Shown here one piece after another: positions 1 through 64,000 of a stretch of DNA of 64,000 nucleotides. Below the pieces are notes generated by a model. It was not told the DNA's origin, searched no databases, and worked only from the letters and a program-made list of their open reading frames with translations. The position numbers and the translations under genes are program-made. Position 1 is the stretch's first letter. Every line of letters starts with the position of its first letter. Source of the DNA: Hyalangium gracile (GTDB lineage: Bacteria > Myxococcota > Myxococcia > Myxococcales > Myxococcaceae); contig NZ_JAHXBG010000013.1 in NCBI RefSeq assembly GCF_020103725.1, positions 124,001-188,000 on the forward strand. Direction: 5' to 3'.

Positions 1-297
1 AAATACCACCGGGTGGTGCGCAGCGAGGTGAGGGGTGTCCCCGGGTACGACCTGGCCTTCGGCAACATCAAGCAGGAGGGCTCGGTCGTCTTCCCCAAGG
101 AGGTGAAGCTCCTGGCGGAGGTGGCCGAGACGGAGCTGCGCCTGCGCTACAGCGATGTCACCCTCAACGGGCCTCCGGACCTGACCCTCTTCGAGCTGGC
201 GCCCCCCGAGGGCGCGCGCGTGGTAGAGGTGGATGCGCGGGGGAGGGAGGTGGCCCCGGGGCCTGCTCCCTCGCCCCCCGTACCGCCCGGCTCCTGA
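1..297 (+). CDS. C-terminal fragment of LolA/DUF4292-like envelope protein
   Basis: The reading frame is open from the first base of the window, so the 5' end lies outside; 98 codons and a TGA stop are visible. The fragment alternates polar and hydrophobic residues as in beta strands (for example [32 protein letters not shown]) and ends in a proline-rich tail. The pattern 'fP..v ... l.l.Y..v.lN...d..lF.l..P' resembles the C-terminal half of LolA-fold DUF4292 lipoproteins, which bind lipid or lipoprotein in the periplasm. The family call is by eye and rests on the fragment only. It ends 88 bp before the next gene on the same strand. Confidence 0.5.
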
Positions 298-385
298 AAT
301 CTGCGGCGGTAAATGCCCGGAAAGGTAAATCTCGGTCTAAAATGGCCCTCTTACGGGGACTGTCGGGTTTCCCCCCGGATGCGAC

Positions 386-1150
386 ATGGCACAGATCAAG
401 CTTGGCGAACTGCTGATCAAGGCGAACGTGCTCCAGGAGAGCCAGCTCAAGGCGGCTCTGGCGGAGCAGGCAAAGTGGGGAGGTAAGCTGGGAGAGATCC
501 TGGTCCGCATGAGCCTCGTCTCCGAGGACATCCTGGTCCGGGCGCTCTCCAAGCAGCTGAACATCCCCGCCGTGAACCTGGACGCGGTGCAGACACTGCC
601 GCCGCACGTGCGATCCAAAGTCCCCGCCCAGACGGCCCGGGACTTCGCGATCCTGCCGCTGCAGCTTCGCGACGACGGGAAGACGCTGGTGGTCGCCGTC
701 GCGGACCCGCTCAACGTGCGCCACCTGGACGAGCTGCGCGCCATCACCAAGTGCCGCATCGTGCCCAACGTGGCCGGCCGCACCTCGATTGCCCGCGCCT
801 ACGCCCGCCTCTACGAGGACAACGCGGAGCTGGCCGACGCGGACACCAACTTCAAGGTGATGGACGCGCACGGCCGCACGGTCATCAAGAACATGCGGGA
901 CGGCTCGTCGCAGCAGGTGTCCGCGCCGCCTCGGCCCGCGCCGGTGGGCGGGGCGCCTGCACCGGCTCGGCCCTCCGTGTCGGACGTACCCGCGGTGAAG
1001 CCCGCGGCGACGGGCAGCCCCTCCGAGCTGCTGAAGACCGTCGAGGAGGTGCAGCGCAAGGAGGTGGCCGCCCTCAAGGCCATGGTGGAGCTGCTCATCG
1101 AGAAGGGCGTCTTCACTCGCGAGGAGTACATCGCGAAGGTCAAGCGGTAA
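386..1150 (+). CDS. Orphan MshEN-domain protein (GspE N-terminal type)
   Basis: 254 aa starting at ATG. Residues about 1-150 form an MshEN/T2SSE_N domain, the module that in MshE-type ATPases binds cyclic di-GMP through two 24-residue motifs separated by five residues. Both are visible: [20 protein letters not shown] and [20 protein letters not shown], with a five-residue AKWGG linker after the first motif's terminal Gln. The canonical Arg of each motif is Lys here, so ligand binding is uncertain. There is no Walker ATPase domain: residues 180-215 are Ala/Pro-rich linker, followed by a C-terminal helix ending in [15 protein letters not shown]. The next gene encodes a paralogue with the same plan 9 bp downstream, so the two are very probably co-transcribed. 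The role is inferred to be a signalling adaptor. Confidence 0.8.
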
Positions 1151-1159
1151 CATCCCGCC

Positions 1160-2137
1160 ATGCGCAAGAAGATCGGCGAGCTGCTGGTCGAAGCTGGGTT
1201 CGTGACGGACGCGCAGGTGCGCACCGCCCTGGGCCAGAAGCGGTCCTTTGGCCGCGGTCACCGCCTGGGCTCGGTGATGGTGTCCATGGGGATGATCAGC
1301 CCCAAGCAGCTGGCGCGCGTGCTGGCCACGCAGTTCGATCTGCCCTTCATCGAGCTGCCGGACATCCCTCCGGAGGTCACCGCGCTGCTCTCGCTCGACT
1401 TCCAGTCCGAGCACCGCATCGTGCCCTTCAAGCTCGAGCAGGAGGGCAAGACGGAGCGGCTGCACGTGGCGGTGGAGGATCCGGGGGATCTCTCCCTGAT
1501 CGACGAGCTGCGCTTCCAGCTCCACAAGACGCTGCGCGTGTACGTGGCCTCCTCGGATGACCTGGACAACGCGCTGGCCATGGCGCGCGGGGAGAAGTTC
1601 GACATCGTCCAGGCGATGGACGACGACGGGGGGATGAAGATCGAGCGCGGGGCGCCCGTGGTGCAGGGCAACCTGATGAACGACGAGGACACCCCGCCCA
1701 TCCCCCGGCCGCGGCCTCCCATCCTGAGCCCGTCGCCCGCCATGCCGCCGCCTCCGCCGAAGGAAGCGGCGACCGACTTCATCGACGATCTGCTCGGGAC
1801 GAAGAAGCGTCCCCCCGCGCCGCCTCCCGCGCCGCCGCAGCCCCCGCCGCCCCCGCCTCCCGAGCCGGAGGCGCCCGGGGCTCCGAAGGTGCCGGTGATC
1901 ATGTTCGGCGGGGCCGCGAAGAACGTGAAGCCGCCCGAGCGGAACCTGCCCCCGAACTTCTCGGAGGAGGATCTGCGGGTGCTCGACGATCTCGAGCGCA
2001 TCTCCCAGGGGGAGGAGCCGGCCGTTCCCACGCAGAAGATCATGCCGGCGCAGATGGTGGCGGCCCTCGTCCGGCTGCTCATCAAGAAGCGCGTCATCCA
2101 GGAGGAGGAGTTCCTGGACGAGCTGTCCCGGAAGTGA
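1160..2137 (+). CDS. Second orphan MshEN-domain protein with proline-rich linker
   Basis: 325 aa starting at ATG, 9 bp after the preceding paralogue. The N-terminal 150 residues are an MshEN domain with motifs [20 protein letters not shown] and [20 protein letters not shown]; here the second motif has the canonical Arg-Leu-Gly. A low-complexity proline-rich linker (about residues 180-260, with runs of Pro) separates it from a C-terminal segment [20 protein letters not shown] that matches the C-terminal segment of the neighbour. There is no ATPase domain. Known family members bind c-di-GMP; a tethered adaptor or scaffold role is inference. The repetitive Pro/Ala composition makes residues 160-270 hard to align. 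Confidence 0.8.
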
Positions 2138-2180
2138 GGGGCGTGCCGGGCGGTTCCCGTTGCGTCCCGTGTCCCTGCCC

Positions 2181-3173
2181 ATGAGCGAGCCCCTCCTCGA
2201 AGTCCGCGGCCTGAAGACCCGGTTCTCCCTGGAGGAGGGCCCGGTGCTGGCGGTGGACGACGTCTCCTTCTCCATCCCTCCCGGAGGCACGCTGGGAGTG
2301 GTGGGCGAGAGCGGCTGCGGCAAGAGCGTCACCGCGCTCTCCGTCATGCGGCTGGTGCCGGACCCGCCGGGCAGGGTGGTGGGCGGGGAGATCCGCTTCA
2401 AGGGCCAGAACCTGCTGGCGCTGCCCGAGGAGGAGATGCGCCGCATCCGCGGCCACCACATCTCCATGATCTTCCAGGAGCCGATGACGTCGCTCAACCC
2501 CGTGTACACGGTGGGCGAGCAGATCGGCGAGGCGGTGCGGCTGCACCAGAAGCTGGACCGGAAGCAGGCGAAGGCGCGCGCGGTGGACATGCTGCGCCAG
2601 GTGGGCATCCCCGCGCCCGAGCAGCGCGTGGACGCCTATCCCCACCAGCTCTCCGGCGGCATGCGCCAGCGGGTGATGATCGCCATGGCCCTGGCGTGCA
2701 ACCCGGACCTGGTCATCGCGGACGAGCCCACCACCGCGCTGGACGTGACGATCCAGGCGCAGATCCTGGACCTGCTCAAGCGGCTGCAGGCCGAGCGGGG
2801 CATGGCGGTGATGCTCATTACCCACGATCTCGGCGTGGTGGCGGAGAGCTGCGACGCGGTGGTGGTGATGTACGCCGGCCGCGTGGTGGAGCAGGCCCCG
2901 GTGCGCGCTCTTTTCAGCCGGCCCGCGCACCCGTACACGGCGGGCCTGCTGCGCTCCATCCCGTCGTTCCAGGAGGTGCAGGGTGGGGCGGGGCGCCAGC
3001 GGCTGAAGACCATCCCCGGCATGGTGCCGAGCCTGCGCCGCCTGCCGGTGGGCTGCCGCTTCCGGGACCGGTGCGAGCGCGCCCTCGAGGTGTGCGCGCG
3101 GGTGGATCCGCCGCTCGAGCTCAAGCGTGACGGCCAGTCCGCCGCGTGCCACAACCCGGTGCCCGCGTCATGA
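2181..3173 (+). CDS. oppD: Oligopeptide/dipeptide ABC transporter ATP-binding protein (OppD/DppD type)
   Basis: 330 aa. An ABC ATPase of the peptide/nickel family: Walker [10 protein letters not shown]-loop [10 protein letters not shown], signature LSGGMRQRV, Walker [13 protein letters not shown], and the C-terminal oligo_HPY extension with the Cys-rich [14 protein letters not shown] stretch typical of OppD/DppD. The TTG at 2160 would add seven residues; ATG at 2181 is preferred because [13 protein letters not shown] is the usual family N terminus. It overlaps the next gene by ATGA. Known role: energises uptake of peptides at the inner membrane together with OppF. No permease or binding protein lies in the window, so the substrate is unknown. 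Confidence 0.93.
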
Positions 3174-4216
3174 CCGAGCCGCTCCTCCAGGTGCGAGACG
3201 TGAAGACGCACTTCCCGGTGCGCGGCGGCCTGCTGGGGCGCGTGCGCGGCACGGTGAAGGCCGTGGACGGGGTGAGTTTCGACGTGATGCGCGGCGAGAC
3301 GCTCGGGCTGGTGGGGGAGAGCGGTTGCGGCAAGAGCACCCTGGGTCGGACGCTGCTGCGCCTCATCGATGCCACCGCCGGCTCCATCCGCTTCGAGGGG
3401 CAGGAGCTCACGGGCCTCTCGCAGCACGAGCTGCGCCCCCTTCGACGGCGGATGCAGCTCATCTTCCAGGACCCGTACGCCTCGCTGAACCCGCGCATGA
3501 CGGTGCGCGACATCATCGGCGAGCCCTTCGCCATCCACGGGCTGGCGCATGGCCGCGAGCGCGAGGAGAAAGTGCTGGCACTGCTGGAGCTGATGGGGCT
3601 GCCGCGCGACGCGATGGAGCGCTATCCCCACGAGTTCTCCGGCGGCCAGCGCCAGCGCATCGGCATCGCGCGCTCCATCGCCATGCGGCCGGACCTGGTC
3701 ATCGCGGACGAGCCCATCAGCGCGCTCGACGTGTCCATCCAGGCGCAGATCGTCAACCTGCTGGTGGACCTGCAGCGCGAGCTGAAGCTCACCTATGTCT
3801 TCATCGCGCATGACTTGAAGATCGTCGAGTACATCTCCACCCGCGTGGCGGTGATGTACCTGGGGAAGATCGTCGAGCTGGCGGACGCGGCCGAGCTGTA
3901 CCGCCGCCCGCGCCACCCGTACACCCAGGCGCTGCTGTCCGCCGTGCCCGTGCCGGACCCGGACCACCCGCGCAAGCGCATCATCCTCCAGGGAGACGTG
4001 CCCTCGCCGCTGGCGCCTCCGCCGGGCTGCGCGTTCCACCCGCGCTGCCCCCACGCCTTCGAGCGGTGCCGGCGCGAGACACCTCCTTTATATGCGCTGG
4101 GCAACGGCCACACCGCCGCGTGCTTCCTGGCGGAGCAGGACGCCCGAGGTAGCGTGCAGGCCCCCGCAACGGAAGGAGCGCCGGGTGTTCTGGCTCAGCC
4201 ACCATCGGGAGGATGA
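3170..4216 (+). CDS. oppF: Oligopeptide/dipeptide ABC transporter ATP-binding protein (OppF/DppF type)
   Basis: 348 aa, starting at the ATG of an ATGA overlap with oppD. Walker [11 protein letters not shown]-loop [15 protein letters not shown], signature [15 protein letters not shown], Walker [13 protein letters not shown], followed by the oligo_HPY C-terminal extension with [14 protein letters not shown]. OppF and OppD form the heterodimeric ATPase of peptide importers. The last ~45 residues (from about 300) are weakly conserved and the 3' end overlaps the start of the next gene by 32 bp. As with oppD, no cognate permease or binding-protein gene is in view, so this may be an ATPase-only pair serving components encoded elsewhere or before the window. 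Confidence 0.93.
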
Positions 4217-4592
4217 GTACAACCGCACCTATGTGCTGGGCGGAGTGCGTGTCTGCGCGCGCTGCCTGGGCACCTACCCGGTGCTGCTGGCCGGCTTCTT
4301 CGCCCTCTTCGCGCTGCGGGCCCCGCTCGAGTGGAAGTGGGACGTGCCGGTGGTGCTCGGCCTCACCCTGCCGGCGCTGGGGGACTGGGCGCTCGGTCGC
4401 TTCCGGCCCAGGGGAGGCACCAACCTCGTGCGCACCGGGACGGGGGTCCTCCTGGGGCTGGCGCTCGCCCGGTCCCTCTACATCCATGTCCAGAGGCCCC
4501 TGCCCGCCGTCCTCCTGGCACAGGCTGCCCTCGTGACAGCCGTCGCGGTCCCTGTCATTCTCGCCACTTACCGAAGGCCACGCCCCGACTAG
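4185..4592 (+). CDS. Small DUF2085-like membrane protein
   Basis: 135 aa with a GTG start at 4185, chosen because a good ribosome binding site (GGAAGGAG) lies six bases upstream and because homology-like sequence begins there; a longer in-frame ATG start at 4092 would mostly read through oppF in another frame. The protein contains [11 protein letters not shown], the Cys-x-x-Cys-Leu-Gly motif typical of DUF2085 proteins, and three to four hydrophobic segments ([57 protein letters not shown]). Function of the family is unknown. It overlaps oppF by 32 bp, suggesting translational coupling. Confidence 0.75.
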
Positions 4593-4648
4593 ACCCAACC
4601 GCCGCCTCGCCCGTTGAAGGTGAGGGTGGGAGGGGACGGGGATGACCC

Positions 4649-5302
4649 GTGGCCTCGTACGGGGGAGTGGTGGGACCGGAGATCTCAGACGAACGGCTGA
4701 TGCTCGCCTTCAAGGCGGGAGATGCCCGTGCGTTCGAGACGCTGGTGCGCAGGCACCGCACGCCGGTCTTCAACTTCATCCTCCGTTTCACGGGGCACCG
4801 GGCACGGGCGGAGGACGTGCTGCAGGAGACGTGGCTGAAGGTGGTACGCAACTCCAGGGAGTACGAGGCCAAGGCCAGGTTCACGACCTGGCTCTATACG
4901 ATCGCGAGGAATCTCTGCGTGGACAGCGCGCGCAAGGAAAGCTACCGGCAGGCCTCCTCCCTGGAGGCACCCACGGGCAATGGGGCCGGCGGCGACGAGG
5001 GCCGGCCGCTGGGAGAAGGACTCCCGGACGGCGGAGCCAGCCCCGAGCGCGGCGCGTACAACGCCCGGCTGCGCCCCCTCATCGAGCGCGCCCTGGCCAG
5101 CCTCCCGGAAGAGCAGCGCGAAGTCTTCGTGTTGCGTGAGTACAGCGGCATTGCCTTCAAGGAGATCGCCGAGGTGACGGGCGTCTCCGAGAACACGGTG
5201 AAGAGCCGCATGCGCTACGCCCTGGAGGGCCTGCGCCGACGGCTGGCGGAGCTGGGCGTGGACGGGGATCTGGCCGAGGACGGAAGGACGGTGGCGGGAT
5301 GA
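4649..5302 (+). CDS. ECF-family RNA polymerase sigma factor
   Basis: 217 aa. Region 2 is visible at about residues 25-95 (LVRRHRTPVFNFILRFTGHR, RAEDVLQETWLKVVRN, FTTWLYTIARNLCVD) and region 4 at about 145-200 (LASLPEEQREVFVLREYSGI, FKEIAEVTGVSENTVKSRMR helix-turn-helix). The linker between them is Gly-rich. The GTG at 4649 is chosen with a purine-rich stretch GGAGGGGACGGG upstream; GTG at 4667 is an alternative. The stop overlaps the start of the zinc anti-sigma factor gene (ATGA), so sigma and anti-sigma are translationally coupled, the usual arrangement for cell-envelope stress sigma factors. The target regulon cannot be inferred. Confidence 0.93.
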   Translation: MASYGGVVGPEISDERLMLAFKAGDARAFETLVRRHRTPVFNFILRFTGHRARAEDVLQETWLKVVRNSREYEAKARFTTWLYTIARNLCVDSARKESYRQASSLEAPTGNGAGGDEGRPLGEGLPDGGASPERGAYNARLRPLIERALASLPEEQREVFVLREYSGIAFKEIAEVTGVSENTVKSRMRYALEGLRRRLAELGVDGDLAEDGRTVAG

Positions 5303-6885
5303 AGCCCCAGAACCTGCACGCGCAAGAGGACCGGCTCCTCGACTTCGTCTACGGCGAGCTGCCTCCCCACGAGGCCCGCGCCGTGGAGTCCCACCTCGAG
5401 GGGTGCGCCCGGTGCAGCGAGCTGCTCGCGGACATCCGCGGCGTGCGCACCACCATGTCGCAGCTGAGCATGGAGCCCGCTCCCGACGCGGGCCTGGAAT
5501 CGCTGATGGCCTATGCCCAGCAGGCCGCTCGCAACGCGGCCGCGGGCCCCGCGCCCAAGCCCACCTGGTGGCGGCGCTGGCTGCTGCCCGTCGCGGGCGT
5601 CGCCGCCGTGTCCGTCTTCGGCCTCGTCACCCTCCAGGTGAGCAAGTCGGTGAAGCTCAGCCCGGATCTCTCCGCGGCGAAGAGCGAGTCGGTGCGCGAC
5701 GCGGAGCCTGCCCCGGTGGCCTTGTCCGTGCCCCCTCGCGCCGAGCCCGCGCCCGCGCAGGTGGCCATGGCTCCCGCGCCCGCTCCTCAGGCGCCGGCGA
5801 AGCAGGACGCCCTGGCCGAGGCCGCGCCCGCCAGGCCCCAGCCCACGGGGATGGCGGATGACCTGACTCCTCCGCCGTCTCCGGCGGCCGAGGAGATGGC
5901 GGAGCTGGGTGACGGCTACCCGATGAAGCAGGCTCCCCGGAAGAAGGCCTTCGTGGCTGGCACCAAGAAGCTTCCTCAGGACTGGAGCAACGCGGGCGCG
6001 AGCGCCGGCTCCGGGCGTACGAAGGACGCCGAGGACGACGGGGTGGACCGCTTCGCGGACGAGAGCGGAGTCGAGAAGGAGCGGAGCTACGACGACGTGC
6101 GGCGCGACGCGGTGACCCAGTCGCGAGCGCTCCTCCAGAACAAGCCGACCACGCCAGGCTCGGTGCAGGGAGGCATGCCCCAGGAGCCCATGGCCGCGCC
6201 CGGCGCGACACAGCCCACGGAGGGAGCAGGGCCCGAGGCCGCGAACGGAGCGGTGGCCGAGGTCCAGCAGCAGGAGGCTCCCAAGAGCGAGCCGCTCCGG
6301 CTGGGCGGCGGAAGTCGCGCCAGCACGGAGTCCGCCTCGCGGCCCAGGGCCGACACCTCCGGGGACGACTTCGATGATCTGTTTGGCGCCAAGGCCTCCA
6401 GCACCAAGAGGGAGCAGTCGGCGAGCACCGCGGCTCCGGCGCCGTCTCCGCCTCCGCCTCCCGCGATGGCGACCGCGAGCGCCAGGCCCGTGATGCGCCC
6501 CGAGGCGAAGGGCAAGTCCGCGGAGCCCTCGTCCGCCGAGCTGTCCAAGATGGCGGAGGAGGCCCTCCGCTCCGGGGATCGGGTCCGCGAGGCCCTGCTC
6601 CTGCGCCAGGCGCTGAGCGCGGGGGCCACCGGCAGCCTGCGGCTGGGCCTGCTCAACCGGCTCTGTGACGCGGAGTTCGCCATCGGCCGGCGCGAGGCGG
6701 CCATCCAGGCCTGCTCCCTGGTGCTGGAGGAGGGGCCCCGCTCCGGAGCCGCTCAGATGGCTCGCAAGCGCCTGGATCTGCATGCCCCCGAGTCCCGGGA
6801 TGCCAAGAAGGCCGGCTCCAAGGCCGCCAAGAAGGCCGCCGACATGGAGGCCCCGGCCTCGGCGGCTCCGGCCGACGCTCCGTGA
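5299..6885 (+). CDS. Zinc-finger (ZAS) transmembrane anti-sigma factor with long C-terminal region
   Basis: 528 aa, ATG in an ATGA overlap with the sigma gene. The N-terminal 60 residues carry the ZAS motif H-x3-C-x2-C (SHLEGCARCSELL), which binds zinc and clamps ECF sigma factors. One transmembrane helix lies at about 95-115 (RRWLLPVAGVAAVSVFGLVT). The remaining ~410 residues are far longer than in ordinary anti-sigma factors: a low-complexity Ala/Pro/Glu region (about 130-400) and a C-terminal TPR-like helical region (about 415-500, EALRSGDRVREALLLRQALS) ending in a Lys/Ala tail. I infer that the C-terminal part is extracytoplasmic and senses or scaffolds envelope components. Confidence 0.85.
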   Translation: MKPQNLHAQEDRLLDFVYGELPPHEARAVESHLEGCARCSELLADIRGVRTTMSQLSMEPAPDAGLESLMAYAQQAARNAAAGPAPKPTWWRRWLLPVAGVAAVSVFGLVTLQVSKSVKLSPDLSAAKSESVRDAEPAPVALSVPPRAEPAPAQVAMAPAPAPQAPAKQDALAEAAPARPQPTGMADDLTPPPSPAAEEMAELGDGYPMKQAPRKKAFVAGTKKLPQDWSNAGASAGSGRTKDAEDDGVDRFADESGVEKERSYDDVRRDAVTQSRALLQNKPTTPGSVQGGMPQEPMAAPGATQPTEGAGPEAANGAVAEVQQQEAPKSEPLRLGGGSRASTESASRPRADTSGDDFDDLFGAKASSTKREQSASTAAPAPSPPPPPAMATASARPVMRPEAKGKSAEPSSAELSKMAEEALRSGDRVREALLLRQALSAGATGSLRLGLLNRLCDAEFAIGRREAAIQACSLVLEEGPRSGAAQMARKRLDLHAPESRDAKKAGSKAAKKAADMEAPASAAPADAP

Positions 6886-6976
6886 GCCCCGTGATTCCAG
6901 TCTGGGCGGAAGTCGGGAAAGGAAGGGAAGAGTCGGTCCAATTGACCGATGCGACCGCCGTTCCCTCCTCCTGATA

Positions 6977-7954
6977 ATGGGAAGCATGGATTCAGGGGTG
7001 TCAGGTCGGGAGTCGGGCCAGGTCGCCGTGGAGGCGGCGCTGATCATGCCGCTCATGGTCTTCATGGCGCTGGGGATCATCCAGCTCACGATGATCCAGC
7101 ACGCCAAGCTGATGACGGAGTACGCGGCGTACCAGGCGGCTCGGGCGGGCATCGTCTGGAACGGCAACAACGAGCGCATGCATGACGCGGCCATCGTGGC
7201 GCTGCTGCCGACGATGGGGCGCACCGACGACCTGGCGAGCCTGGCGACCACCTGGGCGCTGCACCAGACGTACGACACGGCGCTGCGCACGCTGGCGTGG
7301 AACGCCACGCAGGTGAAGCCGCCGTCCACCTTCAACGGCTCCAACCTGTTCGGGATGATCCGGGTGGACACCATCAACCCGGCCTACTTCACGCCCATCG
7401 ACACGATCTGGAAGCTGCGCGAGGGCTACAACTGGCAGGAGCTGGACTTCGACGGGGCGGACAGCTTCCCGGAGGTGCCGGCGCTCGAGAACAACATCCG
7501 CAAGTTCTTCAACCTGCCCGAGCCGGACGACGCGGAGACGGTGTACCGCAAGGCCACGCGGCTCACCATCCGCCTGCGCTACTGGTACGAGATGCGCGTG
7601 CCGTTCGCCAACTGGGTCATCTTCACCTCGTGGTACGCCTCCAACGCGCAGGTGGCGCTCTACGGCGGCATCGACAGGCCCACGCTGGAGAAGAGCAACC
7701 TGCTCAACAAGAACGTCAACCTGGACGCGCTCAAGGGCAAGGCCCAGGGGCTGGACCACCAGCGCGGCTACAACACCGTGTACGCCCCGGAGATGTGGGT
7801 CCTCTGGGGGCTGGCCACGGGCAGCATCCCCCTCATCTCGGACGCGGTGGGCCGGCGCTACTTCCTGCCGCTGACGGCCACCTACTCCATGCGCATGCAG
7901 TCCAACTTCCACCGGAAGTGGATCCTGCACCTCAACCCGGACTGGGGCCTGTAG
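6977..7954 (+). CDS. TadE-like pseudopilin of the Flp/Tad system
   Basis: 325 aa. After a short polar N terminus comes the prepilin-type motif SG^QVAVEAALIMPLMVFMAL: a Gly, then a residue run with Glu at +5, then a 20-residue hydrophobic helix, as in TadE pseudopilins processed by TadV-type prepilin peptidases. The rest is a globular periplasmic domain with no recognisable catalytic motif. Starts at 6977 or 6986 are both possible; neither has a strong ribosome binding site. The gene is followed after 3 bp by a second pseudopilin-like gene. It is longer than typical TadE (about 150-200 aa), so it may be a minor pilin with an added domain. Confidence 0.8.
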   Translation: MGSMDSGVSGRESGQVAVEAALIMPLMVFMALGIIQLTMIQHAKLMTEYAAYQAARAGIVWNGNNERMHDAAIVALLPTMGRTDDLASLATTWALHQTYDTALRTLAWNATQVKPPSTFNGSNLFGMIRVDTINPAYFTPIDTIWKLREGYNWQELDFDGADSFPEVPALENNIRKFFNLPEPDDAETVYRKATRLTIRLRYWYEMRVPFANWVIFTSWYASNAQVALYGGIDRPTLEKSNLLNKNVNLDALKGKAQGLDHQRGYNTVYAPEMWVLWGLATGSIPLISDAVGRRYFLPLTATYSMRMQSNFHRKWILHLNPDWGL

Positions 7955-7957
7955 TCC

Positions 7958-10030
7958 ATGTTCACCCGCGTTCTTCGACAGAGCTTCAAGCGCCAGGAGG
8001 GACAGGCCCTCGTCGTGGCCGCGCTGCTCGTGCTGGTGATGTCCATCGCCGTGCTCACCACGGTGAACCTGGGCCACACCATCCACGAGCGCGTGCGCCT
8101 GCAGAACACGGCGGACGCGGCGGCCTACTCCATGGCCGCCATGGAGGCGCGCGCCTTCAACTTCTACGCGTACGCCAACCGCACCCAGGTGTCGCACTAC
8201 GTCTCGGCGATGATGTGGCAGTCCCTGCTGTCACTCATCTACTTCGCCGAGGCCTTCGTCACCGACATCTACGGGTTCATGCGCACGCTCAACCCGTGCT
8301 CGGGAGATCCGTCCGGGGCGTTCTGGACGGTGGCCTGTCCCATCCTCGAGAACGTCGTGCCGTACGTCAGTCAGATATTGAGGGTGATCGACCGGTTCAT
8401 GTCCACCTTCAAGAGTCTGATCCAGGTGTTCCAGACCGCCCTACGAAGCCTCAACCCGGACAAGTGGATAGGCCGCGGGCTCATCCCCGTCCACCGCCTG
8501 CTCAACTCGGCCATGTTCCTGGCCTCGCAGGCGGTGATGCTGGCCACGTCGACCCAGGTGCTGCAGACCACCGACTCGGTCATCTTCGACAACGACAAGA
8601 ACGTGGACTCGAAGCTGAGCCAGCTCGCCTCGGGCGCGCTCAACACGTGTCTCTTCGATCAGGCGCACTACCGGGAGTCGGGGGGCAGTCCGCTCTCGGC
8701 GCCCCACAACCCGCTGACGCCCATCGAGCCGACCAAGAAGAAGCACACGGAGAAGGAGGCGCGCGCCAAGCGCGTCATGGCCGGCATCACCAACGCCACC
8801 CGCTATGGCTGCGACGCCAGCGGCGGCTCGTGCCCGGAGGGCTTCGTCACCTCGCGCAAGCTGGGAGATCTCATCCCCCTGCCGGACGGCCTGGGCCCCA
8901 TCCGCGATCTGCTCAGCACGGACGTGGACACGCCCCTGCTCAAGTTCGCCAAGTACGGGCAGACGCGCTTCGTCACGGCCAACAACCCCAACCGCGCCAA
9001 GGCCATCGCCCTGGACGAGCCTCGCAACACGATCCGGGACTGGAACGACGGCATCCAGCCCACGCTCGGCCGGCTGGCCCAGGGCGACAACCTGGCCTCG
9101 GACGATCTGTACTGGCTCAAGTTCGGCCCCGAGAACCTGGGCCCCCTGTTCCGCAACCCGCTGGCGTGCCGCGACGACGACAACCCCCGCGAGTGCTGGG
9201 GCGATCCGCGCAAGGGCCTGGGCGAGAGCGGCGGCAACAAGCTGACCTTCAAGAACACGATGAAGACCAGCATCTGGGCGATGAACGCGTCCGAGGACTC
9301 GTGGGACGACGGCGGCGTGCACTGGCGCGTCCACTACACCCAGGAGCCGGTGGGCGACAGCTGGCGCAGGCTCTACCGGCCAGAGGGGCCCGAGTCGGAG
9401 ATCGGCGTCCACCGCACCGAGGTCTGCGTGGCTCGGGGCAAGGTGTTCGGCATCTGTCCGGCCCCGGAGATCGACGTCTTCACGGCCAACGTCATGCCCG
9501 CCGAGGACGGCAACCACCCCTGGCCGGGCATCGTCCCGTTCATGCACTTCGAGCCCGGACAGTACGGCGACACGTGCGGCAGCGCGGTGAGCAGCGAGGG
9601 CTCGGCCACCCGCTACAAGCACGACTTCAACCAGCCCTCCACCTGGGCGGTGCTCAACAAGACGGCCGCGCAGATGACCAACGCCGGCAACACCGACCAC
9701 GCGGGTGTCGGCTCCAACGCGCCCGCGCTCCTGAACACGGAGGGCAAGGTGCAGTGGAAGTTCTCCAGCAACACCGCGACGCTGGAGATGAAGAACAACC
9801 GGATGAAGTTCCTCAACGCCATCGAGGGGCTGAACGTCATCTCCCGCGGGCAGACCTACTACCACCGGCCGGGCAACTGGGCCGAGCAGCCCAACTTCTT
9901 CAACCCGTACTGGCGGCCTCGGCTGGCCTCCGTCTACCAGGGCAGGCACTCGCTGCCGCTGGTAGGGGATCTGGCGGACAGGCTGCCAGGACAGCTGAAG
10001 GCCATTCCGCCGAAGATCATCACCCACTGA
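7958..10030 (+). CDS. TadG-like (Flp pilus-assembly TadE/G-like) protein
   Basis: 690 aa. The N terminus reads KRQEG^QALVVAALLVLVMSI, a prepilin-like Gly followed by a hydrophobic helix, but the +5 Glu of true Flp pilins is absent (V-V), as in TadG-type proteins. Directly after the helix comes RVRLQNTADAAAYSMAAMEA, the 'QNTADAAA' pattern characteristic of Flp-associated TadE/G-like proteins. The remainder is a large Asn/Asp/Gly-rich extracytoplasmic region without a visible VWA domain or MIDAS motif. It lies 3 bp after the TadE-like gene and 10 bp before another TadE gene, so all three are one operon. A role as a minor tip or anchor subunit is inferred from known TadG. Confidence 0.78.
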   Translation: MFTRVLRQSFKRQEGQALVVAALLVLVMSIAVLTTVNLGHTIHERVRLQNTADAAAYSMAAMEARAFNFYAYANRTQVSHYVSAMMWQSLLSLIYFAEAFVTDIYGFMRTLNPCSGDPSGAFWTVACPILENVVPYVSQILRVIDRFMSTFKSLIQVFQTALRSLNPDKWIGRGLIPVHRLLNSAMFLASQAVMLATSTQVLQTTDSVIFDNDKNVDSKLSQLASGALNTCLFDQAHYRESGGSPLSAPHNPLTPIEPTKKKHTEKEARAKRVMAGITNATRYGCDASGGSCPEGFVTSRKLGDLIPLPDGLGPIRDLLSTDVDTPLLKFAKYGQTRFVTANNPNRAKAIALDEPRNTIRDWNDGIQPTLGRLAQGDNLASDDLYWLKFGPENLGPLFRNPLACRDDDNPRECWGDPRKGLGESGGNKLTFKNTMKTSIWAMNASEDSWDDGGVHWRVHYTQEPVGDSWRRLYRPEGPESEIGVHRTEVCVARGKVFGICPAPEIDVFTANVMPAEDGNHPWPGIVPFMHFEPGQYGDTCGSAVSSEGSATRYKHDFNQPSTWAVLNKTAAQMTNAGNTDHAGVGSNAPALLNTEGKVQWKFSSNTATLEMKNNRMKFLNAIEGLNVISRGQTYYHRPGNWAEQPNFFNPYWRPRLASVYQGRHSLPLVGDLADRLPGQLKAIPPKIITH

Positions 10031-10040
10031 GGCCCCACCG

Positions 10041-11252
10041 ATGAGACGACCCAGAGCCCAGCGTCCATACGCCCGGCGTGGTGCCGCCACGGTGGAGTTC
10101 GCCCTCATCGCGCCGGTGCTGGTGATGATCCTGCTGTTCAGCATGTACCTCACCGAACTGGTGAGGGCGAAGCTCAAGCTCCAGGAGTTCGCGCGCTACG
10201 TCGTCTGGGAGATGACGAGCTACACACTGAGCGACACCGCCAACGCCCAGCACGATCAGGCCTTCGCCGACGCGCAGCGGGAGATGATGGAAGAGGCCGT
10301 CGAGCGCTTCCGGGACATGGACTCGGTGGAGCCGGACGCGCCGCGCGGCAACTTCGTGGCCCAGTACGCCGACGTGGCGGGCACGGTGCGCAACAAGGAG
10401 ATCCCCCTCTTCGAGGCCGGGCTCGCGCTGGGCAACGACGGCAGCGGGCTGGCCAGCGAGGTGGTCGGCGCGGCCAACGTCGGCGTCAATAATCTGCTCG
10501 GCGGCTGGGGCTTCAACACCAAGGGCTGGGTGGAGGGCGAGGTGAGCATGCGCTTCAACGACGTGCTCATCCCCCAGAGCTACCTGGACGAGGGTGGGGC
10601 AGGGGGCTTCTTCACGGTGGACCCCTTCGGCGGCCGGAGCATCCGCAGCCTGGGGCTCCAGTCGCGCTTCTCCATGTACGCCGATCCCTGGAACCTGGAG
10701 GACGGCTCGGATGCCACCATGCGCGGCCGGCGCGCGGGCGCGCACCGCAAGGGGCCCGCGGACATGCCCCACGGCCTCTACCAGCAGGTGGACCGGATGG
10801 TGTTCCTCGGCATCAAGGACAAGCTGGAGTCGGAGGTCGCGGGCGTCGACCAGTTCCGTAACTTCTTCAGCAACTTCGCTCCGGACTTCGTGGGCACCTT
10901 CGTCGTCTCGCACAACTATGGCCCCAGCCCGTCGGGAGACGCCGCCTCGGACTGGGGGCGCGAGTGCATCGGCGAGGACACGGGCATCGAGTCCTATCCC
11001 CCCGAGGCCGAGGGCGGGCTCAACAACCTGAACAAGTTCTCCCAGATCGACTGGCCGCGGCCCACGTGCTTCGAGACGGCGCCGTTCCGGGATCAGCCCT
11101 ACGACAAGTCCCAGTACATCCAGATCTTCAAGGCGCGCGGCCAGTACTTCATGGGCTGCAAGAACGCCCAGGCCGCCGACCCCTCCGCGCCCAAGAGCGA
11201 CGAGGGCACCCGAGGCGATGAGAGCAAGCCGTATGCGATCGACTGCGAGTAG
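10041..11252 (+). CDS. TadE family pseudopilin
   Basis: 403 aa from ATG. The N terminus YARRG^AATVEFALIAPVLVMIL is a textbook TadE prepilin motif with Gly at -1, Glu at +5 and Phe at +6, then a ~20-residue hydrophobic helix. The periplasmic remainder is ~360 residues, polar, with several Cys near the C terminus (GRECIGED, PTCFET, FMGCKN, AIDCE) that could form disulfides. The 3' end overlaps the next gene by 35 bp. Third consecutive TadE/TadG-type protein in the operon. Confidence 0.82.
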   Translation: MRRPRAQRPYARRGAATVEFALIAPVLVMILLFSMYLTELVRAKLKLQEFARYVVWEMTSYTLSDTANAQHDQAFADAQREMMEEAVERFRDMDSVEPDAPRGNFVAQYADVAGTVRNKEIPLFEAGLALGNDGSGLASEVVGAANVGVNNLLGGWGFNTKGWVEGEVSMRFNDVLIPQSYLDEGGAGGFFTVDPFGGRSIRSLGLQSRFSMYADPWNLEDGSDATMRGRRAGAHRKGPADMPHGLYQQVDRMVFLGIKDKLESEVAGVDQFRNFFSNFAPDFVGTFVVSHNYGPSPSGDAASDWGRECIGEDTGIESYPPEAEGGLNNLNKFSQIDWPRPTCFETAPFRDQPYDKSQYIQIFKARGQYFMGCKNAQAADPSAPKSDEGTRGDESKPYAIDCE

Positions 11253-12033
11253 AGCGCTGGCCCGCGTCGGGCTGTCGAGCGTGCTCCTCGTGGCGATGGC
11301 CGCGGGCGCCGAGCAGGAGCTGCCCGTGTACCCGGGCGCCGTGCACACGCGCATCGGCAACGATCTGGTGATCGCCGGCGAGTACTACCGGCTGGCCTAC
11401 TTCACCACCGACGACTCGATGGAGAAGGTGGTCGAGTACTTCGCTCGCCACTGGCGCCAATTGGGCTACCCCACGGTGGTGGAGGGGGATCTGCGTGAGG
11501 AGGCCGTGGTGTCCGCCCTCTACACGCGCGAGGGCCTGCAGCGCGGCGTGGTGGTGCGCCGGCACCTGGGCAAGACGGTGGGCTTCACGGCCTTGAGGGA
11601 CCTCTGGGTGCGCGCCCCGCGCAAGCCGGGCAGCGGGCTGGTGAAGCTGGAGGGCACCTTGTTCAGCCAGGACCTCACCACGCGGGACGATCCGGGCGGC
11701 TCGCAGCACCGCTCGTCCCTGGTGCAGGGCAGCCTCGACAGCGTCCGCCAGCAGGTGTCCGAGTCCATGACGCGGCAGGGCTACTCCCTGGTGCGCGAGG
11801 CGGGGATGAAGACGGAGGACGGGCCGCGCTTCACCCTGGAGCACTCCCGGCAGGGCGCGCAGGTGGTGACGACGCTCAGCCGCGTGGACGAGCAGACGAC
11901 GGCGGTGCTCCAGATGTGGGTGGGCTCGGACCGGCCGGACGCCCTGCCCAACAACGAGGCGGTGCGCCAGAGCCGCGCGGCCTGGGAGCGCGAGCAGCAG
12001 GAGAAGAAGGCCCGCGCGGAGGGCTCGCCATGA
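11218..12033 (+). CDS. Secreted protein of unknown function in the Tad operon
   Basis: 271 aa. I do not recognise a named family. ATG at 11218 (or 11233) overlaps the TadE gene; residues 12-30 (ALARVGLSSVLLVAMAAGAE) form a signal peptide. The mature part begins ELPVYPGAVHTRIGNDLVIA and contains the pattern 'Y.PGA...' plus YYRLAYFTTDDSMEKVVEYFARHW, reminiscent of a domain seen in small periplasmic proteins that begin 'P.YPGA' and include a 'v..fY...l...GW' unit. Two such units may be present (about 30-100 and 150-240). Ends in ATGA overlap with the next gene, so it is part of the same operon. A role in pilus assembly is inferred from position only. Confidence 0.65.
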   Translation: MRASRMRSTASRALARVGLSSVLLVAMAAGAEQELPVYPGAVHTRIGNDLVIAGEYYRLAYFTTDDSMEKVVEYFARHWRQLGYPTVVEGDLREEAVVSALYTREGLQRGVVVRRHLGKTVGFTALRDLWVRAPRKPGSGLVKLEGTLFSQDLTTRDDPGGSQHRSSLVQGSLDSVRQQVSESMTRQGYSLVREAGMKTEDGPRFTLEHSRQGAQVVTTLSRVDEQTTAVLQMWVGSDRPDALPNNEAVRQSRAAWEREQQEKKARAEGSP

Positions 12034-12794
12034 GGATGCTGGCGCTGGCGCTCGTGCTGCTCGTGGCCACCCCGGCCCCCGCGGCCATGCCGGGCAAGAG
12101 CCTGCTGGACCACCTGGCCAAGGGCCTGCGTACCACCCAGGTGGGCGACTGGGTGACGTACAAGCTCGACGGCGGTGGGGCGCGCGTCCACTACTGGCGC
12201 CTGGCGGTGGTGGGGGAGGAGAAGGACGCGCAGGGCCGCGACGCGCTCTGGCTGGAGATGGAGATGGGCACCCACCCGGCCATGCGCGCGCCGCTGTCGC
12301 AGATGCGCATGCTCGTGGCCCGGGGCAACGGGGTGGCCTTCGATGCCAGCGGCATCACCCGCCTCATCGTCGCCATGGGCTTCGACCGGCCCCAGGAGTA
12401 CTCCCAGGAGGCGCTTGACTGGGTGCTCACGAAGCGCCCGTCGCCGCAGCCCCGGCCCGCCCGCTCCGCTCAGCGGCTGGCGGACCCTCCCGTGGTACGC
12501 TCGGGGCAGGAGACACGCCTCATGACCCCGGCGGGCACGGTGTCCGCCGTCCCCGTCGAAGTTCTCTACCGCAGCACTGTCATCAAGCGCACGTGGGTGA
12601 GCCGTGAGGTCCCCATCCTCCAGCTCGCGAAGGTGGAGATCCCCCGGATTGCCCACGCGCTCGAGGTCTTCGAGTATGGAGTGAACGCCAAGAGCCGCAT
12701 GCTGCTGCCAGACCCCAAGACACCGCGGGTCAAGTTGGAGTATGCGGAGAAGGCGTTCCCCCAGCTCCCTTGGTTGGAGGAGGAGAAGCCATGA
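12030..12794 (+). CDS. Secreted protein of unknown function in the Tad operon
   Basis: 254 aa; start chosen at ATG 12030 because it forms an ATGA overlap with the upstream stop and is followed at once by a signal peptide (MLALALVLLVATPAPAAMPG). The mature protein is mostly beta-rich (GDWVTYKLDGGGARVHYWRL, DALWLEMEMGTH), contains no Cys-rich or catalytic motif I recognise, and has a Pro-rich linker at about 135-150. It is a conserved-looking periplasmic protein of unknown function. The stop overlaps the start of the small pilin gene (ATGA), so its dosage is coupled to the pilin. Confidence 0.65.
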   Translation: MRMLALALVLLVATPAPAAMPGKSLLDHLAKGLRTTQVGDWVTYKLDGGGARVHYWRLAVVGEEKDAQGRDALWLEMEMGTHPAMRAPLSQMRMLVARGNGVAFDASGITRLIVAMGFDRPQEYSQEALDWVLTKRPSPQPRPARSAQRLADPPVVRSGQETRLMTPAGTVSAVPVEVLYRSTVIKRTWVSREVPILQLAKVEIPRIAHALEVFEYGVNAKSRMLLPDPKTPRVKLEYAEKAFPQLPWLEEEKP

Positions 12795-13018
12795 AGCACC
12801 TGAACCAGACCCGGACCCACCGCCGCCTTCAGCGCGGTCAGGCGATGGTCGAGTACTCCATGATCAACTGGGTCCTCATCGTCGCCCTCATCATCGCCTC
12901 GTCGGTGAAGATGGACTGGGGCGGCTCGCAGGACCAGAACGTCATCGACCTGTTCCTCCAGGCGTACCAGGTCTATTACGACTCCTATTACTTCGTGCTG
13001 AACCTGCCCTTCCCGTGA
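12791..13018 (+). CDS. Small Flp-type pilin
   Basis: 75 aa. The sequence RLQRG^QAMVEYSMINWVLI fits the Flp prepilin cleavage consensus G/XXXXEY exactly: Gly at -1, Glu +5, Tyr +6, followed by a hydrophobic helix VLIVALIIASSV. The predicted mature peptide is 59 residues, in the range of Flp pilins, and is Tyr-rich at the C terminus (QAYQVYYDSYYF). ATG at 12791 lies in an ATGA overlap and is preceded by GGAGGAG. Known Flp pilins polymerise into adhesive Tad pili. This one is the best candidate for the major pilin of this locus, but it is unusually embedded between unknown genes. Confidence 0.72.
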   Translation: MKHLNQTRTHRRLQRGQAMVEYSMINWVLIVALIIASSVKMDWGGSQDQNVIDLFLQAYQVYYDSYYFVLNLPFP

Positions 13019-13749
13019 CGGGGAGGAGTGAGGCGCCGGGCCGCTCTCCGCCAGGCCTGCGCCTGATTCACGCGGCCATCTTCCTCGCCATCGCGGCGGG
13101 GGTGGTGGCCGCTGCCGTTCCGGAGTGGCGGCAGGGGCTGTTCGCGCTCGGGCGCCCCTACCACGCCGGCCCGCCGCCCAGAGCCCTGCTCGTGCTGGGC
13201 TCGGTGCTGGCGGCCGCGGGCGGCGCGGGGCTGCTGGTGGCGCTGGCGCGAGGCCGCTCCGCCCCCCTGGGCGTCTCCTGGCTCATCCTCGGGAGCGCGG
13301 GTGTCGCGGTGCTCGGCGCCGCCGGGAGCCCTCCTCGGGAGTTCCCCTCCGAGCTCGCCCTCAACACCCGGCTCATCCAGCTCGGCCAGCGCGTGCAGGC
13401 CTTCATGGTGGGCCAGCTCCAGGAGCGCGGCGAGGTGCCCGTGGCGCACGAGCCCTGGCAGGAGGCGCTCGCGCGAGCCGCTCCCGCCGAGAGCCCCATC
13501 CGCACGCGCTCCTTCCGGCAGGTGCCGCCCCAGGTGGTGCGAGTGCGCACGCCCGAGGCCCGGCCGGAGCCCCTCGTCCCGGGCTCGCTGCTGCTCTGGG
13601 TCAGCCCGGACGGGGCCGCCTTCGAGCTCCGCCTCGTGGGGCTCGAAGGCGGCCTGCCCCGGGTGCTCGTGGACGACGCCGGTGCCCCCGTGGTGCTCCA
13701 CGGCCTCTACAATCCGAACCTGCCCGACCCGGGTGGACCTGCCCCCTGA
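13015..13749 (+). CDS. Membrane protein of unknown function, end of Tad operon 1
   Basis: 244 aa with GTG start in a GTGA overlap with the pilin gene. Two or three hydrophobic segments at the N-terminal side (LIHAAIFLAIAAGVVAAAVP, ALLVLGSVLAAAGGAGLLVAL, SWLILGSAGVAVLGAAG) are followed by a soluble domain of about 130 residues. No known family recognised. It is the last gene before a 268-bp gap containing a promoter, so it likely closes the transcription unit that began near 6.98 kb. A function in pilus assembly is inferred from the run of coupled start/stop overlaps only. Confidence 0.6.
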   Translation: MTGRSEAPGRSPPGLRLIHAAIFLAIAAGVVAAAVPEWRQGLFALGRPYHAGPPPRALLVLGSVLAAAGGAGLLVALARGRSAPLGVSWLILGSAGVAVLGAAGSPPREFPSELALNTRLIQLGQRVQAFMVGQLQERGEVPVAHEPWQEALARAAPAESPIRTRSFRQVPPQVVRVRTPEARPEPLVPGSLLLWVSPDGAAFELRLVGLEGGLPRVLVDDAGAPVVLHGLYNPNLPDPGGPAP

Positions 13750-13885
13750 GACGAATGCCTCCATGCCCTCCCAGCAGGTAGGTTGGAGGACTTCGAACCC
13801 CTGAAGATCGTTGATGCCGCTCCGCGTAGCGAGAGAGGCCTCTTCGGGAAGTCCAGGGATTCCGGGCTTATCCAGGGAGGTCGCT

Positions 13886-13913
13886 TTGACACCAGCGGCG
13901 TCATGCGGATAAC
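13886..13913 (+). promoter_or_regulatory. Sigma70-type promoter for the cpaB-tadBC-FHA unit
   Basis: A perfect -35 hexamer TTGACA (13886-13891) and a good -10 hexamer GATAAC (13908-13913) are separated by 16 bases. They lie in the only sizeable gap of the Tad locus (13750-14017), about 105 bases upstream of cpaB. In this GC-rich genome such a pair is unlikely by chance. The rest of the gap shows no gene. Confidence 0.6.
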
Positions 13914-14017
13914 ATCGCACCCCGTTTTGGACCCCGCGTGACCACGCGTTCCATTCCCTCGACAAGTTTCCAATCGCCGCACGGCGTCCCCGCGCCCCCC
14001 CTGGGAGGTCTCGAGCA

Positions 14018-14836
14018 ATGCTGAAGGGTAAGACTCCACTCGTCGTCGCACTGGTACTCGGTCTGCTGGCCGGTGTCGTGGCGTACTCCGCCATCAAGAA
14101 GAAGGAGGCGGACGTCCGCCGCGGCTGGAACCTGGTGCCGGTGGTGGTGGCCTCCCAGGACATCCCCGAGGGCACCGTGGTGACCTTCGACATGATCTCC
14201 CAGCGCTCGGTGCCCGAGCAGTTCGTCACCTCGTCGGTGGTGAAGCCGGACTCCGCGTCCTACGTGGTGAACCAGAAGGTGCTGGTGCCGCTGCAGGCGG
14301 GTGATCCGCTGCTCTGGAGCCAGTTCGAGACCACGAAGGCCGCCGAGCGCCTGTCCACCAAGGTGCAGAAGAAGACGCGCGCCATCACCATCGACGCCAA
14401 GGCGGCCACGGCGGTGGGCGGCTGGATCCGGCCCAACGATCACGTGGACGTGATCGGCACCTTCCGCGACCCGCAGACGGACGAGAGCGTGGCGGTGACG
14501 CTGCTGCAGAACGTGATCGTGCTGGCCACCGGCAAGATCACCGGCACCACCAACGTGAACCTCATCCCCGAGAACCAGCGCGAGTACAGCAACATCTCGC
14601 TGATGGTCATCCCGGAGGAGGCCGAAATCCTGGTGCTGGCGCAGGAGCTGGGCGCGCTGACGCTGTCGCTGCGCAACGATGACGACGTGGACATCATCGA
14701 GGAGCGCGGCCGCGCCACCATCAGCACGCTGCTCTCCGGCGAGCGCACCCGCGTGCTGGAGAAGAAGCGCGCCGAGATCATCCAGATCATCAAGGGCAAC
14801 TCTTCCGAGAAGAGCGCCTCCCCCGGCCCGCAGTAG
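14018..14836 (+). CDS. cpaB: Flp pilus assembly protein CpaB/RcpC
   Basis: 272 aa. N-terminal membrane anchor (LVVALVLGLLAGVVAYSAI), then an SAF domain (about 38-105: VVVASQDIPEGTVVTFDMIS) and the RcpC/CpaB domain (about 115-230: ITIDAKAATAVGGWIRPNDH, VDVIGTFRDPQ, EAEILVLAQELGALTLSLRN). CpaB is a periplasmic/inner-membrane subunit of the Tad apparatus that interacts with the secretin. A strong promoter lies upstream and tadB follows after 40 bp. The secretin CpaC and the ATPase CpaF, which normally follow cpaB, are not present here. Confidence 0.92.
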   Translation: MLKGKTPLVVALVLGLLAGVVAYSAIKKKEADVRRGWNLVPVVVASQDIPEGTVVTFDMISQRSVPEQFVTSSVVKPDSASYVVNQKVLVPLQAGDPLLWSQFETTKAAERLSTKVQKKTRAITIDAKAATAVGGWIRPNDHVDVIGTFRDPQTDESVAVTLLQNVIVLATGKITGTTNVNLIPENQREYSNISLMVIPEEAEILVLAQELGALTLSLRNDDDVDIIEERGRATISTLLSGERTRVLEKKRAEIIQIIKGNSSEKSASPGPQ

Positions 14837-14876
14837 TCGGCGTGCCTGAGTCCAGCCCCCCAGGGAGCGTCAGCGC

Positions 14877-15722
14877 ATGCTGCCAGGAATAGTCCTACTC
14901 CTCGTCACCGGCTCGGTCTTCTTCTTCAGCCTGGTGATCTTCACCGTGCTCGCGAAGGCCTACGAGCAATATCAGGAGCGCTACGTCGCCAAGTCGATGA
15001 ACGACTTGAGTGACATGTTCCTGTTCATCGACCCGCGGCAGATGTTGATCCTCAACATCGCGTCGATGTGCCTTCTGGGCATCCTCAGCTACATCATCTT
15101 CAACCCCATCATGTGCGTGGGCTGCACCATCTTCGGCTTCTTCCTGCCGATGCTCCTGGTGAAGTACTACCGCAAGCGCCGCATCAAGAAGTTCAACGTG
15201 CAGCTGGTGGACGCGCTGCAGGCCATGGCCAACGCCTTCAAGGCGGGCCTCACCTTCCCGCAGGCGGTGGAGCACGTGGCGCGCGAGGCGATGCCGCCGC
15301 TGTCCCAGGAGTTCGGCCTCTTCGTGAAGGAGATGAAGCTGGGCGTGCCCCAGGAAGAGGCGCTGGTGAACATGGCCAAGCGCGTGGGCAGCGACGACCT
15401 GGAGCTGGTGGTGGTGTCCACCAACATCGCGCGCCAGCTGGGCGGCAACATGGCGGAGATGTTCGAGACCATCTCCACCGTGATCCGCGAGCGCTTCCGT
15501 CTGGAGGGCAAGATCGACGCGCTCACCTCCCAGGGCAAGCTGCAGGGCTGGATCGTGGCGTCCATGCCGGCGGTGCTCGGCATGGTGCTCAACTCGATGC
15601 GTCCCGACCTGATGGAGCCGATGATGAACCACCTGTTCGGCTACATCCTGGTGACCCTGATCGCCATCATGGAGATCCTGGGCATCCTCATCATCCGGCG
15701 CATCGTCAACATCGACATCTAA
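14877..15722 (+). CDS. tadB: Tad secretion system platform protein TadB
   Basis: 281 aa. Three clusters of transmembrane helices: N-terminal (IVLLLVTGSVFFFSLVIFTV), middle (LILNIASMCLLGILSYIIFN) and C-terminal (MNHLFGYILVTLIAIMEILG). The cytoplasmic part carries the T2SSF pattern QLVDALQAMANAFKAGLTFP with AVEHVAREAMPPLSQEF. TadB pairs with TadC as the inner-membrane platform driven by the TadA ATPase. Start ATG 14877 follows a weak AG-rich site. tadC follows after 12 bp. Confidence 0.92.
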   Translation: MLPGIVLLLVTGSVFFFSLVIFTVLAKAYEQYQERYVAKSMNDLSDMFLFIDPRQMLILNIASMCLLGILSYIIFNPIMCVGCTIFGFFLPMLLVKYYRKRRIKKFNVQLVDALQAMANAFKAGLTFPQAVEHVAREAMPPLSQEFGLFVKEMKLGVPQEEALVNMAKRVGSDDLELVVVSTNIARQLGGNMAEMFETISTVIRERFRLEGKIDALTSQGKLQGWIVASMPAVLGMVLNSMRPDLMEPMMNHLFGYILVTLIAIMEILGILIIRRIVNIDI

Positions 15723-15734
15723 GGAGCAGCGACC

Positions 15735-16625
15735 GTGCACGACATCATCACCACGTTCCTGCTGGGTGGCTCGGCGCTGTTCGCGGCCGCGGCCGCGGCC
15801 TTCCTGGGCGTGGGCCTCTACAACAACTTCTTCGAGCGCTTCGTCACCGAGGTGGCCGAGGAGTCCGCGGGTGGCGTCCGAGGCGTTGGCTCGGTGGCCA
15901 TCCGCAAGCTGGGCGCCATGAACCGGCGCGTCATGTGGCCCAGCTACGAAGCCAAGATGCGCAAGAACCTGATCAAGGCCGGCGATCCCTCGGGCTACAA
16001 GCCCGAGGACATCATGGCCTTGCAGGAGATCGGCTGGGTCGTCGGCCTGCTGATGGGCCTCATCCTCGCCAACGGCCTGGGGCTGAACCTGGCCTGGTCG
16101 CTGGTGATGGCCAAGTTCGGCATGTTCTACCCGCAGATCTGGGTGAACGATCAGGTGAAGAAGCGCCACCTGCTCATCTCCCGCGCGCTGCCCTACAACC
16201 TGGACCTGCTGACGCTGTCGGTGGAGGCGGGTCTGGACTTCACCGGCGCGCTCGCCAAGGTGGTGGAGAAGGGCAAGGCGGGTCCGCTCAAGGACGAGCT
16301 GGCCCTGGTGCTCAAGCAGCTGAAGATGGGCAAGACGCGTGAGGAGGCCCTCAAGGCCATGATCGTCCGCGTGGACCTGCCGCCGCTCACCACCTTCGTC
16401 ACCGCGCTCATCCAGGCGGACAAGATGGGTACCAGCCTCGGCAAGGTGCTGCGCATCCAGTCCACGCAGATGCGCATCGACCGCACCCAGCGCGCCGAGA
16501 AGCTGGCTGGCGAGGCCCCGGTGAAGATGCTCTTCCCGCTCATCGCGTGCATCTTCCCCACGGTGTTCATGGTCCTCTTCGGGCCCATCGTGTTCCAGTT
16601 CATGTTCGGCAACGTCGGGGGCTAG
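15735..16625 (+). CDS. tadC: Tad secretion system platform protein TadC
   Basis: 296 aa from a GTG preceded by AAGGAG. T2SSF domain: ALPYNLDLLTLSVEAGLDFT, ALAKVVEKGKAGPLKDELAL, LTTFVTALIQADKMGTSLGK, IQSTQMRIDRTQRAEKLAGE (the conserved 'R..r...aEe.a....vkm..Pl' C-terminal motif of TadC), then VKMLFPLIACIFPTVFMVLF. It ends in a TAG amber codon. The following FHA coding region is in the same frame and starts immediately afterwards; see that entry. Confidence 0.92.
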   Translation: MHDIITTFLLGGSALFAAAAAAFLGVGLYNNFFERFVTEVAEESAGGVRGVGSVAIRKLGAMNRRVMWPSYEAKMRKNLIKAGDPSGYKPEDIMALQEIGWVVGLLMGLILANGLGLNLAWSLVMAKFGMFYPQIWVNDQVKKRHLLISRALPYNLDLLTLSVEAGLDFTGALAKVVEKGKAGPLKDELALVLKQLKMGKTREEALKAMIVRVDLPPLTTFVTALIQADKMGTSLGKVLRIQSTQMRIDRTQRAEKLAGEAPVKMLFPLIACIFPTVFMVLFGPIVFQFMFGNVGG

Positions 16626-16628
16626 GCC

Positions 16629-18296
16629 CTGGGGTTCCGGCTGACCATCGCGAAGGGCCTCCAGGAAGGGCGGGAGATCACCTTCGAGGATGAAGAGATC
16701 CGGATCGGCCGCACCTCCGAGAATGACCTGGTGCTGCACGATCAAGGGGTGTCCCGCCGCCATGCGCGCATCTTCACGCGTGGCGGCAGGAGCTTCGTGG
16801 AGGATCTGGGCAGCACTGGCGGCACTCTGTGCGACGGCAGGCCGCTCGCGCGCGCGCAGGAGCGAGAGCTTCGCGGCGGAGAGCGGCTGGCCATCGGCGC
16901 GGTCGAGTTCATCTTCAGCCCGCTGAAGACGCAGGCCTCGGCGTCCTCAAGTCCCGTCACCGCTCCGGCGGCCCGGCCGCGGTCGAGCACCCTCGTCACC
17001 CGCGCGCAGACCGTGCAGGAGATGCAGGCCATCGAGCGGGAGGACACCGGCCGTCACCGGACCCTCCTCGAGGTGGAGCTCAAGGGCGTGGACCCCGCGC
17101 CGACGGAGGTCATGACCCAGCAGGCGGTGCTCGAGGCCGCGGCGCGCGCGATGGCGGTGCCCGCCGCGCCGACGACGATCATCCCCCAGCAGGCGGTGCT
17201 CAAGGCCGCGGCGCTCGCGAAGGCCGCCGCCGCGGCCTCGGAGGACTCTGACTCCACCTCCACCGTCACCCGGGTCACCGAGCCGCCGCTTCCCCGTGGG
17301 GCTCAGCGCCCGAGTGCCGCTTCGCCGGCCGCCAGCGGGCCGTCCGCCGCCGAGCGGGCCCGGCTGCGCCGCCAGCGAGGCAACTCCCTCGGCGGCAAGC
17401 TCCTGTCCTGGTGGGAGGAACTGTCCCCGCGCCACAGGTCCATCGCCGGGGTGGTGGCCGGACTGGTGATCGTGGCCGTGGTGGGCGTGCTGGTGGTGGT
17501 GCTCGGCCCGGAGCAGGGCACCGCTCGTCCCCAGGGGCCGGAGCCCGCCGAGCTGGGCTTCACGCCCATTGCGGACTCCTTCGGCCTGGGCCAGGGCGTC
17601 ACCTGGACGCAGCCGGATCAGAAGACGTTCCACTTCCAGTACGCCTCTCCGACCCGGGCGCTCGCTGTCCTACACTACCAGGCCCGGGACGTCGCCTCCG
17701 CGCACGAGCTGGCCATCAGCCTCAACGGGGCGGCGCTCGGGTGGGTTCCCCAGGACAACCTGGAGGCGGATGAGCGCGAGCTTCAGATGATGCTCCCCAT
17801 CCACCTGCTGCACCGCGATCAGCCCAACCAGCTGTCCTTCGACTCGGTGCTCAACCCCCCGGGGAAGGACCCCTGGCGGGTGTGGAACGTGTACGTCGAG
17901 GTCATCCCCGTGCCGGAGCTGCCAGCCGAGCAGCTGCTCGCCAAGGCGAGCAAGGAGGCGGACGCGGGCCGGCGCTTCTACGAGCAGAAGGATGTAGGCT
18001 CGGAGAACCTGTTCAAGTCCTGGAAGCTCTTCCGCTCGGCGTGGCTCACGCTGGAGGCGCTCGACCAGAAGCCGGAGCTGCACGCGGACGTGCTCTTCAT
18101 GCTGGCGCAGACGGCCCAGGAGCTGGACCGGCAGTGCCGTCTCCTGATGCTCGATTTTCAACGCAGCCTGCAGTACCGGGACGGAGACAAGGCCCGAGCC
18201 ACCGTGGAGGAGGTCATGCGGCGCTTCCCTACCACCGAGCATCGCTGCCACAATCTGGCCCTAGAGAAGGCAAATCAGTACGAGCTTCCGATATAA
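16629..18296 (+). CDS. FHA-domain membrane protein with probable CTG start (or tadC read-through)
   Basis: About 555 aa if translation starts at CTG 16629. FHA domain at about residues 2-95: GFRLTIAKGLQEGREITFED, IRIGRTSENDLVLHDQGVSR with the phosphothreonine-binding Gly-Arg and Ser-x-x-His, then VEDLGSTGGT. The first in-frame ATG/GTG/TTG (GTG at 16731) falls after the essential Gly-Arg, so the gene must start further up. The frame is open back to the tadC TAG at 16623-16625, leaving only CTG at 16629 or 16641. An Ala/Ser-rich linker precedes one transmembrane helix (SIAGVVAGLVIVAVVGVLVV, about 275); the C-terminal ~270 residues are a soluble region of unknown fold. FHA proteins bind phospho-threonine, presumably made by Hanks kinases. 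Confidence 0.8.
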   Translation: MGFRLTIAKGLQEGREITFEDEEIRIGRTSENDLVLHDQGVSRRHARIFTRGGRSFVEDLGSTGGTLCDGRPLARAQERELRGGERLAIGAVEFIFSPLKTQASASSSPVTAPAARPRSSTLVTRAQTVQEMQAIEREDTGRHRTLLEVELKGVDPAPTEVMTQQAVLEAAARAMAVPAAPTTIIPQQAVLKAAALAKAAAAASEDSDSTSTVTRVTEPPLPRGAQRPSAASPAASGPSAAERARLRRQRGNSLGGKLLSWWEELSPRHRSIAGVVAGLVIVAVVGVLVVVLGPEQGTARPQGPEPAELGFTPIADSFGLGQGVTWTQPDQKTFHFQYASPTRALAVLHYQARDVASAHELAISLNGAALGWVPQDNLEADERELQMMLPIHLLHRDQPNQLSFDSVLNPPGKDPWRVWNVYVEVIPVPELPAEQLLAKASKEADAGRRFYEQKDVGSENLFKSWKLFRSAWLTLEALDQKPELHADVLFMLAQTAQELDRQCRLLMLDFQRSLQYRDGDKARATVEEVMRRFPTTEHRCHNLALEKANQYELPI

Positions 18297-18297
18297 T
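18292..18297 (+). promoter_or_regulatory. Possible -10 element upstream of the second FHA gene
   Basis: A perfect TATAAT hexamer overlaps the stop codon of the first FHA gene, 40 bases before the next ATG. No TTGACA-like -35 sits 16-18 bases upstream, so activity is doubtful; an activator-dependent or chance match is possible. Confidence 0.3.
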
Positions 18298-18336
18298 TCC
18301 GGCTCTCATGTAGCATGCAGGAAGCGGTGATTTCCC

Positions 18337-20085
18337 ATGGCGAATCCTCCCCCGGCGCGACGTCGGTCGACATCCACTTCTGGCTCTGGCGGTCCCCCCA
18401 GCGGCACGGGACAGCAGCGCCCCGTGCGTAGGACGGGGACGACGGCGCCGGCGGTGCGGCCCGCCGAGCCCATGGCCTTCAACGGTCCCAAGCTGGTGGT
18501 GACCGCCGGCCCCAAGGCCGGTGAGGAGTTCAACCTCGAGGACGAGGAGTACGTCGTCGGACGCTCGACGGACAACCCGATCTGCATCCAGGACAGCTCC
18601 GTCTCGCGCAAGCACATCATGCTGCGCCGGGTCGGCAGCGGCTGGACGGTGAGCGATCTGGGCTCGGGCAACGGCACGCTCGTCAACGGCGAGCCCATCA
18701 CCGACGAGACGGTGCTGGGCAACGGCGACGTCATCACCATGGGCGACTCGGAGGTGACGTTCTCCGACGTGGCCAACTCGACGATGATGGTGGCGATCAC
18801 GCCGGGCCCCTCGCGCCCGCGTCCGGCCGCCAGTGGCGCGGCGCCGCCGCGTCCGGGCCGCTCCGAGCGCGTGCGCCCCGGCCGCACGATGGCCAAGCCG
18901 GTGGATCCGGCCGCCCAGAAGAAGAAGAAGCTCATGGTGGTGGCCGCCGGCGTGCTCGTGCTGTTCGCGGGCGCGGGCCTGGTGGTCGTGCAGATGCGCA
19001 GGACCGCCATGGAGCAGGCGCAGCAGCTGGCCCGGCTGGAGGAGATCAAGCGCGAGCAGGAGCTGGCGGCGATCTTCGAGGACGCCAAGAAGCAGATCCG
19101 CGAGGGCAAGTGGATCGAGGCCAAGGCCCGGCTGACGGAGCTGCAGTCGAGGGATCCGGAGCGCGGGGGCCTGCAGGACTACCTGGAGCGGGTGGATCGA
19201 GAGATCCCCAACCAGCAGCACGTGGCGGCGGCGCAGGCCGCGCTCGCCGAGAAGAAGCTGGGCCTGGCCAAGGTGGAGCTGGACAAGGTCAGCCAGGACA
19301 CGACGATGTTCGACCTGGTGGCCAAGCTGAAGCGCCAGCTGCAGGACACCGCCGACGCCCAGACGAAGGAGGCGCGCGGCCTGCTGGACGGCAAGCAGCT
19401 GGATCCGGCCAAGGCCATCACCGACGACGTGCTGGCGGCCTTCCCGGAGAGCCGCGACGCCAGGCTGATCAACGACGAGGCCGCGCGCCTCATCAAGGTC
19501 CGCGACACGCCGGTGGCTCCGCCGCCCCCGCCGCCCACGGCGCCGCCCTGGGAGCAGGCCGTGGCCCGCTTCGTGGACGCGGACGTGTCCGGCGCGGTGG
19601 CGCTGCTCAACGCGTGCATCGCGAAGTCGCCCAAGTGCAAGGAGCTGCTCAAGGACATCACCGAGTTCAACAACCTCTACAAGAAGCTGGAGGACCTGGA
19701 CGCCAAGGGGCTGGCTCGGCTGCTGGCGCTGGACAAGGACATCAGCGGGTCGCGTGGGCCCAGCAAGATGGCTCGCAACGCCGGCACGCGCGCGGCGAAC
19801 ATCTTCTACAAGAGCGCCTCGGCGGCGAAGGCCTCGGGCCAGTGGGCTCGCGCCGTGGAGTTCGCCAAGCGCACGCTCCAGGCGGACCCGTCCAACGCCG
19901 GTGCCTCCAACATCCTGAGCGATCTGAGGGGCAAGGCGAAGGACATCTACCTGCTGGCGTACGCGCAGAAGGACGCCAACCCCGAGGAGGCGATCCAGAA
20001 GTTCAAGGAAGTGATCGCCATGACGCCTTCGGATGACGAGACGCACCAGAAGGCGCAGAAGTGGCTCGCTGACCTCTCGAGATGA
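18337..20085 (+). CDS. FHA-domain, transmembrane, TPR-like protein
   Basis: 582 aa. A Ser/Thr/Pro-rich N-terminal tail (1-45) leads into an FHA domain (about 50-150) with all hallmark residues: YVVGRSTDNPICIQDSSVSR, KH, then VSDLGSGNGTLVNGEPI. One transmembrane helix at about 205-225 (LMVVAAGVLVLFAGAGLVVV) separates it from ~340 residues of helical repeats of TPR type in the periplasm (EDAKKQIREGKWIEAKARL, AQAALAEKKLGLAKVELDKV, AAKASGQWARAVEFAKRTL). It follows the other FHA gene and overlaps xseA by ATGA. Inference: cytoplasmic phospho-threonine recognition is linked to a periplasmic scaffold for the Tad machine. Confidence 0.85.
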   Translation: MANPPPARRRSTSTSGSGGPPSGTGQQRPVRRTGTTAPAVRPAEPMAFNGPKLVVTAGPKAGEEFNLEDEEYVVGRSTDNPICIQDSSVSRKHIMLRRVGSGWTVSDLGSGNGTLVNGEPITDETVLGNGDVITMGDSEVTFSDVANSTMMVAITPGPSRPRPAASGAAPPRPGRSERVRPGRTMAKPVDPAAQKKKKLMVVAAGVLVLFAGAGLVVVQMRRTAMEQAQQLARLEEIKREQELAAIFEDAKKQIREGKWIEAKARLTELQSRDPERGGLQDYLERVDREIPNQQHVAAAQAALAEKKLGLAKVELDKVSQDTTMFDLVAKLKRQLQDTADAQTKEARGLLDGKQLDPAKAITDDVLAAFPESRDARLINDEAARLIKVRDTPVAPPPPPPTAPPWEQAVARFVDADVSGAVALLNACIAKSPKCKELLKDITEFNNLYKKLEDLDAKGLARLLALDKDISGSRGPSKMARNAGTRAANIFYKSASAAKASGQWARAVEFAKRTLQADPSNAGASNILSDLRGKAKDIYLLAYAQKDANPEEAIQKFKEVIAMTPSDDETHQKAQKWLADLSR

Positions 20086-21866
20086 AGCGGCGCCGCAAAG
20101 CGGGTGAGGAGCAGCCCCCCGCCACCGTGCAGGGGGATCTGTTCGGGCCGGTCGAGGTCTCCGCCGGGCCGCTGGCGGTGGTGGCTCCCGCCGAGCCGCC
20201 GGCTCCGCCTCGGGCGCCGCAGTCCGCGTCGGAGAAGGCGCCTGCGCCCGAGAAGGCGCCTGCCGTGGAGAAGCCGGCCGTCGTCGAGCGGCCCGTCGCC
20301 GTGGCGCAGGAGGTGTCCGCGCCGCTGCCCTCGCTGCCCGGGGCGCCGGCCCGGCCCGCGCGCATCGTGCTGACGGTGGGCGAGCTGACGCGGCAGCTCA
20401 AGGAGACCATCGAGGCGCGCTACGCGCGCGTCTTCGTCCGGGGCGAGGTGTCCGGCTTCCGGGGCGCCAACGCCCGAGGCCACCTGTACTTCACCCTGAA
20501 GGACGCGGAGGCCTGCATCGACGCCAAGGTGTGGGCGTCCACGGCGGGCCGGATGCGCTTCGCCCTGCGGGACGGGCTGGAGGTGGTGGCCGAGGGCAGC
20601 GTGGACGTGTACGCGCCCCAGGGCCGCTACAGCCTCATCGTCCAGCGCCTGGAGCCGGTGGGGGAGGGCGCCCGCGCGCTCGCCTTCGAGCAGCTCAAGG
20701 AGCGGCTCGCGGCGGAGGGGCTGATTGGAGACAGGCGCGTGCGGCCTCCGCGCCCGCTGCCCTTCCTGCCCCGGCGCATCGGCGTGGTGACGAGCCGCAC
20801 GGGCGCCGCGCTGCAGGACTTCCTGCGCGTGCTGCACTCGCGCAACCCTCGGCTGAGCGTGCTGCTGTGTGACGCGCGCGTGCAGGGCGAGGGCTCGGCG
20901 GAGGAGGTGGCGGACGCCATCGAGCGGCTGGGCCGCACGGACGTGGACGTCATCGTCGTCACGCGCGGCGGCGGCTCGGTGGAGGATCTCTGGACGTTCA
21001 ACGAGGAGCTCGTCGCGCGGGCCATCCACGCCGCGCCGGTGCCGGTGGTGTCGGCCATCGGTCACGAGATCGACTTCACCATCTCGGACTTCGTGGCGGA
21101 CTGGCGGGCGCCCACGCCCAGCGCGGCGGCGGAGCGGCTCTCGCCGGTGCTGGATGATCTGGAGCTGACGCTGGCCACCCACGCCTCGCGGCTGCGCCAG
21201 GGGATGATGCGGCGGCTGGTGGAGCTGCGCGAGCGGCAGGGCAGCCTGTCCGGGCGGCTGGTGGATCCCCGGCGGCGGCTGGGCCAGGAGCGGCTGTTCC
21301 TCTCCGAGCAGCTCGAGGCGATGATGCGGGCGCTGCGGCCGGCCCAGCGCGAGCGCCGAGAGCGGCTGCGGGGGCTGCACGAGCGGCTCCAGCGCGCGCG
21401 GCCCCAGGCCCGGCTCGGGGAGCAGCGCGCGCACCTGCTGCGGCTGGCGGCGCGGCTCCAGGAGGCGGCCCGGACGAGCATCTCCACCCGGCGGGCGGAG
21501 CTGGCCCGGGGGCAGCTGGGGCTGGAGCGGGCCTCGCCGACGGCGCGGGTGGCCACGGAGCGGGCGGGGCTGGCGGACAAGAAGGCCCGCCTGGAGAGCC
21601 TGCAGCGGCACGTGCTCTCGGAGGCCCAGCGGCACTTCCAGCGGCTGGAGGCCCGGCTGGATGCAATGAGTCCCCTGAAGGTGCTCTCCCGGGGATACTC
21701 GGTGACGTTCCGGCGGCGGGACGGGGCGGTGGTGCGCACCGTCTCGGACGTGCAGCCGGGAGAGCTGCTGGGTATCAAACTCGCGACGGGTGGGGCGAAG
21801 ACGCTGGACGGCTGTGAGGAGATCGAGGCCACGGTGACGGCCGTCAAGGGGCCGGTGGACTGCTGA
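20082..21866 (+). CDS. xseA: Exodeoxyribonuclease VII large subunit
   Basis: 594 aa. Residues 95-190 form the OB-fold nucleic-acid-binding domain (LTVGELTRQLKETIEARYAR, GEVSGFRGANARGHLYFTLK), followed by the catalytic domain with PRRIGVVTSRTGAALQDFLR, DVIVVTRGGGSVEDLWTFNE and VVSAIGHEIDFTISDFVADW, then a long helical region and the C-terminal SPLKVLSRGYSVTFR. With XseB it degrades single-stranded DNA to oligonucleotides in the cytoplasm. The first ~90 residues are an Ala/Pro/Glu-rich extension absent from the E. coli enzyme. ATGA overlap with the FHA gene upstream; xseB follows. Confidence 0.95.
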   Translation: MKRRRKAGEEQPPATVQGDLFGPVEVSAGPLAVVAPAEPPAPPRAPQSASEKAPAPEKAPAVEKPAVVERPVAVAQEVSAPLPSLPGAPARPARIVLTVGELTRQLKETIEARYARVFVRGEVSGFRGANARGHLYFTLKDAEACIDAKVWASTAGRMRFALRDGLEVVAEGSVDVYAPQGRYSLIVQRLEPVGEGARALAFEQLKERLAAEGLIGDRRVRPPRPLPFLPRRIGVVTSRTGAALQDFLRVLHSRNPRLSVLLCDARVQGEGSAEEVADAIERLGRTDVDVIVVTRGGGSVEDLWTFNEELVARAIHAAPVPVVSAIGHEIDFTISDFVADWRAPTPSAAAERLSPVLDDLELTLATHASRLRQGMMRRLVELRERQGSLSGRLVDPRRRLGQERLFLSEQLEAMMRALRPAQRERRERLRGLHERLQRARPQARLGEQRAHLLRLAARLQEAARTSISTRRAELARGQLGLERASPTARVATERAGLADKKARLESLQRHVLSEAQRHFQRLEARLDAMSPLKVLSRGYSVTFRRRDGAVVRTVSDVQPGELLGIKLATGGAKTLDGCEEIEATVTAVKGPVDC

Positions 21867-21948
21867 CACACCGACAGTCCGCACTGGCCCCGGGCGGGGG
21901 CGTCCTCTAGAGTCGCGCGCCCATCTTCATGGGTTGGAGGAGTCGGAC

Positions 21949-22275
21949 GTGTCGAAGTCAGGCAAGGCGGTGGAGGCAGCGCCCGAGCCCTACGGGGAGG
22001 TGGTGGCGCGGCTGGAGGAGATGGTCGCGAAGCTGGAGAGCGGCTCGCTGTCGCTCGAGGAGTCTCTCAAGGCTTTCGAGGAGGGCATCCGGCTGGTACG
22101 CAAGGGCGAGAAGCTGCTCAACGAGGCGGAGCAGCGCATCGAGCAGCTGCTGGTGGACGAGGAGGGTCGGGACGGGGTGGCGCCACTGGCGGCGGGCAAT
22201 CGGCCCGCGCTGGCGGCGGCTCCCCGGGCTCCGGCCGCGAACAAGGCGCCTGCGGAAGATGACGTTCCGTTCTGA
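21949..22275 (+). CDS. xseB: Exodeoxyribonuclease VII small subunit
   Basis: 108 aa. Start GTG 21949 is preferred because GGAGGAG (21936-21942) is six bases upstream; the TTG at 21934 would put the binding site inside the gene. The conserved XseB core is YGEVVARLEEMVAKLESGSL and SLEESLKAFEEGIRLVRKGE, a short coiled coil that binds the XseA tail. The C-terminal ~35 residues are an Ala/Pro-rich tail ending DDVPF. Lies 82 bp after xseA. Confidence 0.92.
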   Translation: MSKSGKAVEAAPEPYGEVVARLEEMVAKLESGSLSLEESLKAFEEGIRLVRKGEKLLNEAEQRIEQLLVDEEGRDGVAPLAAGNRPALAAAPRAPAANKAPAEDDVPF

Positions 22276-22298
22276 CGGGCTCAGCGCGCGGGGGCAGC

Positions 22299-22688
22299 AT
22301 GGAGAAGCCCAGAATCATCATCGTCGATGACGACCGCGACACGCGCGAGCTGCTCGCGATGGCGCTGGAGACGGAGGGCTTCGAGGTGTCGAGCGCGGCC
22401 AACGGGCTGCGGTTGATCTCCTCGCTGCAGCTGCGTCGTCCGCACCTCATCCTCCTGGACGTGAACATGTCCTGGATCGACGGCTTCGAGCTGTGCAAAG
22501 CGGTGAAGAAGAACGAGAACTTCCGCGACATACCGGTCATCTTCGTCAGCGGCCGGGGCGAGCCCGAGGATCGGCGCAAGGGGATGGAGGCCGGGGCGGC
22601 GGACTACTTCGTGAAGCCGTTGGATCTCAACCGGCTGATTGCCCGTATTCGAGAGTTGATCCCGGCCCCGGCGCCGGAGGAGCACTGA
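22299..22688 (+). CDS. Single-domain response regulator (CheY-like)
   Basis: 129 aa, receiver domain only. Acidic pocket D10-D11-D12, phospho-acceptor D54 (LILLDVN), Ser84 (VIFVSGRG) and invariant Lys106 (YFVKPLDL) are all present, so it should be phosphorylatable. No output domain; it must act by protein-protein contact or as a phosphate shuttle. It sits between xseB and ispA with spacing of 23 and 4 bp, so it is transcribed with housekeeping genes. The cognate kinase is not adjacent. Confidence 0.92.
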   Translation: MEKPRIIIVDDDRDTRELLAMALETEGFEVSSAANGLRLISSLQLRRPHLILLDVNMSWIDGFELCKAVKKNENFRDIPVIFVSGRGEPEDRRKGMEAGAADYFVKPLDLNRLIARIRELIPAPAPEEH

Positions 22689-22692
22689 GCTC

Positions 22693-23586
22693 GTGAGTAC
22701 CTTTGATCTGAAGAACTTCCTGCAGGCTCAGCAGGCCCGGATCGAGGCCCTGCTGCATGCACGCTCGGCCCGATTGGAGCCGTCCGGGGCGCCGTCCCGT
22801 CTGGCCGAGGCCATGCGCTACTCGCTGATGGCGGGTGGCAAGCGGCTGCGGCCGGTGTTGTGCCTGACGTTCGCGGACGCCATCGCCCAGCAGAGCACCG
22901 CGCTGCGCGCCGCGGAGGATGCGGCGTGCGCGCTGGAGTACATCCACACGTACTCGCTCATCCACGACGATCTGCCGGCCATGGACGATGACGATCTGCG
23001 CCGGGGCCGGCCCACCTCGCACAAGGTGTTTGGCGAGGCGATGGCCATCCTCGCCGGGGACGCGCTGCTCACGGAGGCCTTCACCCTGCTGGCCTCGGGG
23101 CCGGAGCCGGTGCGGGTGGCGCTCTGCCGCGAGCTGGCGATGGCGGCGGGCGCCGCGGGCATGGTGGGTGGGCAGGTGCTGGACATCGCCGAGGATCGTC
23201 CCGCGCAGATGGACTACCTGACGCGGCTGCACGGCTTGAAGACGGGCGCGATGATCCGGGCCTCGTGCCGCATGGGCGTGCTGGCGGCGGGCGGTAGCGC
23301 CGAGGATCTGCGCCGGGCGGACACCTATGGCGAGGCGGTGGGGCTGGCGTTCCAGATCGCCGACGACATCCTGGATGTGACGGGCGATCCGAAGCTGATG
23401 GGCAAGCCGGTGGGAGCCGATGCCGCGGCGGGCCGGTACACCTTCCCGGCGGTCATCGGGCTGGAGGCGTCCTGGGTGCTGGCCGAGCGCATGGTGGCGG
23501 ACGCGGTGGCGGCCGTGGAGCCCATCGAAGGCGCGGGGGGCCCGCTGGCGGTGCTGGCGCGCTACATGGTGGAGCGGAACTCGTGA
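22693..23586 (+). CDS. ispA: Polyprenyl (farnesyl/geranyl) diphosphate synthase
   Basis: 297 aa from GTG. All E-type prenyl-diphosphate synthase motifs are intact: GGKRLRP (IPP binding, about 48-54), first Asp-rich motif D92-D93-x4-D98 with DDDLRRGRPTSH, GGQVLDI, KTGAMIRASCRMG, and second Asp-rich motif ADDILDVTGD. It condenses IPP with allylic diphosphates to make C10-C20 precursors. Overlaps dxs by GTGA, the common ispA-dxs pairing. A divergent paralogue with broken motifs lies at 62.7-63.6 kb in the isonitrile cluster; this intact copy is a useful reference for that one. Confidence 0.93.
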   Translation: MSTFDLKNFLQAQQARIEALLHARSARLEPSGAPSRLAEAMRYSLMAGGKRLRPVLCLTFADAIAQQSTALRAAEDAACALEYIHTYSLIHDDLPAMDDDDLRRGRPTSHKVFGEAMAILAGDALLTEAFTLLASGPEPVRVALCRELAMAAGAAGMVGGQVLDIAEDRPAQMDYLTRLHGLKTGAMIRASCRMGVLAAGGSAEDLRRADTYGEAVGLAFQIADDILDVTGDPKLMGKPVGADAAAGRYTFPAVIGLEASWVLAERMVADAVAAVEPIEGAGGPLAVLARYMVERNS

Positions 23587-25331
23587 CGCGACTCCTCCCG
23601 GGCCTCCACGCGCCCGCGGACGTGAGGGCGCTGCCCGAGGCGGAGCTGCCGCGGCTGTGTGAGGAGCTCCGGGAGGAGATCATCTCCGTCTGTGGACGGG
23701 TGGGGGGCCACCTGGGTGCCTCGCTCGGGGCGGTGGAGCTGGTGGTGGCGTTGCACCGGGTGTTCCACTCGCCGCAGGACGCCATTCTCTTCGACGTGGG
23801 GCACCAGGCGTACGCGCACAAGCTGCTCACCGGGCGGCGCGAGCGCATGGGAACGCTGCGGCAGGCGGAGGGCATCGCGCCCTTCCTGGATCCGCGGGAG
23901 AGCCCGCACGATGCGCTGCTGGCGGGGCATGCCTGCACGGCGGTGTCGGCCGCGCTGGGGCTGCTCGAGGGGCGGCGGGTGCTGGGGAAGAAGGGGCACG
24001 TGGTGGCGGTGGTGGGGGACGGCGCGCTCACCGGAGGGCTCACCTTCGAGGGGCTGAACAACGCCGGAGGCCCGAGGCTGCCGCTGGTGGTGGTGCTCAA
24101 CGACAACCAGATGTCCATCTCCGCCAACGTGGGCGCCATCCCCGCGCTGCTGCGGACGCGGGAGGCCCGCGCCTTCTTCGAGGGGCTGGGCTTCACCTAC
24201 CTGGGGCCGGTGGACGGGCATGAGCTGGGGCCGCTGGTGGCGGCGCTGCGCGAGGCCCGCGCCTCGTCCCGGCCGGTGGTGGTGCACGCGCTGACGCAGA
24301 AGGGGAAGGGCTTTCCACCCGCGGAGGAGGACGCCCAGACGCGCGGCCACGCCATGGGGCCCTACGAGTGGCGCGACGGGAAGCTGGTGCGCTCGCGCAA
24401 GGGCCAGCGCACCTTCAGCGAGGCGTTCTCCGCCGCGCTGGAGGAGGCGATGGCGAGGGACCCGCGCGTGATGGTGGTGACGCCGGCCATGCTGGAGGGC
24501 TCCGCGCTGGTGGAGCTGAAGGCGCGCTATCCGGAGCGTGTCCATGACGTGGGCATCGCCGAGCAGCACGCCGTCACCTTCTGCGCGGGGCTTGCCGCGG
24601 CGGGGGCTCGGCCCGTGTGCGCCATCTACTCCACGTTTCTTCAGCGCGCGTTCGATCAGGTGATCCACGACGTGTGCCTGCCCGGGCTGCCTGTCGTCTT
24701 CGCGGTGGATCGGGCGGGGCTGGTGGGCGCGGATGGGGCCACGCACCAGGGCACCTATGACATCTCCTCGCTCCGGGCGGTGCCGGGGCTGGGGTTGATG
24801 GCGCCGGTGGTGGGCGAGGACATTTCTCCCATGCTGGCCACGGCGCTGGAGGCCTCGGGGCCGACCCTCATTCGCTTCCCGCGTGGCACGCTGCCGGCTG
24901 TGCCGCCGGAGGTGCTCCTCGGGGCGGCGCCCATCCAGGGGGCGCGCTGGCTGTGGAGGGCGGAGGCGCCGCGCCTGACGCTGGTGACGCTCGGGCCGCT
25001 CGGGCTGGCGGCGCTGTCGGCCGCGAAGGCGGAGCGCGGGTGGAGCGTGCTGGACGCGCGCTGCGTGAGCCCGCTGGATGCCTCGGCGCTGCTGGAGGCG
25101 GCGGACAGCGGGCACGTGGTGGTGGCGGAGGAGGGGACGACGCGCGGAGGGCTGGGGAGCGCGGTGCTGGAGCTGTACGCGGCACAGGGGCGCTCGCCTC
25201 GCGTGAAGCTGATGGGGATGCCGGACACGTTCGTCCCACATGGAGACGCGCGGGTGCAGCGCGCGGCGCTGGGGCTGGACACCGAGGGGCTGCGGCGCGC
25301 GGGCCGCGAGCTGCTGGGAGAGGGCCGGTGA
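23583..25331 (+). CDS. dxs: 1-deoxy-D-xylulose-5-phosphate synthase, short form
   Basis: 582 aa (about 620 in E. coli). Thiamine-diphosphate enzyme that joins pyruvate and glyceraldehyde 3-phosphate. Visible: CGRVGGHLGASLGAVELVVA with the catalytic His, GDGALTGGLTFEGLNN (ThDP/Mg motif), EQHAVTFCAGLA with the catalytic Glu, and VDRAGLVGADGATHQGTYDI. The loop between the NDNQMSISANVG motif and ELGF-like FEGLGFTYLGPVDGHE is shortened by roughly 35 residues relative to E. coli Dxs. The usual 'GHSSTS' is GHACTA. DXP feeds the MEP pathway but also thiamine and pyridoxal, so its role here is open given an HMG-CoA reductase gene elsewhere in the window. Overlaps ispA and tlyA by GTGA on both sides. 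Confidence 0.88.
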   Translation: MTRLLPGLHAPADVRALPEAELPRLCEELREEIISVCGRVGGHLGASLGAVELVVALHRVFHSPQDAILFDVGHQAYAHKLLTGRRERMGTLRQAEGIAPFLDPRESPHDALLAGHACTAVSAALGLLEGRRVLGKKGHVVAVVGDGALTGGLTFEGLNNAGGPRLPLVVVLNDNQMSISANVGAIPALLRTREARAFFEGLGFTYLGPVDGHELGPLVAALREARASSRPVVVHALTQKGKGFPPAEEDAQTRGHAMGPYEWRDGKLVRSRKGQRTFSEAFSAALEEAMARDPRVMVVTPAMLEGSALVELKARYPERVHDVGIAEQHAVTFCAGLAAAGARPVCAIYSTFLQRAFDQVIHDVCLPGLPVVFAVDRAGLVGADGATHQGTYDISSLRAVPGLGLMAPVVGEDISPMLATALEASGPTLIRFPRGTLPAVPPEVLLGAAPIQGARWLWRAEAPRLTLVTLGPLGLAALSAAKAERGWSVLDARCVSPLDASALLEAADSGHVVVAEEGTTRGGLGSAVLELYAAQGRSPRVKLMGMPDTFVPHGDARVQRAALGLDTEGLRRAGRELLGEGR

Positions 25332-26077
25332 AGTCGCGCAAGGAGCGCCTGGACGTGCTCGTGGTGGAGCGCGGGCTGGCCGAGTCTCGAGCCAAGGCCC
25401 AGGCGCTCATCCTGGCGGGCCAGGTGGTGGTGGACGACCAGCGGGTGGACAAGCCCGGGGCGCAGGTGTCCGTGGACGCGGAGCTGCGCCTCAAGGGCGA
25501 GGTGCTGCCCTATGTCTCGCGGGGCGGGCTCAAGCTCAAGGGCGCCATCGATCGCTTCAAGCTGGACGTGCGCGGGCGGGTGGCGGCGGACATCGGCGCG
25601 AGCACGGGTGGCTTCACGGACTGCCTGCTGCAGGAGGGCGCGGTCCGGGTGCACGCCATCGACGTGGGCTACGGTCAGCTCCACGAGAAGCTGCGGAAGG
25701 ATTCGCGCGTGCGCTCGCGCGAGCGCGTCAACGCTCGCTACCTCACCGAGGAGGATCTCCCGGAGAAGGTGGGTGTGGTCGTCATCGACGTGAGCTTCAT
25801 CTCGTTGACGCAGGTGCTCCCGTCCGTGCTGCCCTTCCTGGAGCACGGCGGCCTGCTGGTGGCGCTGGTGAAGCCGCAGTTCGAGGTGGGGCGGGAGCGC
25901 ATCGGCAAGGGCGGTGTGGTCCGCGATGCCGCCGCACGGCAGGAAGCCATCGACGCGGTGGTGGCCTTCGCCCGAGAGCAGGGGCTCACGGTGCGCGGCG
26001 TGATGGACTCGACGCTGCCCGGGCCCGCCGGCAACGTCGAGGCGCTGCTCGTCGCCGAGAAGAGCGAGACACCCTAG
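25328..26077 (+). CDS. tlyA: TlyA family rRNA (cytidine-2'-O)-methyltransferase
   Basis: 249 aa, GTG start in GTGA overlap with dxs. N-terminal S4 RNA-binding domain (RLDVLVVERGLAESRAKAQA, LILAGQVVVDDQRVDKPG), then a FtsJ-like Rossmann methyltransferase: VAADIGASTGGFTDCLLQEG (SAM motif), HAIDVGYGQLHEKLR, VVVIDVSFISLTQVLPSV, LVALVKPQFEVGRE. TlyA 2'-O-methylates 16S/23S rRNA cytidines. Start and order (ispA-dxs-tlyA) are common in bacteria. Last gene of the run that began at xseA. Confidence 0.93.
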   Translation: MKSRKERLDVLVVERGLAESRAKAQALILAGQVVVDDQRVDKPGAQVSVDAELRLKGEVLPYVSRGGLKLKGAIDRFKLDVRGRVAADIGASTGGFTDCLLQEGAVRVHAIDVGYGQLHEKLRKDSRVRSRERVNARYLTEEDLPEKVGVVVIDVSFISLTQVLPSVLPFLEHGGLLVALVKPQFEVGRERIGKGGVVRDAAARQEAIDAVVAFAREQGLTVRGVMDSTLPGPAGNVEALLVAEKSETP

Positions 26078-26186
26078 CACCGTTGCTGCTCCCACCGATG
26101 AACGCCGTCCCTTCCGCGGGCTGCCGCATCCGTTGTCAGAGTCCTCTGCTTGGATGGAGGGGCGTGCAACGCGAAGGGTGGCGGGG

Positions 26187-27554
26187 ATGGAACACAAGGG
26201 GCTGGTGTCGAGAGTGGCGGAGCAGTTGGAGCAAACGATTGCCCTGGGGCAGTGGCCCAAAGGCAGGCTGCCTTCAGAGCGGCAGATGGCCCAGCGCTAT
26301 GGAGTGTCGCGCACCACCATCCGAGGAGCCCTCCAGGGGCTGGCCGCCAGAGGACTCATCCGTCAACACCCCGGCCGACAGAGCCGTACGGTGCCCCTGG
26401 GCGAAGCGCTGTCGCTGGAGAGCCTGAAGCTGCTGCTGCCCGAGGGCCGCAAAGACATGGACCGCCGGCCGCTGCTCGAGGGGTACTTCGCCCTCAAGCG
26501 GGAGGTGACGGTGGAACTACTGGCCGCCTGCTGCGAGCACGCCAGCCAGCCCGCTGTGGAGCAGCTGCTCAATGCCAGCTTCGCGCTGAGAGATGAGGCC
26601 CGCTGGCAGGAGAAGCGCAGCCGGTGGGTGGAGCGAGAGTTCGACCTGCTGCGGCTGGCGGCCCAAGCAGCGGACCGTCCCGGCCACCTGCTGCTCCTGA
26701 TGTCGTTGGAGAAAGCCTTCCGAGGCATGGCGGACGCGCTGCTCCCCGCGCTGCAACCCGCGGCCCTCCAGCAGTGGGCCCAGTGCGTGTTCAACGCCCT
26801 GGCCGACCGTGACGCTCAGGCCCTTCGCCAACAGCTGCCGGCGCTGCTGAAGGCCGCCGATGAGCCGCTGCTCGACCGCCTTGCCCCGATGCGCGACGCA
26901 CACGCCGCGCCCGAGCCCCCACCGCCTGCCAGGGAGGTGCCCGTGTCGGGCGAGAACGCCACCAACTGGTATGCTTGTCATACCAGTTCGCAACAAGTTC
27001 GGCCGACAGGCGGGGGCTCGGGCGACGAGGAGGAAGGCGCCAACGGGTGTGCCACTTCGAGCCGGAACGCTCCTTCGGCCCCACCCGCCCAGCTCTCTGT
27101 TGATGAGTGGCAGGAGGATTCTTGCGGCCCCGAACCCATTCCGCCTCCACCCGCTTTTCGCTCTGCCACCGGGGTTGTTCCTGGCAGTTCCTGGTCTGCG
27201 CCCACTCTGCTTGTTGACTGGGCGCCTCCTTCCTCCTCGGCAGTGCCAGCAGCAAACGCCGGAGACCTATCTGCCCCGTGCCAGGGAGCTTCAACTGCCG
27301 TGGCAAGGCAGCCTGTCCCGAGCGAGAGCGAGGCCACTCTGCCGGTGGACACGGCCTCAGGGCTCCTTCTTGAGAGCCTCGTTCGGGGCCACACGCGTGG
27401 CGGAGGTGGCGGGGAGCCAGCTCGCGACCAGTGCTGTAAGCATCAGCACCGCGGGGGCACCCACGAAGATGAGGGGATCGTACGTGGAGATGCCGTAGAG
27501 CATCGCGGAGAGCGCTCGTGCCAGCAGCGCGGCGCTCGCCAGCCCCGCGAGTAG
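26187..27554 (+). CDS. GntR-family transcriptional regulator with anomalous C terminus
   Basis: 455 aa from ATG 26187 (ATG 26154 also possible). Winged helix-turn-helix at about 5-70: LVSRVAEQLEQTIALGQWPK, LPSERQMAQRYGVSRTTIRG, ALQGLAARGLIRQHPGRQ, the GntR signature. Residues 85-240 are a helical effector/dimerisation region resembling FadR-type FCD domains (EGYFALKREVTVELLAACCE, EREFDLLRLAAQAADRPGHL). From about residue 250 the composition turns Ser/Pro/Gly-rich with no recognisable fold, and the last 198 bp lie antisense to the convergent ABC permease gene. The original stop may have been lost by a frameshift, or the tail is noncoding-like. A perfect inverted repeat lies inside the tail region at 26964-26988. 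Confidence 0.7.
   Translation: MEHKGLVSRVAEQLEQTIALGQWPKGRLPSERQMAQRYGVSRTTIRGALQGLAARGLIRQHPGRQSRTVPLGEALSLESLKLLLPEGRKDMDRRPLLEGYFALKREVTVELLAACCEHASQPAVEQLLNASFALRDEARWQEKRSRWVEREFDLLRLAAQAADRPGHLLLLMSLEKAFRGMADALLPALQPAALQQWAQCVFNALADRDAQALRQQLPALLKAADEPLLDRLAPMRDAHAAPEPPPPAREVPVSGENATNWYACHTSSQQVRPTGGGSGDEEEGANGCATSSRNAPSAPPAQLSVDEWQEDSCGPEPIPPPPAFRSATGVVPGSSWSAPTLLVDWAPPSSSAVPAANAGDLSAPCQGASTAVARQPVPSESEATLPVDTASGLLLESLVRGHTRGGGGGEPARDQCCKHQHRGGTHEDEGIVRGDAVEHRGERSCQQRGARQPRE
26964..26988. promoter_or_regulatory. Perfect inverted repeat with FadR/GntR operator consensus
   Basis: Ten-base arms AACTGGTATG (26964-26973) and CATACCAGTT (26979-26988) flank CTTGT. The core TTGTCATACCA (26975-26985) fits the FadR-subfamily GntR operator consensus TNGTNNNACNA on both strands. 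It lies within the 3' half of the GntR reading frame, close to where recognisable homology ends. Either an intragenic operator for that regulator or an RNA hairpin. Confidence 0.5.
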
Positions 27555-29771
27555 GCCGAGGCTGGTGAGCCGCAGGCCCTGCCTGACGACCATGCGCAGC
27601 AGGCCCGATGGGGTGGCGCCGAGGGCGAGCCGGATCCCCAGCTCTCGTGTCTGCTGAGCCACCCAGAAGGCCAGGATTCCGTAGAGCCCCACGGCGGCCA
27701 GCACCAGCGCGAGCACCGCAAAGGCGCCCAGGAGCCCGCTCACCACCCGCATCCGGGCGTAGCTGTCCTCGACGATCTCTTCAATCGGGCGGACCTTGAC
27801 CATCCGAAGCTGGGTGTCCGCAGCGCGCAGTTGCTGGTGCAGGAGTGGCGCCAGCTGCCCTGCGGGGAGCTGGGACTTCACGGCCAGGCGCAGGGTGCCG
27901 GGCATGTCCTGGCTCAGGGGGACGTAGACGTCTCCCAGCGGAGCGGCGGTCAGTCGCTCCATGGGCACGTCCCCGACGACACCGACGATCTCGCGAGGCT
28001 GCTGTGGGCCCCAGCTCACGCTCAGCTGGATCCGGGTTCCGAGCGCACTCCGCCCCGGCAGATGGCGGCGCACGAACGCCTCGGAGACGACGACGACAGG
28101 CGGGCTGTGGGCCGTGTCCAGCGCGCTCGGGTATCGGCCCTCCTTTAGAGGAATCCCTAGCGCCTTGAAGTAGCCCTCGGTGGCGGACACGTATCCGGCC
28201 TGAGCGGTCGTCTCGGTGGAAGCCGTGTCCCCCACGACGCGGAAGCCCGTGGTCTGCCGCCAGACCTCTCCCGAGAAGGGCAGGGCGCCGGTGAGCCCCA
28301 CCGCGCTCACACCTGGCAGCGCCTCGATTCGGGCGACGAGCTCCTGGGCGACCGCCGAGGCGGCGGCTTCGCTGGCGTACTCTTCTTGAGGGAAGAAGAC
28401 CTCGCCCACGGTGACGCCATGGGGCTCGAAGCCCAGCGGGACGTGCTGAAGCTTCCAGACCGTGCGGAGCATGAGGCCGGTGCCCACCAGCGGCACCATG
28501 GCCAGCGCCAGCTGGACGACGACGAGCACGGACCTGGCCACCCCCATCGAGGCGCCGCGAGCGCCGCGAGCCACGGGAGCGAGCACGGCCTGCCCGTCCC
28601 CGCGAGTCGCATGAAGCGCGGGCAGCAGGCCCACCAGCACCGCCGTGGCGACCGAGAGCACCGAGGCGATCACGAGGATGAACGGCTCGACGCCCGGTCC
28701 GGTCACGAACTGGGGTGGGATGAGTGTGCTCATCAGCCCGCGTCCCCACAGCGCGATCAGCACCCCGACGGCCCCACCGAGCAGGGCGCGGACCAGGTTC
28801 TCGATCAACAGCAGCCGGACCAGCCGGGCCCGGCTCGCGCCCAGCGCGATGCGCACGGCCATCTCGTGCATGCGCGAGCTGCCGCGCGCCAGCAGCAGGT
28901 TGGTGAGGTTGGCGCACCCCAGCAGCAGCAGCAGGGCCGCCACGGCGGTCAGGATCTCCAGCTGGGAGGAGGTCTGCTCGACCCAGAGCTGATGGAGGGG
29001 CTCCAGGCTCACGCCGGTCAGCTCCTCGCCAGGAACACGCTCGGCGTTCACCGCGAGCTGGGCCAGCTCCGCCCTCGCCTGGTCAGTGGTGAACTCCGGC
29101 CGCAGCCGTCCCACGACGCGCAGCGTGGTGCCCAGCTCGGCGTTCGAGCCCGCTGCCAGAGGCTTCCAGAGCTCGATCTCCGGCTCGAACTGGAAGCCGC
29201 CGGGAAGGACGCCCACGATCGTGTGGACCTGGTCATCCAGCAGAAGGCTGCGTCCGACGACTCCGGAATCCCCTCCATAGAGGCGCTGCCACAGCGAGTG
29301 GGAGAGGACGACCTCGCGGTCACGCCCCGGAACCTCGAGCTCCGCCCCCCAGAGCCGCCCACGGATGGGCTGCACTCCCAGCATGGGAAGCAAGCCGGCC
29401 GAAGCCCGAGCCACCTTCAGCCGCTCATCGGAGTGGGCCTCCCGGAGGGTGGTGCTCTCTCCTCGAAAGGCCTCGACCTGGGAGAGGCTCCGCGCCCCTT
29501 CACGCCACGCGGTCCACACCGGAAGGCTCACGCGCGTCCGGTCTCGGAGGGGCCCCGCGCCCGCGCCAGGCGTGGTGGTCTGGAAGAGGCGGACGAGCTG
29601 GGACGCCTCCGGATAGGGCAGGGGCCGCCAGAGCACCTGGTACACGACGCTGAAGACGGCCGTGGTGGCGCCGATGGCCAGCGCGAGCGTGGCGACGACG
29701 ACCGCGGTGAACGCCTTCTCGCGAACCATCGACCGGAGGGCGAGCCGGACTTCCTGGAGGAGCGTGGACAT
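27357..29771 (-). CDS. ABC transporter permease of the MacB/FtsX type (ADOP-like)
   Basis: 804 aa; ATG 29771 is preferred over an upstream in-frame start because MSTLLQEVRLALRSMVREKA is the standard beginning of this family. Plan: N-terminal helix (AVVVATLALAIGATTAVFSV), MacB_PCD periplasmic domain (about 60-250), FtsX domain with three helices (LTAVAALLLLLGCANLTNLL, MAVRIALGASRARLVRLLL), a second periplasmic domain and a second FtsX domain (LGIRLALGATPSGLLRMVVR). This double MacB_PCD/FtsX layout is typical of acidobacterial/myxobacterial duplicated permeases. No ATPase gene is adjacent. Its 3' end lies antisense to the end of the GntR reading frame. Confidence 0.9.
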   Translation of the reverse strand: MSTLLQEVRLALRSMVREKAFTAVVVATLALAIGATTAVFSVVYQVLWRPLPYPEASQLVRLFQTTTPGAGAGPLRDRTRVSLPVWTAWREGARSLSQVEAFRGESTTLREAHSDERLKVARASAGLLPMLGVQPIRGRLWGAELEVPGRDREVVLSHSLWQRLYGGDSGVVGRSLLLDDQVHTIVGVLPGGFQFEPEIELWKPLAAGSNAELGTTLRVVGRLRPEFTTDQARAELAQLAVNAERVPGEELTGVSLEPLHQLWVEQTSSQLEILTAVAALLLLLGCANLTNLLLARGSSRMHEMAVRIALGASRARLVRLLLIENLVRALLGGAVGVLIALWGRGLMSTLIPPQFVTGPGVEPFILVIASVLSVATAVLVGLLPALHATRGDGQAVLAPVARGARGASMGVARSVLVVVQLALAMVPLVGTGLMLRTVWKLQHVPLGFEPHGVTVGEVFFPQEEYASEAAASAVAQELVARIEALPGVSAVGLTGALPFSGEVWRQTTGFRVVGDTASTETTAQAGYVSATEGYFKALGIPLKEGRYPSALDTAHSPPVVVVSEAFVRRHLPGRSALGTRIQLSVSWGPQQPREIVGVVGDVPMERLTAAPLGDVYVPLSQDMPGTLRLAVKSQLPAGQLAPLLHQQLRAADTQLRMVKVRPIEEIVEDSYARMRVVSGLLGAFAVLALVLAAVGLYGILAFWVAQQTRELGIRLALGATPSGLLRMVVRQGLRLTSLGLLAGLASAALLARALSAMLYGISTYDPLIFVGAPAVLMLTALVASWLPATSATRVAPNEALKKEP

Positions 29772-29924
29772 GCGCTGGCAGCGGGTAGGCAATGAGGATG
29801 CCACGTCCGTTCACTCCGAGCCGATGCTGATTGCCTCGGTGTCCCGATGCCTGTGTGCAGCCCTGGTTGCCCAGGAGGCATGCTCGGAAGTGGGAACATC
29901 AGTCCCAGTTCCGGACACGTGGCG

Positions 29925-32210
29925 TCAGGCGCGGTGGGCCACCGACGGAGGAGGCGCCGAGGCCGGGTCGGCGGGGGGCTCGTCGCGCGAGTCCGGGCGC
30001 GTGAAGGCGGCGAGCAGCTCCTGGGTCGTCGGCCGGGAGTGCGCGGGCCCCAGGCAGCGATCGATCAGCGTCGCCAGGCGCTCATCGAGCTGGGGACACC
30101 ACTTCCTCAGAGGCGGGGCGGTGCGCAGGTGCCGGTCGACGGCCTTCTCCAGCACGAGCGGCTTGTCGAAGGGCCGCCGGGCGCAGAGGAGCTCGTAGGC
30201 CACGCACCCGAAAGAGAAGATGTCCGAGGCGGTCGACGAGTTCGCCATTCCATCGGCGAGCTCGGGAGCCATGTAGGGCGGTGAGCCGAGGATGCTCCCG
30301 GCGCGCGTCAGCGTCACCTCGGTGGAGGTGTCATTCGTCAGCTCCACGGTGACGCGGCCCCCCTCCGCCTCCCGCATCGGGCGGGCGATGCCGAAGTCCA
30401 CCACCTTCACGACGCCGTTCGCGAGCAGGATGTTGCTCGGCTTCAGGTCCCGGTGGAGCACGCCCCCGGCGTGGATGGCCCGCAGCGCCTCGAGGATCTG
30501 CGGCAGCAGCGGCAGCGCCCACGCGACGTCGCCGAAGCGCGAGCGATGGTCCTCCAGGCTCTGGCCCTCCACCAGCTCCATGGCCAGGAACAGCGTGCCA
30601 TGCTCGTCGAGATCGATGTCCAGCACGCGCACGACGTTCGGATGATCGATGGCCGCCGCGCTCTCCGCCTCCCGCGCGAGCCGGGCGAGCGCCGTCGGGT
30701 TGCTGGCGTAGGAGCTGGCGATGAGCTTGAGCGCGACGCGGCGCTGGTCCGAGAGCCGCTTCGCAGAGAACACCATGCCCATGCCTCCCGTGCCGAGGTG
30801 CTTCTCCAGCTCGTAGCGCTTGCCGACGATGCGGCCGGGCTGGGGCTCGCTGAGAGAGGACCTGGCGGAGAGCAGCGCCGTGAGGGTGCTGGCCAGCGAG
30901 CGCGAGCGGACCGCCACCTGCACGCGGAGATCCTCGTTGAGCAGGGCCATCTCGCGGTTCTGCGCGCTGAGCCGGGCGGTGGCGTCCTCCAGGCCGCGCC
31001 GCATGCGCTGGTTGATGCTGGCGAGCAGCGCGGACTGGATGAACAGGAAGCAGATGCCCCCGAGCGAGTGCGCGCTCAAGGTGCTGTGGATGACGTGGTG
31101 CTCCGCGAGGATGTCGTGGATCACCGCGGCGGTGAAGATCGTGAGCGCGCCCAGCATGACCATGGCCAGCCGGTTCCTGTCGCGGAACGCCTCGAGCACG
31201 AGCGATACGAGCAAGCACCCGATGCCGAACAGCAGGAACGCCTGCAGCGCGTCCCGGCCCGCGGTGAACACCTCGGGCGGAGCCAGCAACGCGAGCGCCG
31301 CGAAGCCGCTGCACGTCACCACCGCCGTCCGGACGAACCACCGCGGGCGGATGGTGAAGATCTCCGCCAGGAACAGGACGAAGAAGACGACGATGCCGGG
31401 CAGGTCCAGGTACTCCAGGCGCAGCAGCAGGACGCCCAGGCCGGTGTCCGGGTAGGCCTCCTCGAGGTAGCGCCCGAGCAGCAGGGTCCGCACGGCCAGC
31501 GAGAAGCAGAAGAGGCTGAACCAGAGCGGGGCCGGCTCGTCCCGACGCAGGCCGAACATGGTCAGGAAGTGCAGCGACATCATGAGCAACATGCCGACCA
31601 CGACCAGCTCGGTGTAGCGCTCGGACTCCCACTCCCGCTGCAGCGTGGCCCGGTCTCCGAGCACCGGCAGCAGCCAGGGCCCGCCGCGCGCCATCTGGAA
31701 GTTGCTGATCCGCAGGACGAGGGTGAGCTCGTTCGCGGCGTCGATCGGGATGCGCCCCGGGCGCGCGAGCAGCCGGGTCGTCTCGCGCGTGGTGCCGACC
31801 GTGCCGGCCTCGAAGGTGCTCAGGGGGGTGCCGCGCGCGTCGAGCACCGTCAGGTGGTACGCGCTGTCGGCCGGGCTGGTCTCCAGCAGGAGTCGCTGCG
31901 GCTCGGAGGGGAGCAGCACCTTGAGCCGGAGCGTGGCGTAGCCCCGCGCGGGCAGCTCCATGTCTCCCAGGGAGCGCCCGTTCCACATGAGCGGAGGCAG
32001 GTAGCCATCAGGCTCCCGCGCCGGGGAGCCGCCGTCCTCGAGCCGCAGCCAGTGGAACGCCCACTCGCCGCCCAGGGCTACCGGCCCCTGAGCGTCGAAG
32101 CTCCAGTACCTCAGGTCGACGACGCCCTTCTGGCCCGGGCTCTCGGTGGTCTCGGACTTACAGGCCCCGAGCACGAGTGCGAGCGCGAGGGCGATGGAGA
32201 CCCGTCTCAC
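29925..32210 (-). CDS. Lipobox-containing 7TM receptor fused to a serine/threonine kinase
   Basis: 761 aa from GTG. N terminus has a lipobox (LVLGAC, Cys16). Residues 30-190 are an extracytoplasmic beta domain of the 7TMR-DISM kind (GEWAFHWLRLEDGG, ARGYATLRLKVLLPSEPQRL), followed by about seven helices (LVVVGMLLMMSLHFLTMFGL to FLFIQSALLASI). After a coiled-coil (DATARLSAQNREMALLNEDL) comes a complete Hanks-type kinase (about 475-745): LGTGGMGMVFSAKR, VALKLI, HRDLKPSNIL, DFGIARPM, SPPYMAPELA, SDIFSFGCVAYELL. All catalytic residues are present. It is the third gene of a minus-strand operon behind the OmpA-like protein and a lipoprotein, 27 bp after the latter. A transmembrane sensor kinase is inferred. 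Confidence 0.88.
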   Translation of the reverse strand: MRRVSIALALALVLGACKSETTESPGQKGVVDLRYWSFDAQGPVALGGEWAFHWLRLEDGGSPAREPDGYLPPLMWNGRSLGDMELPARGYATLRLKVLLPSEPQRLLLETSPADSAYHLTVLDARGTPLSTFEAGTVGTTRETTRLLARPGRIPIDAANELTLVLRISNFQMARGGPWLLPVLGDRATLQREWESERYTELVVVGMLLMMSLHFLTMFGLRRDEPAPLWFSLFCFSLAVRTLLLGRYLEEAYPDTGLGVLLLRLEYLDLPGIVVFFVLFLAEIFTIRPRWFVRTAVVTCSGFAALALLAPPEVFTAGRDALQAFLLFGIGCLLVSLVLEAFRDRNRLAMVMLGALTIFTAAVIHDILAEHHVIHSTLSAHSLGGICFLFIQSALLASINQRMRRGLEDATARLSAQNREMALLNEDLRVQVAVRSRSLASTLTALLSARSSLSEPQPGRIVGKRYELEKHLGTGGMGMVFSAKRLSDQRRVALKLIASSYASNPTALARLAREAESAAAIDHPNVVRVLDIDLDEHGTLFLAMELVEGQSLEDHRSRFGDVAWALPLLPQILEALRAIHAGGVLHRDLKPSNILLANGVVKVVDFGIARPMREAEGGRVTVELTNDTSTEVTLTRAGSILGSPPYMAPELADGMANSSTASDIFSFGCVAYELLCARRPFDKPLVLEKAVDRHLRTAPPLRKWCPQLDERLATLIDRCLGPAHSRPTTQELLAAFTRPDSRDEPPADPASAPPPSVAHRA

Positions 32211-32237
32211 GGCGTCCCTCCGGGAAAGCCGCCCGGG

Positions 32238-33839
32238 CTACGGGGTGACGGGCCTCACCTGCCGGTACCTGTCCAGGGGCAGCGGGCGCACCAGGTCGCC
32301 AATCTGGCGCATCCAGAGCGTGCCGTTGTCATCCATGGCGACCGAGAGGCTGCCCGCGTTGACCTGGTAGCGGTAGAGCTCGCCCTTGGAGGCGTCCTCC
32401 GTGGCGACGATCTCCAGCGGCTGAGGCGCCGGCAGATCCTGCTGAGGCGGCGGACCGGCCAGCAGGTAGAACGCGAGCGGGAAGGGCGGAGCCCCCGTCT
32501 GGATCTGCAGCACCACGTGCCCGCCGGTGGGGATGATGGGCTCGCCTCCCTTGTTGGTCACCGCGCCGGTGCTCGAGTCCAGGATCCACACCTTCTGGGG
32601 CGCGATGGCGGCGATCCGGCTCCCGGCGGCGTAGGGCACCAGCGAGACGATCTGCGAGTTCAGCGTGGGAGGCTCCGCCCAGGCCTGAAGCGCGCCCTCG
32701 CACCCATTGGCCTGGGTGGCGCACGAGAAGATCTGCGTGATGCCGCCGATGCCCGTGAAGGACATGTACAGCCGGGTGCCATCCGTGTTGAAGGCGACCG
32801 GGGGCGCCGTGGACGGGGCGATGCCGTCGCTGGCCACCTCCTTCATGAGGAAGTTGCTCAGCTCCACGCCGCCCGTGGCGGGGTTGGCCCGGCCGTAGTC
32901 CACGCGCGTCACCACGATGAAGGCCCGGCCCGTCGGAGCGCCCGAGGTCGTGATGCTGGCGAGCATGACGTCATCGGTGCGCGGATGCGGAGCGGCGATG
33001 AGGAAGCCGTGCGGAGCGACGCTCCACCGGGTGCCGCCGGTCTGGTGGTTGATGCGGGCCACCTGGGACGGCAGGCCTCCCGAGCCCAGATCGTAGATGA
33101 GGGCGTCTCCGTCCGGCCCCACGCTCAGCAGGTCCAGGGGGACGGTGATGCGGCCGCTGATGGTCAGGTTCGCGTCCACGGCCATGGCGCCCGCGTTGGG
33201 CGTCCACACCCAGCGCTTGCCCGTGGTCGGGTGCTTCGGGGTGATGACGGTGCCGTTGGTGCAGAGGAACGGCATGTTGATGGACTTCAGCACGCCGCCG
33301 TTCTTGTTGACGTGGTAGAGCCTGGGGAGGCCGCCCTCGGCGTTGCCGCACCCGAGGAAGGTGCTGAACGGCTGGACGCCCTCGGTGACGAAGTTGTCCG
33401 GCACCAGCTGGACGCCCTGCGGGGCCTCGATCACCTCTTCGGCCGGGAAGAAGACGGCCGCCTGTGGCTGCGAGTCGTTCTGCCGGCCGTCCGTGCACAC
33501 CACGCGCGCCCGGAGCGAGAGGTTGGCGGCGATGCCTCGCGTGTACTTGATCTCGTTGATCGCCAGATCCACCGACACGACGCCGGGGCCGCTGTAGGGC
33601 ACGCTCTTGAGGAAGTCGTCCCGATCGTAGATCGACAGGCTGTGGATCTGATCACACCCCGTGGCGCTGACCTGCACCGTCAGCTTCTGCCCGGCGGTGT
33701 TGGGCCGGGGCACCGTCAGGGTGGCCTGGGGCGGATCCTTCGGCGGCGGCTTCGGCTCGCCACCGCCCCCGCACGCGAGGGCCAGAATGGAGAGGGGGAA
33801 CAGCGCGCAACGTGAGAGCGTCAGCAGGAGGTCCTTCAT
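32238..33839 (-). CDS. Outer-envelope lipoprotein of unknown function
   Basis: 533 aa from ATG. Signal peptide with lipobox LALAC followed by Gly/Pro-rich tether (GGGGEPKPPPKDPP). The body is beta-rich with repeated segments such as LPRLYHVNKNGGVLKSINMP, RWVWTPNAGAMAVDANLTIS, LDLLSVGPDGDALIYDLGSG and PQKVWILDSSTGAVTNKGG, suggestive of a beta-propeller, and the first ~110 residues resemble an Ig-like domain. Several Cys pairs are present. No family recognised. It sits 35 bp after the OmpA-like gene and 27 bp before the 7TM kinase, so it may present a ligand or sensor domain to either. Confidence 0.72.
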   Translation of the reverse strand: MKDLLLTLSRCALFPLSILALACGGGGEPKPPPKDPPQATLTVPRPNTAGQKLTVQVSATGCDQIHSLSIYDRDDFLKSVPYSGPGVVSVDLAINEIKYTRGIAANLSLRARVVCTDGRQNDSQPQAAVFFPAEEVIEAPQGVQLVPDNFVTEGVQPFSTFLGCGNAEGGLPRLYHVNKNGGVLKSINMPFLCTNGTVITPKHPTTGKRWVWTPNAGAMAVDANLTISGRITVPLDLLSVGPDGDALIYDLGSGGLPSQVARINHQTGGTRWSVAPHGFLIAAPHPRTDDVMLASITTSGAPTGRAFIVVTRVDYGRANPATGGVELSNFLMKEVASDGIAPSTAPPVAFNTDGTRLYMSFTGIGGITQIFSCATQANGCEGALQAWAEPPTLNSQIVSLVPYAAGSRIAAIAPQKVWILDSSTGAVTNKGGEPIIPTGGHVVLQIQTGAPPFPLAFYLLAGPPPQQDLPAPQPLEIVATEDASKGELYRYQVNAGSLSVAMDDNGTLWMRQIGDLVRPLPLDRYRQVRPVTP

Positions 33840-33874
33840 GGGCCCGGGACTCTACTCCGTGCCGGGCCCTGGAA

Positions 33875-36037
33875 TCACCGCTCCACGATGAGTAGCTCCA
33901 CGCGCCGGTTCAGCTCCCGCCCACGGGGGGTGAGGTTGGGGGCGATGGGGCGCGTGTCCCCGAACCCCTCGGACTCCAGACGCGCCGCGTCGATCCCCGC
34001 CTTGATGAGGTGCGCGGCCACCGCCTGGGCCCGATCCTTGGACAGCTGCAGGTTGGCCGCGGAGTCGCCCTGGTTGTCGGTGTGGCCCTCGATGCGCACG
34101 CGCTTGAAGCCGCCGCGCACCAGCAGGTCCACCACCTGCGCCAGCAGGGGGTAGCTGGCCGGGAGGATCACCGCCTTGCCGGTGCCGAACTGGATCTGCT
34201 CGGCCAGCTCGATCCGGTCCTCCTTCACCTCCGCCAGCCGCTTCTTGGGCTCGGGTTCCAACTCGAAGGAGAGCTCCTGGGCGGCGCCGTCGGCTACCTG
34301 GACGGTGCGCGTCTGGGCCAGGAAGCCCTTGCCGGTGACGTTCACCACGTAGCGGCCGGCCGGCAGCTCCAGCTTCGCGGGCGCGGAGGCGGACTCGGAG
34401 GTGGACAGCTCCTGGCTCTTGGGGCCCTGGAAGCTCACGGTGGCCGCCACCGGCTTCTTCTGAGAGGTGGTGGAGACAGTGAACACGGCTGGGCGGGCCT
34501 CGGCCTCCATCAGCAGCTCCACGGTGGACGTCTCTCCCGCCGTGAGCCTCAGGTCATGCTCCACCAGGCGGTAGCCCTCCTTCCGCGCGGCGAGCCGCAC
34601 CGGGCCGGCGGGCAGCTGGTGGGTGAGGAAGCGTCCGCTGCCTGCCTCGGTCGCCACCGGAGGCAGGCCGGCACCGGGCACCGTCACCAGCACGCCGGCG
34701 AGCGCCTGGCGCGTCTGCGCATCTCGCACCACTCCCGACACCTGGGCCGTCTGTGGCGCCTGGACCGTCTGCGGCGGAGGGGTCGTCTGCACCGTCCGGG
34801 AGGGCTCCGGCGCGTCCACCTTCCGCTCGCGCACCGTCTCGACGACGCGCGTCCTTCCGCGGTCCAGCAGGTCCACGGTGTACGAGGCGCCGAAGAAGAG
34901 GTTGAAGGGCGGGGTGGCCGGGACGCCCAGGCCCACGGTGCGGGTGAGGCCGAACTCGGCGCCCACACTGAAGGTGACGTCGCGCACGGCGGTGACCTTG
35001 GCGCCCAGGTTGAACGTCTTGTAGGCCGCGCCGGCCGCGGAGACGGTCTGCCCGTCCGGGGCCACGAGCCCGTCTCCGCCCACGCCCAGCGGGTAGTGGA
35101 GGTTGAACTCGAGGAACGGCGTCACCCCGCGCAGCGGCGCCTCCACGCCCAGGCCCAGGCCCAGGCGGTTGAAGCGGTTGACGTTGAGCGCGTACTCCTC
35201 GGCGGCGTTCAGGCGGGCGCTGCTCACCAGCTCTCCCGTGCCGTCCAGGATGAGGCCCAGGTTGCCGTGGGCGCGCAGCGGCAGCCGGGAGTCCAGCCGC
35301 CTCAAGTCATAGGTGGCGAGCACTCGAGGCGACAATCCGAAGGCCGCGCGATCCAGGTCCTGGTTGCCCACACCGGAGAAGAACAGGGCGCGCAACTCGC
35401 CGCCGGCCCACAGGCCGGGGATCCACTCGCGCGTCCCCCGCACCCCCAGCGTCATGTCCCCCAGCGCCTGGATCAGGTTGGGAGAGGAGCGCGAGTTGGT
35501 GTTCGACGCGGCGGTATAGGAGGCGGAGACCTCGAGGAACTCGAACGGCACATAGGCGAGCGCGAAGGTGCCGGCCGTGCGCGTGTTCTCCGCGTCGCGC
35601 ACCGGGAAGCTGCCGTTCTTGAAGTACTCGCCGGTGGCGGAGAAGCGCAGCAGTCCCCGGGTGCCCAGGTCCGCGCCCGCCACCCGCAGCAGCCCCACGC
35701 CCCCCACCGCGCTGGAGGTGTGGCGCAGGTTCTGGGGCGCCGTCCACCCGTTGCCCAGGGTGGAGGGGGTGGGATCTCCTCCCTCCGCGACGAAGCGCTC
35801 CTGGGTGGAGGCACTCGCAGGAGCGGGAGCAGCGGGCGGTTGAGAGGCCGGCTGCTTGTCATTGTTAGCAGGAGCGGATTTTACTGTTGTCGGTGATGCC
35901 GAGGTGGGTGGGGAACTGGGAGGAAGTGTACTCCCTGAATCCTTGGCTTGTGCGCGGGCGAGGCACGCGACGAGGGTCGCCGTCAGGAGAGAGGCACGCA
36001 GGAGGCTGAGCGGCGGGAAGATTCGCGAGGGACGCAC
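33875..36037 (-). CDS. OmpA-family outer membrane protein with beta-barrel and carboxypeptidase-regulatory-like domain
   Basis: 720 aa. GTG 36037 is chosen because it directly precedes a signal peptide (SLLRASLLTATLVACLARAQ) and lies just below a promoter-like pair; GTG 36085 would add 16 residues. A Ser/Pro linker (35-85) leads into a large beta-rich region (about 85-410, alternating strands such as LLRFSATGEYFKNGSFPVRD and FSVGAEFGLTRTVGLG) that resembles an outer membrane barrel. A CarboxypepD_reg-like domain follows (about 440-500, VSGVVRDAQTRQALAGVLVT), then a second Ig-like unit, then a C-terminal OmpA peptidoglycan-binding domain: IQFGTGKAVILPASYPLLAQ, VRIEGHTDNQGDSAANLQLS, RLESEGFGDTRPIAPNLTPR, NRRVELLI. 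First gene of the three-gene operon. Confidence 0.88.
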   Translation of the reverse strand: MRPSRIFPPLSLLRASLLTATLVACLARAQAKDSGSTLPPSSPPTSASPTTVKSAPANNDKQPASQPPAAPAPASASTQERFVAEGGDPTPSTLGNGWTAPQNLRHTSSAVGGVGLLRVAGADLGTRGLLRFSATGEYFKNGSFPVRDAENTRTAGTFALAYVPFEFLEVSASYTAASNTNSRSSPNLIQALGDMTLGVRGTREWIPGLWAGGELRALFFSGVGNQDLDRAAFGLSPRVLATYDLRRLDSRLPLRAHGNLGLILDGTGELVSSARLNAAEEYALNVNRFNRLGLGLGVEAPLRGVTPFLEFNLHYPLGVGGDGLVAPDGQTVSAAGAAYKTFNLGAKVTAVRDVTFSVGAEFGLTRTVGLGVPATPPFNLFFGASYTVDLLDRGRTRVVETVRERKVDAPEPSRTVQTTPPPQTVQAPQTAQVSGVVRDAQTRQALAGVLVTVPGAGLPPVATEAGSGRFLTHQLPAGPVRLAARKEGYRLVEHDLRLTAGETSTVELLMEAEARPAVFTVSTTSQKKPVAATVSFQGPKSQELSTSESASAPAKLELPAGRYVVNVTGKGFLAQTRTVQVADGAAQELSFELEPEPKKRLAEVKEDRIELAEQIQFGTGKAVILPASYPLLAQVVDLLVRGGFKRVRIEGHTDNQGDSAANLQLSKDRAQAVAAHLIKAGIDAARLESEGFGDTRPIAPNLTPRGRELNRRVELLIVER

Positions 36038-36045
36038 GGCGGCGG

Positions 36046-36073
36046 AGTATACGCTTCGCCTCCACCCTCTCAA
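36046..36073 (-). promoter_or_regulatory. Sigma70-type promoter for the OmpA-lipoprotein-kinase operon
   Basis: On the minus strand, TTGAGA (36073-36068) and TATACT (36051-36046) are 16 bases apart. The predicted transcript would begin at or just before the GTG at 36037, which implies an almost leaderless mRNA if this promoter is used. The divergent hybrid kinase gene begins 150 bases away on the other strand; the rest of the 36038-36225 gap shows nothing else. Confidence 0.5.
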
Positions 36074-36225
36074 TTCTTGGTCCACGTGTGGCTGCGGGGC
36101 GTCTGCTGGTCCGCGAGCGGGTTCAACGGCATGATTCGGTTGGCCAACATCACGACTCAGGCGCGGCAGGGCTTGAGTTCCATTTTTTCCGGAGCCGTGG
36201 CGGCTCCTGTTCGTCGGGGAATGCC

Positions 36226-38730
36226 TTGAGAGTCACCGTATCGCCGGAGCAGCGAGGTCGAGTCCTGGTGATCGGTGCGGGAGCAGCCAGCGAGTCCCTG
36301 GTCTCCCGCCTCTCCGAGAGCGGCTTCCAGTGCGCGGTCGCCGATGACGTGGAGGGCGTGCCGCAGGCGGCGGGCAGCCTCCAGCCGGAGGTCATCCTGC
36401 TGGCCACGGCGGCCAAACGCGCGGCGGAGACGCTCGAGGGCATCCGCAACATCGCCCAATTGCGCAACGTGCCGGTGCTGGCGGACGCCACGCGCTCGCG
36501 CTCGGCCGAGACGCTGAAGAAGCTGGCGGTGGACGGCGTCATCCGCGGCGCCGAGGAGATGGTGCCGCGGCTGGAGGCGGCGCTGCGCGCGGGCCGCCTG
36601 CGAGAGACGGAGGAGCGCACCCGGCTGCGGATGGGCATGCTCCTGGAGATCACCGAGGCGGCCACCAGCTCGCTGGAGCTGGACGCCATCCTGCGCATCG
36701 CGGTGGACAAGGTGGGCCGCGTCACCGGCTCGGATCGCTGCTCGGTGGTGCTGGTGGAGGGCTCGCACGCCCGCACCGGCACGGTGGTGGCCACGCAGGA
36801 GGATCCGTCGCTGGTGCAGCTGGAGATCGAGATCTCCCGCTACCCGGAGCTGCGCCGCGCCCTGGAGACGCGCCAGCCGGTGCTCATCGAGCGCGCGGAG
36901 AACGATCCGCTGATGGCGGAGGTGCGGCCCAACATCATGGCGGTGGGCGTGCACTCGGTGCTGGTGCAGCCGCTGGTGTGCCAGGACGAGCTGATGGGCG
37001 CGCTCTTCCTGCGGCACTCGCGCGTGGGCACCACGTTCGGCCGGGACGAGCAGGCCTTCGCGCAGGCGGTGGCCGCGGTGCTGGCCAACTCCATCCGCAA
37101 CGCGCGGCTGCACACCGCCGTCAAGCGCAAGCGCGAGGACCTGGAGCTGGCGTACGTGGAGCGCTACCGCGAGCTCTCGGACGCCAACCGCCGCCTCAAG
37201 GAGCTCAACCGGCTCAAGGACGAGATCATCGCGGTGTGCAGCCATGATCTGCGCGCCCCGCTGCAGGTGCTGCTGGGCCACGGCCGGCTGCTGCTGGAGG
37301 GCCCTGTCACGGCGGATCAGAAGATGTCCGTCGAGGCGATGATCCGCCAGGGCCGGAAGATCCTCGGCCTGGTCGAGTCGCTGCTGGAGAAGGGCAAGGG
37401 CGAGGCGGCGCGGCTGTCCATCGAGCCGCGCAAGCTGGACATGTCCGTGCTCTGCAAGGAGAGCACGACCGAGCTGAACATCCTGGCCTCGCAGCGCGGC
37501 ATCACCCTGCGCGCCGAGTCGTCCGAGAGCCTGATGCTCATCGGTGACGAGGTGAAGCTGCACGAGGTGCTGCAGAACCTCATCACCAACGCCATCCACC
37601 ACGCCAAGGACAAGGGCCAGGTGGTGGTGCGAGCCATCCGGCTGACGCGGCCGGACGGCGACGCGGTGAAGATCACCGTGCAGGACGACGGGCCGGGCAT
37701 CCCGCCGGACGAGGTGCACCTGGTGTTCGACCGCTACCGCCACGGGCCGAAGGGCACGGGGCTGGGGCTGGCCATCTGCAAGGAGTTCGTCGAGCTGCAC
37801 GGCGGGGAGATCTGGGCGGAGAACTCGCCGGAGGGCGGCTGCATCTTCGTCTTCACGCTGCCCATGGCGCAGGAGGCGCTGCGCAAGTCGCAGACGCCGG
37901 TGCCCATCGAGCCGCAGCAGCCGCGCGTGCTGGTGGTGGAGGACGAGGCGGAGATCGCCGCGGTGCTGGCGGAGGTGCTGCGCTCGCGCTACCGGGTGGA
38001 GGTGGCGCGCGACGGGCAGGAGGGCGTGGCCAAGGCGCGCAACCTGCGCCCGGATCTGGTGGTGATGGACGTGTTCCTGCCCAAGCTGGACGGCCTGGAG
38101 GCCACGGTGGCGCTCAAGTCCTCCACGGACACGGCGCACATCCCCGTCATCCTCCTGTCCGCGCACCAGGGGGTGGCGGAGAAGGTCCGCGCGCTGAACC
38201 TGGGCGCCGTGGACTACATGAGCAAGCCCTTCAACGCGATGGAGCTGCTCAACCGCACCGAGCGGGCCCTGAAGGCGCCTCCCGGCGGGGTGGGGGAGGG
38301 CAACCGGGTGGGCTCGCCGGCGGTGCGCATGGGGGGCGACCCGGGCACCAACCTGTACGACAAGCGCGGCCTGCTGGTGAAGCTGGAGGTGGAGGTGTCC
38401 AAGAGCCGCCGCTACCACCGGCACATGTGCGTGGCGGTGCTGCGGCCGGAGCGCCCCCAGGCCGACGTGCCCAAGGGCGCCACGGACGTGCTGCGCAAGC
38501 TCTTGAGGGCGCCGGACGCCGTGGCCCACATGGGCTCGGGCGTGTTCGCCATCATGCTGCCCGAGTGCGATGTAGGAGGCGCACGGACCGTCATCCAGCG
38601 CCTGCTGCCGGAGATGCAGTCCGTCACGGGCATCGCCTACCAGCAGGCGGTGGCGGACGTGAGCCAGGACAGCGATCCGGTGGATCGGATTCTGGACAGG
38701 CTCGGGGCCCCCATCGCCAGTCTGAGCTGA
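36226..38730 (+). CDS. Hybrid histidine kinase: receiver-like, GAF, kinase, receiver, degenerate GGDEF
   Basis: 834 aa from TTG 36226 (GGGGAA upstream); in-frame starts further up would add non-conserved residues. Residues 10-115 look like a receiver domain without the phospho-acceptor Asp (VLVIGAGAASESLVSRLSES). GAF domain about 135-295 (SSLELDAILRIAVDKVGRVT, GVHSVLVQPLVCQDELMGAL). HisKA with H340 (VCSHDLRAPLQ), HATPase about 430-550 (NLITNAIHHAK, DDGPGIPPDE, GTGLGLAICKEF). Receiver with D615 (VVMDVFLP) and Lys in MSKPF. The final ~120 residues resemble a GGDEF domain (DKRGLLVKLEVEVSKSRRYH, LRAPDAVAHMGSGVFAIMLP) but the GGDEF signature is HMGSGVF, so it cannot be an active diguanylate cyclase. 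Divergent from the OmpA operon. Confidence 0.9.
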   Translation: MRVTVSPEQRGRVLVIGAGAASESLVSRLSESGFQCAVADDVEGVPQAAGSLQPEVILLATAAKRAAETLEGIRNIAQLRNVPVLADATRSRSAETLKKLAVDGVIRGAEEMVPRLEAALRAGRLRETEERTRLRMGMLLEITEAATSSLELDAILRIAVDKVGRVTGSDRCSVVLVEGSHARTGTVVATQEDPSLVQLEIEISRYPELRRALETRQPVLIERAENDPLMAEVRPNIMAVGVHSVLVQPLVCQDELMGALFLRHSRVGTTFGRDEQAFAQAVAAVLANSIRNARLHTAVKRKREDLELAYVERYRELSDANRRLKELNRLKDEIIAVCSHDLRAPLQVLLGHGRLLLEGPVTADQKMSVEAMIRQGRKILGLVESLLEKGKGEAARLSIEPRKLDMSVLCKESTTELNILASQRGITLRAESSESLMLIGDEVKLHEVLQNLITNAIHHAKDKGQVVVRAIRLTRPDGDAVKITVQDDGPGIPPDEVHLVFDRYRHGPKGTGLGLAICKEFVELHGGEIWAENSPEGGCIFVFTLPMAQEALRKSQTPVPIEPQQPRVLVVEDEAEIAAVLAEVLRSRYRVEVARDGQEGVAKARNLRPDLVVMDVFLPKLDGLEATVALKSSTDTAHIPVILLSAHQGVAEKVRALNLGAVDYMSKPFNAMELLNRTERALKAPPGGVGEGNRVGSPAVRMGGDPGTNLYDKRGLLVKLEVEVSKSRRYHRHMCVAVLRPERPQADVPKGATDVLRKLLRAPDAVAHMGSGVFAIMLPECDVGGARTVIQRLLPEMQSVTGIAYQQAVADVSQDSDPVDRILDRLGAPIASLS

Positions 38731-38761
38731 CGACCTGCGCGGCGGACGCGCACGCGCTACA

Positions 38762-40642
38762 ATGAGAGCCAGCGTGCGCTCCCTTCGTGCCAGCCGAGCC
38801 GTGCCGCTGCTCCTCCTCGTGGGCCTGTCCGCGGCGGCCGCGCCGCCCAGGCGCCCCAAGGTGGACCGCGAGGCGATGCGTGAGGCCATCAACGCGGGGG
38901 TGGAGCGGGAGGACTTCTCCTCACCCGCCAGCTACGCGCACTTCCTCCAGGCCCGGCTGCTGCACCATGCGGGCTCCCACCGCGCGGCGGCGGACGAGCT
39001 GCGGCTGGCGCTCGCCACGGACGAGGGCAACCCCTACCTGCTCACCCAGCTGGGCGAGGAGTACGCGCGCCTGGGGGACCTCAACAAGGCGGAGGCGGAG
39101 CTGCGCCGGGCGGTGGAGGTGGCCTCCCGGTACTACCCGGCCCACGTGATGCTCGGGCGCGTCCTGCTGGAGGCTGGGCGCTACCCGAAGGCGCGGATGC
39201 ACCTGCGCCGGGCGGTGACGCTCAAGCCTCGCGAGCCCGAGGCCTACCTCGTCCTGGCGCAGCTCCACCTGGAGGCCAAGCAGCCGGAGGAGGCGGTGAA
39301 GGTGGTGGAGGAGCTGGCCGCGGCGCTCCCGGGGGAGGCCTCCGGGTACCGCCGCCTGGGCCTGGCTCTGGCCGAGCGTGGAGACAAGGCCCGGGCCGAG
39401 AAGCTGCTCGTCCAGGCCATCGAGCGGGATCCGGCGGACGTCGAGGTCTCGATGACGCTGGCGCGGCTGTACGAGGCCAGCGGGCGCTCCTCCGAGGCCG
39501 AGGAGTGTCTGGCCCGAGCGCTCGAGCATGACCCGGACAACCGCGACGTGCTGCTGTCGGCGGGGCGCATTGCCCTCAAGCTCGGCTCGGCCACGCGGGC
39601 GCGGGCCTACTTCGACCGGCTGCTGTCGCTCTCGGACGATCCCGAGCTGACGGTGCGGGTGGCCTTCGCCTTCCTGGCCTCGCGGGAGACGGCCGCCGCC
39701 GCGGAGGTGCTGGACATGGCCCGCCGCGGGCGCCCGAAGGAGCCCCGCATCTCCTATTACGCCGGTCTGGTGCACGAGCGGCAGCGCCACTACGCCCAGG
39801 CCGCCGCCGCCTACGCCGAGGTGCCCGAGTCCTCCGAGCTCTTCGACGAGGTGCGCTCCCGGCGCGCGCAGTGCCTCTCGCGGGCGGGGCAGCATTCCCA
39901 GGCGCTCGCGCTCTTCGAGACCTCCCTGGCGGAGGCTCCGGACGACGCGAGCCTGCGGGTGCAGTATGCCCGGGCGCTCGAGCGGAGCGGCGCCGCGGAC
40001 CGGGCCGAGGCCGTGCTGAAGGAGGCCCTGGCACGCACCCCCGCCCCCGAGCTGTACGAGGCGCTCGCCTCCACCCTGCACCGGCGGGGCCGCTCGGCGG
40101 AGGGGGTGGCGCTGCTGAGCGAGGCCGTCTCCCGGAAGCCGCGGGACGAGGCGCTCCTGTACGCGCTGGGCGCCGCCTACGATCAGCAGGGAGACGCGGA
40201 CAAGGCCCTGGCGCAGATGCGCGCCGTGCTGGCCATCAACGCGGACAACGCCGCGGCGATGAACTTCATCGGCTATCTGCTGGCCCAGAAGCGCCGCGAT
40301 CTCTCCGAGGCGGAGCGGCTGGTGCTGCGCGCGCTGGAGCTGCGGCCGGACACCGGCGCCTTCCTGGACTCGCTGGGCTGGGTCTACTTCCAGCGCGGGG
40401 AGTATCAGCGCGCCGTGGAGGCGCTGGAGCGGGCCACGCAGCTGGAACCGGACGAGCCCGTCATCCTGGAACACCTGGGAGACGCCTACCGGCAGACCTC
40501 CCGGCGCGCGGAGGCGGTGACCACGTGGCGCCGCGCCATCGAGGTGCTGACCCTGGACCCGGAGGCCGCCGATCCCCCCCTCCAGCGGATGCTGCTCGAG
40601 CGGAAGCTGAAGATGCTGTCCACGGAGGCTGCGGGCCGCTAA
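38762..40642 (+). CDS. Secreted TPR-repeat protein
   Basis: 626 aa from ATG with a signal peptide (AVPLLLLVGLSAAAAPP). About 14 tetratricopeptide repeats fill residues 60-610, for example PYLLTQLGEEYARLGDLNKA, YYPAHVMLGRVLLEAGRYPK, LLYALGAAYDQQGDADKALA and AFLDSLGWVYFQRGEYQRAV. TPRs form a right-handed solenoid for protein binding; no catalytic domain is present. It lies 31 bp after the hybrid kinase gene and 14 bp before the hydrolase. Similar long TPR proteins in myxobacteria act in envelope complexes, but a specific role cannot be given. Confidence 0.88.
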   Translation: MRASVRSLRASRAVPLLLLVGLSAAAAPPRRPKVDREAMREAINAGVEREDFSSPASYAHFLQARLLHHAGSHRAAADELRLALATDEGNPYLLTQLGEEYARLGDLNKAEAELRRAVEVASRYYPAHVMLGRVLLEAGRYPKARMHLRRAVTLKPREPEAYLVLAQLHLEAKQPEEAVKVVEELAAALPGEASGYRRLGLALAERGDKARAEKLLVQAIERDPADVEVSMTLARLYEASGRSSEAEECLARALEHDPDNRDVLLSAGRIALKLGSATRARAYFDRLLSLSDDPELTVRVAFAFLASRETAAAAEVLDMARRGRPKEPRISYYAGLVHERQRHYAQAAAAYAEVPESSELFDEVRSRRAQCLSRAGQHSQALALFETSLAEAPDDASLRVQYARALERSGAADRAEAVLKEALARTPAPELYEALASTLHRRGRSAEGVALLSEAVSRKPRDEALLYALGAAYDQQGDADKALAQMRAVLAINADNAAAMNFIGYLLAQKRRDLSEAERLVLRALELRPDTGAFLDSLGWVYFQRGEYQRAVEALERATQLEPDEPVILEHLGDAYRQTSRRAEAVTTWRRAIEVLTLDPEAADPPLQRMLLERKLKMLSTEAAGR

Positions 40643-40656
40643 GTTCACGGCTCGAT

Positions 40657-41496
40657 ATGGCGCGCCACGACGAGGGCTTCTTCACCGCGAAGGACCACCT
40701 CCGGCTCTTCTGGACGTTGGACCTGCCGGAGGCTCCGCCGAGGGCCCATGTGGCGATCGTGCACGGCTATGCCGACCACATCGGCCGCTACCGTCCCGTC
40801 ACGGAGGCGCTGGTCGCCGAGGGCTTCGCGGTTCACGGCATGGACTACCGGGGCCACGGCCGGGCGGACGGCCGCCGCGGCTACTGCGACCGGTGGCCGG
40901 ACTACGTGGACGATCTGGCCCTCTTCTGGGAGCGGGTCCGCAAGGCGGCCGCCGGGCAGAAGGTCTTCCTGCTGGGGCACAGCCACGGCGGGCTGATGGC
41001 CGCCCACCTGGCGGCGCGCGGTGGGCTGGATGGCGCGGGCGGGCTGGTGCTGTCAGCCCCCTACCTCAAGCTGGCCATCGTTCCTCCCGCCACGAAGCTG
41101 CTGGCGGCGCGCCTGGTGGGGAAGGTGATTCCCTGGCTGCCCATCCAGAACGAGCTCAAGCCGGAGCACCTCACGCGGGACGCGGCCATCGTCCGCGCCA
41201 CGGCCGAGGACCCGCTCTACATCCGCACGGTGACGCCGCGCTGGTTCGTCGAGTCCACCCAGGCCCAGGCCGAGGCCCTGGCCCAGGCCGTTCGGGTGAC
41301 AGCACCCATTTTCATCTTCTGCGGATCGAATGACGGCGTGGCCGCGCCGGCGGCGGCGCGGTCCTTCTTCGAGACGGTGGGGTCCACGGACAAGAAGTTC
41401 AAGGAGTATCCCGGCATGTTGCACGAGCCGCTCAACGAGGTGGGGCGCGACGAGGTGTTCCGGGACATCTCCAACTGGATCTCCGCCCATCTCTGA
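40657..41496 (+). CDS. Alpha/beta hydrolase, monoacylglycerol-lipase-like
   Basis: 279 aa. Serine hydrolase of the Hydrolase_4 (S33-like) family: oxyanion strand VAIVHGYADHIGRY, nucleophile elbow GHSHGGLMAAH, acid FCGSNDGVA, and catalytic His GMLHEPLNE near the C terminus. The conserved MDYRGHGRADG is also the family pattern. No signal peptide, so cytoplasmic. Expected to hydrolyse monoacylglycerol or a related ester. Start ATG 40657 follows the TPR stop by 14 bp. Confidence 0.9.
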   Translation: MARHDEGFFTAKDHLRLFWTLDLPEAPPRAHVAIVHGYADHIGRYRPVTEALVAEGFAVHGMDYRGHGRADGRRGYCDRWPDYVDDLALFWERVRKAAAGQKVFLLGHSHGGLMAAHLAARGGLDGAGGLVLSAPYLKLAIVPPATKLLAARLVGKVIPWLPIQNELKPEHLTRDAAIVRATAEDPLYIRTVTPRWFVESTQAQAEALAQAVRVTAPIFIFCGSNDGVAAPAAARSFFETVGSTDKKFKEYPGMLHEPLNEVGRDEVFRDISNWISAHL

Positions 41497-41545
41497 CATA
41501 ATCAGGGCGCGGTCTTCAGCGACTGACGCTCCCGAGGTTCACCGC

Positions 41546-41887
41546 ATGGCTGAGAGCGAAACGGGCATCATCGGCAAGGGCATCGTCATCAAGGGCAGCC
41601 TCACGGGCGGCGGAGATCTCGTCATCGAGGGGCGGGTGGAGGGGCAGATCGCCCTGAAGAACCACCTCACCATCGAGAGCACGGGCAAGGTCCAGGCGGA
41701 CATCCGCGCCGAGGAGCTCACCATCAACGGCGAGGCCAGCGGCAACATCGACGCCTCGACGCGGGTGTCCATCAACGCGTCGGCGAAGGTGGCCGGCGAC
41801 ATCAAGGCTCCGCGCGTCATCATCGAGGATGGGGCCGTGTTCAACGGCTCCATCGAGATGGAAGTGAAGCTGCCGGACGACATCTAG
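41546..41887 (+). CDS. bacN: Bactofilin BacN
   Basis: 113 aa consisting of almost nothing but the bactofilin beta-helix: GIVIKGSLTGGGDLVIEGRV, GQIALKNHLTIESTGKVQAD, GEASGNIDASTRVSINASAK, VAGDIKAPRVIIEDGAVFNG. Bactofilins self-assemble into nucleotide-independent filaments. The order three bactofilins then a ParB-like gene matches M. xanthus bacNOP-padC, where filaments extend from the poles and anchor the chromosome segregation machinery; the symbols are assigned by that order. No terminator is visible between this gene and the next, 57 bp downstream. Confidence 0.88.
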   Translation: MAESETGIIGKGIVIKGSLTGGGDLVIEGRVEGQIALKNHLTIESTGKVQADIRAEELTINGEASGNIDASTRVSINASAKVAGDIKAPRVIIEDGAVFNGSIEMEVKLPDDI

Positions 41888-41944
41888 CAAGTCCCTGCCG
41901 TCGAGGGACGACGAAGCACAACCCTTCGGAGGGGTGCAACACTC

Positions 41945-42268
41945 ATGGCGAATACGGTCATTGGTTCGAGCATCGTCATCGACGGGGAGATCTCCGGTGA
42001 CGAGGATCTGGTCATCCAGGGCACGGTGAAGGGGAAGATCTCCCTGAAGGAGAGCCTCTTCGTGGAGGGCAGCGGCGTCGTCGAGGCGGACATCGAGACG
42101 CAGAACGTGGAGATCGCCGGCCGGGTGACGGGCAACATCGTCGCCAGCGACAAGGTCGAGCTCAAGCAGGACTGCCGCGTGGTGGGCGACATCAAGGCCC
42201 CTCGCATCCTCATTGCCGACGGAGCCTCCTTCAAGGGCAACGTCGACATGGATCAGAAGGAGCGCTGA
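41945..42268 (+). CDS. bacO: Bactofilin BacO
   Basis: 107 aa, bactofilin domain over its whole length: SSIVIDGEISGDEDLVIQGT, GKISLKESLFVEGSGVVEAD, GRVTGNIVASDKVELKQDCR, VVGDIKAPRILIADGASFKG. Start ATG 41945 follows CGGAGGGG. The last codons overlap nothing; the third paralogue starts 3 bp later. The same hexad repeat period and ends as its two neighbours argue for tandem duplication. Expected to co-polymerise with BacN and BacP. Confidence 0.88.
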   Translation: MANTVIGSSIVIDGEISGDEDLVIQGTVKGKISLKESLFVEGSGVVEADIETQNVEIAGRVTGNIVASDKVELKQDCRVVGDIKAPRILIADGASFKGNVDMDQKER

Positions 42269-42271
42269 CGC

Positions 42272-42925
42272 GTGGCCATCGCGAAAGAGACGGCCGGCGC
42301 GACCGGCGACAACACGGTGGTGGGGCCGTCCATCCTCATCAGCGGCAAGCTGACGGGTGACGAGGACCTCACGGTCCGTGGCCGCGTGGAGGGCGAGCTG
42401 ACGCTCAGCAAGACCCTCATCGTGGAGACCACGGGCGTGGTGAAGGCGAACGTGGCGGTGCGCAACGCCATCGTCAGCGGGGTGGTGGTGGGCAACATCA
42501 ACGCCACCGAGAGCGTGGAGCTCACCCGCGAGGGCCGCATGGTGGGCGACATCCGCGCCCCGCGCGTCATCATCGTGGACGGCGCCAGCTTCCGCGGTCG
42601 GGTGGACATGGGCGAGGTGGAGCCGGGCCGCGTGCCGGCCTCGCGCCCCGCGGTGGCGCGTCCCACGGTGCGTCCGGGGGCTGCTCCGGCGCGTCCGACG
42701 ACTCCGGCGGCACGTCCGGCCGGTCGTCCCGCTCCGCCGCCGCCGCCGGCCGCCAGGCCTGCGACCAAGCCCGTGCCACCGCCGCCGCCCGCCCCCGCCG
42801 CTGGGGCGACCGGGGCCGCTGGGGCTGCTGGGACGCCCCCCAAGGGAGAGCCCGCCGCCCCGGTTCCTCCAGTCGTGGGCGCTGGCGCGAAGAAGAAGGT
42901 CGTGGTGAAGAAGAAGGCCCGCTAG
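42272..42925 (+). CDS. bacP: Bactofilin BacP with Pro/Ala-rich basic tail
   Basis: 217 aa from GTG. Bactofilin domain at about 15-115 (PSILISGKLTGDEDLTVRGR, GELTLSKTLIVETTGVVKAN, VVVGNINATESVELTREGRM, VGDIRAPRVIIVDGASFRGR). Residues 120-205 are a Pro/Ala-rich linker and the protein ends KKKVVVKKKAR, a short basic peptide also found at the end of M. xanthus BacP. There BacP is the main scaffold of the subpolar filaments. padC follows after 68 bp. Confidence 0.9.
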   Translation: MAIAKETAGATGDNTVVGPSILISGKLTGDEDLTVRGRVEGELTLSKTLIVETTGVVKANVAVRNAIVSGVVVGNINATESVELTREGRMVGDIRAPRVIIVDGASFRGRVDMGEVEPGRVPASRPAVARPTVRPGAAPARPTTPAARPAGRPAPPPPPAARPATKPVPPPPPAPAAGATGAAGAAGTPPKGEPAAPVPPVVGAGAKKKVVVKKKAR

Positions 42926-42993
42926 AACGGGCTTTCGTCGTGCCGGCACCGTGAGGTGCCGCGTTACGGCGCTGGACCGAGCCAGGGGTGCCG

Positions 42994-43923
42994 ATGGACG
43001 CCGAGAACAGGGTCGACGGAGAGGACGGGAAGCCGGACGAGCCGGGGGAGTCACCCTCGGCACCCGGAGAGGGCGAGGGCGTGCCTCCGAGGTCGGACGC
43101 GCCTGCCGCCGAGCAGCCCGCGGGGAAGGCCATCCTGCTGGGCGCGGGAGAGCCCTTGCCGGAGACGGCCGCCGCGGGAGCCGACCAGCCCGACGCCGCC
43201 TCCGAGCCTGGCTCCGGGGCGGACGCCGGAGAGGCCGTGGAGGAATCGCCGGAGGAGTCCTCGGATGAATCCTCGGACGAGGCCGCGCAGGCGGCTGCCG
43301 AACTGCCTCCGCGCCCGGCCAGCGAGTCGATCCTGGCGGCGCTTCCGCTGGAGCAGATCGACGAGGACACCACCTTCCGCATCCGCCCGGAGGGGGAGAT
43401 CTCCAAGCTGGCCACGGACGTGGCGCGGCTGGGCCAGCTCTTCCCGGTGGACGTGCGCCCCGCCGGGGACAACCGCTACCAGATCATCTGTGGCTTCCGG
43501 CGGGTGGCGGCGCTGCGCTTCCTGAAGCGGGATCGCGTGCAGGTGCGCATCCACACGGGGTTGCCGGACGAGGACGCGCTGCTGATGGCGCTGGCCTCGG
43601 CCATCCACGCCCACCCGGTGGAGCGCGAGCAGCTCGAGGCCACGCGGGACCAGCTCGAGGCGGAGGGGCGCCTGAGCGCCGCCACGCGGGACATGCTGGA
43701 GAAGGCGCTGGCGACGGATGACTCGCTGGCCCCCGAGTCGATGGAGGAAGAGGTCGACGCGGACGAGCTGGCGGCGGACGCGGCGCAGCGGCTGGGAGCG
43801 CTCAACCAGGATCTCTCGCTGCTGGCGGATGTGTTCACGTCCTTGGATGAGGCTCGCCGGGCGGAGCTGCTGATGCAGCTGCGGTACTCGGCGGAGCTGG
43901 TGGCGTACCTGGAGGGCTTGTAG
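42994..43923 (+). CDS. padC: ParB-like bactofilin-associated protein PadC
   Basis: 309 aa from ATG 42994 (AGGGG five bases upstream). A disordered acidic N-terminal ~105 residues (Asp/Glu/Ser/Pro-rich) precedes a ParB/Srx-like nuclease fold at about 110-190: [60 protein letters not shown] with the GxRR box that in ParB proteins contacts CTP. The C-terminal region is helical ([20 protein letters not shown]). There is no DNA-binding HTH of canonical ParB, as in M. xanthus PadC, which connects bactofilin filaments to ParA. pyrE starts at the next base. Confidence 0.87.
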
Positions 43924-44490
43924 ATGAACAGCGCGCTGGCTCGGGATCGGGCGCGGCTCCTGGAGCTGCTCACCGAGCGCTCCTTCGAGCGGCGCAAGGT
44001 GGTGCTCTCCTCCGGCAAGGAGTCGGACTTCTACATCGACTGCAAGCGCACGGCGCTGCTGGCGGAGGGGCACTTCCTCATCGGCAGGCTGCTGCTGGAC
44101 GCGATCGTCCGCGAGGCTCCCCTCGCCGTGGGAGTGGGCGGCCTGACGCTGGGGGCGGACCCCATCGCCTCGGCGGTGAGCCTGACCAGCTACCTTGCGG
44201 GCACGCCGGTGGAGGCCTTCATCGTCCGCAAGGAGCCCAAGGGGCACGGGACGGGGCAGTGGATCGAGGGCCTGAGCGCGCTGGGGCAGAACGCTCCGGT
44301 GGCCATCGTCGAGGACGTGGTGACGACGGGGGCCTCGACGCTGAAGGCCATCGAGCGGGCCCAGTCCGAGGGGCTGAAGGTGCTGGGGGCCTTCGCGCTG
44401 GTGGACCGGCTCGAGGGCGGCCGCGAGGCGGTCGAGTCCGCTGGCTACCGCCTGTTCACGCTCTTCAATCGCAAGGACTTCATCCCGTGA
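43924..44490 (+). CDS. pyrE: Orotate phosphoribosyltransferase
   Basis: 188 aa, ATG directly after the padC stop codon. Type I PRTase: LSSGKESDFYIDCKRTALLA, GVGGLTLGADPIASAVSLTS, FIVRKEPKGHGTGQWIEG and the PRPP-binding motif VAIVEDVVTTGASTLKAIER. It converts orotate and PRPP to OMP in pyrimidine synthesis. Its translation is likely coupled to padC because there is no intergenic base. The stop overlaps the next start by GTGA. Confidence 0.94.
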   Translation: MNSALARDRARLLELLTERSFERRKVVLSSGKESDFYIDCKRTALLAEGHFLIGRLLLDAIVREAPLAVGVGGLTLGADPIASAVSLTSYLAGTPVEAFIVRKEPKGHGTGQWIEGLSALGQNAPVAIVEDVVTTGASTLKAIERAQSEGLKVLGAFALVDRLEGGREAVESAGYRLFTLFNRKDFIP

Positions 44491-45116
44491 AGAAGGGGTT
44501 CCGCGTCGCGGCGCTGCTGGGGCTGCTGTCGGGCTGCACCACCACCCCGCCCACCATCGGCGATCCGGCGCCGCAGCTGACGGATCGTCGCTCCGAGCAG
44601 AAGTACCAGGAGATCTTCGGCAGGTACTCGGACCGGGCGGAGATCTACGACGGCTTCGACACGCGGGTGTTCGCCGGGGCGACGTTCCAGACGATGAACT
44701 TCCGCGAGGCGCGGGTGAGGCGGCTGGCGGAGTTCCAGTTCCTGCCGAAGGCCCGGGTGGAGGAGCTGCTGGCAAAGGAGCGCACGGAGGAGACGCAGTT
44801 CAACGAGTTCTTCCTGGGCGTCCACGTCAACGACTACCGCTTCGAGGACTTCTCGAACCGCAACTCCATCTGGCGCATCGTCATGCTGACGCCGTCGGTG
44901 GAGGTGGAGCCGGTGAGCATCGAGCGCATCGGCCGGGCGACGCTGGACATGCGCGCGATGTACCCCTACCTGGGGGTGTTCTGGGTGGGGTACCGGGTAC
45001 GCTTCCCGAAGGTGCTGCCGGATGGCACGCCGGTCATCCCGGAGAGCGCCACGCACATCCAGCTGCGGATGGCCTCCACGCTGGGCCACGGGCAGATGCG
45101 GGTGCACGCGCGCTGA
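44487..45116 (+). CDS. Lipoprotein of unknown function downstream of pyrE
   Basis: 209 aa from GTG in GTGA overlap with pyrE. Signal peptide and lipobox LLSGC (Cys about 17) followed by TTTPP. The mature domain has a predicted mixed fold (RVFAGATFQTMNFREARVRR, FFLGVHVNDYRFEDFSNRNS, WRIVMLTPSVEVEPVSIERI) with no named family recognised. Position suggests co-transcription with pyrE and the bactofilin genes. It faces the convergent LOG gene across 36 bp. Confidence 0.75.
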   Translation: MKKGFRVAALLGLLSGCTTTPPTIGDPAPQLTDRRSEQKYQEIFGRYSDRAEIYDGFDTRVFAGATFQTMNFREARVRRLAEFQFLPKARVEELLAKERTEETQFNEFFLGVHVNDYRFEDFSNRNSIWRIVMLTPSVEVEPVSIERIGRATLDMRAMYPYLGVFWVGYRVRFPKVLPDGTPVIPESATHIQLRMASTLGHGQMRVHAR

Positions 45117-45135
45117 GGCGTGAGGGGGCGGAGCG

Positions 45136-45154
45136 GAGCCGGAGACGCCGGCTC
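45136..45154. terminator. Hairpin between convergent genes
   Basis: GAGCCGG and CCGGCTC arms around a five-base loop, reaching into the stop codon of the convergent LOG gene. There is no T-run, so it is at best a weak bidirectional terminator. Confidence 0.35.
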
Positions 45155-45746
45155 ACGTCTCCTCGGTCCGGCGCAGCCACTTCTCCGTCACCTGCATCGT
45201 CGGGCCGGCCTGGAGCCGATCCAGCAGCTCGCTCGCGGAGGCGCTCACGGCGAAGGGGCGCTCCTGCGCCTGGGGGATGAAGCCGTCCTCCACGCCACGG
45301 CGGACCATGGTGATGAGCGGCTGGAAGTAGCCGCCCACGTCCAGCAGCCCGATGGGCTTGGCGTGCAGGCCGAGCTGGCCCCAGGTGATGATCTCGAACA
45401 GCTCTTCGAAGGTGCCGAAGCCGCCGGGCAGGGCCACGAAGGCATCAGATCGCTTGGCCATGAGCGCCTTGCGCTCGTGCATCGAGTTCACCAGGTGCAG
45501 CTCGTGGAGCCCCTGGTGGCCGATCTCCCGCTGCTGGAGGCTGAAGGGCAGCACGCCCACCGCTCGGCCGCCGGCGGAGAGGACCGCGTCCGCCACGGCA
45601 CCCATGAGGCCCACGCTGGCCCCGCCGTAGATGAGGGTGAGGTTGCGACGGACCAGCTCCTCGCCGAGCTCGCGGGCCGCGGCGAGAAACTCGGGCCGGG
45701 CGCCCGGTCGGGAGCCGCAGAAGACACACACCGTCTTCACATCCAT
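45153..45746 (-). CDS. LOG-family (lonely guy) nucleotide 5'-monophosphate phosphoribohydrolase
   Basis: 197 aa; ATG 45746 lies 1 bp after the rhomboid stop and begins VKTVCVFCGSRPGARPEF, the family N terminus. Signature PGGFGTFEELFEIITWGQLG (PGGxGTxxE) and the LIYGGASVGLMGAVADAVLS nucleotide-binding strand are intact. LOG proteins cleave the N-glycosidic bond of nucleoside monophosphates; in plants and some bacteria this releases cytokinin bases, in most bacteria the substrate is probably AMP or a related nucleotide. Last gene of the nadB-rhomboid-LOG minus-strand operon. Confidence 0.92.
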   Translation of the reverse strand: MDVKTVCVFCGSRPGARPEFLAAARELGEELVRRNLTLIYGGASVGLMGAVADAVLSAGGRAVGVLPFSLQQREIGHQGLHELHLVNSMHERKALMAKRSDAFVALPGGFGTFEELFEIITWGQLGLHAKPIGLLDVGGYFQPLITMVRRGVEDGFIPQAQERPFAVSASASELLDRLQAGPTMQVTEKWLRRTEET

Positions 45747-45747
45747 G

Positions 45748-46479
45748 TCAGAACCCCCACCGCCGTTCCGGGTGCGCGGCGAACATCGCCACCACCGCCG
45801 AGATGAACAGGATGAGCGGGAGCGCCCGGGCATAGACGGGAGCGCCCAGCCGCAGGGCCAGGCCGCAGGGCAGGCCGAAGAGGAAGCCCCCGAGGTGTCC
45901 CGCCCAGCTCACGCCGGGCAGCAGGCTGATGACGACCATCTGCACCAGCCACACGCCCAGCTGCTTGCGCCCCTGCTCCGTGGCGATGGGGAGCATGACG
46001 CCCGCCCAGCCGAGAATCATCCCCGAGGCGCCCACCATGGGCCGGTCGAAGTCGAAGAAGAGGGCGAAGGAGGAGCCGCCCAGGGCGGTGACGATGCACA
46101 GGCCCAGGAAGCGCCAGCTGCCGATGTTCCGCTCCAACATGAAGCCGAGCGAGTAGACCACCATCATGTTGAACAGCAGGTGGATGGGGCCGCCGTGAGC
46201 GAAGACACAGCTCAGCAGGCGCCAGTACTCGCCCTGCTGGACGAGCGGCCCGTAGACGGCGAGCGGAATGCCCGCCTCCGCCAGCTCCAGGCCCGCCTGC
46301 TTCGAGGAGAGCGCGGGCAGCATCTGGTTGGCGCCCAGGAGGTACAGCGCCACGCAGCTGACGATGAGGGTGCCGCACACGGGCGTCCACCGGGGCCTGG
46401 GCATCGGGGCGTCGGGCTGCGGGCCCGGCGGGGAGCCCCCCGAGGACGGATCTTCCAGGATGCGAGGCGAGCGCGCCAT
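45748..46479 (-). CDS. Rhomboid-family intramembrane serine protease
   Basis: 243 aa, about six transmembrane helices. The catalytic dyad is present: Ser in VGASGMILGWAG and His in WAGHLGGFLFG. The conserved 'H...N....y..G...E...G' segment appears as IHLLFNMMVVYSLGFMLERN. Cleaves transmembrane substrates in the inner membrane. The N-terminal 30 residues are a Pro/Ser-rich tail. Lies 6 bp after nadB; substrate unknown. Confidence 0.92.
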   Translation of the reverse strand: MARSPRILEDPSSGGSPPGPQPDAPMPRPRWTPVCGTLIVSCVALYLLGANQMLPALSSKQAGLELAEAGIPLAVYGPLVQQGEYWRLLSCVFAHGGPIHLLFNMMVVYSLGFMLERNIGSWRFLGLCIVTALGGSSFALFFDFDRPMVGASGMILGWAGVMLPIATEQGRKQLGVWLVQMVVISLLPGVSWAGHLGGFLFGLPCGLALRLGAPVYARALPLILFISAVVAMFAAHPERRWGF

Positions 46480-46485
46480 CGGGCC

Positions 46486-48075
46486 TCAGATCTCCCGGGA
46501 GACGACGGTGTCGCGCTTCCAGTGATGGTCGTCCGTGTTGGGGTAGTCGAGGGTGAAGTGCAGGCCGCGGCTCTCCTTGCGGCGGCTGGCGCAGTCGACG
46601 ATGAGGTGGGCCACGTCGGCGATGTTGCGCAGCTCGATGACGTCCCGAGTCACCTTGAAGCGCCAGTAGTAGTCGCGGATCTCCTCGCGCAGCAGATCCA
46701 GCCGGCGCCGGGCGCGCATCAGACGCTTGTCCGTGCGGACGATGCCGACGTAGTTCCACATGAGGCGGCGGATCTCGTCCCAGTTGTGGGTCACGACGAC
46801 GCTCTCATCCGAGTCCACCGCGCTGCCGGGATCCCACTCGGGGGGCTCCTGGGGGAGCGCGGGGAGGCTGCGCACCTCCTCGGCGGTGACCTGGGCGGCG
46901 CGGTGGCCGAACACCAGGCCCTCGAGCAGGGAGTTGGAGGCCAGACGGTTGGCGCCGTGCAGGCCGGTGCTGGCCACCTCGCCAATGGCGTAGAGGCCGG
47001 CCACGGAGGTGCGCCCGTTCAGGTCCGCCACCACGCCGCCGCACATGTAGTGGGCCGCGGGCACCACGGGGATGGGCTGCACGGCCATGTCGATGTTGAA
47101 GGCCTTGCAGGTGGCGTAGATGTTGGGGAAGCGCTCGGAGAGGAAGGCGCGCCCCAGGTGCGTCATGTCCAGGTAGACGCAGTCATCACCGGTGCGCTTG
47201 AGCTCCGCGTCGATGGCGCGGGCCACCACGTCGCGAGGCGCCAGGGCCCCCAGCGGGTGGTAGCGCTCCATGAACGTCTGCCCGCTGCGCAGCCGCAGCT
47301 TGCCGCCCTCGCCTCGGAGCGCCTCGCTGATGAGGAAGCTCTTGGCCTCCGGGTGGTACAGGCAGGTGGGGTGGAACTGGTAGAACTCCATGTTGGCGAT
47401 CTGGGCGCCGGCCCGGTACGCCATGGCCACGCCGTCGCCCGTCGCGACGTCCGGGTTGGAGGTGTAGAGGTACACCTTGCCCGCGCCGCCCGTGGCCAGC
47501 ACCGTCACCTTGCCCAGGAACGTCTCGATGTGGCCGCTCTCGGTGAGGGCGTAGGTGCCCAGGCACCGGCTGGCGCGGCCCGGGCTGGGGCGCTGGTTGA
47601 GGATGAGATCGATGGCGGCGGTGTTCTGGAAGAAGGTGATGTTCTTCTGCTCGTCGCACGCGGCCAGCAGCGCCCGCTGCACCTCGCGGCCGGTGATGTC
47701 GCCGGCGTGGATGATGCGGCGGGCCGAGTGGCCTCCCTCGCGCGTCAGATCGAAGTCCCCCGAGGCGCGCCGGTTGAACTCGGCGCCGAGCGAGACGAGC
47801 TCCCGGATGCGGTCGGGGCCCTCGCGCACCGTCACCTCCACCGCGTCCTGGTGGCACAGGCCGGCGCCAGCGACGAGGGTGTCCTGGACGTGGGCCTCGA
47901 AGGTGTCGGTGGGAGCCAGCACGCTGGCGATGCCCCCCTGGGCGTACTGAGTGTTGCTCTCATAACGCTCGCGCTTGGTGAGGACGGCGACGGAGCCATG
48001 CCGAGCCGCCTGGAGAGCGAACGAGAGGCCTGCGACCCCGCCACCCAGGACGAGGAAATCGAAGCGCTGGGGCAT
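46486..48075 (-). CDS. nadB: L-aspartate oxidase
   Basis: 529 aa from ATG 48075; a longer start would add 21 unconserved residues. FAD-binding LVLGGGVAGLSFALQAARHG, then TQYAQGGIASVL, GGHSARRIIHAGDITGREVQ, VTVLATGGAGKVYLYTSNPD, EFYQFHPTCLYHP, HYMCGGVVADLNGRTSVAGL, GANRLASNSLLEGLVFG and a C-terminal helical domain. Oxidises L-aspartate to iminoaspartate in NAD synthesis. No nadA or nadC in the window. First gene of the minus-strand operon with the rhomboid and LOG genes. Confidence 0.96.
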   Translation of the reverse strand: MPQRFDFLVLGGGVAGLSFALQAARHGSVAVLTKRERYESNTQYAQGGIASVLAPTDTFEAHVQDTLVAGAGLCHQDAVEVTVREGPDRIRELVSLGAEFNRRASGDFDLTREGGHSARRIIHAGDITGREVQRALLAACDEQKNITFFQNTAAIDLILNQRPSPGRASRCLGTYALTESGHIETFLGKVTVLATGGAGKVYLYTSNPDVATGDGVAMAYRAGAQIANMEFYQFHPTCLYHPEAKSFLISEALRGEGGKLRLRSGQTFMERYHPLGALAPRDVVARAIDAELKRTGDDCVYLDMTHLGRAFLSERFPNIYATCKAFNIDMAVQPIPVVPAAHYMCGGVVADLNGRTSVAGLYAIGEVASTGLHGANRLASNSLLEGLVFGHRAAQVTAEEVRSLPALPQEPPEWDPGSAVDSDESVVVTHNWDEIRRLMWNYVGIVRTDKRLMRARRRLDLLREEIRDYYWRFKVTRDVIELRNIADVAHLIVDCASRRKESRGLHFTLDYPNTDDHHWKRDTVVSREI

Positions 48076-48158
48076 GGGCGGAGCCTTAATGGGTGTAAGT
48101 GCTGGAAACAAGGCGTTTTCTTGAGGACTTTCGAGCACCCGTCTAAGGTTTGGGGGCC

Positions 48159-48842
48159 ATGCGCGCTGGCCTCGTCCTGCTGACAGCCCTGCTGATGCTC
48201 CCGATGGGAGCCGCTGCCTCCGAGGGCATCTACCGGTACGTCGAGAAGGACGGGACGATCATCTATACGAACGTGCCGCCCCCGGGCAGCAAGCGGGCGA
48301 AGCGGCTGAAGGGGACCTTCACGCAGGCGCAGGTGGTGTCGGCGCCGGTGCGGGGCCGCGCGAGCGCTCCGTCGGACCTGGAGCCGCACATCAGCGCGGC
48401 GGCGAAGCGGTACCGGATTCCGTCCTCGTTGGTGCGGGCCATCATGCAGGCGGAGAGCAACTTCAACGCGAACGCGGTGTCTCCGAAGGGGGCGTGTGGG
48501 CTGATGCAGCTCATGCCCCAGACGGCGACGGAGATGTACGTGAAGGACATCTTCGACGAGAAGGAGAACATCGAAGGGGGGGTGCGCTACCTGCGGGTGC
48601 TCGCCAACCAGTTCGACGGGGACATGGTGAAGATGATCGCCGCGTACAACGCAGGACCGGACGCGGTGCGCAAGTACGGGGGGAAGACGCCTCCGTACGA
48701 GGAGACGCAGGAGTACGTGCGCAAGGTCCTCCAGCTCTACTACCACTACAAAGAGCGCGAGCGGCTCGCCCAGAACGAGCCCCGCGAAGCGACCAACGAT
48801 GGCGACGACGCGAGCGACGGGGCGGGAGCCGAACCCCGTTGA
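48159..48842 (+). CDS. Lytic transglycosylase with N-terminal DUF4124
   Basis: 227 aa from ATG 48159. Signal peptide (GLVLLTALLMLPMGAAA), then a short DUF4124-like segment (GIYRYVEKDGTIIYTNVPPP) and an SLT domain: AIMQAESNFNANAVSPKGAC with the catalytic Glu, GLMQLMPQTA, VRYLRVLANQFDGDMVKMIA, AAYNAGPDAVRKYGG, ETQEYVRKVL. It cleaves peptidoglycan glycan strands in the periplasm. Divergent from nadB; its 3' end overlaps the next gene by 44 bp. Confidence 0.92.
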   Translation: MRAGLVLLTALLMLPMGAAASEGIYRYVEKDGTIIYTNVPPPGSKRAKRLKGTFTQAQVVSAPVRGRASAPSDLEPHISAAAKRYRIPSSLVRAIMQAESNFNANAVSPKGACGLMQLMPQTATEMYVKDIFDEKENIEGGVRYLRVLANQFDGDMVKMIAAYNAGPDAVRKYGGKTPPYEETQEYVRKVLQLYYHYKERERLAQNEPREATNDGDDASDGAGAEPR

Positions 48843-50844
48843 CGACGAGTTCCTGCAGCTCCTCTACCGGGGTGGGGAGCTGCTGGCTGCGGGCAAGGTG
48901 ATCGAGGCCAAGGACTTCCTCGAGCGCGCCCACAAGATGCAGCCGAAGCACGAGAAGGGGCAGAACCTGCTCGGGCTGGCGTACTTCAAGCTGGGGCTCT
49001 TCGACCGCGCGGCGGAGCTCTACGAGATGCTGGTGCGCGACAACCCGGTGGATCCGACGCTGCGGGTCAACCTGGGGTTGGTGTACCTGAAGACGAACGC
49101 GCTGCAGCGCGCGGTGCGCGAGTTCGAAGTGGCGGTGGACCTGGCGCCGGACCACAAGAAGGCGCACAACTACCTGGGGCTGGCGCTGGCGCAGCAGGGC
49201 GAGTACGGCCGGGCGCGCGAGCACTTCCTGCTGGCCGGCAGCGACGCGATGGCGGAGAAGATGGCGCGGGCCATCGCGGGCGAGGGCTTCAGCCGTCCGG
49301 CGCCGGTGCAGCCGGCCAGGGCGCGGGGCTTCGCGGAGCTCGAGGGCGCCGAGGTGGTGCGAGAGCAGGGCGGAGTGCCGGTGCCGGAGACGCCGCCGCC
49401 GGTGAGCACGGATCTGGTGATCGACGTGGTGGAGGAGGCGCCCGCGAAGCAGGCCGAGCCGGTGCCGCCCGTGCCCGTGCCGGTGGCCGAGGCTCGTCCC
49501 GAGGCGCCCGCCGTGGCTCCTGTCGCTCCGCCCGCGGAGGACGACTGGGGTGCGCAGTTCGGGCTGGATGAGTCCTCGCACCTGGACGAGAGCCAGGCGC
49601 GGGAGGCGGCTGCCGAGGGCGCGACGCCCGAGGCCGCGATGGCCGGAGGGGAGGCCCCGGCGTACCAGCCCGAGAGCGAGTACTCCGGAGCCGAGGGGCC
49701 GGTGGTGGCTGCCTCCAATGCCTCGGAGCAGGACTCGGACATCTCCATCTCGGTGGATGAGGCGCCGGGCATTCCGGTGGCGGAGATCTCCGAGACGCCT
49801 CCTGGGGCCGAGCCGAGCCTGCCGGTGCTGTCGGTGGAGGAGGTCTCCGAGGACGGGATGCCGGTGCTGACGGCGGAGCCCGAGAACCCGGAGGACCTTG
49901 CGGCCATCGCCCAGCACCAGGAGCCCCGAGCCGCCGAGCCGCCGGAGCCCCCAGCGCCCGAGACTTCGCCGGAGGCCCTGTCCGAGGCTCCCGTCGCGGA
50001 GTCCCACCCCACGCTGGCGATGGGCACACCGGTACCTGCTGTTGCTCAGGCGGTCTCCGAGGCGGCCGAGCTCCCCGAGGCACGGCTCGAGGAGCAGCCC
50101 CAGGCGACCTGGGGGGCTGAAGCGGCCGTACCGACTCCAGCACCAATGGCACCGGCTGCCGTCTCCGGGCCCACAGGAGAGGATGCCTGGCGGGGGAGGG
50201 GGGCACCGCTGCTGGGCGAGCTCGCCCCGGCGGTGGAGCTGGGAGGCGCCAGCGCGCAGAGTGCGTTCACGGTGGGGGCGAGCGGCTTCTCCGCTCGGGT
50301 GGATGGGGAGCTGCTGACGCGGCTGGAGGGGCTGGTGGCCTTCACGGGCTCGCTGACCTTCCAGCCGGAGATGAAGCGCTTCCGAGGGCGGACGACGGAC
50401 AAGGCCTTCGGAGAGGGCTCGGCGCGGGTGGTGCGAGCCACGGGGCGGGGCGTGCTGTTCGTGGAACCGGCGGAGGAGCGCATCTTCCAGGCGGTGGACC
50501 TGGGGGACGAGTCGGCCTACTTCCGGGACGAGTACGTGTTCGCCTTCGAGGAGCCGGTGATGTTCGAGAACGGCCGGGTGCCCTCGGAGGTGGCGCCGGA
50601 CCTGGACCTGGTGCACCTGAGGGGAAACGGGAAGGTGCTGTTGAGCCTGACGGGCCCGCTGCGCTCGGTGAGGGTGGGGATGGAGGCGGCGGTGACGGTG
50701 CCGTTGGCGTACCTGGTGGGCTGGCAGGGGAACCTGACGCCGCGGGTGGTGGCGCTGCTGGTGGGGGCGGGAGGTGAAGTCTTGAAGACAGCCGTGGAGC
50801 TGAGCGGCGAAGGATTTGCCCTCATCTGCCTGCCAGTCCGCTAG
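48799..50844 (+). CDS. TPR protein with C-terminal AIM24-like domain
   Basis: 681 aa. N-terminal TPRs (about 20-155: GGELLAAGKVIEAKDFLERA, QNLLGLAYFKLGLFDRAAEL, RVNLGLVYLKTNALQRAVRE). A long low-complexity Ala/Glu/Pro-rich middle (about 170-465) follows. The C-terminal ~200 residues form an AIM24/DUF124-type beta domain (FTVGASGFSARVDGELLTRL, FQAVDLGDESAYFRDEYVFA, DLDLVHLRGNGKVLLSLTGP). AIM24-type domains are of unknown function. Start ATG 48799 overlaps the transglycosylase gene by 44 bp; pgsA follows after 11 bp. Confidence 0.83.
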   Translation: MATTRATGREPNPVDDEFLQLLYRGGELLAAGKVIEAKDFLERAHKMQPKHEKGQNLLGLAYFKLGLFDRAAELYEMLVRDNPVDPTLRVNLGLVYLKTNALQRAVREFEVAVDLAPDHKKAHNYLGLALAQQGEYGRAREHFLLAGSDAMAEKMARAIAGEGFSRPAPVQPARARGFAELEGAEVVREQGGVPVPETPPPVSTDLVIDVVEEAPAKQAEPVPPVPVPVAEARPEAPAVAPVAPPAEDDWGAQFGLDESSHLDESQAREAAAEGATPEAAMAGGEAPAYQPESEYSGAEGPVVAASNASEQDSDISISVDEAPGIPVAEISETPPGAEPSLPVLSVEEVSEDGMPVLTAEPENPEDLAAIAQHQEPRAAEPPEPPAPETSPEALSEAPVAESHPTLAMGTPVPAVAQAVSEAAELPEARLEEQPQATWGAEAAVPTPAPMAPAAVSGPTGEDAWRGRGAPLLGELAPAVELGGASAQSAFTVGASGFSARVDGELLTRLEGLVAFTGSLTFQPEMKRFRGRTTDKAFGEGSARVVRATGRGVLFVEPAEERIFQAVDLGDESAYFRDEYVFAFEEPVMFENGRVPSEVAPDLDLVHLRGNGKVLLSLTGPLRSVRVGMEAAVTVPLAYLVGWQGNLTPRVVALLVGAGGEVLKTAVELSGEGFALICLPVR

Positions 50845-50855
50845 AAGGGGGGCTC

Positions 50856-51536
50856 ATGGACCGAGCCACCAAGAAGCAGCGCAAGCGGGAGGAGCGGGCG
50901 AGGCGCAAGGCCGCCCGGAAGCCGAGCGTCCTGGTGCAGGAGTTCTGGAACCTGCCCAACATGCTGACGCTGGGACGGATCCTGCTGATCCCGGTCTTCG
51001 TGTGGTTCACGTACGACGCGGACCCGTTCTACTCGTTGATGGCGGGGGTGGTGTTCGCGGTGGCGTCCATCACGGACGTGGTGGACGGGTACCTGGCGCG
51101 CAAGTGGAACCTCATCACGGTGGTGGGGAAGTTCATGGACCCACTGGCCGACAAGCTGATTGTCATGGCGGCGCTGGTGATGATGGTGCGGCTGGGGCGG
51201 ATCGCGGCGTGGGTGGTGATCGTGCTGCTGGCGAGGGAGCTGATCGTCAGCGGCCTGAGGACCATCGCGGCGAGCGAGGGGATGGTCATCGCGGCGGGGC
51301 AGGAGGGCAAGTGGAAGACGAGCCTGCAGCTGGTGGGGGTGATTTCACTCTGCGTTCACTACGTCCACCCATTGGACCTGGGGTACCAGGTGGTGACGGT
51401 GGACTACAACAAGGTGGGCAGGGTGTTGGTGTACCTGTCGGGGGCGTTCTCGGTGTGGAGCGCGGTGGTCTACTTCCGAGCGTTCCTCGCCATGCTGGCC
51501 AGGCGAGGAGGAGGAACCGACGCACAGAACGCTTGA
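50856..51536 (+). CDS. pgsA: CDP-diacylglycerol-glycerol-3-phosphate 3-phosphatidyltransferase
   Basis: 226 aa. The CDP-alcohol phosphatidyltransferase signature D-x2-D-G-x2-A-R-x8-G-x3-D-x3-D is complete (D74, D77, G78, A81, R82, G91, D95, D99) within DVVDGYLARKWNLITVVGKF. N terminus is very basic (RATKKQRKREERARRKAARK), followed by NLPNMLTLGRILLIPVFVWF. Integral membrane enzyme of phosphatidylglycerol synthesis. The tRNA promoter overlaps its stop codon. Confidence 0.93.
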   Translation: MDRATKKQRKREERARRKAARKPSVLVQEFWNLPNMLTLGRILLIPVFVWFTYDADPFYSLMAGVVFAVASITDVVDGYLARKWNLITVVGKFMDPLADKLIVMAALVMMVRLGRIAAWVVIVLLARELIVSGLRTIAASEGMVIAAGQEGKWKTSLQLVGVISLCVHYVHPLDLGYQVVTVDYNKVGRVLVYLSGAFSVWSAVVYFRAFLAMLARRGGGTDAQNA

Positions 51537-51561
51537 CGTGCTCGGAGCAGGTGGGTATATC
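51533..51561 (+). promoter_or_regulatory. Promoter of tRNA-Gly
   Basis: TTGACG (51533-51538) and TATATC (51556-51561) are 17 bases apart, and the tRNA begins 50 bases after the -10. The -35 covers the pgsA stop codon. Confidence 0.6.
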
Positions 51562-51610
51562 CGCCCTCGCTTCGACGGTGCGGCGACGCAGCGGCGAGGG
51601 GCAGACAGAT

Positions 51611-51685
51611 GCGGGAATAGCTCAGCGGTAGAGCATCGCCTTGCCAAGGCGAGGGTCGAGGGTTCAAATCCCTTTTCCCGCTCCA
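51611..51685 (+). tRNA. tRNA-Gly (GCC anticodon)
   Basis: 75 nt including encoded CCA. Acceptor stem GCGGGAA pairs perfectly with TTCCCGC (51675-51681), discriminator T, then CCA. D-arm has AGCTCAGCGGTAGAGC, anticodon loop TTGCCAA (51641-51647) gives anticodon GCC, and the T-loop is GGTTCAAATCC. Every canonical position is intact, so this is a functional glycine tRNA reading GGC and GGT. Confidence 0.97.
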
Positions 51686-51694
51686 GAATGAAGT

Positions 51695-51738
51695 CCGGCG
51701 GCCGGAACTCCTCAAAGGGTTCCGGCCGCTGGCTTTTT
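51695..51738 (+). terminator. Intrinsic terminator after tRNA-Gly
   Basis: Perfect 11-bp arms GCGGCCGGAAC (51698-51708) and GTTCCGGCCGC (51719-51729), extendable to 14 bp with one wobble, followed by CTTTTT (51733-51738). Lies ten bases after the tRNA. The 220 bases from here to the next gene show no other feature. Confidence 0.85.
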
Positions 51739-51959
51739 GGGCCTTTGATGTCGCCACCGTCCCTGGAGGGCCTCGGTCGACCAGAGCAAGGTCTTCAATC
51801 TCGAAGGGAGAGCAGGCAGCCGATGCACGGGCTCGTCTTCGGGGCAGCCGTGATCATGGGCCCAGGTAGGCAGCTGCCGGCGCGAAGAAGCGGGACCTTG
51901 ATCTGGCGATTCGGGGCACTTCGGAGGTGAACTTCGGTGTGACCTGTGGAGAAGTGATC

Positions 51960-52559
51960 GTGAAAAAGCTGACCGTCGCGCTTCTAGGGATGGTGCTTGT
52001 TTCCTGCAGTACCACTCACTCCTCCATCCCCGTCGAGGGGGAAGCGCCCGCTCATCTCGTGCTCGTCATGAGTGAGCGTCCTGATGGACAGGTCTCCTCC
52101 TCCTGGCACCGTGCCGAGGATTTCGATCTTGAGCGGTACCAAGGCCTGGAGGGGCGCATCATTCACGCCGCCGCTCACCCTCGGGACTGCCATGCGGAGT
52201 ACCTCGAGTGCATTGAAGAGTGCATGAGCCGCCCGCTTCTTCGTGGGTATGGGCATATCACCGCAGGGCGCGGACTCGGTGGGAAGCTGGAGTACTGCCA
52301 GGGACGGTGCAGACAGCCATACAACGACTGTGAAGAGCTTCAAGAGCTCAAGCCTCGAGAGTTCTCTACCTGGGATGGGGCGATGGATTGGCTGAAACGC
52401 AACCGCACATCCATTCTCGTGGGAAGCGTCATTGTAGTCGCGGGTGTGACTTTTGTTGTTGTCTCCGCAGGGGCTGGGCTCATCGTCCTCGCGCCAGCGG
52501 TGCTTCTGGCGACAGCGGGAGCTGGACCCGAGAACCATGCAGTGGGAGGAACTCGGTAG
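51960..52559 (+). CDS. Cys-rich lipoprotein with C-terminal membrane segment (possible SitA/DUF6310-like toxin remnant)
   Basis: 199 aa. GTG 51960 chosen for GGAGA seven bases upstream and for the lipobox LVSC at Cys16. After a linker come paired Cys motifs (CHAEYLECIEECM and YCQGRCRQPYNDC), then LKPREFSTWDGAMDWLKRN and a hydrophobic segment SILVGSVIVVAGVTFVVVSA-GLIVLAPAVLLA. This layout recalls polymorphic lipoprotein toxins of myxobacteria (SitA, transferred by outer-membrane exchange, and DUF6310 proteins), in which a toxin domain follows the membrane segment. Here the protein stops ~15 residues after it, so a toxin domain is missing. Base composition is clearly less GC-rich than the surroundings. 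The family link is from memory and unconfirmed. Confidence 0.6.
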   Translation: MKKLTVALLGMVLVSCSTTHSSIPVEGEAPAHLVLVMSERPDGQVSSSWHRAEDFDLERYQGLEGRIIHAAAHPRDCHAEYLECIEECMSRPLLRGYGHITAGRGLGGKLEYCQGRCRQPYNDCEELQELKPREFSTWDGAMDWLKRNRTSILVGSVIVVAGVTFVVVSAGAGLIVLAPAVLLATAGAGPENHAVGGTR

Positions 52560-52561
52560 GC

Positions 52562-53149
52562 ATGTCAACACGCTCTCTGGATGCGCAGGAGTTGTTGGGG
52601 CGACTCTGGGAAGAAGCTTCATCGGCAGAGGACAAGGAGAAGCTGCGAATGGCGGTCGATGCGCTCAGGTTCATCGCAGCTACCGGCCAGTCAGCCGATT
52701 TCGAAGACTACCGCAAGAGCCTTGATGCGAATGCTCCTCCGCTGGTCAGCGTGTCTTTCCAGACACGAGAAGAGGCGGAGGCCTGGCTCAACGCTCATCC
52801 CCGTCCACCCGATCAAGCATATGTGCTGATTGCGGGTGAGTATCACATCGTCATGTATGCTTCCGAGCGGAACCGCAGGAGTTTGCTCCGTCACCCGGCC
52901 CTTGAGTTCTATCTGGAAGAAATGACGCGGGGAGGGCTGCCGGCTCCAACCGCCTCCTTCCAGACGCGTGAGGAGGCGGAGGCCTGGCTTGCGCTCCAGC
53001 CCGAACCGCCACGTCAGGTCTTCATCACGATTGCGAGCGAGTACCATCTCGTGGCGTATCACCACAGGATCAACCTGCGAGCCATCTACCCCGTTGTCCT
53101 GGCGGCGAAGTCTCGGCTGGAATCCGTGGGTACTCCGGAGAAGCCCTGA
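52562..53149 (+). CDS. Duplicated-repeat protein, possible immunity partner
   Basis: 195 aa, ATG 2 bp after the lipoprotein stop. The N-terminal helical part (LDAQELLGRLWEEASSAEDK, LRMAVDALRFIAATGQSADF) is followed by two copies of a ~65-residue unit: FQTREEAEAWLNAHPRPPDQ and FQTREEAEAWLALQPEPPRQ, each continuing to a strand ending IAGEYHIVMY or IASEYHLVAY. I remember near-identical small proteins downstream of lipoprotein-toxin genes in Myxococcus and Corallococcus, sometimes misnamed 'head protein'. An immunity role is inference. No signal peptide. Lower GC than neighbours. Confidence 0.65.
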   Translation: MSTRSLDAQELLGRLWEEASSAEDKEKLRMAVDALRFIAATGQSADFEDYRKSLDANAPPLVSVSFQTREEAEAWLNAHPRPPDQAYVLIAGEYHIVMYASERNRRSLLRHPALEFYLEEMTRGGLPAPTASFQTREEAEAWLALQPEPPRQVFITIASEYHLVAYHHRINLRAIYPVVLAAKSRLESVGTPEKP

Positions 53150-53161
53150 AAGGGCGCCCCT

Positions 53162-53527
53162 CTATCGGAGGAGGGCGCCAGCCATGCCGGTGAGTGCCTG
53201 GAGCTGGGTCTCGTCCATCCGGAGCACGAGCGTGAGCAGGCGGCGCAAGCCGGGCGGGGACTCCTCCTGCTTGCCGCGAGAGGAGCTGGTGGGCTCGTCG
53301 GCGGCGCCTGTGCCTGTCAGCCCCAGCAGCGCGTCCGCAGAGATGTGGAGCACCGTGCAGAGTCGGCGCAGAGTCGGGACACTGGGCATCACCTTCCCGC
53401 GCTCCATGCGGCTGTAGACCATGGAGGTGATCTCCACGAGAGAGGCCACCTCCGCCTGGGTCAGTCCCGCGCGTTGCCGAGCCTCACGGGCCGCCTCGCC
53501 GATCTTCCTCGCTAGCTCTTCATTCAT
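53162..53527 (-). CDS. XRE-family transcriptional regulator
   Basis: 121 aa. HTH_3 domain at about 8-65: IGEAAREARQRAGLTQAEVA, LVEITSMVYSRMERGKVMPS, VPTLRRLCTVLHISADALLG. The C-terminal ~50 residues are polar with one helical segment (LRRLLTLVLRMDETQLQALT). Faces the repeat protein gene convergently across 12 bp. A perfect 12-bp palindrome sits 20 bases upstream of its start, so it probably autoregulates. Confidence 0.88.
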   Translation of the reverse strand: MNEELARKIGEAAREARQRAGLTQAEVASLVEITSMVYSRMERGKVMPSVPTLRRLCTVLHISADALLGLTGTGAADEPTSSSRGKQEESPPGLRRLLTLVLRMDETQLQALTGMAGALLR

Positions 53528-53547
53528 AGGTGAAGGGGAGAATACCT

Positions 53548-53559
53548 GATAGGCCTATC
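53548..53559. promoter_or_regulatory. Palindromic operator candidate
   Basis: GATAGGCCTATC is a perfect 12-base palindrome 20 bases upstream of the XRE regulator start. The octamer ATACCTGA overlapping it (53542-53549) recurs at 53653-53660 beside a second palindrome GGTATACC (53650-53657). The 53528-53822 gap otherwise holds no gene. Confidence 0.45.
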
Positions 53560-53822
53560 TCCCGGCTTGCCCGATCTGGGGGACAAACCCTCATCCGTGG
53601 GCCAGGTCAGGAGCGCCTCCAGGCTGTGCTGCTTGTGCGGAGCTACCTTGGTATACCTGACACGGGTAGGGTAGAAGTAGCGGCGATGGGGCTACACTCC
53701 GAGCCAGGAGCAGGGTGTGCCCAGGTCGGGTTGCGGCGCCAGCTCGGGGAGGTTGAACGCATGGGCGAGGGAGCTGCCCCGACACGGATGCGCCCGGATG
53801 GCCTGACCCTCGGAGCGGGGGC

Positions 53823-54370
53823 ATGACGACGCCTGCGCCCTTGGAGATCCCTCCTGGAACGGATGTCCGCGGCTTCCTGATCGAGGGGAAGCTGGGAGCC
53901 GGCGGCTTCGGCACGGTGTACCGAGCTTGTCGGGGCGGGCAGCTGTACGCGCTCAAGTTCATCCACCGGAAGGCTGCAGGGGGCTGGGGCGAAGCGCGAG
54001 GTGGACATCCTCATGCGGCTGGCCCATCCGAACGTGGTCGGCTTCGAGGGGTGTGGCTTCTGGCCGGATGACACGCGCGAGTACCTCGTGGTCATCATGG
54101 TCTACGTGGAGGGGCGGCGGCTGGACGTGTGGGCCCAGGAGGAGAACCCGGATGCCCGTGCGGTGGCCCGGAAGGTTCTCATCGCGGGGAAGGCCCTCGA
54201 GGCAATCCACCGGGAGCACGTGGTTCACCGGGACTTGAAGGAGGCGAACATCATCGTTCGCTCCGCGGATGGCGAGCCGGTCGTCGTGGACTTCGGAGTG
54301 GCGGGCGGCCCGAATACGCCGAGGGTGACGCGCGGTGTGCTCCCGCCCTGCACGCTGGAGTACCATAGGA
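53823..54370 (+). pseudogene. Frameshifted and truncated serine/threonine kinase
   Basis: Translation begins in one frame with the P-loop (FLIEGKLGAGGFGTVYRACR, YALKFIHRKA), then homology jumps to the next frame near 53980-54000, within the G-run before 'GCGAAGCGC', and continues REVDILMRLAHPNVVGFEG, AIHREHVVHRDLKEANIIVR, VVVDFGVAGGP, TRGVLPPCTLEYHR. One extra base in the G-run explains the shift. Kinase homology stops at about 54365, before the APE-helix region, and the remaining C lobe is absent; the opposite strand there is cysC. A sequencing error could explain the frameshift but not the truncation. Confidence 0.75.
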
Positions 54371-54398
54371 TCCCAGGTGGAGACTTCGACTCTGTGAC

Positions 54399-55034
54399 TC
54401 AATGTTCGCGTCGAGTCCGTGCGATGAGCCCCCAGGCGCGCAGGGTCTCCAGGATGCGCTCGCGCCCTGCCTCCACCGTCTCCTCATCCGTACGCACGAT
54501 GACTTCGGGGGACTCGGGTGGCTCGTAAGGGTCCGAGATGCCGGTGAAGTGCGGGAGCTCTCCGGCCAGGGCCTTCTTGTAGAGCCCCTTCACGTCGCGG
54601 CGGATGAGGGCCTCCAGGCTCGCCCATGCGTACACCTCCACGAACGGGATGCCGGTCCCGGTGGAGAGCTGACGCATTTCATCGCGCGAGTCCCGGTACG
54701 GCGAGATGGCCGCGACGATCACCGCCACGCGGTGCCGTGCCAGCAGCCGCGCCACGTAGCCGATGCGCCGCACGTTCTCCACGCGGTCCTCTCGCGAGAA
54801 GCCGAGCCCGCGCGACAGGTGCTTGCGCACCTCATCCCCGTCGAGGATCTCCACCGGCAGGAGCGGCTCCAGGTGCTCCCGGACGGCGCGCGACAGCGTG
54901 CTCTTGCCCGCGCCGGACATGCCGGTCAGCCAGAGGATGAAGCCCGTCCGGCGCTCGGCCCCATCGCTCGTGCCGGCTTCCGCGTCTCCTGCATCCTGGC
55001 CCGCGGGGCTGGTAGGGGATGGCTGCTTGCTCAC
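54399..55034 (-). CDS. cysC: Adenylylsulfate kinase
   Basis: 211 aa from GTG 55034. P-loop FILWLTGMSGAGKSTLSRAV, then VEILDGDEVRKHLSRGLGFS, REDRVENVRRIGYVARLLAR, VAAISPYRDSRDEMR, FVEVYAWASLEALIRRDVKG, YKKALAGELPHFTGISDPYE. It phosphorylates APS to PAPS, the sulfuryl donor. An N-terminal ~30-residue polar tail is extra. It lies 151 bp downstream of the isonitrile genes on the same strand; I treat it as the cluster border because the sulfation logic is not needed for isonitriles, but co-transcription cannot be excluded. Confidence 0.9.
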   Translation of the reverse strand: MSKQPSPTSPAGQDAGDAEAGTSDGAERRTGFILWLTGMSGAGKSTLSRAVREHLEPLLPVEILDGDEVRKHLSRGLGFSREDRVENVRRIGYVARLLARHRVAVIVAAISPYRDSRDEMRQLSTGTGIPFVEVYAWASLEALIRRDVKGLYKKALAGELPHFTGISDPYEPPESPEVIVRTDEETVEAGRERILETLRAWGLIARTRREH

Positions 55035-55185
55035 GAGACCTTCGCTCCGCCTTCGATGAGGCACGGTAGCACGGGTACTCCGGGAAGGCCCGCGGCTTGC
55101 CGAGCGGGCCTTCCGTGTTGGCCTCGCAACCACTGCGCGATCCATCCATCCATCCAGCCGCGCGGTCCAGGCGACTACCCGCCAC

Positions 55186-56019
55186 TCAGAGGATGTGGAT
55201 CCGCTGGAGGTGGCGGGGTGAGTCCGCCTGGAACGCGTTGCGCCCATGCAGCTGGGCGTGGTTGTCCGCCAGCAGCATGTCGCCGTCGCGCCAGGCGTGG
55301 ACGTAGCAGGCCCGCGGGTCATACAGCGCCTGGCGCAGCTCCTGGAGGAAGCCCTCGCGCCGCTCGGCCGGGATGCCGGCGATCTCGATGAAGAGCGGGT
55401 TGAGCTTCACGCTCTCGTCATTCAGCTCCTCGGCGAACCGCAGGGTGGTGGCTCCGGTATCCGGGTGCCGCGAGACCAGCGGCACCGTCACCTGCCCGCC
55501 GTAGTGCGCCACCTTCTCCGTGGTGTAGGTGATGACGACCTTGCTCCACTCCTCGCGCTGCGCGGCGGTGGCCCGCCGCCAGACGGTCGGGGTGTGGCTG
55601 AAGATCGTCTCGCCACCCGCGCCGGGCCGGGGGGCCTTGCGGCACTGGAAGAACTGGAAGCGCGGCACCACCCGGGCGAAGGCGCCATCCCAGTGCAGAG
55701 GGACGTTGCCTGGCGTGAACAGGTAGTTCCGCGGCCGCTCGTGGATGACGAGCTCCAATACCTCACCGAAGTCCCAGGTGAGCAGCTCGCCCCAGGTGCG
55801 GGCGTACCCGACCATCTCCTCCTTGGGGAGCGCCGAGAAGCCGCGCAGGATGACGACGCCGTGCTTCTGGGTCCACTGGCGCAGCAGGGACGCCGGCAGT
55901 TCGCGCAGGTCCGCCCCCGTGCCATTGGCCTCCACGAGGAGCCCGAAGGGTTGGACGGGTTGGCTCGACAGCTCGATGGCGGCCTCGCGCGGGACGATGG
56001 TTTCCGTGCTGATCATCAT
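55186..56019 (-). CDS. pvcB: Fe(II)/2-oxoglutarate dioxygenase, PvcB/isonitrile-associated
   Basis: 277 aa; ATG 56019 forms an ATGA overlap with the isonitrile synthase stop. TauD/TfdA fold: GVVILRGFSALPKEEMVGYA, iron ligands H109 and D111 in PLHWDGAFARVVPRFQFFQC, distal His258 in DNHAQLHGRNAF, and the C-terminal Arg (RHLQRIHI) for 2-oxoglutarate. In PvcB/IsnB/AmbI3 pathways this enzyme oxidatively decarboxylates the isonitrile amino acid to a vinyl isonitrile. Tight coupling to the synthase gene supports that role here. Tyr versus Trp specificity cannot be read by eye. Confidence 0.88.
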   Translation of the reverse strand: MMISTETIVPREAAIELSSQPVQPFGLLVEANGTGADLRELPASLLRQWTQKHGVVILRGFSALPKEEMVGYARTWGELLTWDFGEVLELVIHERPRNYLFTPGNVPLHWDGAFARVVPRFQFFQCRKAPRPGAGGETIFSHTPTVWRRATAAQREEWSKVVITYTTEKVAHYGGQVTVPLVSRHPDTGATTLRFAEELNDESVKLNPLFIEIAGIPAERREGFLQELRQALYDPRACYVHAWRDGDMLLADNHAQLHGRNAFQADSPRHLQRIHIL

Positions 56020-56993
56020 GACGCCAGCTCCTGGATGAAGGTGGGGGCCACGAAGTGGCTGGGGCGCTGCTTGCGCATGACGAGCGACGCGTTCATGCGC
56101 TCGGCTTCCTGCCGCTTGACGAGCATCAGGCCCTTGCCGGTATCCACCACCACCCCGTGCCAGGGCGTGAGCCAGTTGTCCTTCGTTCCCACCATGTGGA
56201 TGCCAATCTTCGAGGAGTGCAGCGGCTGCGGGTGGATGGAGAGCCGGAGCGCGCTGGGGAACTGCTCGCCGACCAGGCTGCTCCACGCGTTGCTGCGCTG
56301 GATGGTCTTGTAGGCGAGCTCCTTCGACGCCTCGCGGAGCTTGTTCCGGCTCTCGTCCGGCCGCAGCACGACCTGATCCTCGAACATGAAGCGGTGGATG
56401 CCGTTGAAGAGGTTCTGCGTGGCCGGCTCGTTCTGGACACGCCAGCGCAGCTCCTCGAGCGGGGTGGAATAGCGCTCGGTCAGCTGCCGGCGCATCTCGT
56501 CAAATGCGATGTCTCCGAAGAGATCCTCCAGCGCGAAGAAGTGGATCGCGCTGCCGCCGATCTCCTCCAGCATCCGGATCAGCTCGTGCTTGTAGCGGGT
56601 GACGTCCGCGTCTCGCACGCCCACGATGTCGCTGAAGACGCGCCCGTCCGAGCAGATGGTGAGGCGCGCCCCTGGCGCATAGATGTGGCCGATGTGCTCG
56701 CAGAGCGACTGGAGGAAGTCCAGCGCCACCCGCTCCGCCATGTCCGGCAGGGGCCCGAGCACCTTGCGGAGGTTGGGAGACTTCGCCGGGAAGGCGGGGA
56801 GGACGAAGTGGATCGGCTCTCCGCGCGCCACGACGTTCTTCACCTGCTCGAGGTGAGGCGCGAAGCACTGCTCGCACGGGGTTCGTGCGCATGCCTCGCC
56901 ATGGCCGGAGCTGATGCGCCGGAACTGGAAGAGCAGACCGAGGATCTGCCTGGAGATGGTGGACACGTCGCTCGTCTGGATCTCTGAGTACAT
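56016..56993 (-). CDS. pvcA: Isonitrile (isocyanide) synthase, PvcA/IsnA/DIT1 family
   Basis: 325 aa (P. aeruginosa PvcA is of similar length). ATG 56993 is preferred because GCGGAGGT lies seven bases upstream; a GTG at 57038 lacks any such site. Family motifs: ACARTPCEQC (35-43), HFVLPAFPAKSPNLRKVLGP (66-74 core), PDMAERVALDFLQ, YAPGARLTICSDGRVFSDIV (115-120 core), RLSIHPQP and DNWLTPWHGVVVD. The enzyme converts the alpha-amino group of Tyr or Trp, with ribulose 5-phosphate as carbon source, to an isonitrile. Overlaps pvcB. The leader can fold over its ribosome binding site (57001-57025). Confidence 0.9.
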   Translation of the reverse strand: MYSEIQTSDVSTISRQILGLLFQFRRISSGHGEACARTPCEQCFAPHLEQVKNVVARGEPIHFVLPAFPAKSPNLRKVLGPLPDMAERVALDFLQSLCEHIGHIYAPGARLTICSDGRVFSDIVGVRDADVTRYKHELIRMLEEIGGSAIHFFALEDLFGDIAFDEMRRQLTERYSTPLEELRWRVQNEPATQNLFNGIHRFMFEDQVVLRPDESRNKLREASKELAYKTIQRSNAWSSLVGEQFPSALRLSIHPQPLHSSKIGIHMVGTKDNWLTPWHGVVVDTGKGLMLVKRQEAERMNASLVMRKQRPSHFVAPTFIQELAS

Positions 56994-57000
56994 GGGGAAG

Positions 57001-57025
57001 ACCTCCGCGGTGGCTTTGCGGAGGT
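57001..57025 (-). promoter_or_regulatory. Leader hairpin that buries the pvcA ribosome binding site
   Basis: On the pvcA mRNA, ACCTCCGC (57025-57018) is perfectly complementary to GCGGAGGT (57008-57001), separated by nine bases. The second arm is the Shine-Dalgarno sequence, seven bases before ATG. An 8-bp GC-rich stem would block initiation until opened. ACCTCC also equals the 16S anti-SD sequence. The 56994-57254 gap shows no obvious sigma70 promoter. Confidence 0.55.
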
Positions 57026-57254
57026 GGATGGCCCTCACGTGGGTTGTGAGAATCCGGATCGCCGAGGGGCATCCGTCGGCTGGGACCCAGGCGGCCTTCC
57101 GTCAGCTCTCTCCACGGCAGGCATGCGTCACATCCAGCCCGAGCGGACTCCAGTCCTGCTGAGCGAGCCGACGGGGAATGGCGCCAGAGGGGGGACGTAC
57201 CGTGCTCCCACGCTCCATTCCTTCCCAGCCCCCGGCCGCCAGAGGGAGCACAAC

Positions 57255-58673
57255 ATGAGCAGCACTCGAACCGGAAAGCAGGCCATGGGCCGAGCCGTGG
57301 TCATTGGCGGCAGCATCGCAGGCCTGCTGAGCGCCAGGGTCCTCTCGGACTCTTTCGAGGAGGTGGTCCTCCTGGAGCGGGATCCTCCTCCTCTGGGGCC
57401 CGAGCCTCGCAAGGGCGCTCCGCAGGGGCGCCATGTCCACGCCATCCTCCAGACGGGACTGCAGGTGATGGCGGGGTTCTTCCCCGGTCTCATCCAGCAG
57501 GTGCAGCGCGAGGGCGGCATGATCGCCGACACCAGCCGTGACGTGGCCTGGTTCCACTTCGGCTCCTGGAAGCCGCGCTACCAGAGCCGGGTGGAGGGCG
57601 TCATGAGCACCCGCCCCTTCATGGAGTGGCTCATCTACCGGCGCGTCGCCGCGCTGCCGAACGTCAAGCTGCGGCACGGCTGCTCCGTGGACGGGCTCAT
57701 CGAAGATGCCGATCGGACGGGCATCCAGGGCGTCCGGGTGAAGGGCCCCGAGGGAGAGGAGACGCTCCAGGCCTCGCTGGTCGTGGACGCGAGCGGCCGT
57801 GGAACCCGGGCGCCGCGGTGGCTGGAGGAGCTCGGCTATGGCAGGCCGGAGCAGGAGGAGGTCAGCATCAACCTGGCCTACACGAGCCGGTTCTATGAGC
57901 GCCCGCCGGACTTCAAGGAGGACTGGCGGTACGTGCTGCTGTTCGCCCGGCCTCCAGAGTCCTGGCGCTCGGGCATGATGTGCGACGTCGAGGACGGGCG
58001 GTGGCAGGTCAGCCTCAACGGCTACTTCGGTGACCACCCGCCCACCGATGACGAGGGGTTCCTGGAGTACGCGCGCACGCTGCCCACCCGGACCATCTAC
58101 GACGCCATCAAGAACGCCCGGCCGCTGACGCCGCCCATCGTGCACAAGTACCCCGCGAGCCGGTGGACCCACTATGAGCGGCTGCCACGGCTCCCGGAGG
58201 GCTTCATCGTCCTCGGCGATGCGGCCTGCTCCTTCAATCCCATCTACGCCCAGGGGATGACGGTCAGCGCCCTGGGCGCGCGGCTGCTCGCGCAGTGCCT
58301 CGCCGAGCAGGCTCGCTCCTCACCGGGACAGCTGCGAGGGCTGTCGACCCGCTTCCAGCGACGCCTGTGCAAGGTCATCTCCACGCCCTGGCGGATGTCC
58401 ACCTTCACGGACCTGCGCTACCCGCAGACCCAGGGGCGGCGTCCCTTCGGGCTGAGGCTGGTGCAGTGGAGCATGGTCACGCTCATCGACATGGCCTCCT
58501 GGAACGTGCGGCTCTGCCACCAGCTCTTCCTGGTCGTGCACATGCAGGCCAAGGGGAAGACGCTCATGAATCCGGGCATCCTCTTCCCGTTCCTCGCCTA
58601 TGCGCTGAAGAGCCTGTTCGTGGGGCTGCCGCGGAGGGCCAACGTGAGCCCCCTGCCGCCCGCCCGGCTCTGA
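57255..58673 (+). CDS. FAD-dependent monooxygenase (epoxidase/hydroxylase-like)
   Basis: 472 aa from ATG 57255 (GAGGGAG upstream), divergent from pvcA. Rossmann FAD motif AVVIGGSIAGLLSARVLSDS, then LLERDPPPLGPEPRKGAPQG, the middle motif LVVDASGRGTRAP, and the flavin-monooxygenase DG motif FIVLGDAACSFNPIYAQGMT. C-terminal helices (LFLVVHMQAKGK, FLAYALKSLFVGLP) could touch the membrane. Family members hydroxylate or epoxidise; in meroterpenoid pathways such enzymes often epoxidise the terpene to start cyclisation. Its role here is inferred from neighbours. An 11-bp hairpin follows its stop. Confidence 0.85.
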   Translation: MSSTRTGKQAMGRAVVIGGSIAGLLSARVLSDSFEEVVLLERDPPPLGPEPRKGAPQGRHVHAILQTGLQVMAGFFPGLIQQVQREGGMIADTSRDVAWFHFGSWKPRYQSRVEGVMSTRPFMEWLIYRRVAALPNVKLRHGCSVDGLIEDADRTGIQGVRVKGPEGEETLQASLVVDASGRGTRAPRWLEELGYGRPEQEEVSINLAYTSRFYERPPDFKEDWRYVLLFARPPESWRSGMMCDVEDGRWQVSLNGYFGDHPPTDDEGFLEYARTLPTRTIYDAIKNARPLTPPIVHKYPASRWTHYERLPRLPEGFIVLGDAACSFNPIYAQGMTVSALGARLLAQCLAEQARSSPGQLRGLSTRFQRRLCKVISTPWRMSTFTDLRYPQTQGRRPFGLRLVQWSMVTLIDMASWNVRLCHQLFLVVHMQAKGKTLMNPGILFPFLAYALKSLFVGLPRRANVSPLPPARL

Positions 58674-58680
58674 GGGCTGA

Positions 58681-58715
58681 AAGAAAAAGCCCCAGGGCGG
58701 GGAGCCCTGGGGCTT
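58681..58715 (-). terminator. Intrinsic terminator of the prenyltransferase gene
   Basis: Perfect 11-bp arms AAGCCCCAGGG (58687-58697) and CCCTGGGGCTT (58705-58715); on the minus strand the stem is followed by TTTTTCTT. It serves the minus-strand prenyltransferase; the FAD monooxygenase on the other strand may use the stem too but without a T-run. Confidence 0.8.
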
Positions 58716-58719
58716 GGGT

Positions 58720-59691
58720 TCACACGGCCTGCTTCAGCCGTGGGAGCACGATGGAGCGCGTCTTGTCCCGATCGATGTCGACCTGCATCTTGACGCGCAG
58801 GAAGTAGCTGACGTCCCGCGCGTAGCCCCGCTCCAGCTTGACGTACGCCCGATTCGGAGAGAACGCCCAGGCGAGGATGTACTGCGGGTTGGCGTTCAGC
58901 GTGGGCGCGTGGTGCAGCACCTCGAGCCGGCGGCCCAGGGCGGGTAGGTGGATCTCCGGGTTCGGCGCGTCGTAGGGAATCTCGGGCGCGTAGGTGCACC
59001 ACCGGAGCGGCTTGTCCTGCTGCCACGAGAACGTGAGCGCGACGCACCCATAGTTGGCCTGCGTCGCGAGGATGTCGTAGCAGACCTCCGACGAGGGCGT
59101 CACCGAGCCCATGGCATGGGCGAACGACTGGAGCCACTGCTCCGTCCGCAGCTCCATGTCCCAGCCGAAGTACACGTTCGTGGTGTGGTGCTGGAAGTCC
59201 GAGGAGACGAAGTACGTGGTGTCGAGCCCGAAGTGCCGCAGCAGCCCCTGCGCGTTCCGCACGCTGTCAGGCAGGGACGGCACCCGCTGGCAGAGGCGCT
59301 CGATGGGCGTGCAGCCGGTGAAGGACCAGGCCTTGGCCATCCCGAAGCCGGCGTCGAAGTCGAGCCCGGCGCTGAAGCTCCCCGGGCAGGTGTCCAGGAT
59401 CTGGCTCTGCAGGGTGAGCAGCTGAGGATGCTCGGGTCCCACTAGTCCGGCCTCCCGCGCCACGGCCGTGCGGTTGATCGGCTCCGAATCGAGGATGCGG
59501 TAGTACAGGCCATCCCCGGGCTTGGTGGTGGCCTTGAACTGGACGGGGCGCTCGTGGAACTCCGTCCTGAACGCCTTCAGCGCTGCTCGGATCGTGTCCT
59601 CCTTGAAGCCCGCTCCGAGGCCTCGGGTGAGCTGGCGCATGTCCGTGATGAACTGCTCTTCTTCAAAGGATTGGGTGTCGATGAGTTCCAT
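58720..59691 (-). CDS. ABBA-type aromatic prenyltransferase (CloQ/NphB/AmbP1-like)
   Basis: 323 aa, the length of CloQ/NphB-type enzymes. I see the family pattern of paired strands rather than Asp-rich motifs: GDGLYYRILDSEPINRTAVA, CPGSFSAGLDFDAGFGMAKA, WSFTGCTPIERLCQRVPSLP, TTYFVSSDFQHHTTNVYFGW, YDILATQANYGCVALTFSW and DVSYFLRVKMQVDIDRDK. No NDxxD/DDxxD motif and no membrane helices, so it is a soluble PT-barrel enzyme. It should attach a C5-C20 prenyl group to an electron-rich aromatic ring. AmbP1 in hapalindole clusters belongs to this superfamily and acts on an indolyl vinyl isonitrile. Separate monocistron divergent from the FAD oxidase. Confidence 0.82.
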   Translation of the reverse strand: MELIDTQSFEEEQFITDMRQLTRGLGAGFKEDTIRAALKAFRTEFHERPVQFKATTKPGDGLYYRILDSEPINRTAVAREAGLVGPEHPQLLTLQSQILDTCPGSFSAGLDFDAGFGMAKAWSFTGCTPIERLCQRVPSLPDSVRNAQGLLRHFGLDTTYFVSSDFQHHTTNVYFGWDMELRTEQWLQSFAHAMGSVTPSSEVCYDILATQANYGCVALTFSWQQDKPLRWCTYAPEIPYDAPNPEIHLPALGRRLEVLHHAPTLNANPQYILAWAFSPNRAYVKLERGYARDVSYFLRVKMQVDIDRDKTRSIVLPRLKQAV

Positions 59692-59901
59692 TCAGCCTGT
59701 CTCCAAGTGACTCGATGTCATGCAGGCAGAGTGGGGCCTGGCGGAAAGTGATGAACGTCTGGCGCCCTCCGGCAGGCTGGCGAGCGAGCACCTGAAGGAC
59801 GACATGCTTCCGGGGGACGCCTTGCCCTCTTCGCGGGTCATCACAACCGCGCGCGGCGCTGTCTGACCTGAGAGTCCAAGCGCTTCGACAGGGGAGTCTT
59901 C

Positions 59902-61290
59902 ATGGAGAGTACGTCTTTGGAGTGGCAGGGCCCGAGCCGCGATCCCGTGCCCGGGTTGGATGGGGTGTTGGTTTCCTCCGAGCCGGAGCTGCGAGGCGCG
60001 GCGGATGACTTCGGGCACGTGGTGAGCCGCCGGCCCTCGGCGGTGCTCCGGCCTGGCTCCGTCGACGACATCGCCCGGACGGTCCAGTTCGCCCGTAGGC
60101 ATGGAGTGAAGATCGGCCCGCGCGGCCGGGCTCACGCCATGTACGGACACGCCCAGGTGCAGGCGGGCATCGTCATCGACATGGGCTCGCTCTCGGAGAT
60201 CCACTCGATGGGGGAGGATCGGGTCGACGTGGACGCCGGCATCTCGTGGAGCGAGCTGGTGGCACGGACCCTCCCTCAGGGCCTGACTCCGCCGATCCTC
60301 ACCGACTACCTGAACCTGTCCGTGGGCGGGACGCTGTCGATGGGCGGGGTGAGCGGCGCGAGCTTCCGGCACGGCGTCCAGGTGGACAACGTGCTGGAGC
60401 TCCATGTCGTCACAGGCGAGGGCCGGCGGGTGACCTGCTCTCCCACGCTCCATCGGGAGCTGTTCGAGGCCACGCTGGCGGGCATGGGGCAGTGCGGCAT
60501 CATCGTCCGCGCCACCTTGCGGTTGCTGCCTGCTCCGACTCACGTCCGCGTCTTCGATCTCGGCTATGCCGATCCGGCCCAGCAGCTCCAGGACGAGCTC
60601 CGGGCGATCGAGGACGGGCGCTTCGACTACGTGGTCGGCTGCATCGTTCCCATGGGAGGACAGTGGATGTACCGGATGCTGGGGATCGCGTACTACACGC
60701 CCCCCGCGCGGCCGGAGGATGCTCGGCTGCTGGAGGGCCTCTCGTACCAGCGGGGCTCGGAGCAGATCATGGACTGCACGTACTTCGAGTTCCTGAACCG
60801 GCTCGTGCCTCCGCTCGCCGAGGTCGAGCGGCTCGGACTGCTCGCCCATCCGCATCCGTGGTGCGATCTGCTGGTGCCGGCTTCGAGGCTCGAGGAGTTC
60901 CTCGGCCAGGTGCTCCAGGAGGTCGCTCACGCGGAGCTGTCTCCCTACTTCCCGATCCTGCTGTATCCGTTCAAGCGGGACCGCCTCACCCGGCCGCTGT
61001 TCCGCGTCCCGGAGGAGGACACCTTCTTCCTGGTCGACATCCTGCGGACCGCGTCTCCGGAGACGGTGGATGCCGCTCGGATGGTTGCCCACAACCGCCA
61101 GCTCTTCGAGCGCAACCGCTCCTGGGGTGGGACGCACTACGCGATCAGCGCCATTCCGCTCTCTCACGAGGACTGGCGCCGTCATTACGGCTCCGTCTGG
61201 GAAGGCTTCGCGGCCGCCAAGCGCCGCTACGATCCGGACAACGTGCTGACGCCTGGCCCCGGCATCTTTGGCCCCGGCGCTCTTCAGTGA
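59902..61290 (+). CDS. Cytokinin-dehydrogenase-like FAD-linked oxidase
   Basis: 462 aa from ATG (GGGGAG upstream). PCMH-type FAD domain with PRGRAHAMYGHAQVQAGIVI, in which His is at the place of the covalent FAD attachment in cytokinin dehydrogenases (GRGHS). Then LSVGGTLSMGGVSGASFRHG, LELHVVTGEGRRVTCSPTLH, GMGQCGIIVRATLRLLPAP, and C-terminal cytokinin-binding-like domain with PYFPILLYPFKRDRLTRPLF and LTPGPGIFGPG. Known CKX enzymes oxidise N6-isopentenyladenine side-chain amines; in a prenylation cluster a related oxidation of a prenylated product is inferred. Divergent from the prenyltransferase gene. Confidence 0.85.
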   Translation: MESTSLEWQGPSRDPVPGLDGVLVSSEPELRGAADDFGHVVSRRPSAVLRPGSVDDIARTVQFARRHGVKIGPRGRAHAMYGHAQVQAGIVIDMGSLSEIHSMGEDRVDVDAGISWSELVARTLPQGLTPPILTDYLNLSVGGTLSMGGVSGASFRHGVQVDNVLELHVVTGEGRRVTCSPTLHRELFEATLAGMGQCGIIVRATLRLLPAPTHVRVFDLGYADPAQQLQDELRAIEDGRFDYVVGCIVPMGGQWMYRMLGIAYYTPPARPEDARLLEGLSYQRGSEQIMDCTYFEFLNRLVPPLAEVERLGLLAHPHPWCDLLVPASRLEEFLGQVLQEVAHAELSPYFPILLYPFKRDRLTRPLFRVPEEDTFFLVDILRTASPETVDAARMVAHNRQLFERNRSWGGTHYAISAIPLSHEDWRRHYGSVWEGFAAAKRRYDPDNVLTPGPGIFGPGALQ

Positions 61291-61300
61291 GCTCCGAGGG

Positions 61301-61333
61301 CCGCCCCCAGCGTTCAGCCTGCGCTGGGGGCGG
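61301..61333. terminator. Hairpin between convergent FAD oxidase and HMG-CoA reductase genes
   Basis: Perfect 12-bp arms CCGCCCCCAGCG (61301-61312) and CGCTGGGGGCGG (61322-61333), nine-base loop, no T-run. Position between convergent stops suggests a bidirectional barrier. Confidence 0.5.
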
Positions 61334-61361
61334 TGCGCGCCCGGGCCAGTTGCTGCTCGGC

Positions 61362-62693
61362 TCAGGCGCTCTGCTTCAGGGAGGAGGACGCAGCCTGCGC
61401 TTCCACCTGTCGCTCCGTCAGGCCGCGGGCATGCAGCGCCATGTGGCCCTTCTGGATGCCCTCGGAGCCCAGGACCCGGAGGGCCGCCAGGTTCTGCGCC
61501 AGTCCCACCGCGGCGAACACCTGCGCCATCTCCCGCACGCTGGTGGCGCGCAGCAGCCTCAGCGCCAGCTTCACTCCCGGGTGCACGTTGACGCGCCCGC
61601 CCACCATTCCCAGCGCCAGCGGCAGCTCGATGCTTCCCACCAGGGAGCCCTCCTGCAGCGCCCAGGTGGACAGCGGCCGGTAGCGCCCATCGCGGCAGGC
61701 AAACGCATGCGCCCCGGCCTCGATGGCCCGCCAGTCCTGCCCGGTGGCGATGGCCACCGGGTCGATGCCATTCATGATGCCCTTGTTGTGTGTGGCGGCG
61801 CGGTAGGGATCGGCCTGGGCGAAGCGGCTGGCCTGGACGATGCCCTCGGCCAGGGCCAGGCCCGGTCGATGGCCATCCGTCAGCAGCTCCACGGGGATCC
61901 GGCAGGAGGCTCGCGCCAGGCGTTGATCCGCCAGGTTGGAGAGGATGCGCAGATACACCTTGCCTCCGGTGAGCCGCTCGATGAGCGGGGCGATCCCCTC
62001 CACCATCGTGTTCGTCAGGTTGGCGCCCATGGCCTCCAGGCAGTCGATGTGGAGGTGGACGATGAGCAGCGGCTCTCCGCTCGGGCCTTCGGGAGCCGGG
62101 AGCACGCGCACCGCCAGATCCCGGGCTCCGCCGCCCCGGCGCACCATGGTGGGATGGAAGCTGTTGGCCAGCGCCAGGAGCTCCTCCCTCGCCGCCAGGA
62201 TGCGGTTCGAGGCCTCGGTGGGATCGCCGTAGTGCGCCACCTGCACCTGGCCGATCATGATGGAGGGGTCGGCTTCGGCCTGGAAGCCGCCAGCCTCTCG
62301 CACGATCTTGGAGGCGAACGAGACGGCCGCGACCACGGACGGCTCCTCCACCGCCATGGGTACCAGGTGGTCGCGCCCGTTGACGGAGAGGTTGAGCCCC
62401 AGCCCCATCGGCAGGGAGAAGACGCCCACCATGTTCTCGATCATCCGGTCCGCCAGCTCCGCCGGGAGCCCGGGGGAGTCCTGGAGCAGCTCGGAGTCCT
62501 CATCGGTGAGCTGGAGCATCCGCTGGAGCTTCTCCAGGCGCTCCCGCCGCGACAGCTTGTGGAAGCCGGCCAGCCGGGACGTCACCGGTACGGGGCACGT
62601 CTCCGGTTCGCCGCTTCGCTGCGAGCCGCGCGGCTCGGGAGCGTCTGGAAGGACTTGTCGAAGGAGGGGAGCTGCATCGCAGTCATGCTTCAT
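61362..62693 (-). CDS. mvaA: Class II hydroxymethylglutaryl-CoA reductase
   Basis: 443 aa; ATG 62693 in an ATGA overlap with the upstream prenyl-synthase-like gene. Motifs: ENMVGVFSLPMGLGLNLSVN, VPMAVEEPSVVAAVSFASKI (catalytic Glu about 116-117), DCLEAMGANLTNTMVEGIAP, AATHNKGIMNGIDPVAIATG (catalytic Lys), QDWRAIEAGAHAF (catalytic Asp) and IQKGHMALHAR (catalytic His417). All four catalytic residues are present. It makes or breaks mevalonate; in this context the biosynthetic direction to feed terpenoid precursors is inferred. The extra ~45 N-terminal residues are polar. Confidence 0.93.
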   Translation of the reverse strand: MKHDCDAAPLLRQVLPDAPEPRGSQRSGEPETCPVPVTSRLAGFHKLSRRERLEKLQRMLQLTDEDSELLQDSPGLPAELADRMIENMVGVFSLPMGLGLNLSVNGRDHLVPMAVEEPSVVAAVSFASKIVREAGGFQAEADPSIMIGQVQVAHYGDPTEASNRILAAREELLALANSFHPTMVRRGGGARDLAVRVLPAPEGPSGEPLLIVHLHIDCLEAMGANLTNTMVEGIAPLIERLTGGKVYLRILSNLADQRLARASCRIPVELLTDGHRPGLALAEGIVQASRFAQADPYRAATHNKGIMNGIDPVAIATGQDWRAIEAGAHAFACRDGRYRPLSTWALQEGSLVGSIELPLALGMVGGRVNVHPGVKLALRLLRATSVREMAQVFAAVGLAQNLAALRVLGSEGIQKGHMALHARGLTERQVEAQAASSSLKQSA

Positions 62694-63631
62694 TGCACTT
62701 GCTCCGGGTGTAGGGGATCCAATGCGTCACGAGCGATCGCGGCCAGGGGGCCGTCTGGTCCCTCGAGTGGCTCGATGGCGGCGATCGCTTCGGCCACCTT
62801 CCGGACCGCGAGGGCTCTCGAGGTCTTCAGACCCAGCACGGAGGCGAAGGTGATACGGCCGGCGACGGTCTCCGTCTCAGCGGTCGCGTCGCTCGCCCTG
62901 GCCCGCAGGTCGTCGCCGATCAGGAAGGCGAGCCCCACGGCGTCTCCGTAGACATCCACGCGCGCCAGGGTGTCCTCGTCCGCTCCCGCGGCGAGCGCTC
63001 CCATGCGGCACGAGGCGCGGATGAAGCCGCCGGTCTTCATCGAGTGCACCTGCAGCAGGTAGGCCAGGCGGGCGTCACGGTCGTTGACGAGGTCGGGCAC
63101 CTGCCTGCTCACCATGCCCATCAGGCCCGTGCCCATGGCCAGCTCCCGGGAGAGCCGGGCGCGCACTGGCTCCGGTCCGCTCGAGAGCAGACGGAAGGCT
63201 TCGAGGATCAGAGCGTCGCCCGCTTGGGTGGCCAGGGTCTCGCCGAAGGCTCTCGAGGAAGAGGGCCGTCCGCGGCTCAGGGCTCTGTCGTCCATGGCCC
63301 GCAGGTCTTCGTGGATCTGCGAGCAGGTCTGGATGAGCTCGAGCGCGCATGCGGCGTCCTCCACCACCCGAGGGGGCACGCGCGCGCCGCTCACGGCCTC
63401 CGCGACAGCCAGGCACAGCACCGCCCGTCTTCGCTCGCTCTCGGCCAGCAGCGAGTAGCGCAACGCCTTCCTGACGAGGAGCGGCGAGCTGGGGGGGAGT
63501 TCGACCAGACGGGCGAGCAGAAGCGCTTCCAGCTGCGCCTTCCGCGACGCCACGTAGGTGTCTGCTTCGAAGGGGGAGGGGACCGCACCCTGTTCCACAT
63601 CCATCGACTCGAGCATCATCATCACCGCCAT
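62690..63631 (-). CDS. Divergent isoprenyl diphosphate synthase homologue with altered catalytic motifs
   Basis: 313 aa from ATG 63631 (several ATGs nearby are possible). Alignment by eye with the intact ispA at 22.7 kb is clear (GDALILEAFRLLSSGPEPVR, KTGGFIRASCRMGALAAG), so the two are paralogues. But the IPP-binding GGKRLRP is replaced by ESERRRA; the first Asp motif DDLPAMD is E108-D109-LRAM-D114 without the following DDDL; GGQVLDI is SRQVPDL; the second motif DDILD is DDLRA; and GKPVGAD is lost. Normal synthase chemistry is doubtful. It may act as a non-catalytic partner subunit or have a new role. Start of the mvaA operon. Confidence 0.82.
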   Translation of the reverse strand: MAVMMMLESMDVEQGAVPSPFEADTYVASRKAQLEALLLARLVELPPSSPLLVRKALRYSLLAESERRRAVLCLAVAEAVSGARVPPRVVEDAACALELIQTCSQIHEDLRAMDDRALSRGRPSSSRAFGETLATQAGDALILEAFRLLSSGPEPVRARLSRELAMGTGLMGMVSRQVPDLVNDRDARLAYLLQVHSMKTGGFIRASCRMGALAAGADEDTLARVDVYGDAVGLAFLIGDDLRARASDATAETETVAGRITFASVLGLKTSRALAVRKVAEAIAAIEPLEGPDGPLAAIARDALDPLHPEQVQ

Positions 63632-63805
63632 CCAGAGGAGTCTTCTTCGATGGAGCAGGCTCCCTGAATGTGTGATGTGCCCCGGCCGGAATCCTCCCGA
63701 GGGGCCACGCTGGCTTTTCAACCCTCAGGCCCTCAGAGTGACGATGGGGGAGCTTGCCCCCGCACGGTCGCCTCGTGGCCGAGCACTCTGCACTGGAGAC
63801 GACGC

Positions 63806-64000
63806 GTGACCCCGGAACAGAACAAGGCACTCGTGGTGAGGCTGTTCGAAGAGCTGCTCAACCAGCGCAATGTCTCTCGGGTCTCCGAGTTCCTGAGCCC
63901 TGGCTTCGAGCGTCATGACATCGGCCAGCTGTTCCCGGATCGCGTCGGGGCCGAGGGCACCAAGGATCATGTCGCGATGCTGCTGGCCGGGATCCCGGAC
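63806..64000 (+). CDS. SnoaL-like protein, 5' part (cut by window end)
   Basis: 65 codons from GTG 63806 to the end of the window, no stop. TPEQNKALVVRLFEELLNQR and FERHDIGQLFPDRVGAEGTK match the start of SnoaL-like/ester-cyclase NTF2-fold proteins ('n..lv.r.feel.n..d...v.e.l.p.f..h'). Members act as polyketide or meroterpenoid cyclases, or as unrelated small enzymes. The 63632-63805 gap separates it divergently from the prenyl-synthase-like gene and shows no clear promoter. Membership in the cluster is inferred from position. Confidence 0.65.
   Translation, partial: MTPEQNKALVVRLFEELLNQRNVSRVSEFLSPGFERHDIGQLFPDRVGAEGTKDHVAMLLAGIPD

Follow-up and report, generated by a model that had tools for sequence, protein, structure and literature searches.

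Isonitrile and terpene genes are best known in combination from the hapalindole-producing cyanobacteria, and to our knowledge prenylated isonitriles of such logic come from one cyanobacterial group only. The hpi, amb and wel clusters of Subsection V cyanobacteria encode an IsnA/PvcA-type isonitrile synthase, an IsnB/PvcB-type desaturase with an AFA/A pocket, an ABBA-fold aromatic prenyltransferase and a protein related to prenyl-diphosphate synthases. We found the same set, including the hapalindole-type core trio of PvcA, PvcB and ABBA prenyltransferase, in a 64,000-nucleotide stretch of DNA (the window) from the myxobacterium Hyalangium gracile. The cluster appears to be a variant of the hapalindole-type logic, and its product is a predicted one. 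Where hapalindole-type clusters contain tryptophan-biosynthesis and MEP genes, this one has an HMG-CoA reductase (HMGR) gene; no Stig cyclase was recognised among its scanned proteins, which include instead an epoxidase-type flavoprotein (FMO), a cytokinin-dehydrogenase-like oxidase (CKX) and a SnoaL-like protein. Two IsnA copies (I1 and I2) are given for hpi, amb and wel in PMC4236562, whereas the whole assembly analysed here has a single PvcA.

Other described systems resemble parts of the locus. The tyrosine-derived paerucumarin (pvc) and rhabduscin-type systems have the same PvcA-PvcB pair, with 3e59, 3eat and 7tcl as solved relatives. CloQ, from clorobiocin biosynthesis, is the best solved sequence match of the prenyltransferase and has the fold predicted for it; its aminocoumarin cluster is without isonitrile genes. 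The polyether epoxidases LasC/Lsd18 and MonCI are the best solved relatives of the flavoprotein, although no polyketide synthase was present in the neighbouring genes read. In pairs of TetR-like-PvcA and PvcB-UbiA proteins, PvcAB is joined to a prenyltransferase as it is here, but that enzyme is a membrane protein of the UbiA type, mostly fused to PvcB, whereas ours is a soluble ABBA enzyme. Our survey of the open-access literature, judged by titles and the starts of abstracts, found no myxobacterial isonitrile, in agreement with the preliminary description of this DNA.

Gene content and layout

Families were assigned by Pfam and NCBIfam scans of ten proteins between 53162 and 64000; on the right flank translations were read, with Pfam scans of two ATP-grasp genes. 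All the genes listed in the preliminary description (PvcA, PvcB, ABBA prenyltransferase, flavoprotein, CKX, HMGR, PPS and SnoaL-like protein) were recovered from the ORF list, Pfam and NCBIfam (Table 1). The reading frames of the cluster are all open and show coding bias, with a third-position GC content of 0.79-0.93 (lowest in the SnoaL-like gene; the PvcB value is from a longer ORF). The genes alternate in strand. ATGA overlaps couple the PPS and HMGR reading frames as well as PvcA and PvcB: PvcA ends in ..TCATGA with an ATG inside on which PvcB can start, and the pair, earlier called fused, consists of two coupled proteins. PvcA starts with GTG at 57038, or perhaps with an ATG near 56993, and the flavoprotein with ATG at 57255; the TTG start of PPS is uncertain, and the SnoaL-like gene may begin earlier, at 63668. 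Among the ten scanned proteins no transporter was recognised by Pfam, and none belonged to tryptophan biosynthesis or the MEP pathway.

Table 1. Genes of the cluster and two genes beside it, with window coordinates.
Feature	Position	Strand	Family evidence or remark
PvcB/IsnB-type Fe(II)/2-oxoglutarate desaturase	55186..56019	-	TauD E 3.2e-40 (scanned as 55186-56055)
PvcA/IsnA-type isonitrile synthase	56016..57038	-	DIT1_PvcA E 5e-83
Flavin-dependent epoxidase-type monooxygenase (FMO)	57255..58673	+	FAD_binding_3 25.5 bits (cut-off 22)
ABBA-fold aromatic prenyltransferase	58720..59691	-	PTase_Orf2 E 8.9e-44
Cytokinin-dehydrogenase-like FAD oxidase (CKX)	59902..61290	+	Cytokin-bind E 7.8e-34, plus FAD_binding_4
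HMG-CoA reductase (HMGR) paralogue without C-terminal flap sequence	61362..62693	-	HMG-CoA_red E 1.2e-104
Prenyl-diphosphate-synthase (PPS) homologue, degenerate catalytic motifs	62690..63721	-	polyprenyl_synt E 6.3e-27
SnoaL-like (NTF2-fold) protein	63806..64000, on to window-equivalent 64231	+	SnoaL E 1.3e-06 (on the part inside the window)
APS kinase	54399-55076		beside PvcB end of cluster; membership uncertain
Helix-turn-helix protein	53162-53527		past APS kinase; sole regulator-like gene scanned

The PvcA (PF05141) and ABBA (PF11468) profiles each have one match in the whole 11.7-Mb assembly, and these lie 1.7 kb apart. The chance of such closeness is about 1 in 1000, taking a 10-kb target in 11.7 Mb (simple arithmetic, not a statistical test). 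Composition gives no sign of recently acquired foreign DNA: the GC content per kb is 0.65-0.71 between 55 and 64 kb, similar to the 0.64-0.74 between 44 and 51 kb.

Isonitrile synthase and desaturase

PvcA is a full-length member of its family, matching DIT1_PvcA over profile positions 1-272 of 273 (Pfam; 279 bits, cut-off 26.4) and the PvcA structure 3e59 at E 8.2e-76. PvcB belongs to the TauD family, is ATGA-coupled to PvcA and has the HxD...H iron site, formed by an HWDGAFA metal and pocket motif and a distal HGR, with the iron ligands intact. Its solved relatives are 7tcl (E 5.5e-61), which from its motif we take to be PIsnB, and the PvcB structure 3eat (E 3.5e-58; scanned as 55186-56016).

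In PIsnB, Met105-Tyr106-Lys107 lie at the tyrosine ring, according to PMC9467999. At these positions the cluster PvcB has Ala-Phe-Ala, with Ala at 188, as do the cyanobacterial PvcA-PvcB-ABBA loci (L049-L052), in contrast to MYL/C in 3eat and MYK/N in 7tcl. The PvcB pocket carries the signature of the hapalindole type, not of the tyrosine type. Among 78 PvcB rows (tblastn-matched stretches rather than whole proteins), MY[K/R] with N occurs in 22, one of which ends before 188, and AFA/A in 27, including the UbiA-type loci L029 and L030. On the PvcB tree the AFA/A state requires 10 changes, of which starred branches force at least 7, and as a putative guide to the substrate it rests on one characterised lineage. 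In PMC4236562, the strains of L049 and L050 appear with wel clusters, and reconstitution of the indole vinyl isonitrile with WelI1 and WelI3 is reported; according to the same paper, the L050 strain may have a cluster that does not function. The rule set out in PMC9467999, by which K/R107 with N/H188 gives a vinyl isonitrile and L107 with C188 an isocyanoacrylate, does not cover Ala, which the cluster PvcB and L049-L052 have at both positions; point mutations at 107/188 are described there as causing no product switch.

The nearest PvcAB pair is that of a relative in the class (L023, 77/79%), after which cyanobacterial rows are nearest by path on the PvcB tree. A PvcA tree was proposed earlier as a means of telling tyrosine-type from tryptophan-type enzymes. 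In the tree built here, one 33-row clade (100/100) holds the partners of all 22 MY[K/R]/N PvcB rows, and the cluster PvcA falls outside it; the rows nearest to it after L023 are actinobacterial, not cyanobacterial. This tree comprises 90 rows of tblastn-matched stretches, not whole proteins; the branch leading to L031 is very long, and L032 fell below the cut.

Aromatic prenyltransferase

The ABBA enzyme scores 150.5 bits against a cut-off of 22. Its AlphaFold2 model (pLDDT 74.2, pTM 0.77; the alignment used by the model included cyanobacterial rows) aligns over 266-298 residues with EpzP, CloQ, AmbP3, AmbP1 and NphB-type chains at Z of about 26-28, and the enzyme is predicted to have the CloQ/EpzP/AmbP3/AmbP1 fold. 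It has the positions common to CloQ and the cyanobacterial enzymes, residues with presumed roles. Its identity is 27-30% to the cyanobacterial enzymes and 37% to the ABBA protein of a Planctomyces MAG (L056).

The substrate of CloQ in the aminocoumarin (clorobiocin) cluster is tyrosine-derived 4-hydroxyphenylpyruvate. The locus could, by this model, make a tyrosine-derived 4-hydroxystyryl isonitrile, with its phenol ring prenylated by an ABBA enzyme acting like CloQ. CloQ is the best PDB match of the prenyltransferase (E 6.1e-35, against 1.6e-24 for AmbP1), the actinobacterial neighbours of PvcA may point the same way, and the only NCBIfam model that PvcA matches is tyrosine-type, though far under its equivalog cut-off (277.6 versus 600 bits). 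Against tyrosine stand the AFA/A pocket shared with the cyanobacterial PvcA-PvcB-ABBA loci and the place of PvcA outside the clade of MY[K/R]/N partners. We regard a tyrosine origin as unlikely, if the most serious alternative, and prefer tryptophan.

Flavoproteins and the SnoaL-like protein

The best PDB matches of the flavoprotein are LasC/Lsd18 (E 9.1e-57) and MonCI (E 9.5e-54), over about 390 residues. Its family occurs in 53 of the 147 class genomes (E<=1e-20), and H. gracile itself has a paralogue at 57%; five paralogue contexts (L174-L178) gave no hint of a pathway. For CKX the best PDB match is a cytokinin oxidase (E 4.9e-70); this family is found in 45/147 class genomes (E<=1e-30), with an own paralogue at 63%, and the oxidase is a possible tailoring enzyme. 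The part of the SnoaL-like protein inside the window scores 28.7 bits, against a cut-off of 28.4. The best PDB match of the SnoaL-like protein (L002:9746-10231) is a predicted ester cyclase (E 3.4e-20), followed by polyketide cyclases. It is possibly a cyclase, and the membership of its gene in the cluster is uncertain.

Occurrence in other genomes

The preliminary description would count it against the cluster if the PvcA/PvcB pair, the prenyltransferase and HMGR co-occurred in no relatives. Within the class that is the case: PvcA occurs in 10 of 147 genomes (in G057 as a partial match only) and ABBA in 5, and only the present genome has both. Nothing in the 20 kb around L023 is homologous, at E<=1e-3, to the prenyltransferase, FMO, CKX, HMGR, PPS or SnoaL-like protein. 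Outside the class the association was found. PvcA, PvcB and ABBA genes are adjacent in the four cyanobacterial loci L049-L052 and in L056, where TetR-like-PvcA (TetR_N 23.2 bits, Pfam cut-off 24), PvcB, ABBA and a P450 stand in a row. In total, ABBA genes accompany at least five loci among the best 80 of 378 PvcA relatives, a lower bound because only these 80 were covered and several are on short contigs. In Planctomycetota, where 392 genomes were sampled out of a larger group, two have ABBA; the second locus (L161) has no PvcA within its 3.9 kb, a stretch too short to decide.

Two genomes, G082 and G080, carry both flanks of the cluster, about 105 and 58 kb apart. None of four 20-kb flank stretches matches between 51.75 and 68.01 kb in window-equivalent coordinates; the site is therefore variable, and no clean insertion of an island was seen.

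The solitary PvcAB of L023, the commonness of FMO and CKX families in the class and the alternating strands would also suit a PvcAB pair acting alone to give a small vinyl isonitrile or isocyanoacrylate, with the other genes forming an adjacent, separate terpenoid or tailoring pathway. We consider this improbable: the only PvcA and the only ABBA gene of the assembly are neighbours, their adjacency with PvcB recurs in cyanobacteria and the Planctomyces MAG, and a UbiA-type prenyltransferase is linked to PvcAB in 25 of 90 further loci.

Precursor genes

HMGR has four matches in the assembly, one cut by a contig edge. Two other copies lie in a mevalonate operon (contig C50) and a carotenoid cluster (contig C6), as judged from translations read without a family scan; the cluster HMGR is 75% identical to the C50 copy over 387 residues. 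Its core matches 6dio up to chain residue 389, GHMALHAR included, and the C-terminal flap sequence is missing. A frameshift does not account for this, the flap being absent from the other downstream frames; the best match in a flap peptide search (57% over 14 residues, E 0.56) was taken as chance.

Synthases of FPP and GGPP have an IPP-binding GGKRLRP motif and the Asp motifs DDxxxxD and DDxxD. In PPS these are not intact: it reads ESERRRA, EDLRAMD and DDLRA, changing the IPP site and both Asp motifs, and has a five-residue loop gap relative to its own-genome homologue at C13:146798 (52% over 289 residues). Further polyprenyl synthase genes lie elsewhere in the genome. By sequence, HMGR and PPS have each diverged from paralogues at other sites of the genome, and the changes suggest that their catalysis is impaired or altered. 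With the flap sequence missing and the motifs of PPS degenerate, a dedicated precursor supply is doubtful. A role of the two genes solely in primary metabolism was rejected, since other copies exist.

That the whole cluster is decaying, its core intact, its precursor genes broken and its product, whichever of those considered here, no longer made, is the least probable reading: an HMGR flap that turned up in no other frame and the altered PPS sites would fit it, whereas the open frames with coding bias, the intact PvcB iron ligands, the retained prenyltransferase positions and the further HMGR and polyprenyl synthase genes argue against it.

Proposed pathway

We favour as probable that this is a small isonitrile-meroterpenoid gene cluster, most likely based on tryptophan, in which the action of PvcAB is followed by ABBA prenylation, epoxidation and ring closure or oxidation. 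PvcA would form an isonitrile from the amino group of an aromatic amino acid, with L-tryptophan as the likeliest substrate. PvcB would desaturate the product to an aryl vinyl isonitrile, a step that probably includes decarboxylation. A prenyl chain would then be added to the aromatic moiety by the ABBA enzyme. The LasC/MonCI-like flavoprotein may epoxidise one of the double bonds in this chain, and the SnoaL-like protein, the CKX-like oxidase or both may close or oxidise a ring. The flow of precursors may be raised or redirected by HMGR and PPS. This order of steps is putative, as is the membership of FMO, CKX, HMGR, PPS and the SnoaL-like gene in the pathway.

The hapalindole-like logic ascribed to the locus earlier holds best for its core, where PvcA/PvcB with ABBA, the AFA/A pocket, the predicted prenyltransferase fold and the L056 row agree with it; the degenerate HMGR and PPS and the widespread FMO and CKX families weaken it for the remainder. 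As to the possibly cyclised product envisaged earlier, no Stig cyclase was recognised, the scanned cluster proteins all being assigned by Pfam to other families, and cyclisation is a conjecture. Predicted from genes alone, the cluster is a promising lead for a new natural product. Should the proposed reading be true, hapalindole-type logic would reach beyond cyanobacteria into myxobacteria and Planctomycetes, and a handful of genes would be at hand for making new isonitrile terpenoids by a different cyclisation chemistry. A bolder idea, possible although we lean against it as a whole, is that bacteria in general use isonitrile-prenyl coupling and evolved it several times, each time with an unrelated kind of prenyltransferase (soluble ABBA or membrane UbiA), that epoxidation and epoxide opening by the LasC/MonCI-like and SnoaL-like proteins here replace the Stig cyclase, and that the degenerate PPS tunes the chain length of a housekeeping synthase.

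PvcAB and UbiA-type prenyltransferases

The loci joining PvcAB to a UbiA-type prenyltransferase come from five phyla, and in 20 of the 25 the prenyltransferase is fused to PvcB. The UbiA assignment was confirmed by Pfam for L029, L030, L061 and L074, and TetR_N for L029 and L030; the others were assigned by HMMs built here. Through such PvcB-UbiA fusions, the connection of isonitrile formation with prenylation can be tested in many further organisms.

Gene content of the cluster

The window spans bases 124001-188000 of contig C13 in an assembly that comprises 11.7 Mb in 81 contigs, and the right end of the window carries a candidate isonitrile-meroterpenoid cluster. Open reading frames and family scans bore out every gene named in the preliminary description. 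An ATGA overlap is found both between PvcA and PvcB and between the prenyl-diphosphate-synthase (PPS) homologue and HMGR. PvcA and the ABBA prenyltransferase each occur once in the whole assembly. PvcB is immediately followed by a gene for adenylylsulphate kinase (54399-55076) in the same orientation, a possible member of the cluster.

Genes of the candidate cluster (window positions)
Gene	Position	Strand	Basis
PvcB	55186-56019	-	ORF and family scan
PvcA	56016-57038	-	ORF and family scan
Flavoprotein	57255-58673	+	ORF and family scan
ABBA prenyltransferase	58720-59691	-	ORF and family scan
CKX-like oxidase	59902-61290	+	ORF and family scan
HMGR	61362-62693	-	ORF and family scan
PPS homologue	62690-63721	-	ORF and family scan
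SnoaL-like gene	extends beyond window end		ORF and family scan

Core enzymes and proposed pathway

The cluster PvcA matches P. aeruginosa PvcA (3e59; E 8e-76), and its PvcB matches 7tcl and PvcB 3eat. The ABBA enzyme has sequence matches to CloQ (E 6e-35), AmbP1 (E 2e-24) and AmbP3 (E 2e-22). Its AlphaFold2 model, built with a six-row alignment including cyanobacterial rows (pLDDT 74, pTM 0.77), reaches Z of about 26-28 with EpzP, CloQ, AmbP3, AmbP1 and NphB-type chains alike, so that none of them stands out. As judged from families with solved members, tryptophan (or tyrosine) would be converted to an isonitrile and then to a vinyl isonitrile; family and gene neighbourhood suggest that the vinyl isonitrile would then be prenylated. 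Later steps may comprise epoxidation, followed by ring closure or oxidation.

Distribution of the core genes

PF05141 is present in 10 of 147 genomes of the class (the match in G057 being partial) and PF11468 in 5 of 147, and in 5 of 195 genomes in the phylum. Among the 147 class genomes, only that of Hyalangium gracile combines PvcA with an ABBA gene. The nearest PvcAB pair (locus L023 in genome G074; 77/79% identity) has no homologue of the other cluster genes in the 20 kb searched. When the best 80 of 378 PvcA relatives in genome_contigs were taken, ABBA genes were found at five of the 80 loci: L049-L052 and a Planctomyces MAG locus, L056. Co-occurrence in relatives, on which the preliminary description had made its reading depend, is thus absent among class relatives and present beyond the class. 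At L056 (Planctomyces MAG-38, 9290-14201), a PvcA with a TetR-like N-terminus (TetR_N 23.2 bits, below the cut-off of 24), PvcB, ABBA (37%) and P450 stand in a row.

Amino acid substrate

According to PMC9467999, Met105-Tyr106-Lys107 of PIsnB are positioned at the tyrosine ring; K/R107 with N/H188 marks vinyl-isonitrile formers, and L107 with C188 isocyanoacrylate formers. At these positions (105-107/188), 78 PvcB rows including that of the cluster read AFA/A (27), AF[V/I/L/T or gap]/A (24), MY[K/R]/N (22, counting L097, whose row ends before position 188) or otherwise (5). The partners of all 22 MY[K/R]/N rows fall in one 33-row PvcA clade. The cluster PvcA lies outside this clade, and its PvcB shares AFA/A with the four cyanobacterial PvcA-PvcB-ABBA loci L049-L052, which together favour tryptophan. 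PMC4236562 ascribes wel clusters to the strains of L049 and L050, and doubts the functionality of the cluster in the L050 strain. Against tryptophan, AFA/A requires 10 changes on the PvcB tree and is backed by a single characterised lineage; in the PvcA tree, the rows closest to the cluster protein, L023 aside, come from actinobacteria. On balance, these sequence comparisons make tryptophan the probable substrate, by a modest preference.

Other contexts of PvcA

Among 90 loci examined for UbiA and TetR-like regions (L023-L032 and the best 80 of 378 relatives), 25 combine PvcB with a UbiA domain, fused in 20 and as a separate following frame in five (L029, L030, L054, L057, L061, L064-L069, L071-L078, L080, L087, L091, L093, L103, L115). 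They come from Bacteroidota, Acidobacteriota, Planctomycetota, Actinomycetota (one MAG) and Myxococcota. UbiA was confirmed by Pfam in all four loci tested, the first Asp motif, NxxxDxxxD, occurs in 25/25 proteins, and the enzyme is a predicted membrane prenyltransferase. PvcA bears a TetR-like N-terminal region in 24 of these loci; the 25th such PvcA is that of L056, with ABBA in place of UbiA. An open-access literature search on UbiA with isonitriles, judged by titles and the openings of abstracts, brought up no paper on a PvcAB-UbiA pair.

In five class genomes (L024-L028), PvcA is of another type (38-40% identity) and has a P450-like neighbour (checked with Pfam in L025 only), with no PvcB match in these stretches; the arrangement is reminiscent of yeast DIT1/DIT2. 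A Trp-halogenase-like flavoprotein gene is separated from PvcAB by two genes in a cyanobacterium (L044:13845-15647) and immediately follows it in Allokutzneria (L045:11766-13550).

Accessory genes

The closest solved relatives of the flavoprotein are LasC/Lsd18 and MonCI. Its family occurs in 53 of 147 class genomes and the CKX-like family in 45, with own-genome paralogues at 57% and 63%, respectively. HMGR is 75% identical to a copy on contig C50; C6 and the edge of C37 each hold one more match. Beyond GHMALHAR, about 50 residues remain in the C50 copy, against 20 dissimilar ones in the cluster HMGR; a search of other reading frames did not recover the flap. The PPS homologue shares 52% identity with a homologue at C13:146798, relative to which it has a five-residue gap and altered motifs (GGKRLRP to ESERRRA, DDLPAMD to EDLRAMD, DDILD to DDLRA). 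Both genes look like recruited native paralogues; that they provide a dedicated precursor supply is our guess.

Locus and flanks

A tRNA-Gly gene (51611-51685) sits at the left edge of a variable region; G080 has a second match to this stretch about 50 kb away. Four flank stretches from comparison genomes G082 and G080 contain no match to the equivalent of 51.75-68.01 kb, and the site is therefore variable in the genus. The GC content of the locus is native-like. Immediately to the right of the window (L002:10367-12686) lies a graspetide (microviridin-like) gene set: two proteins carry MvdD-type pre-ATP-grasp domains, and the precursor contains the core sequences TKKYPSDSDE and TMKYPSDSDE.
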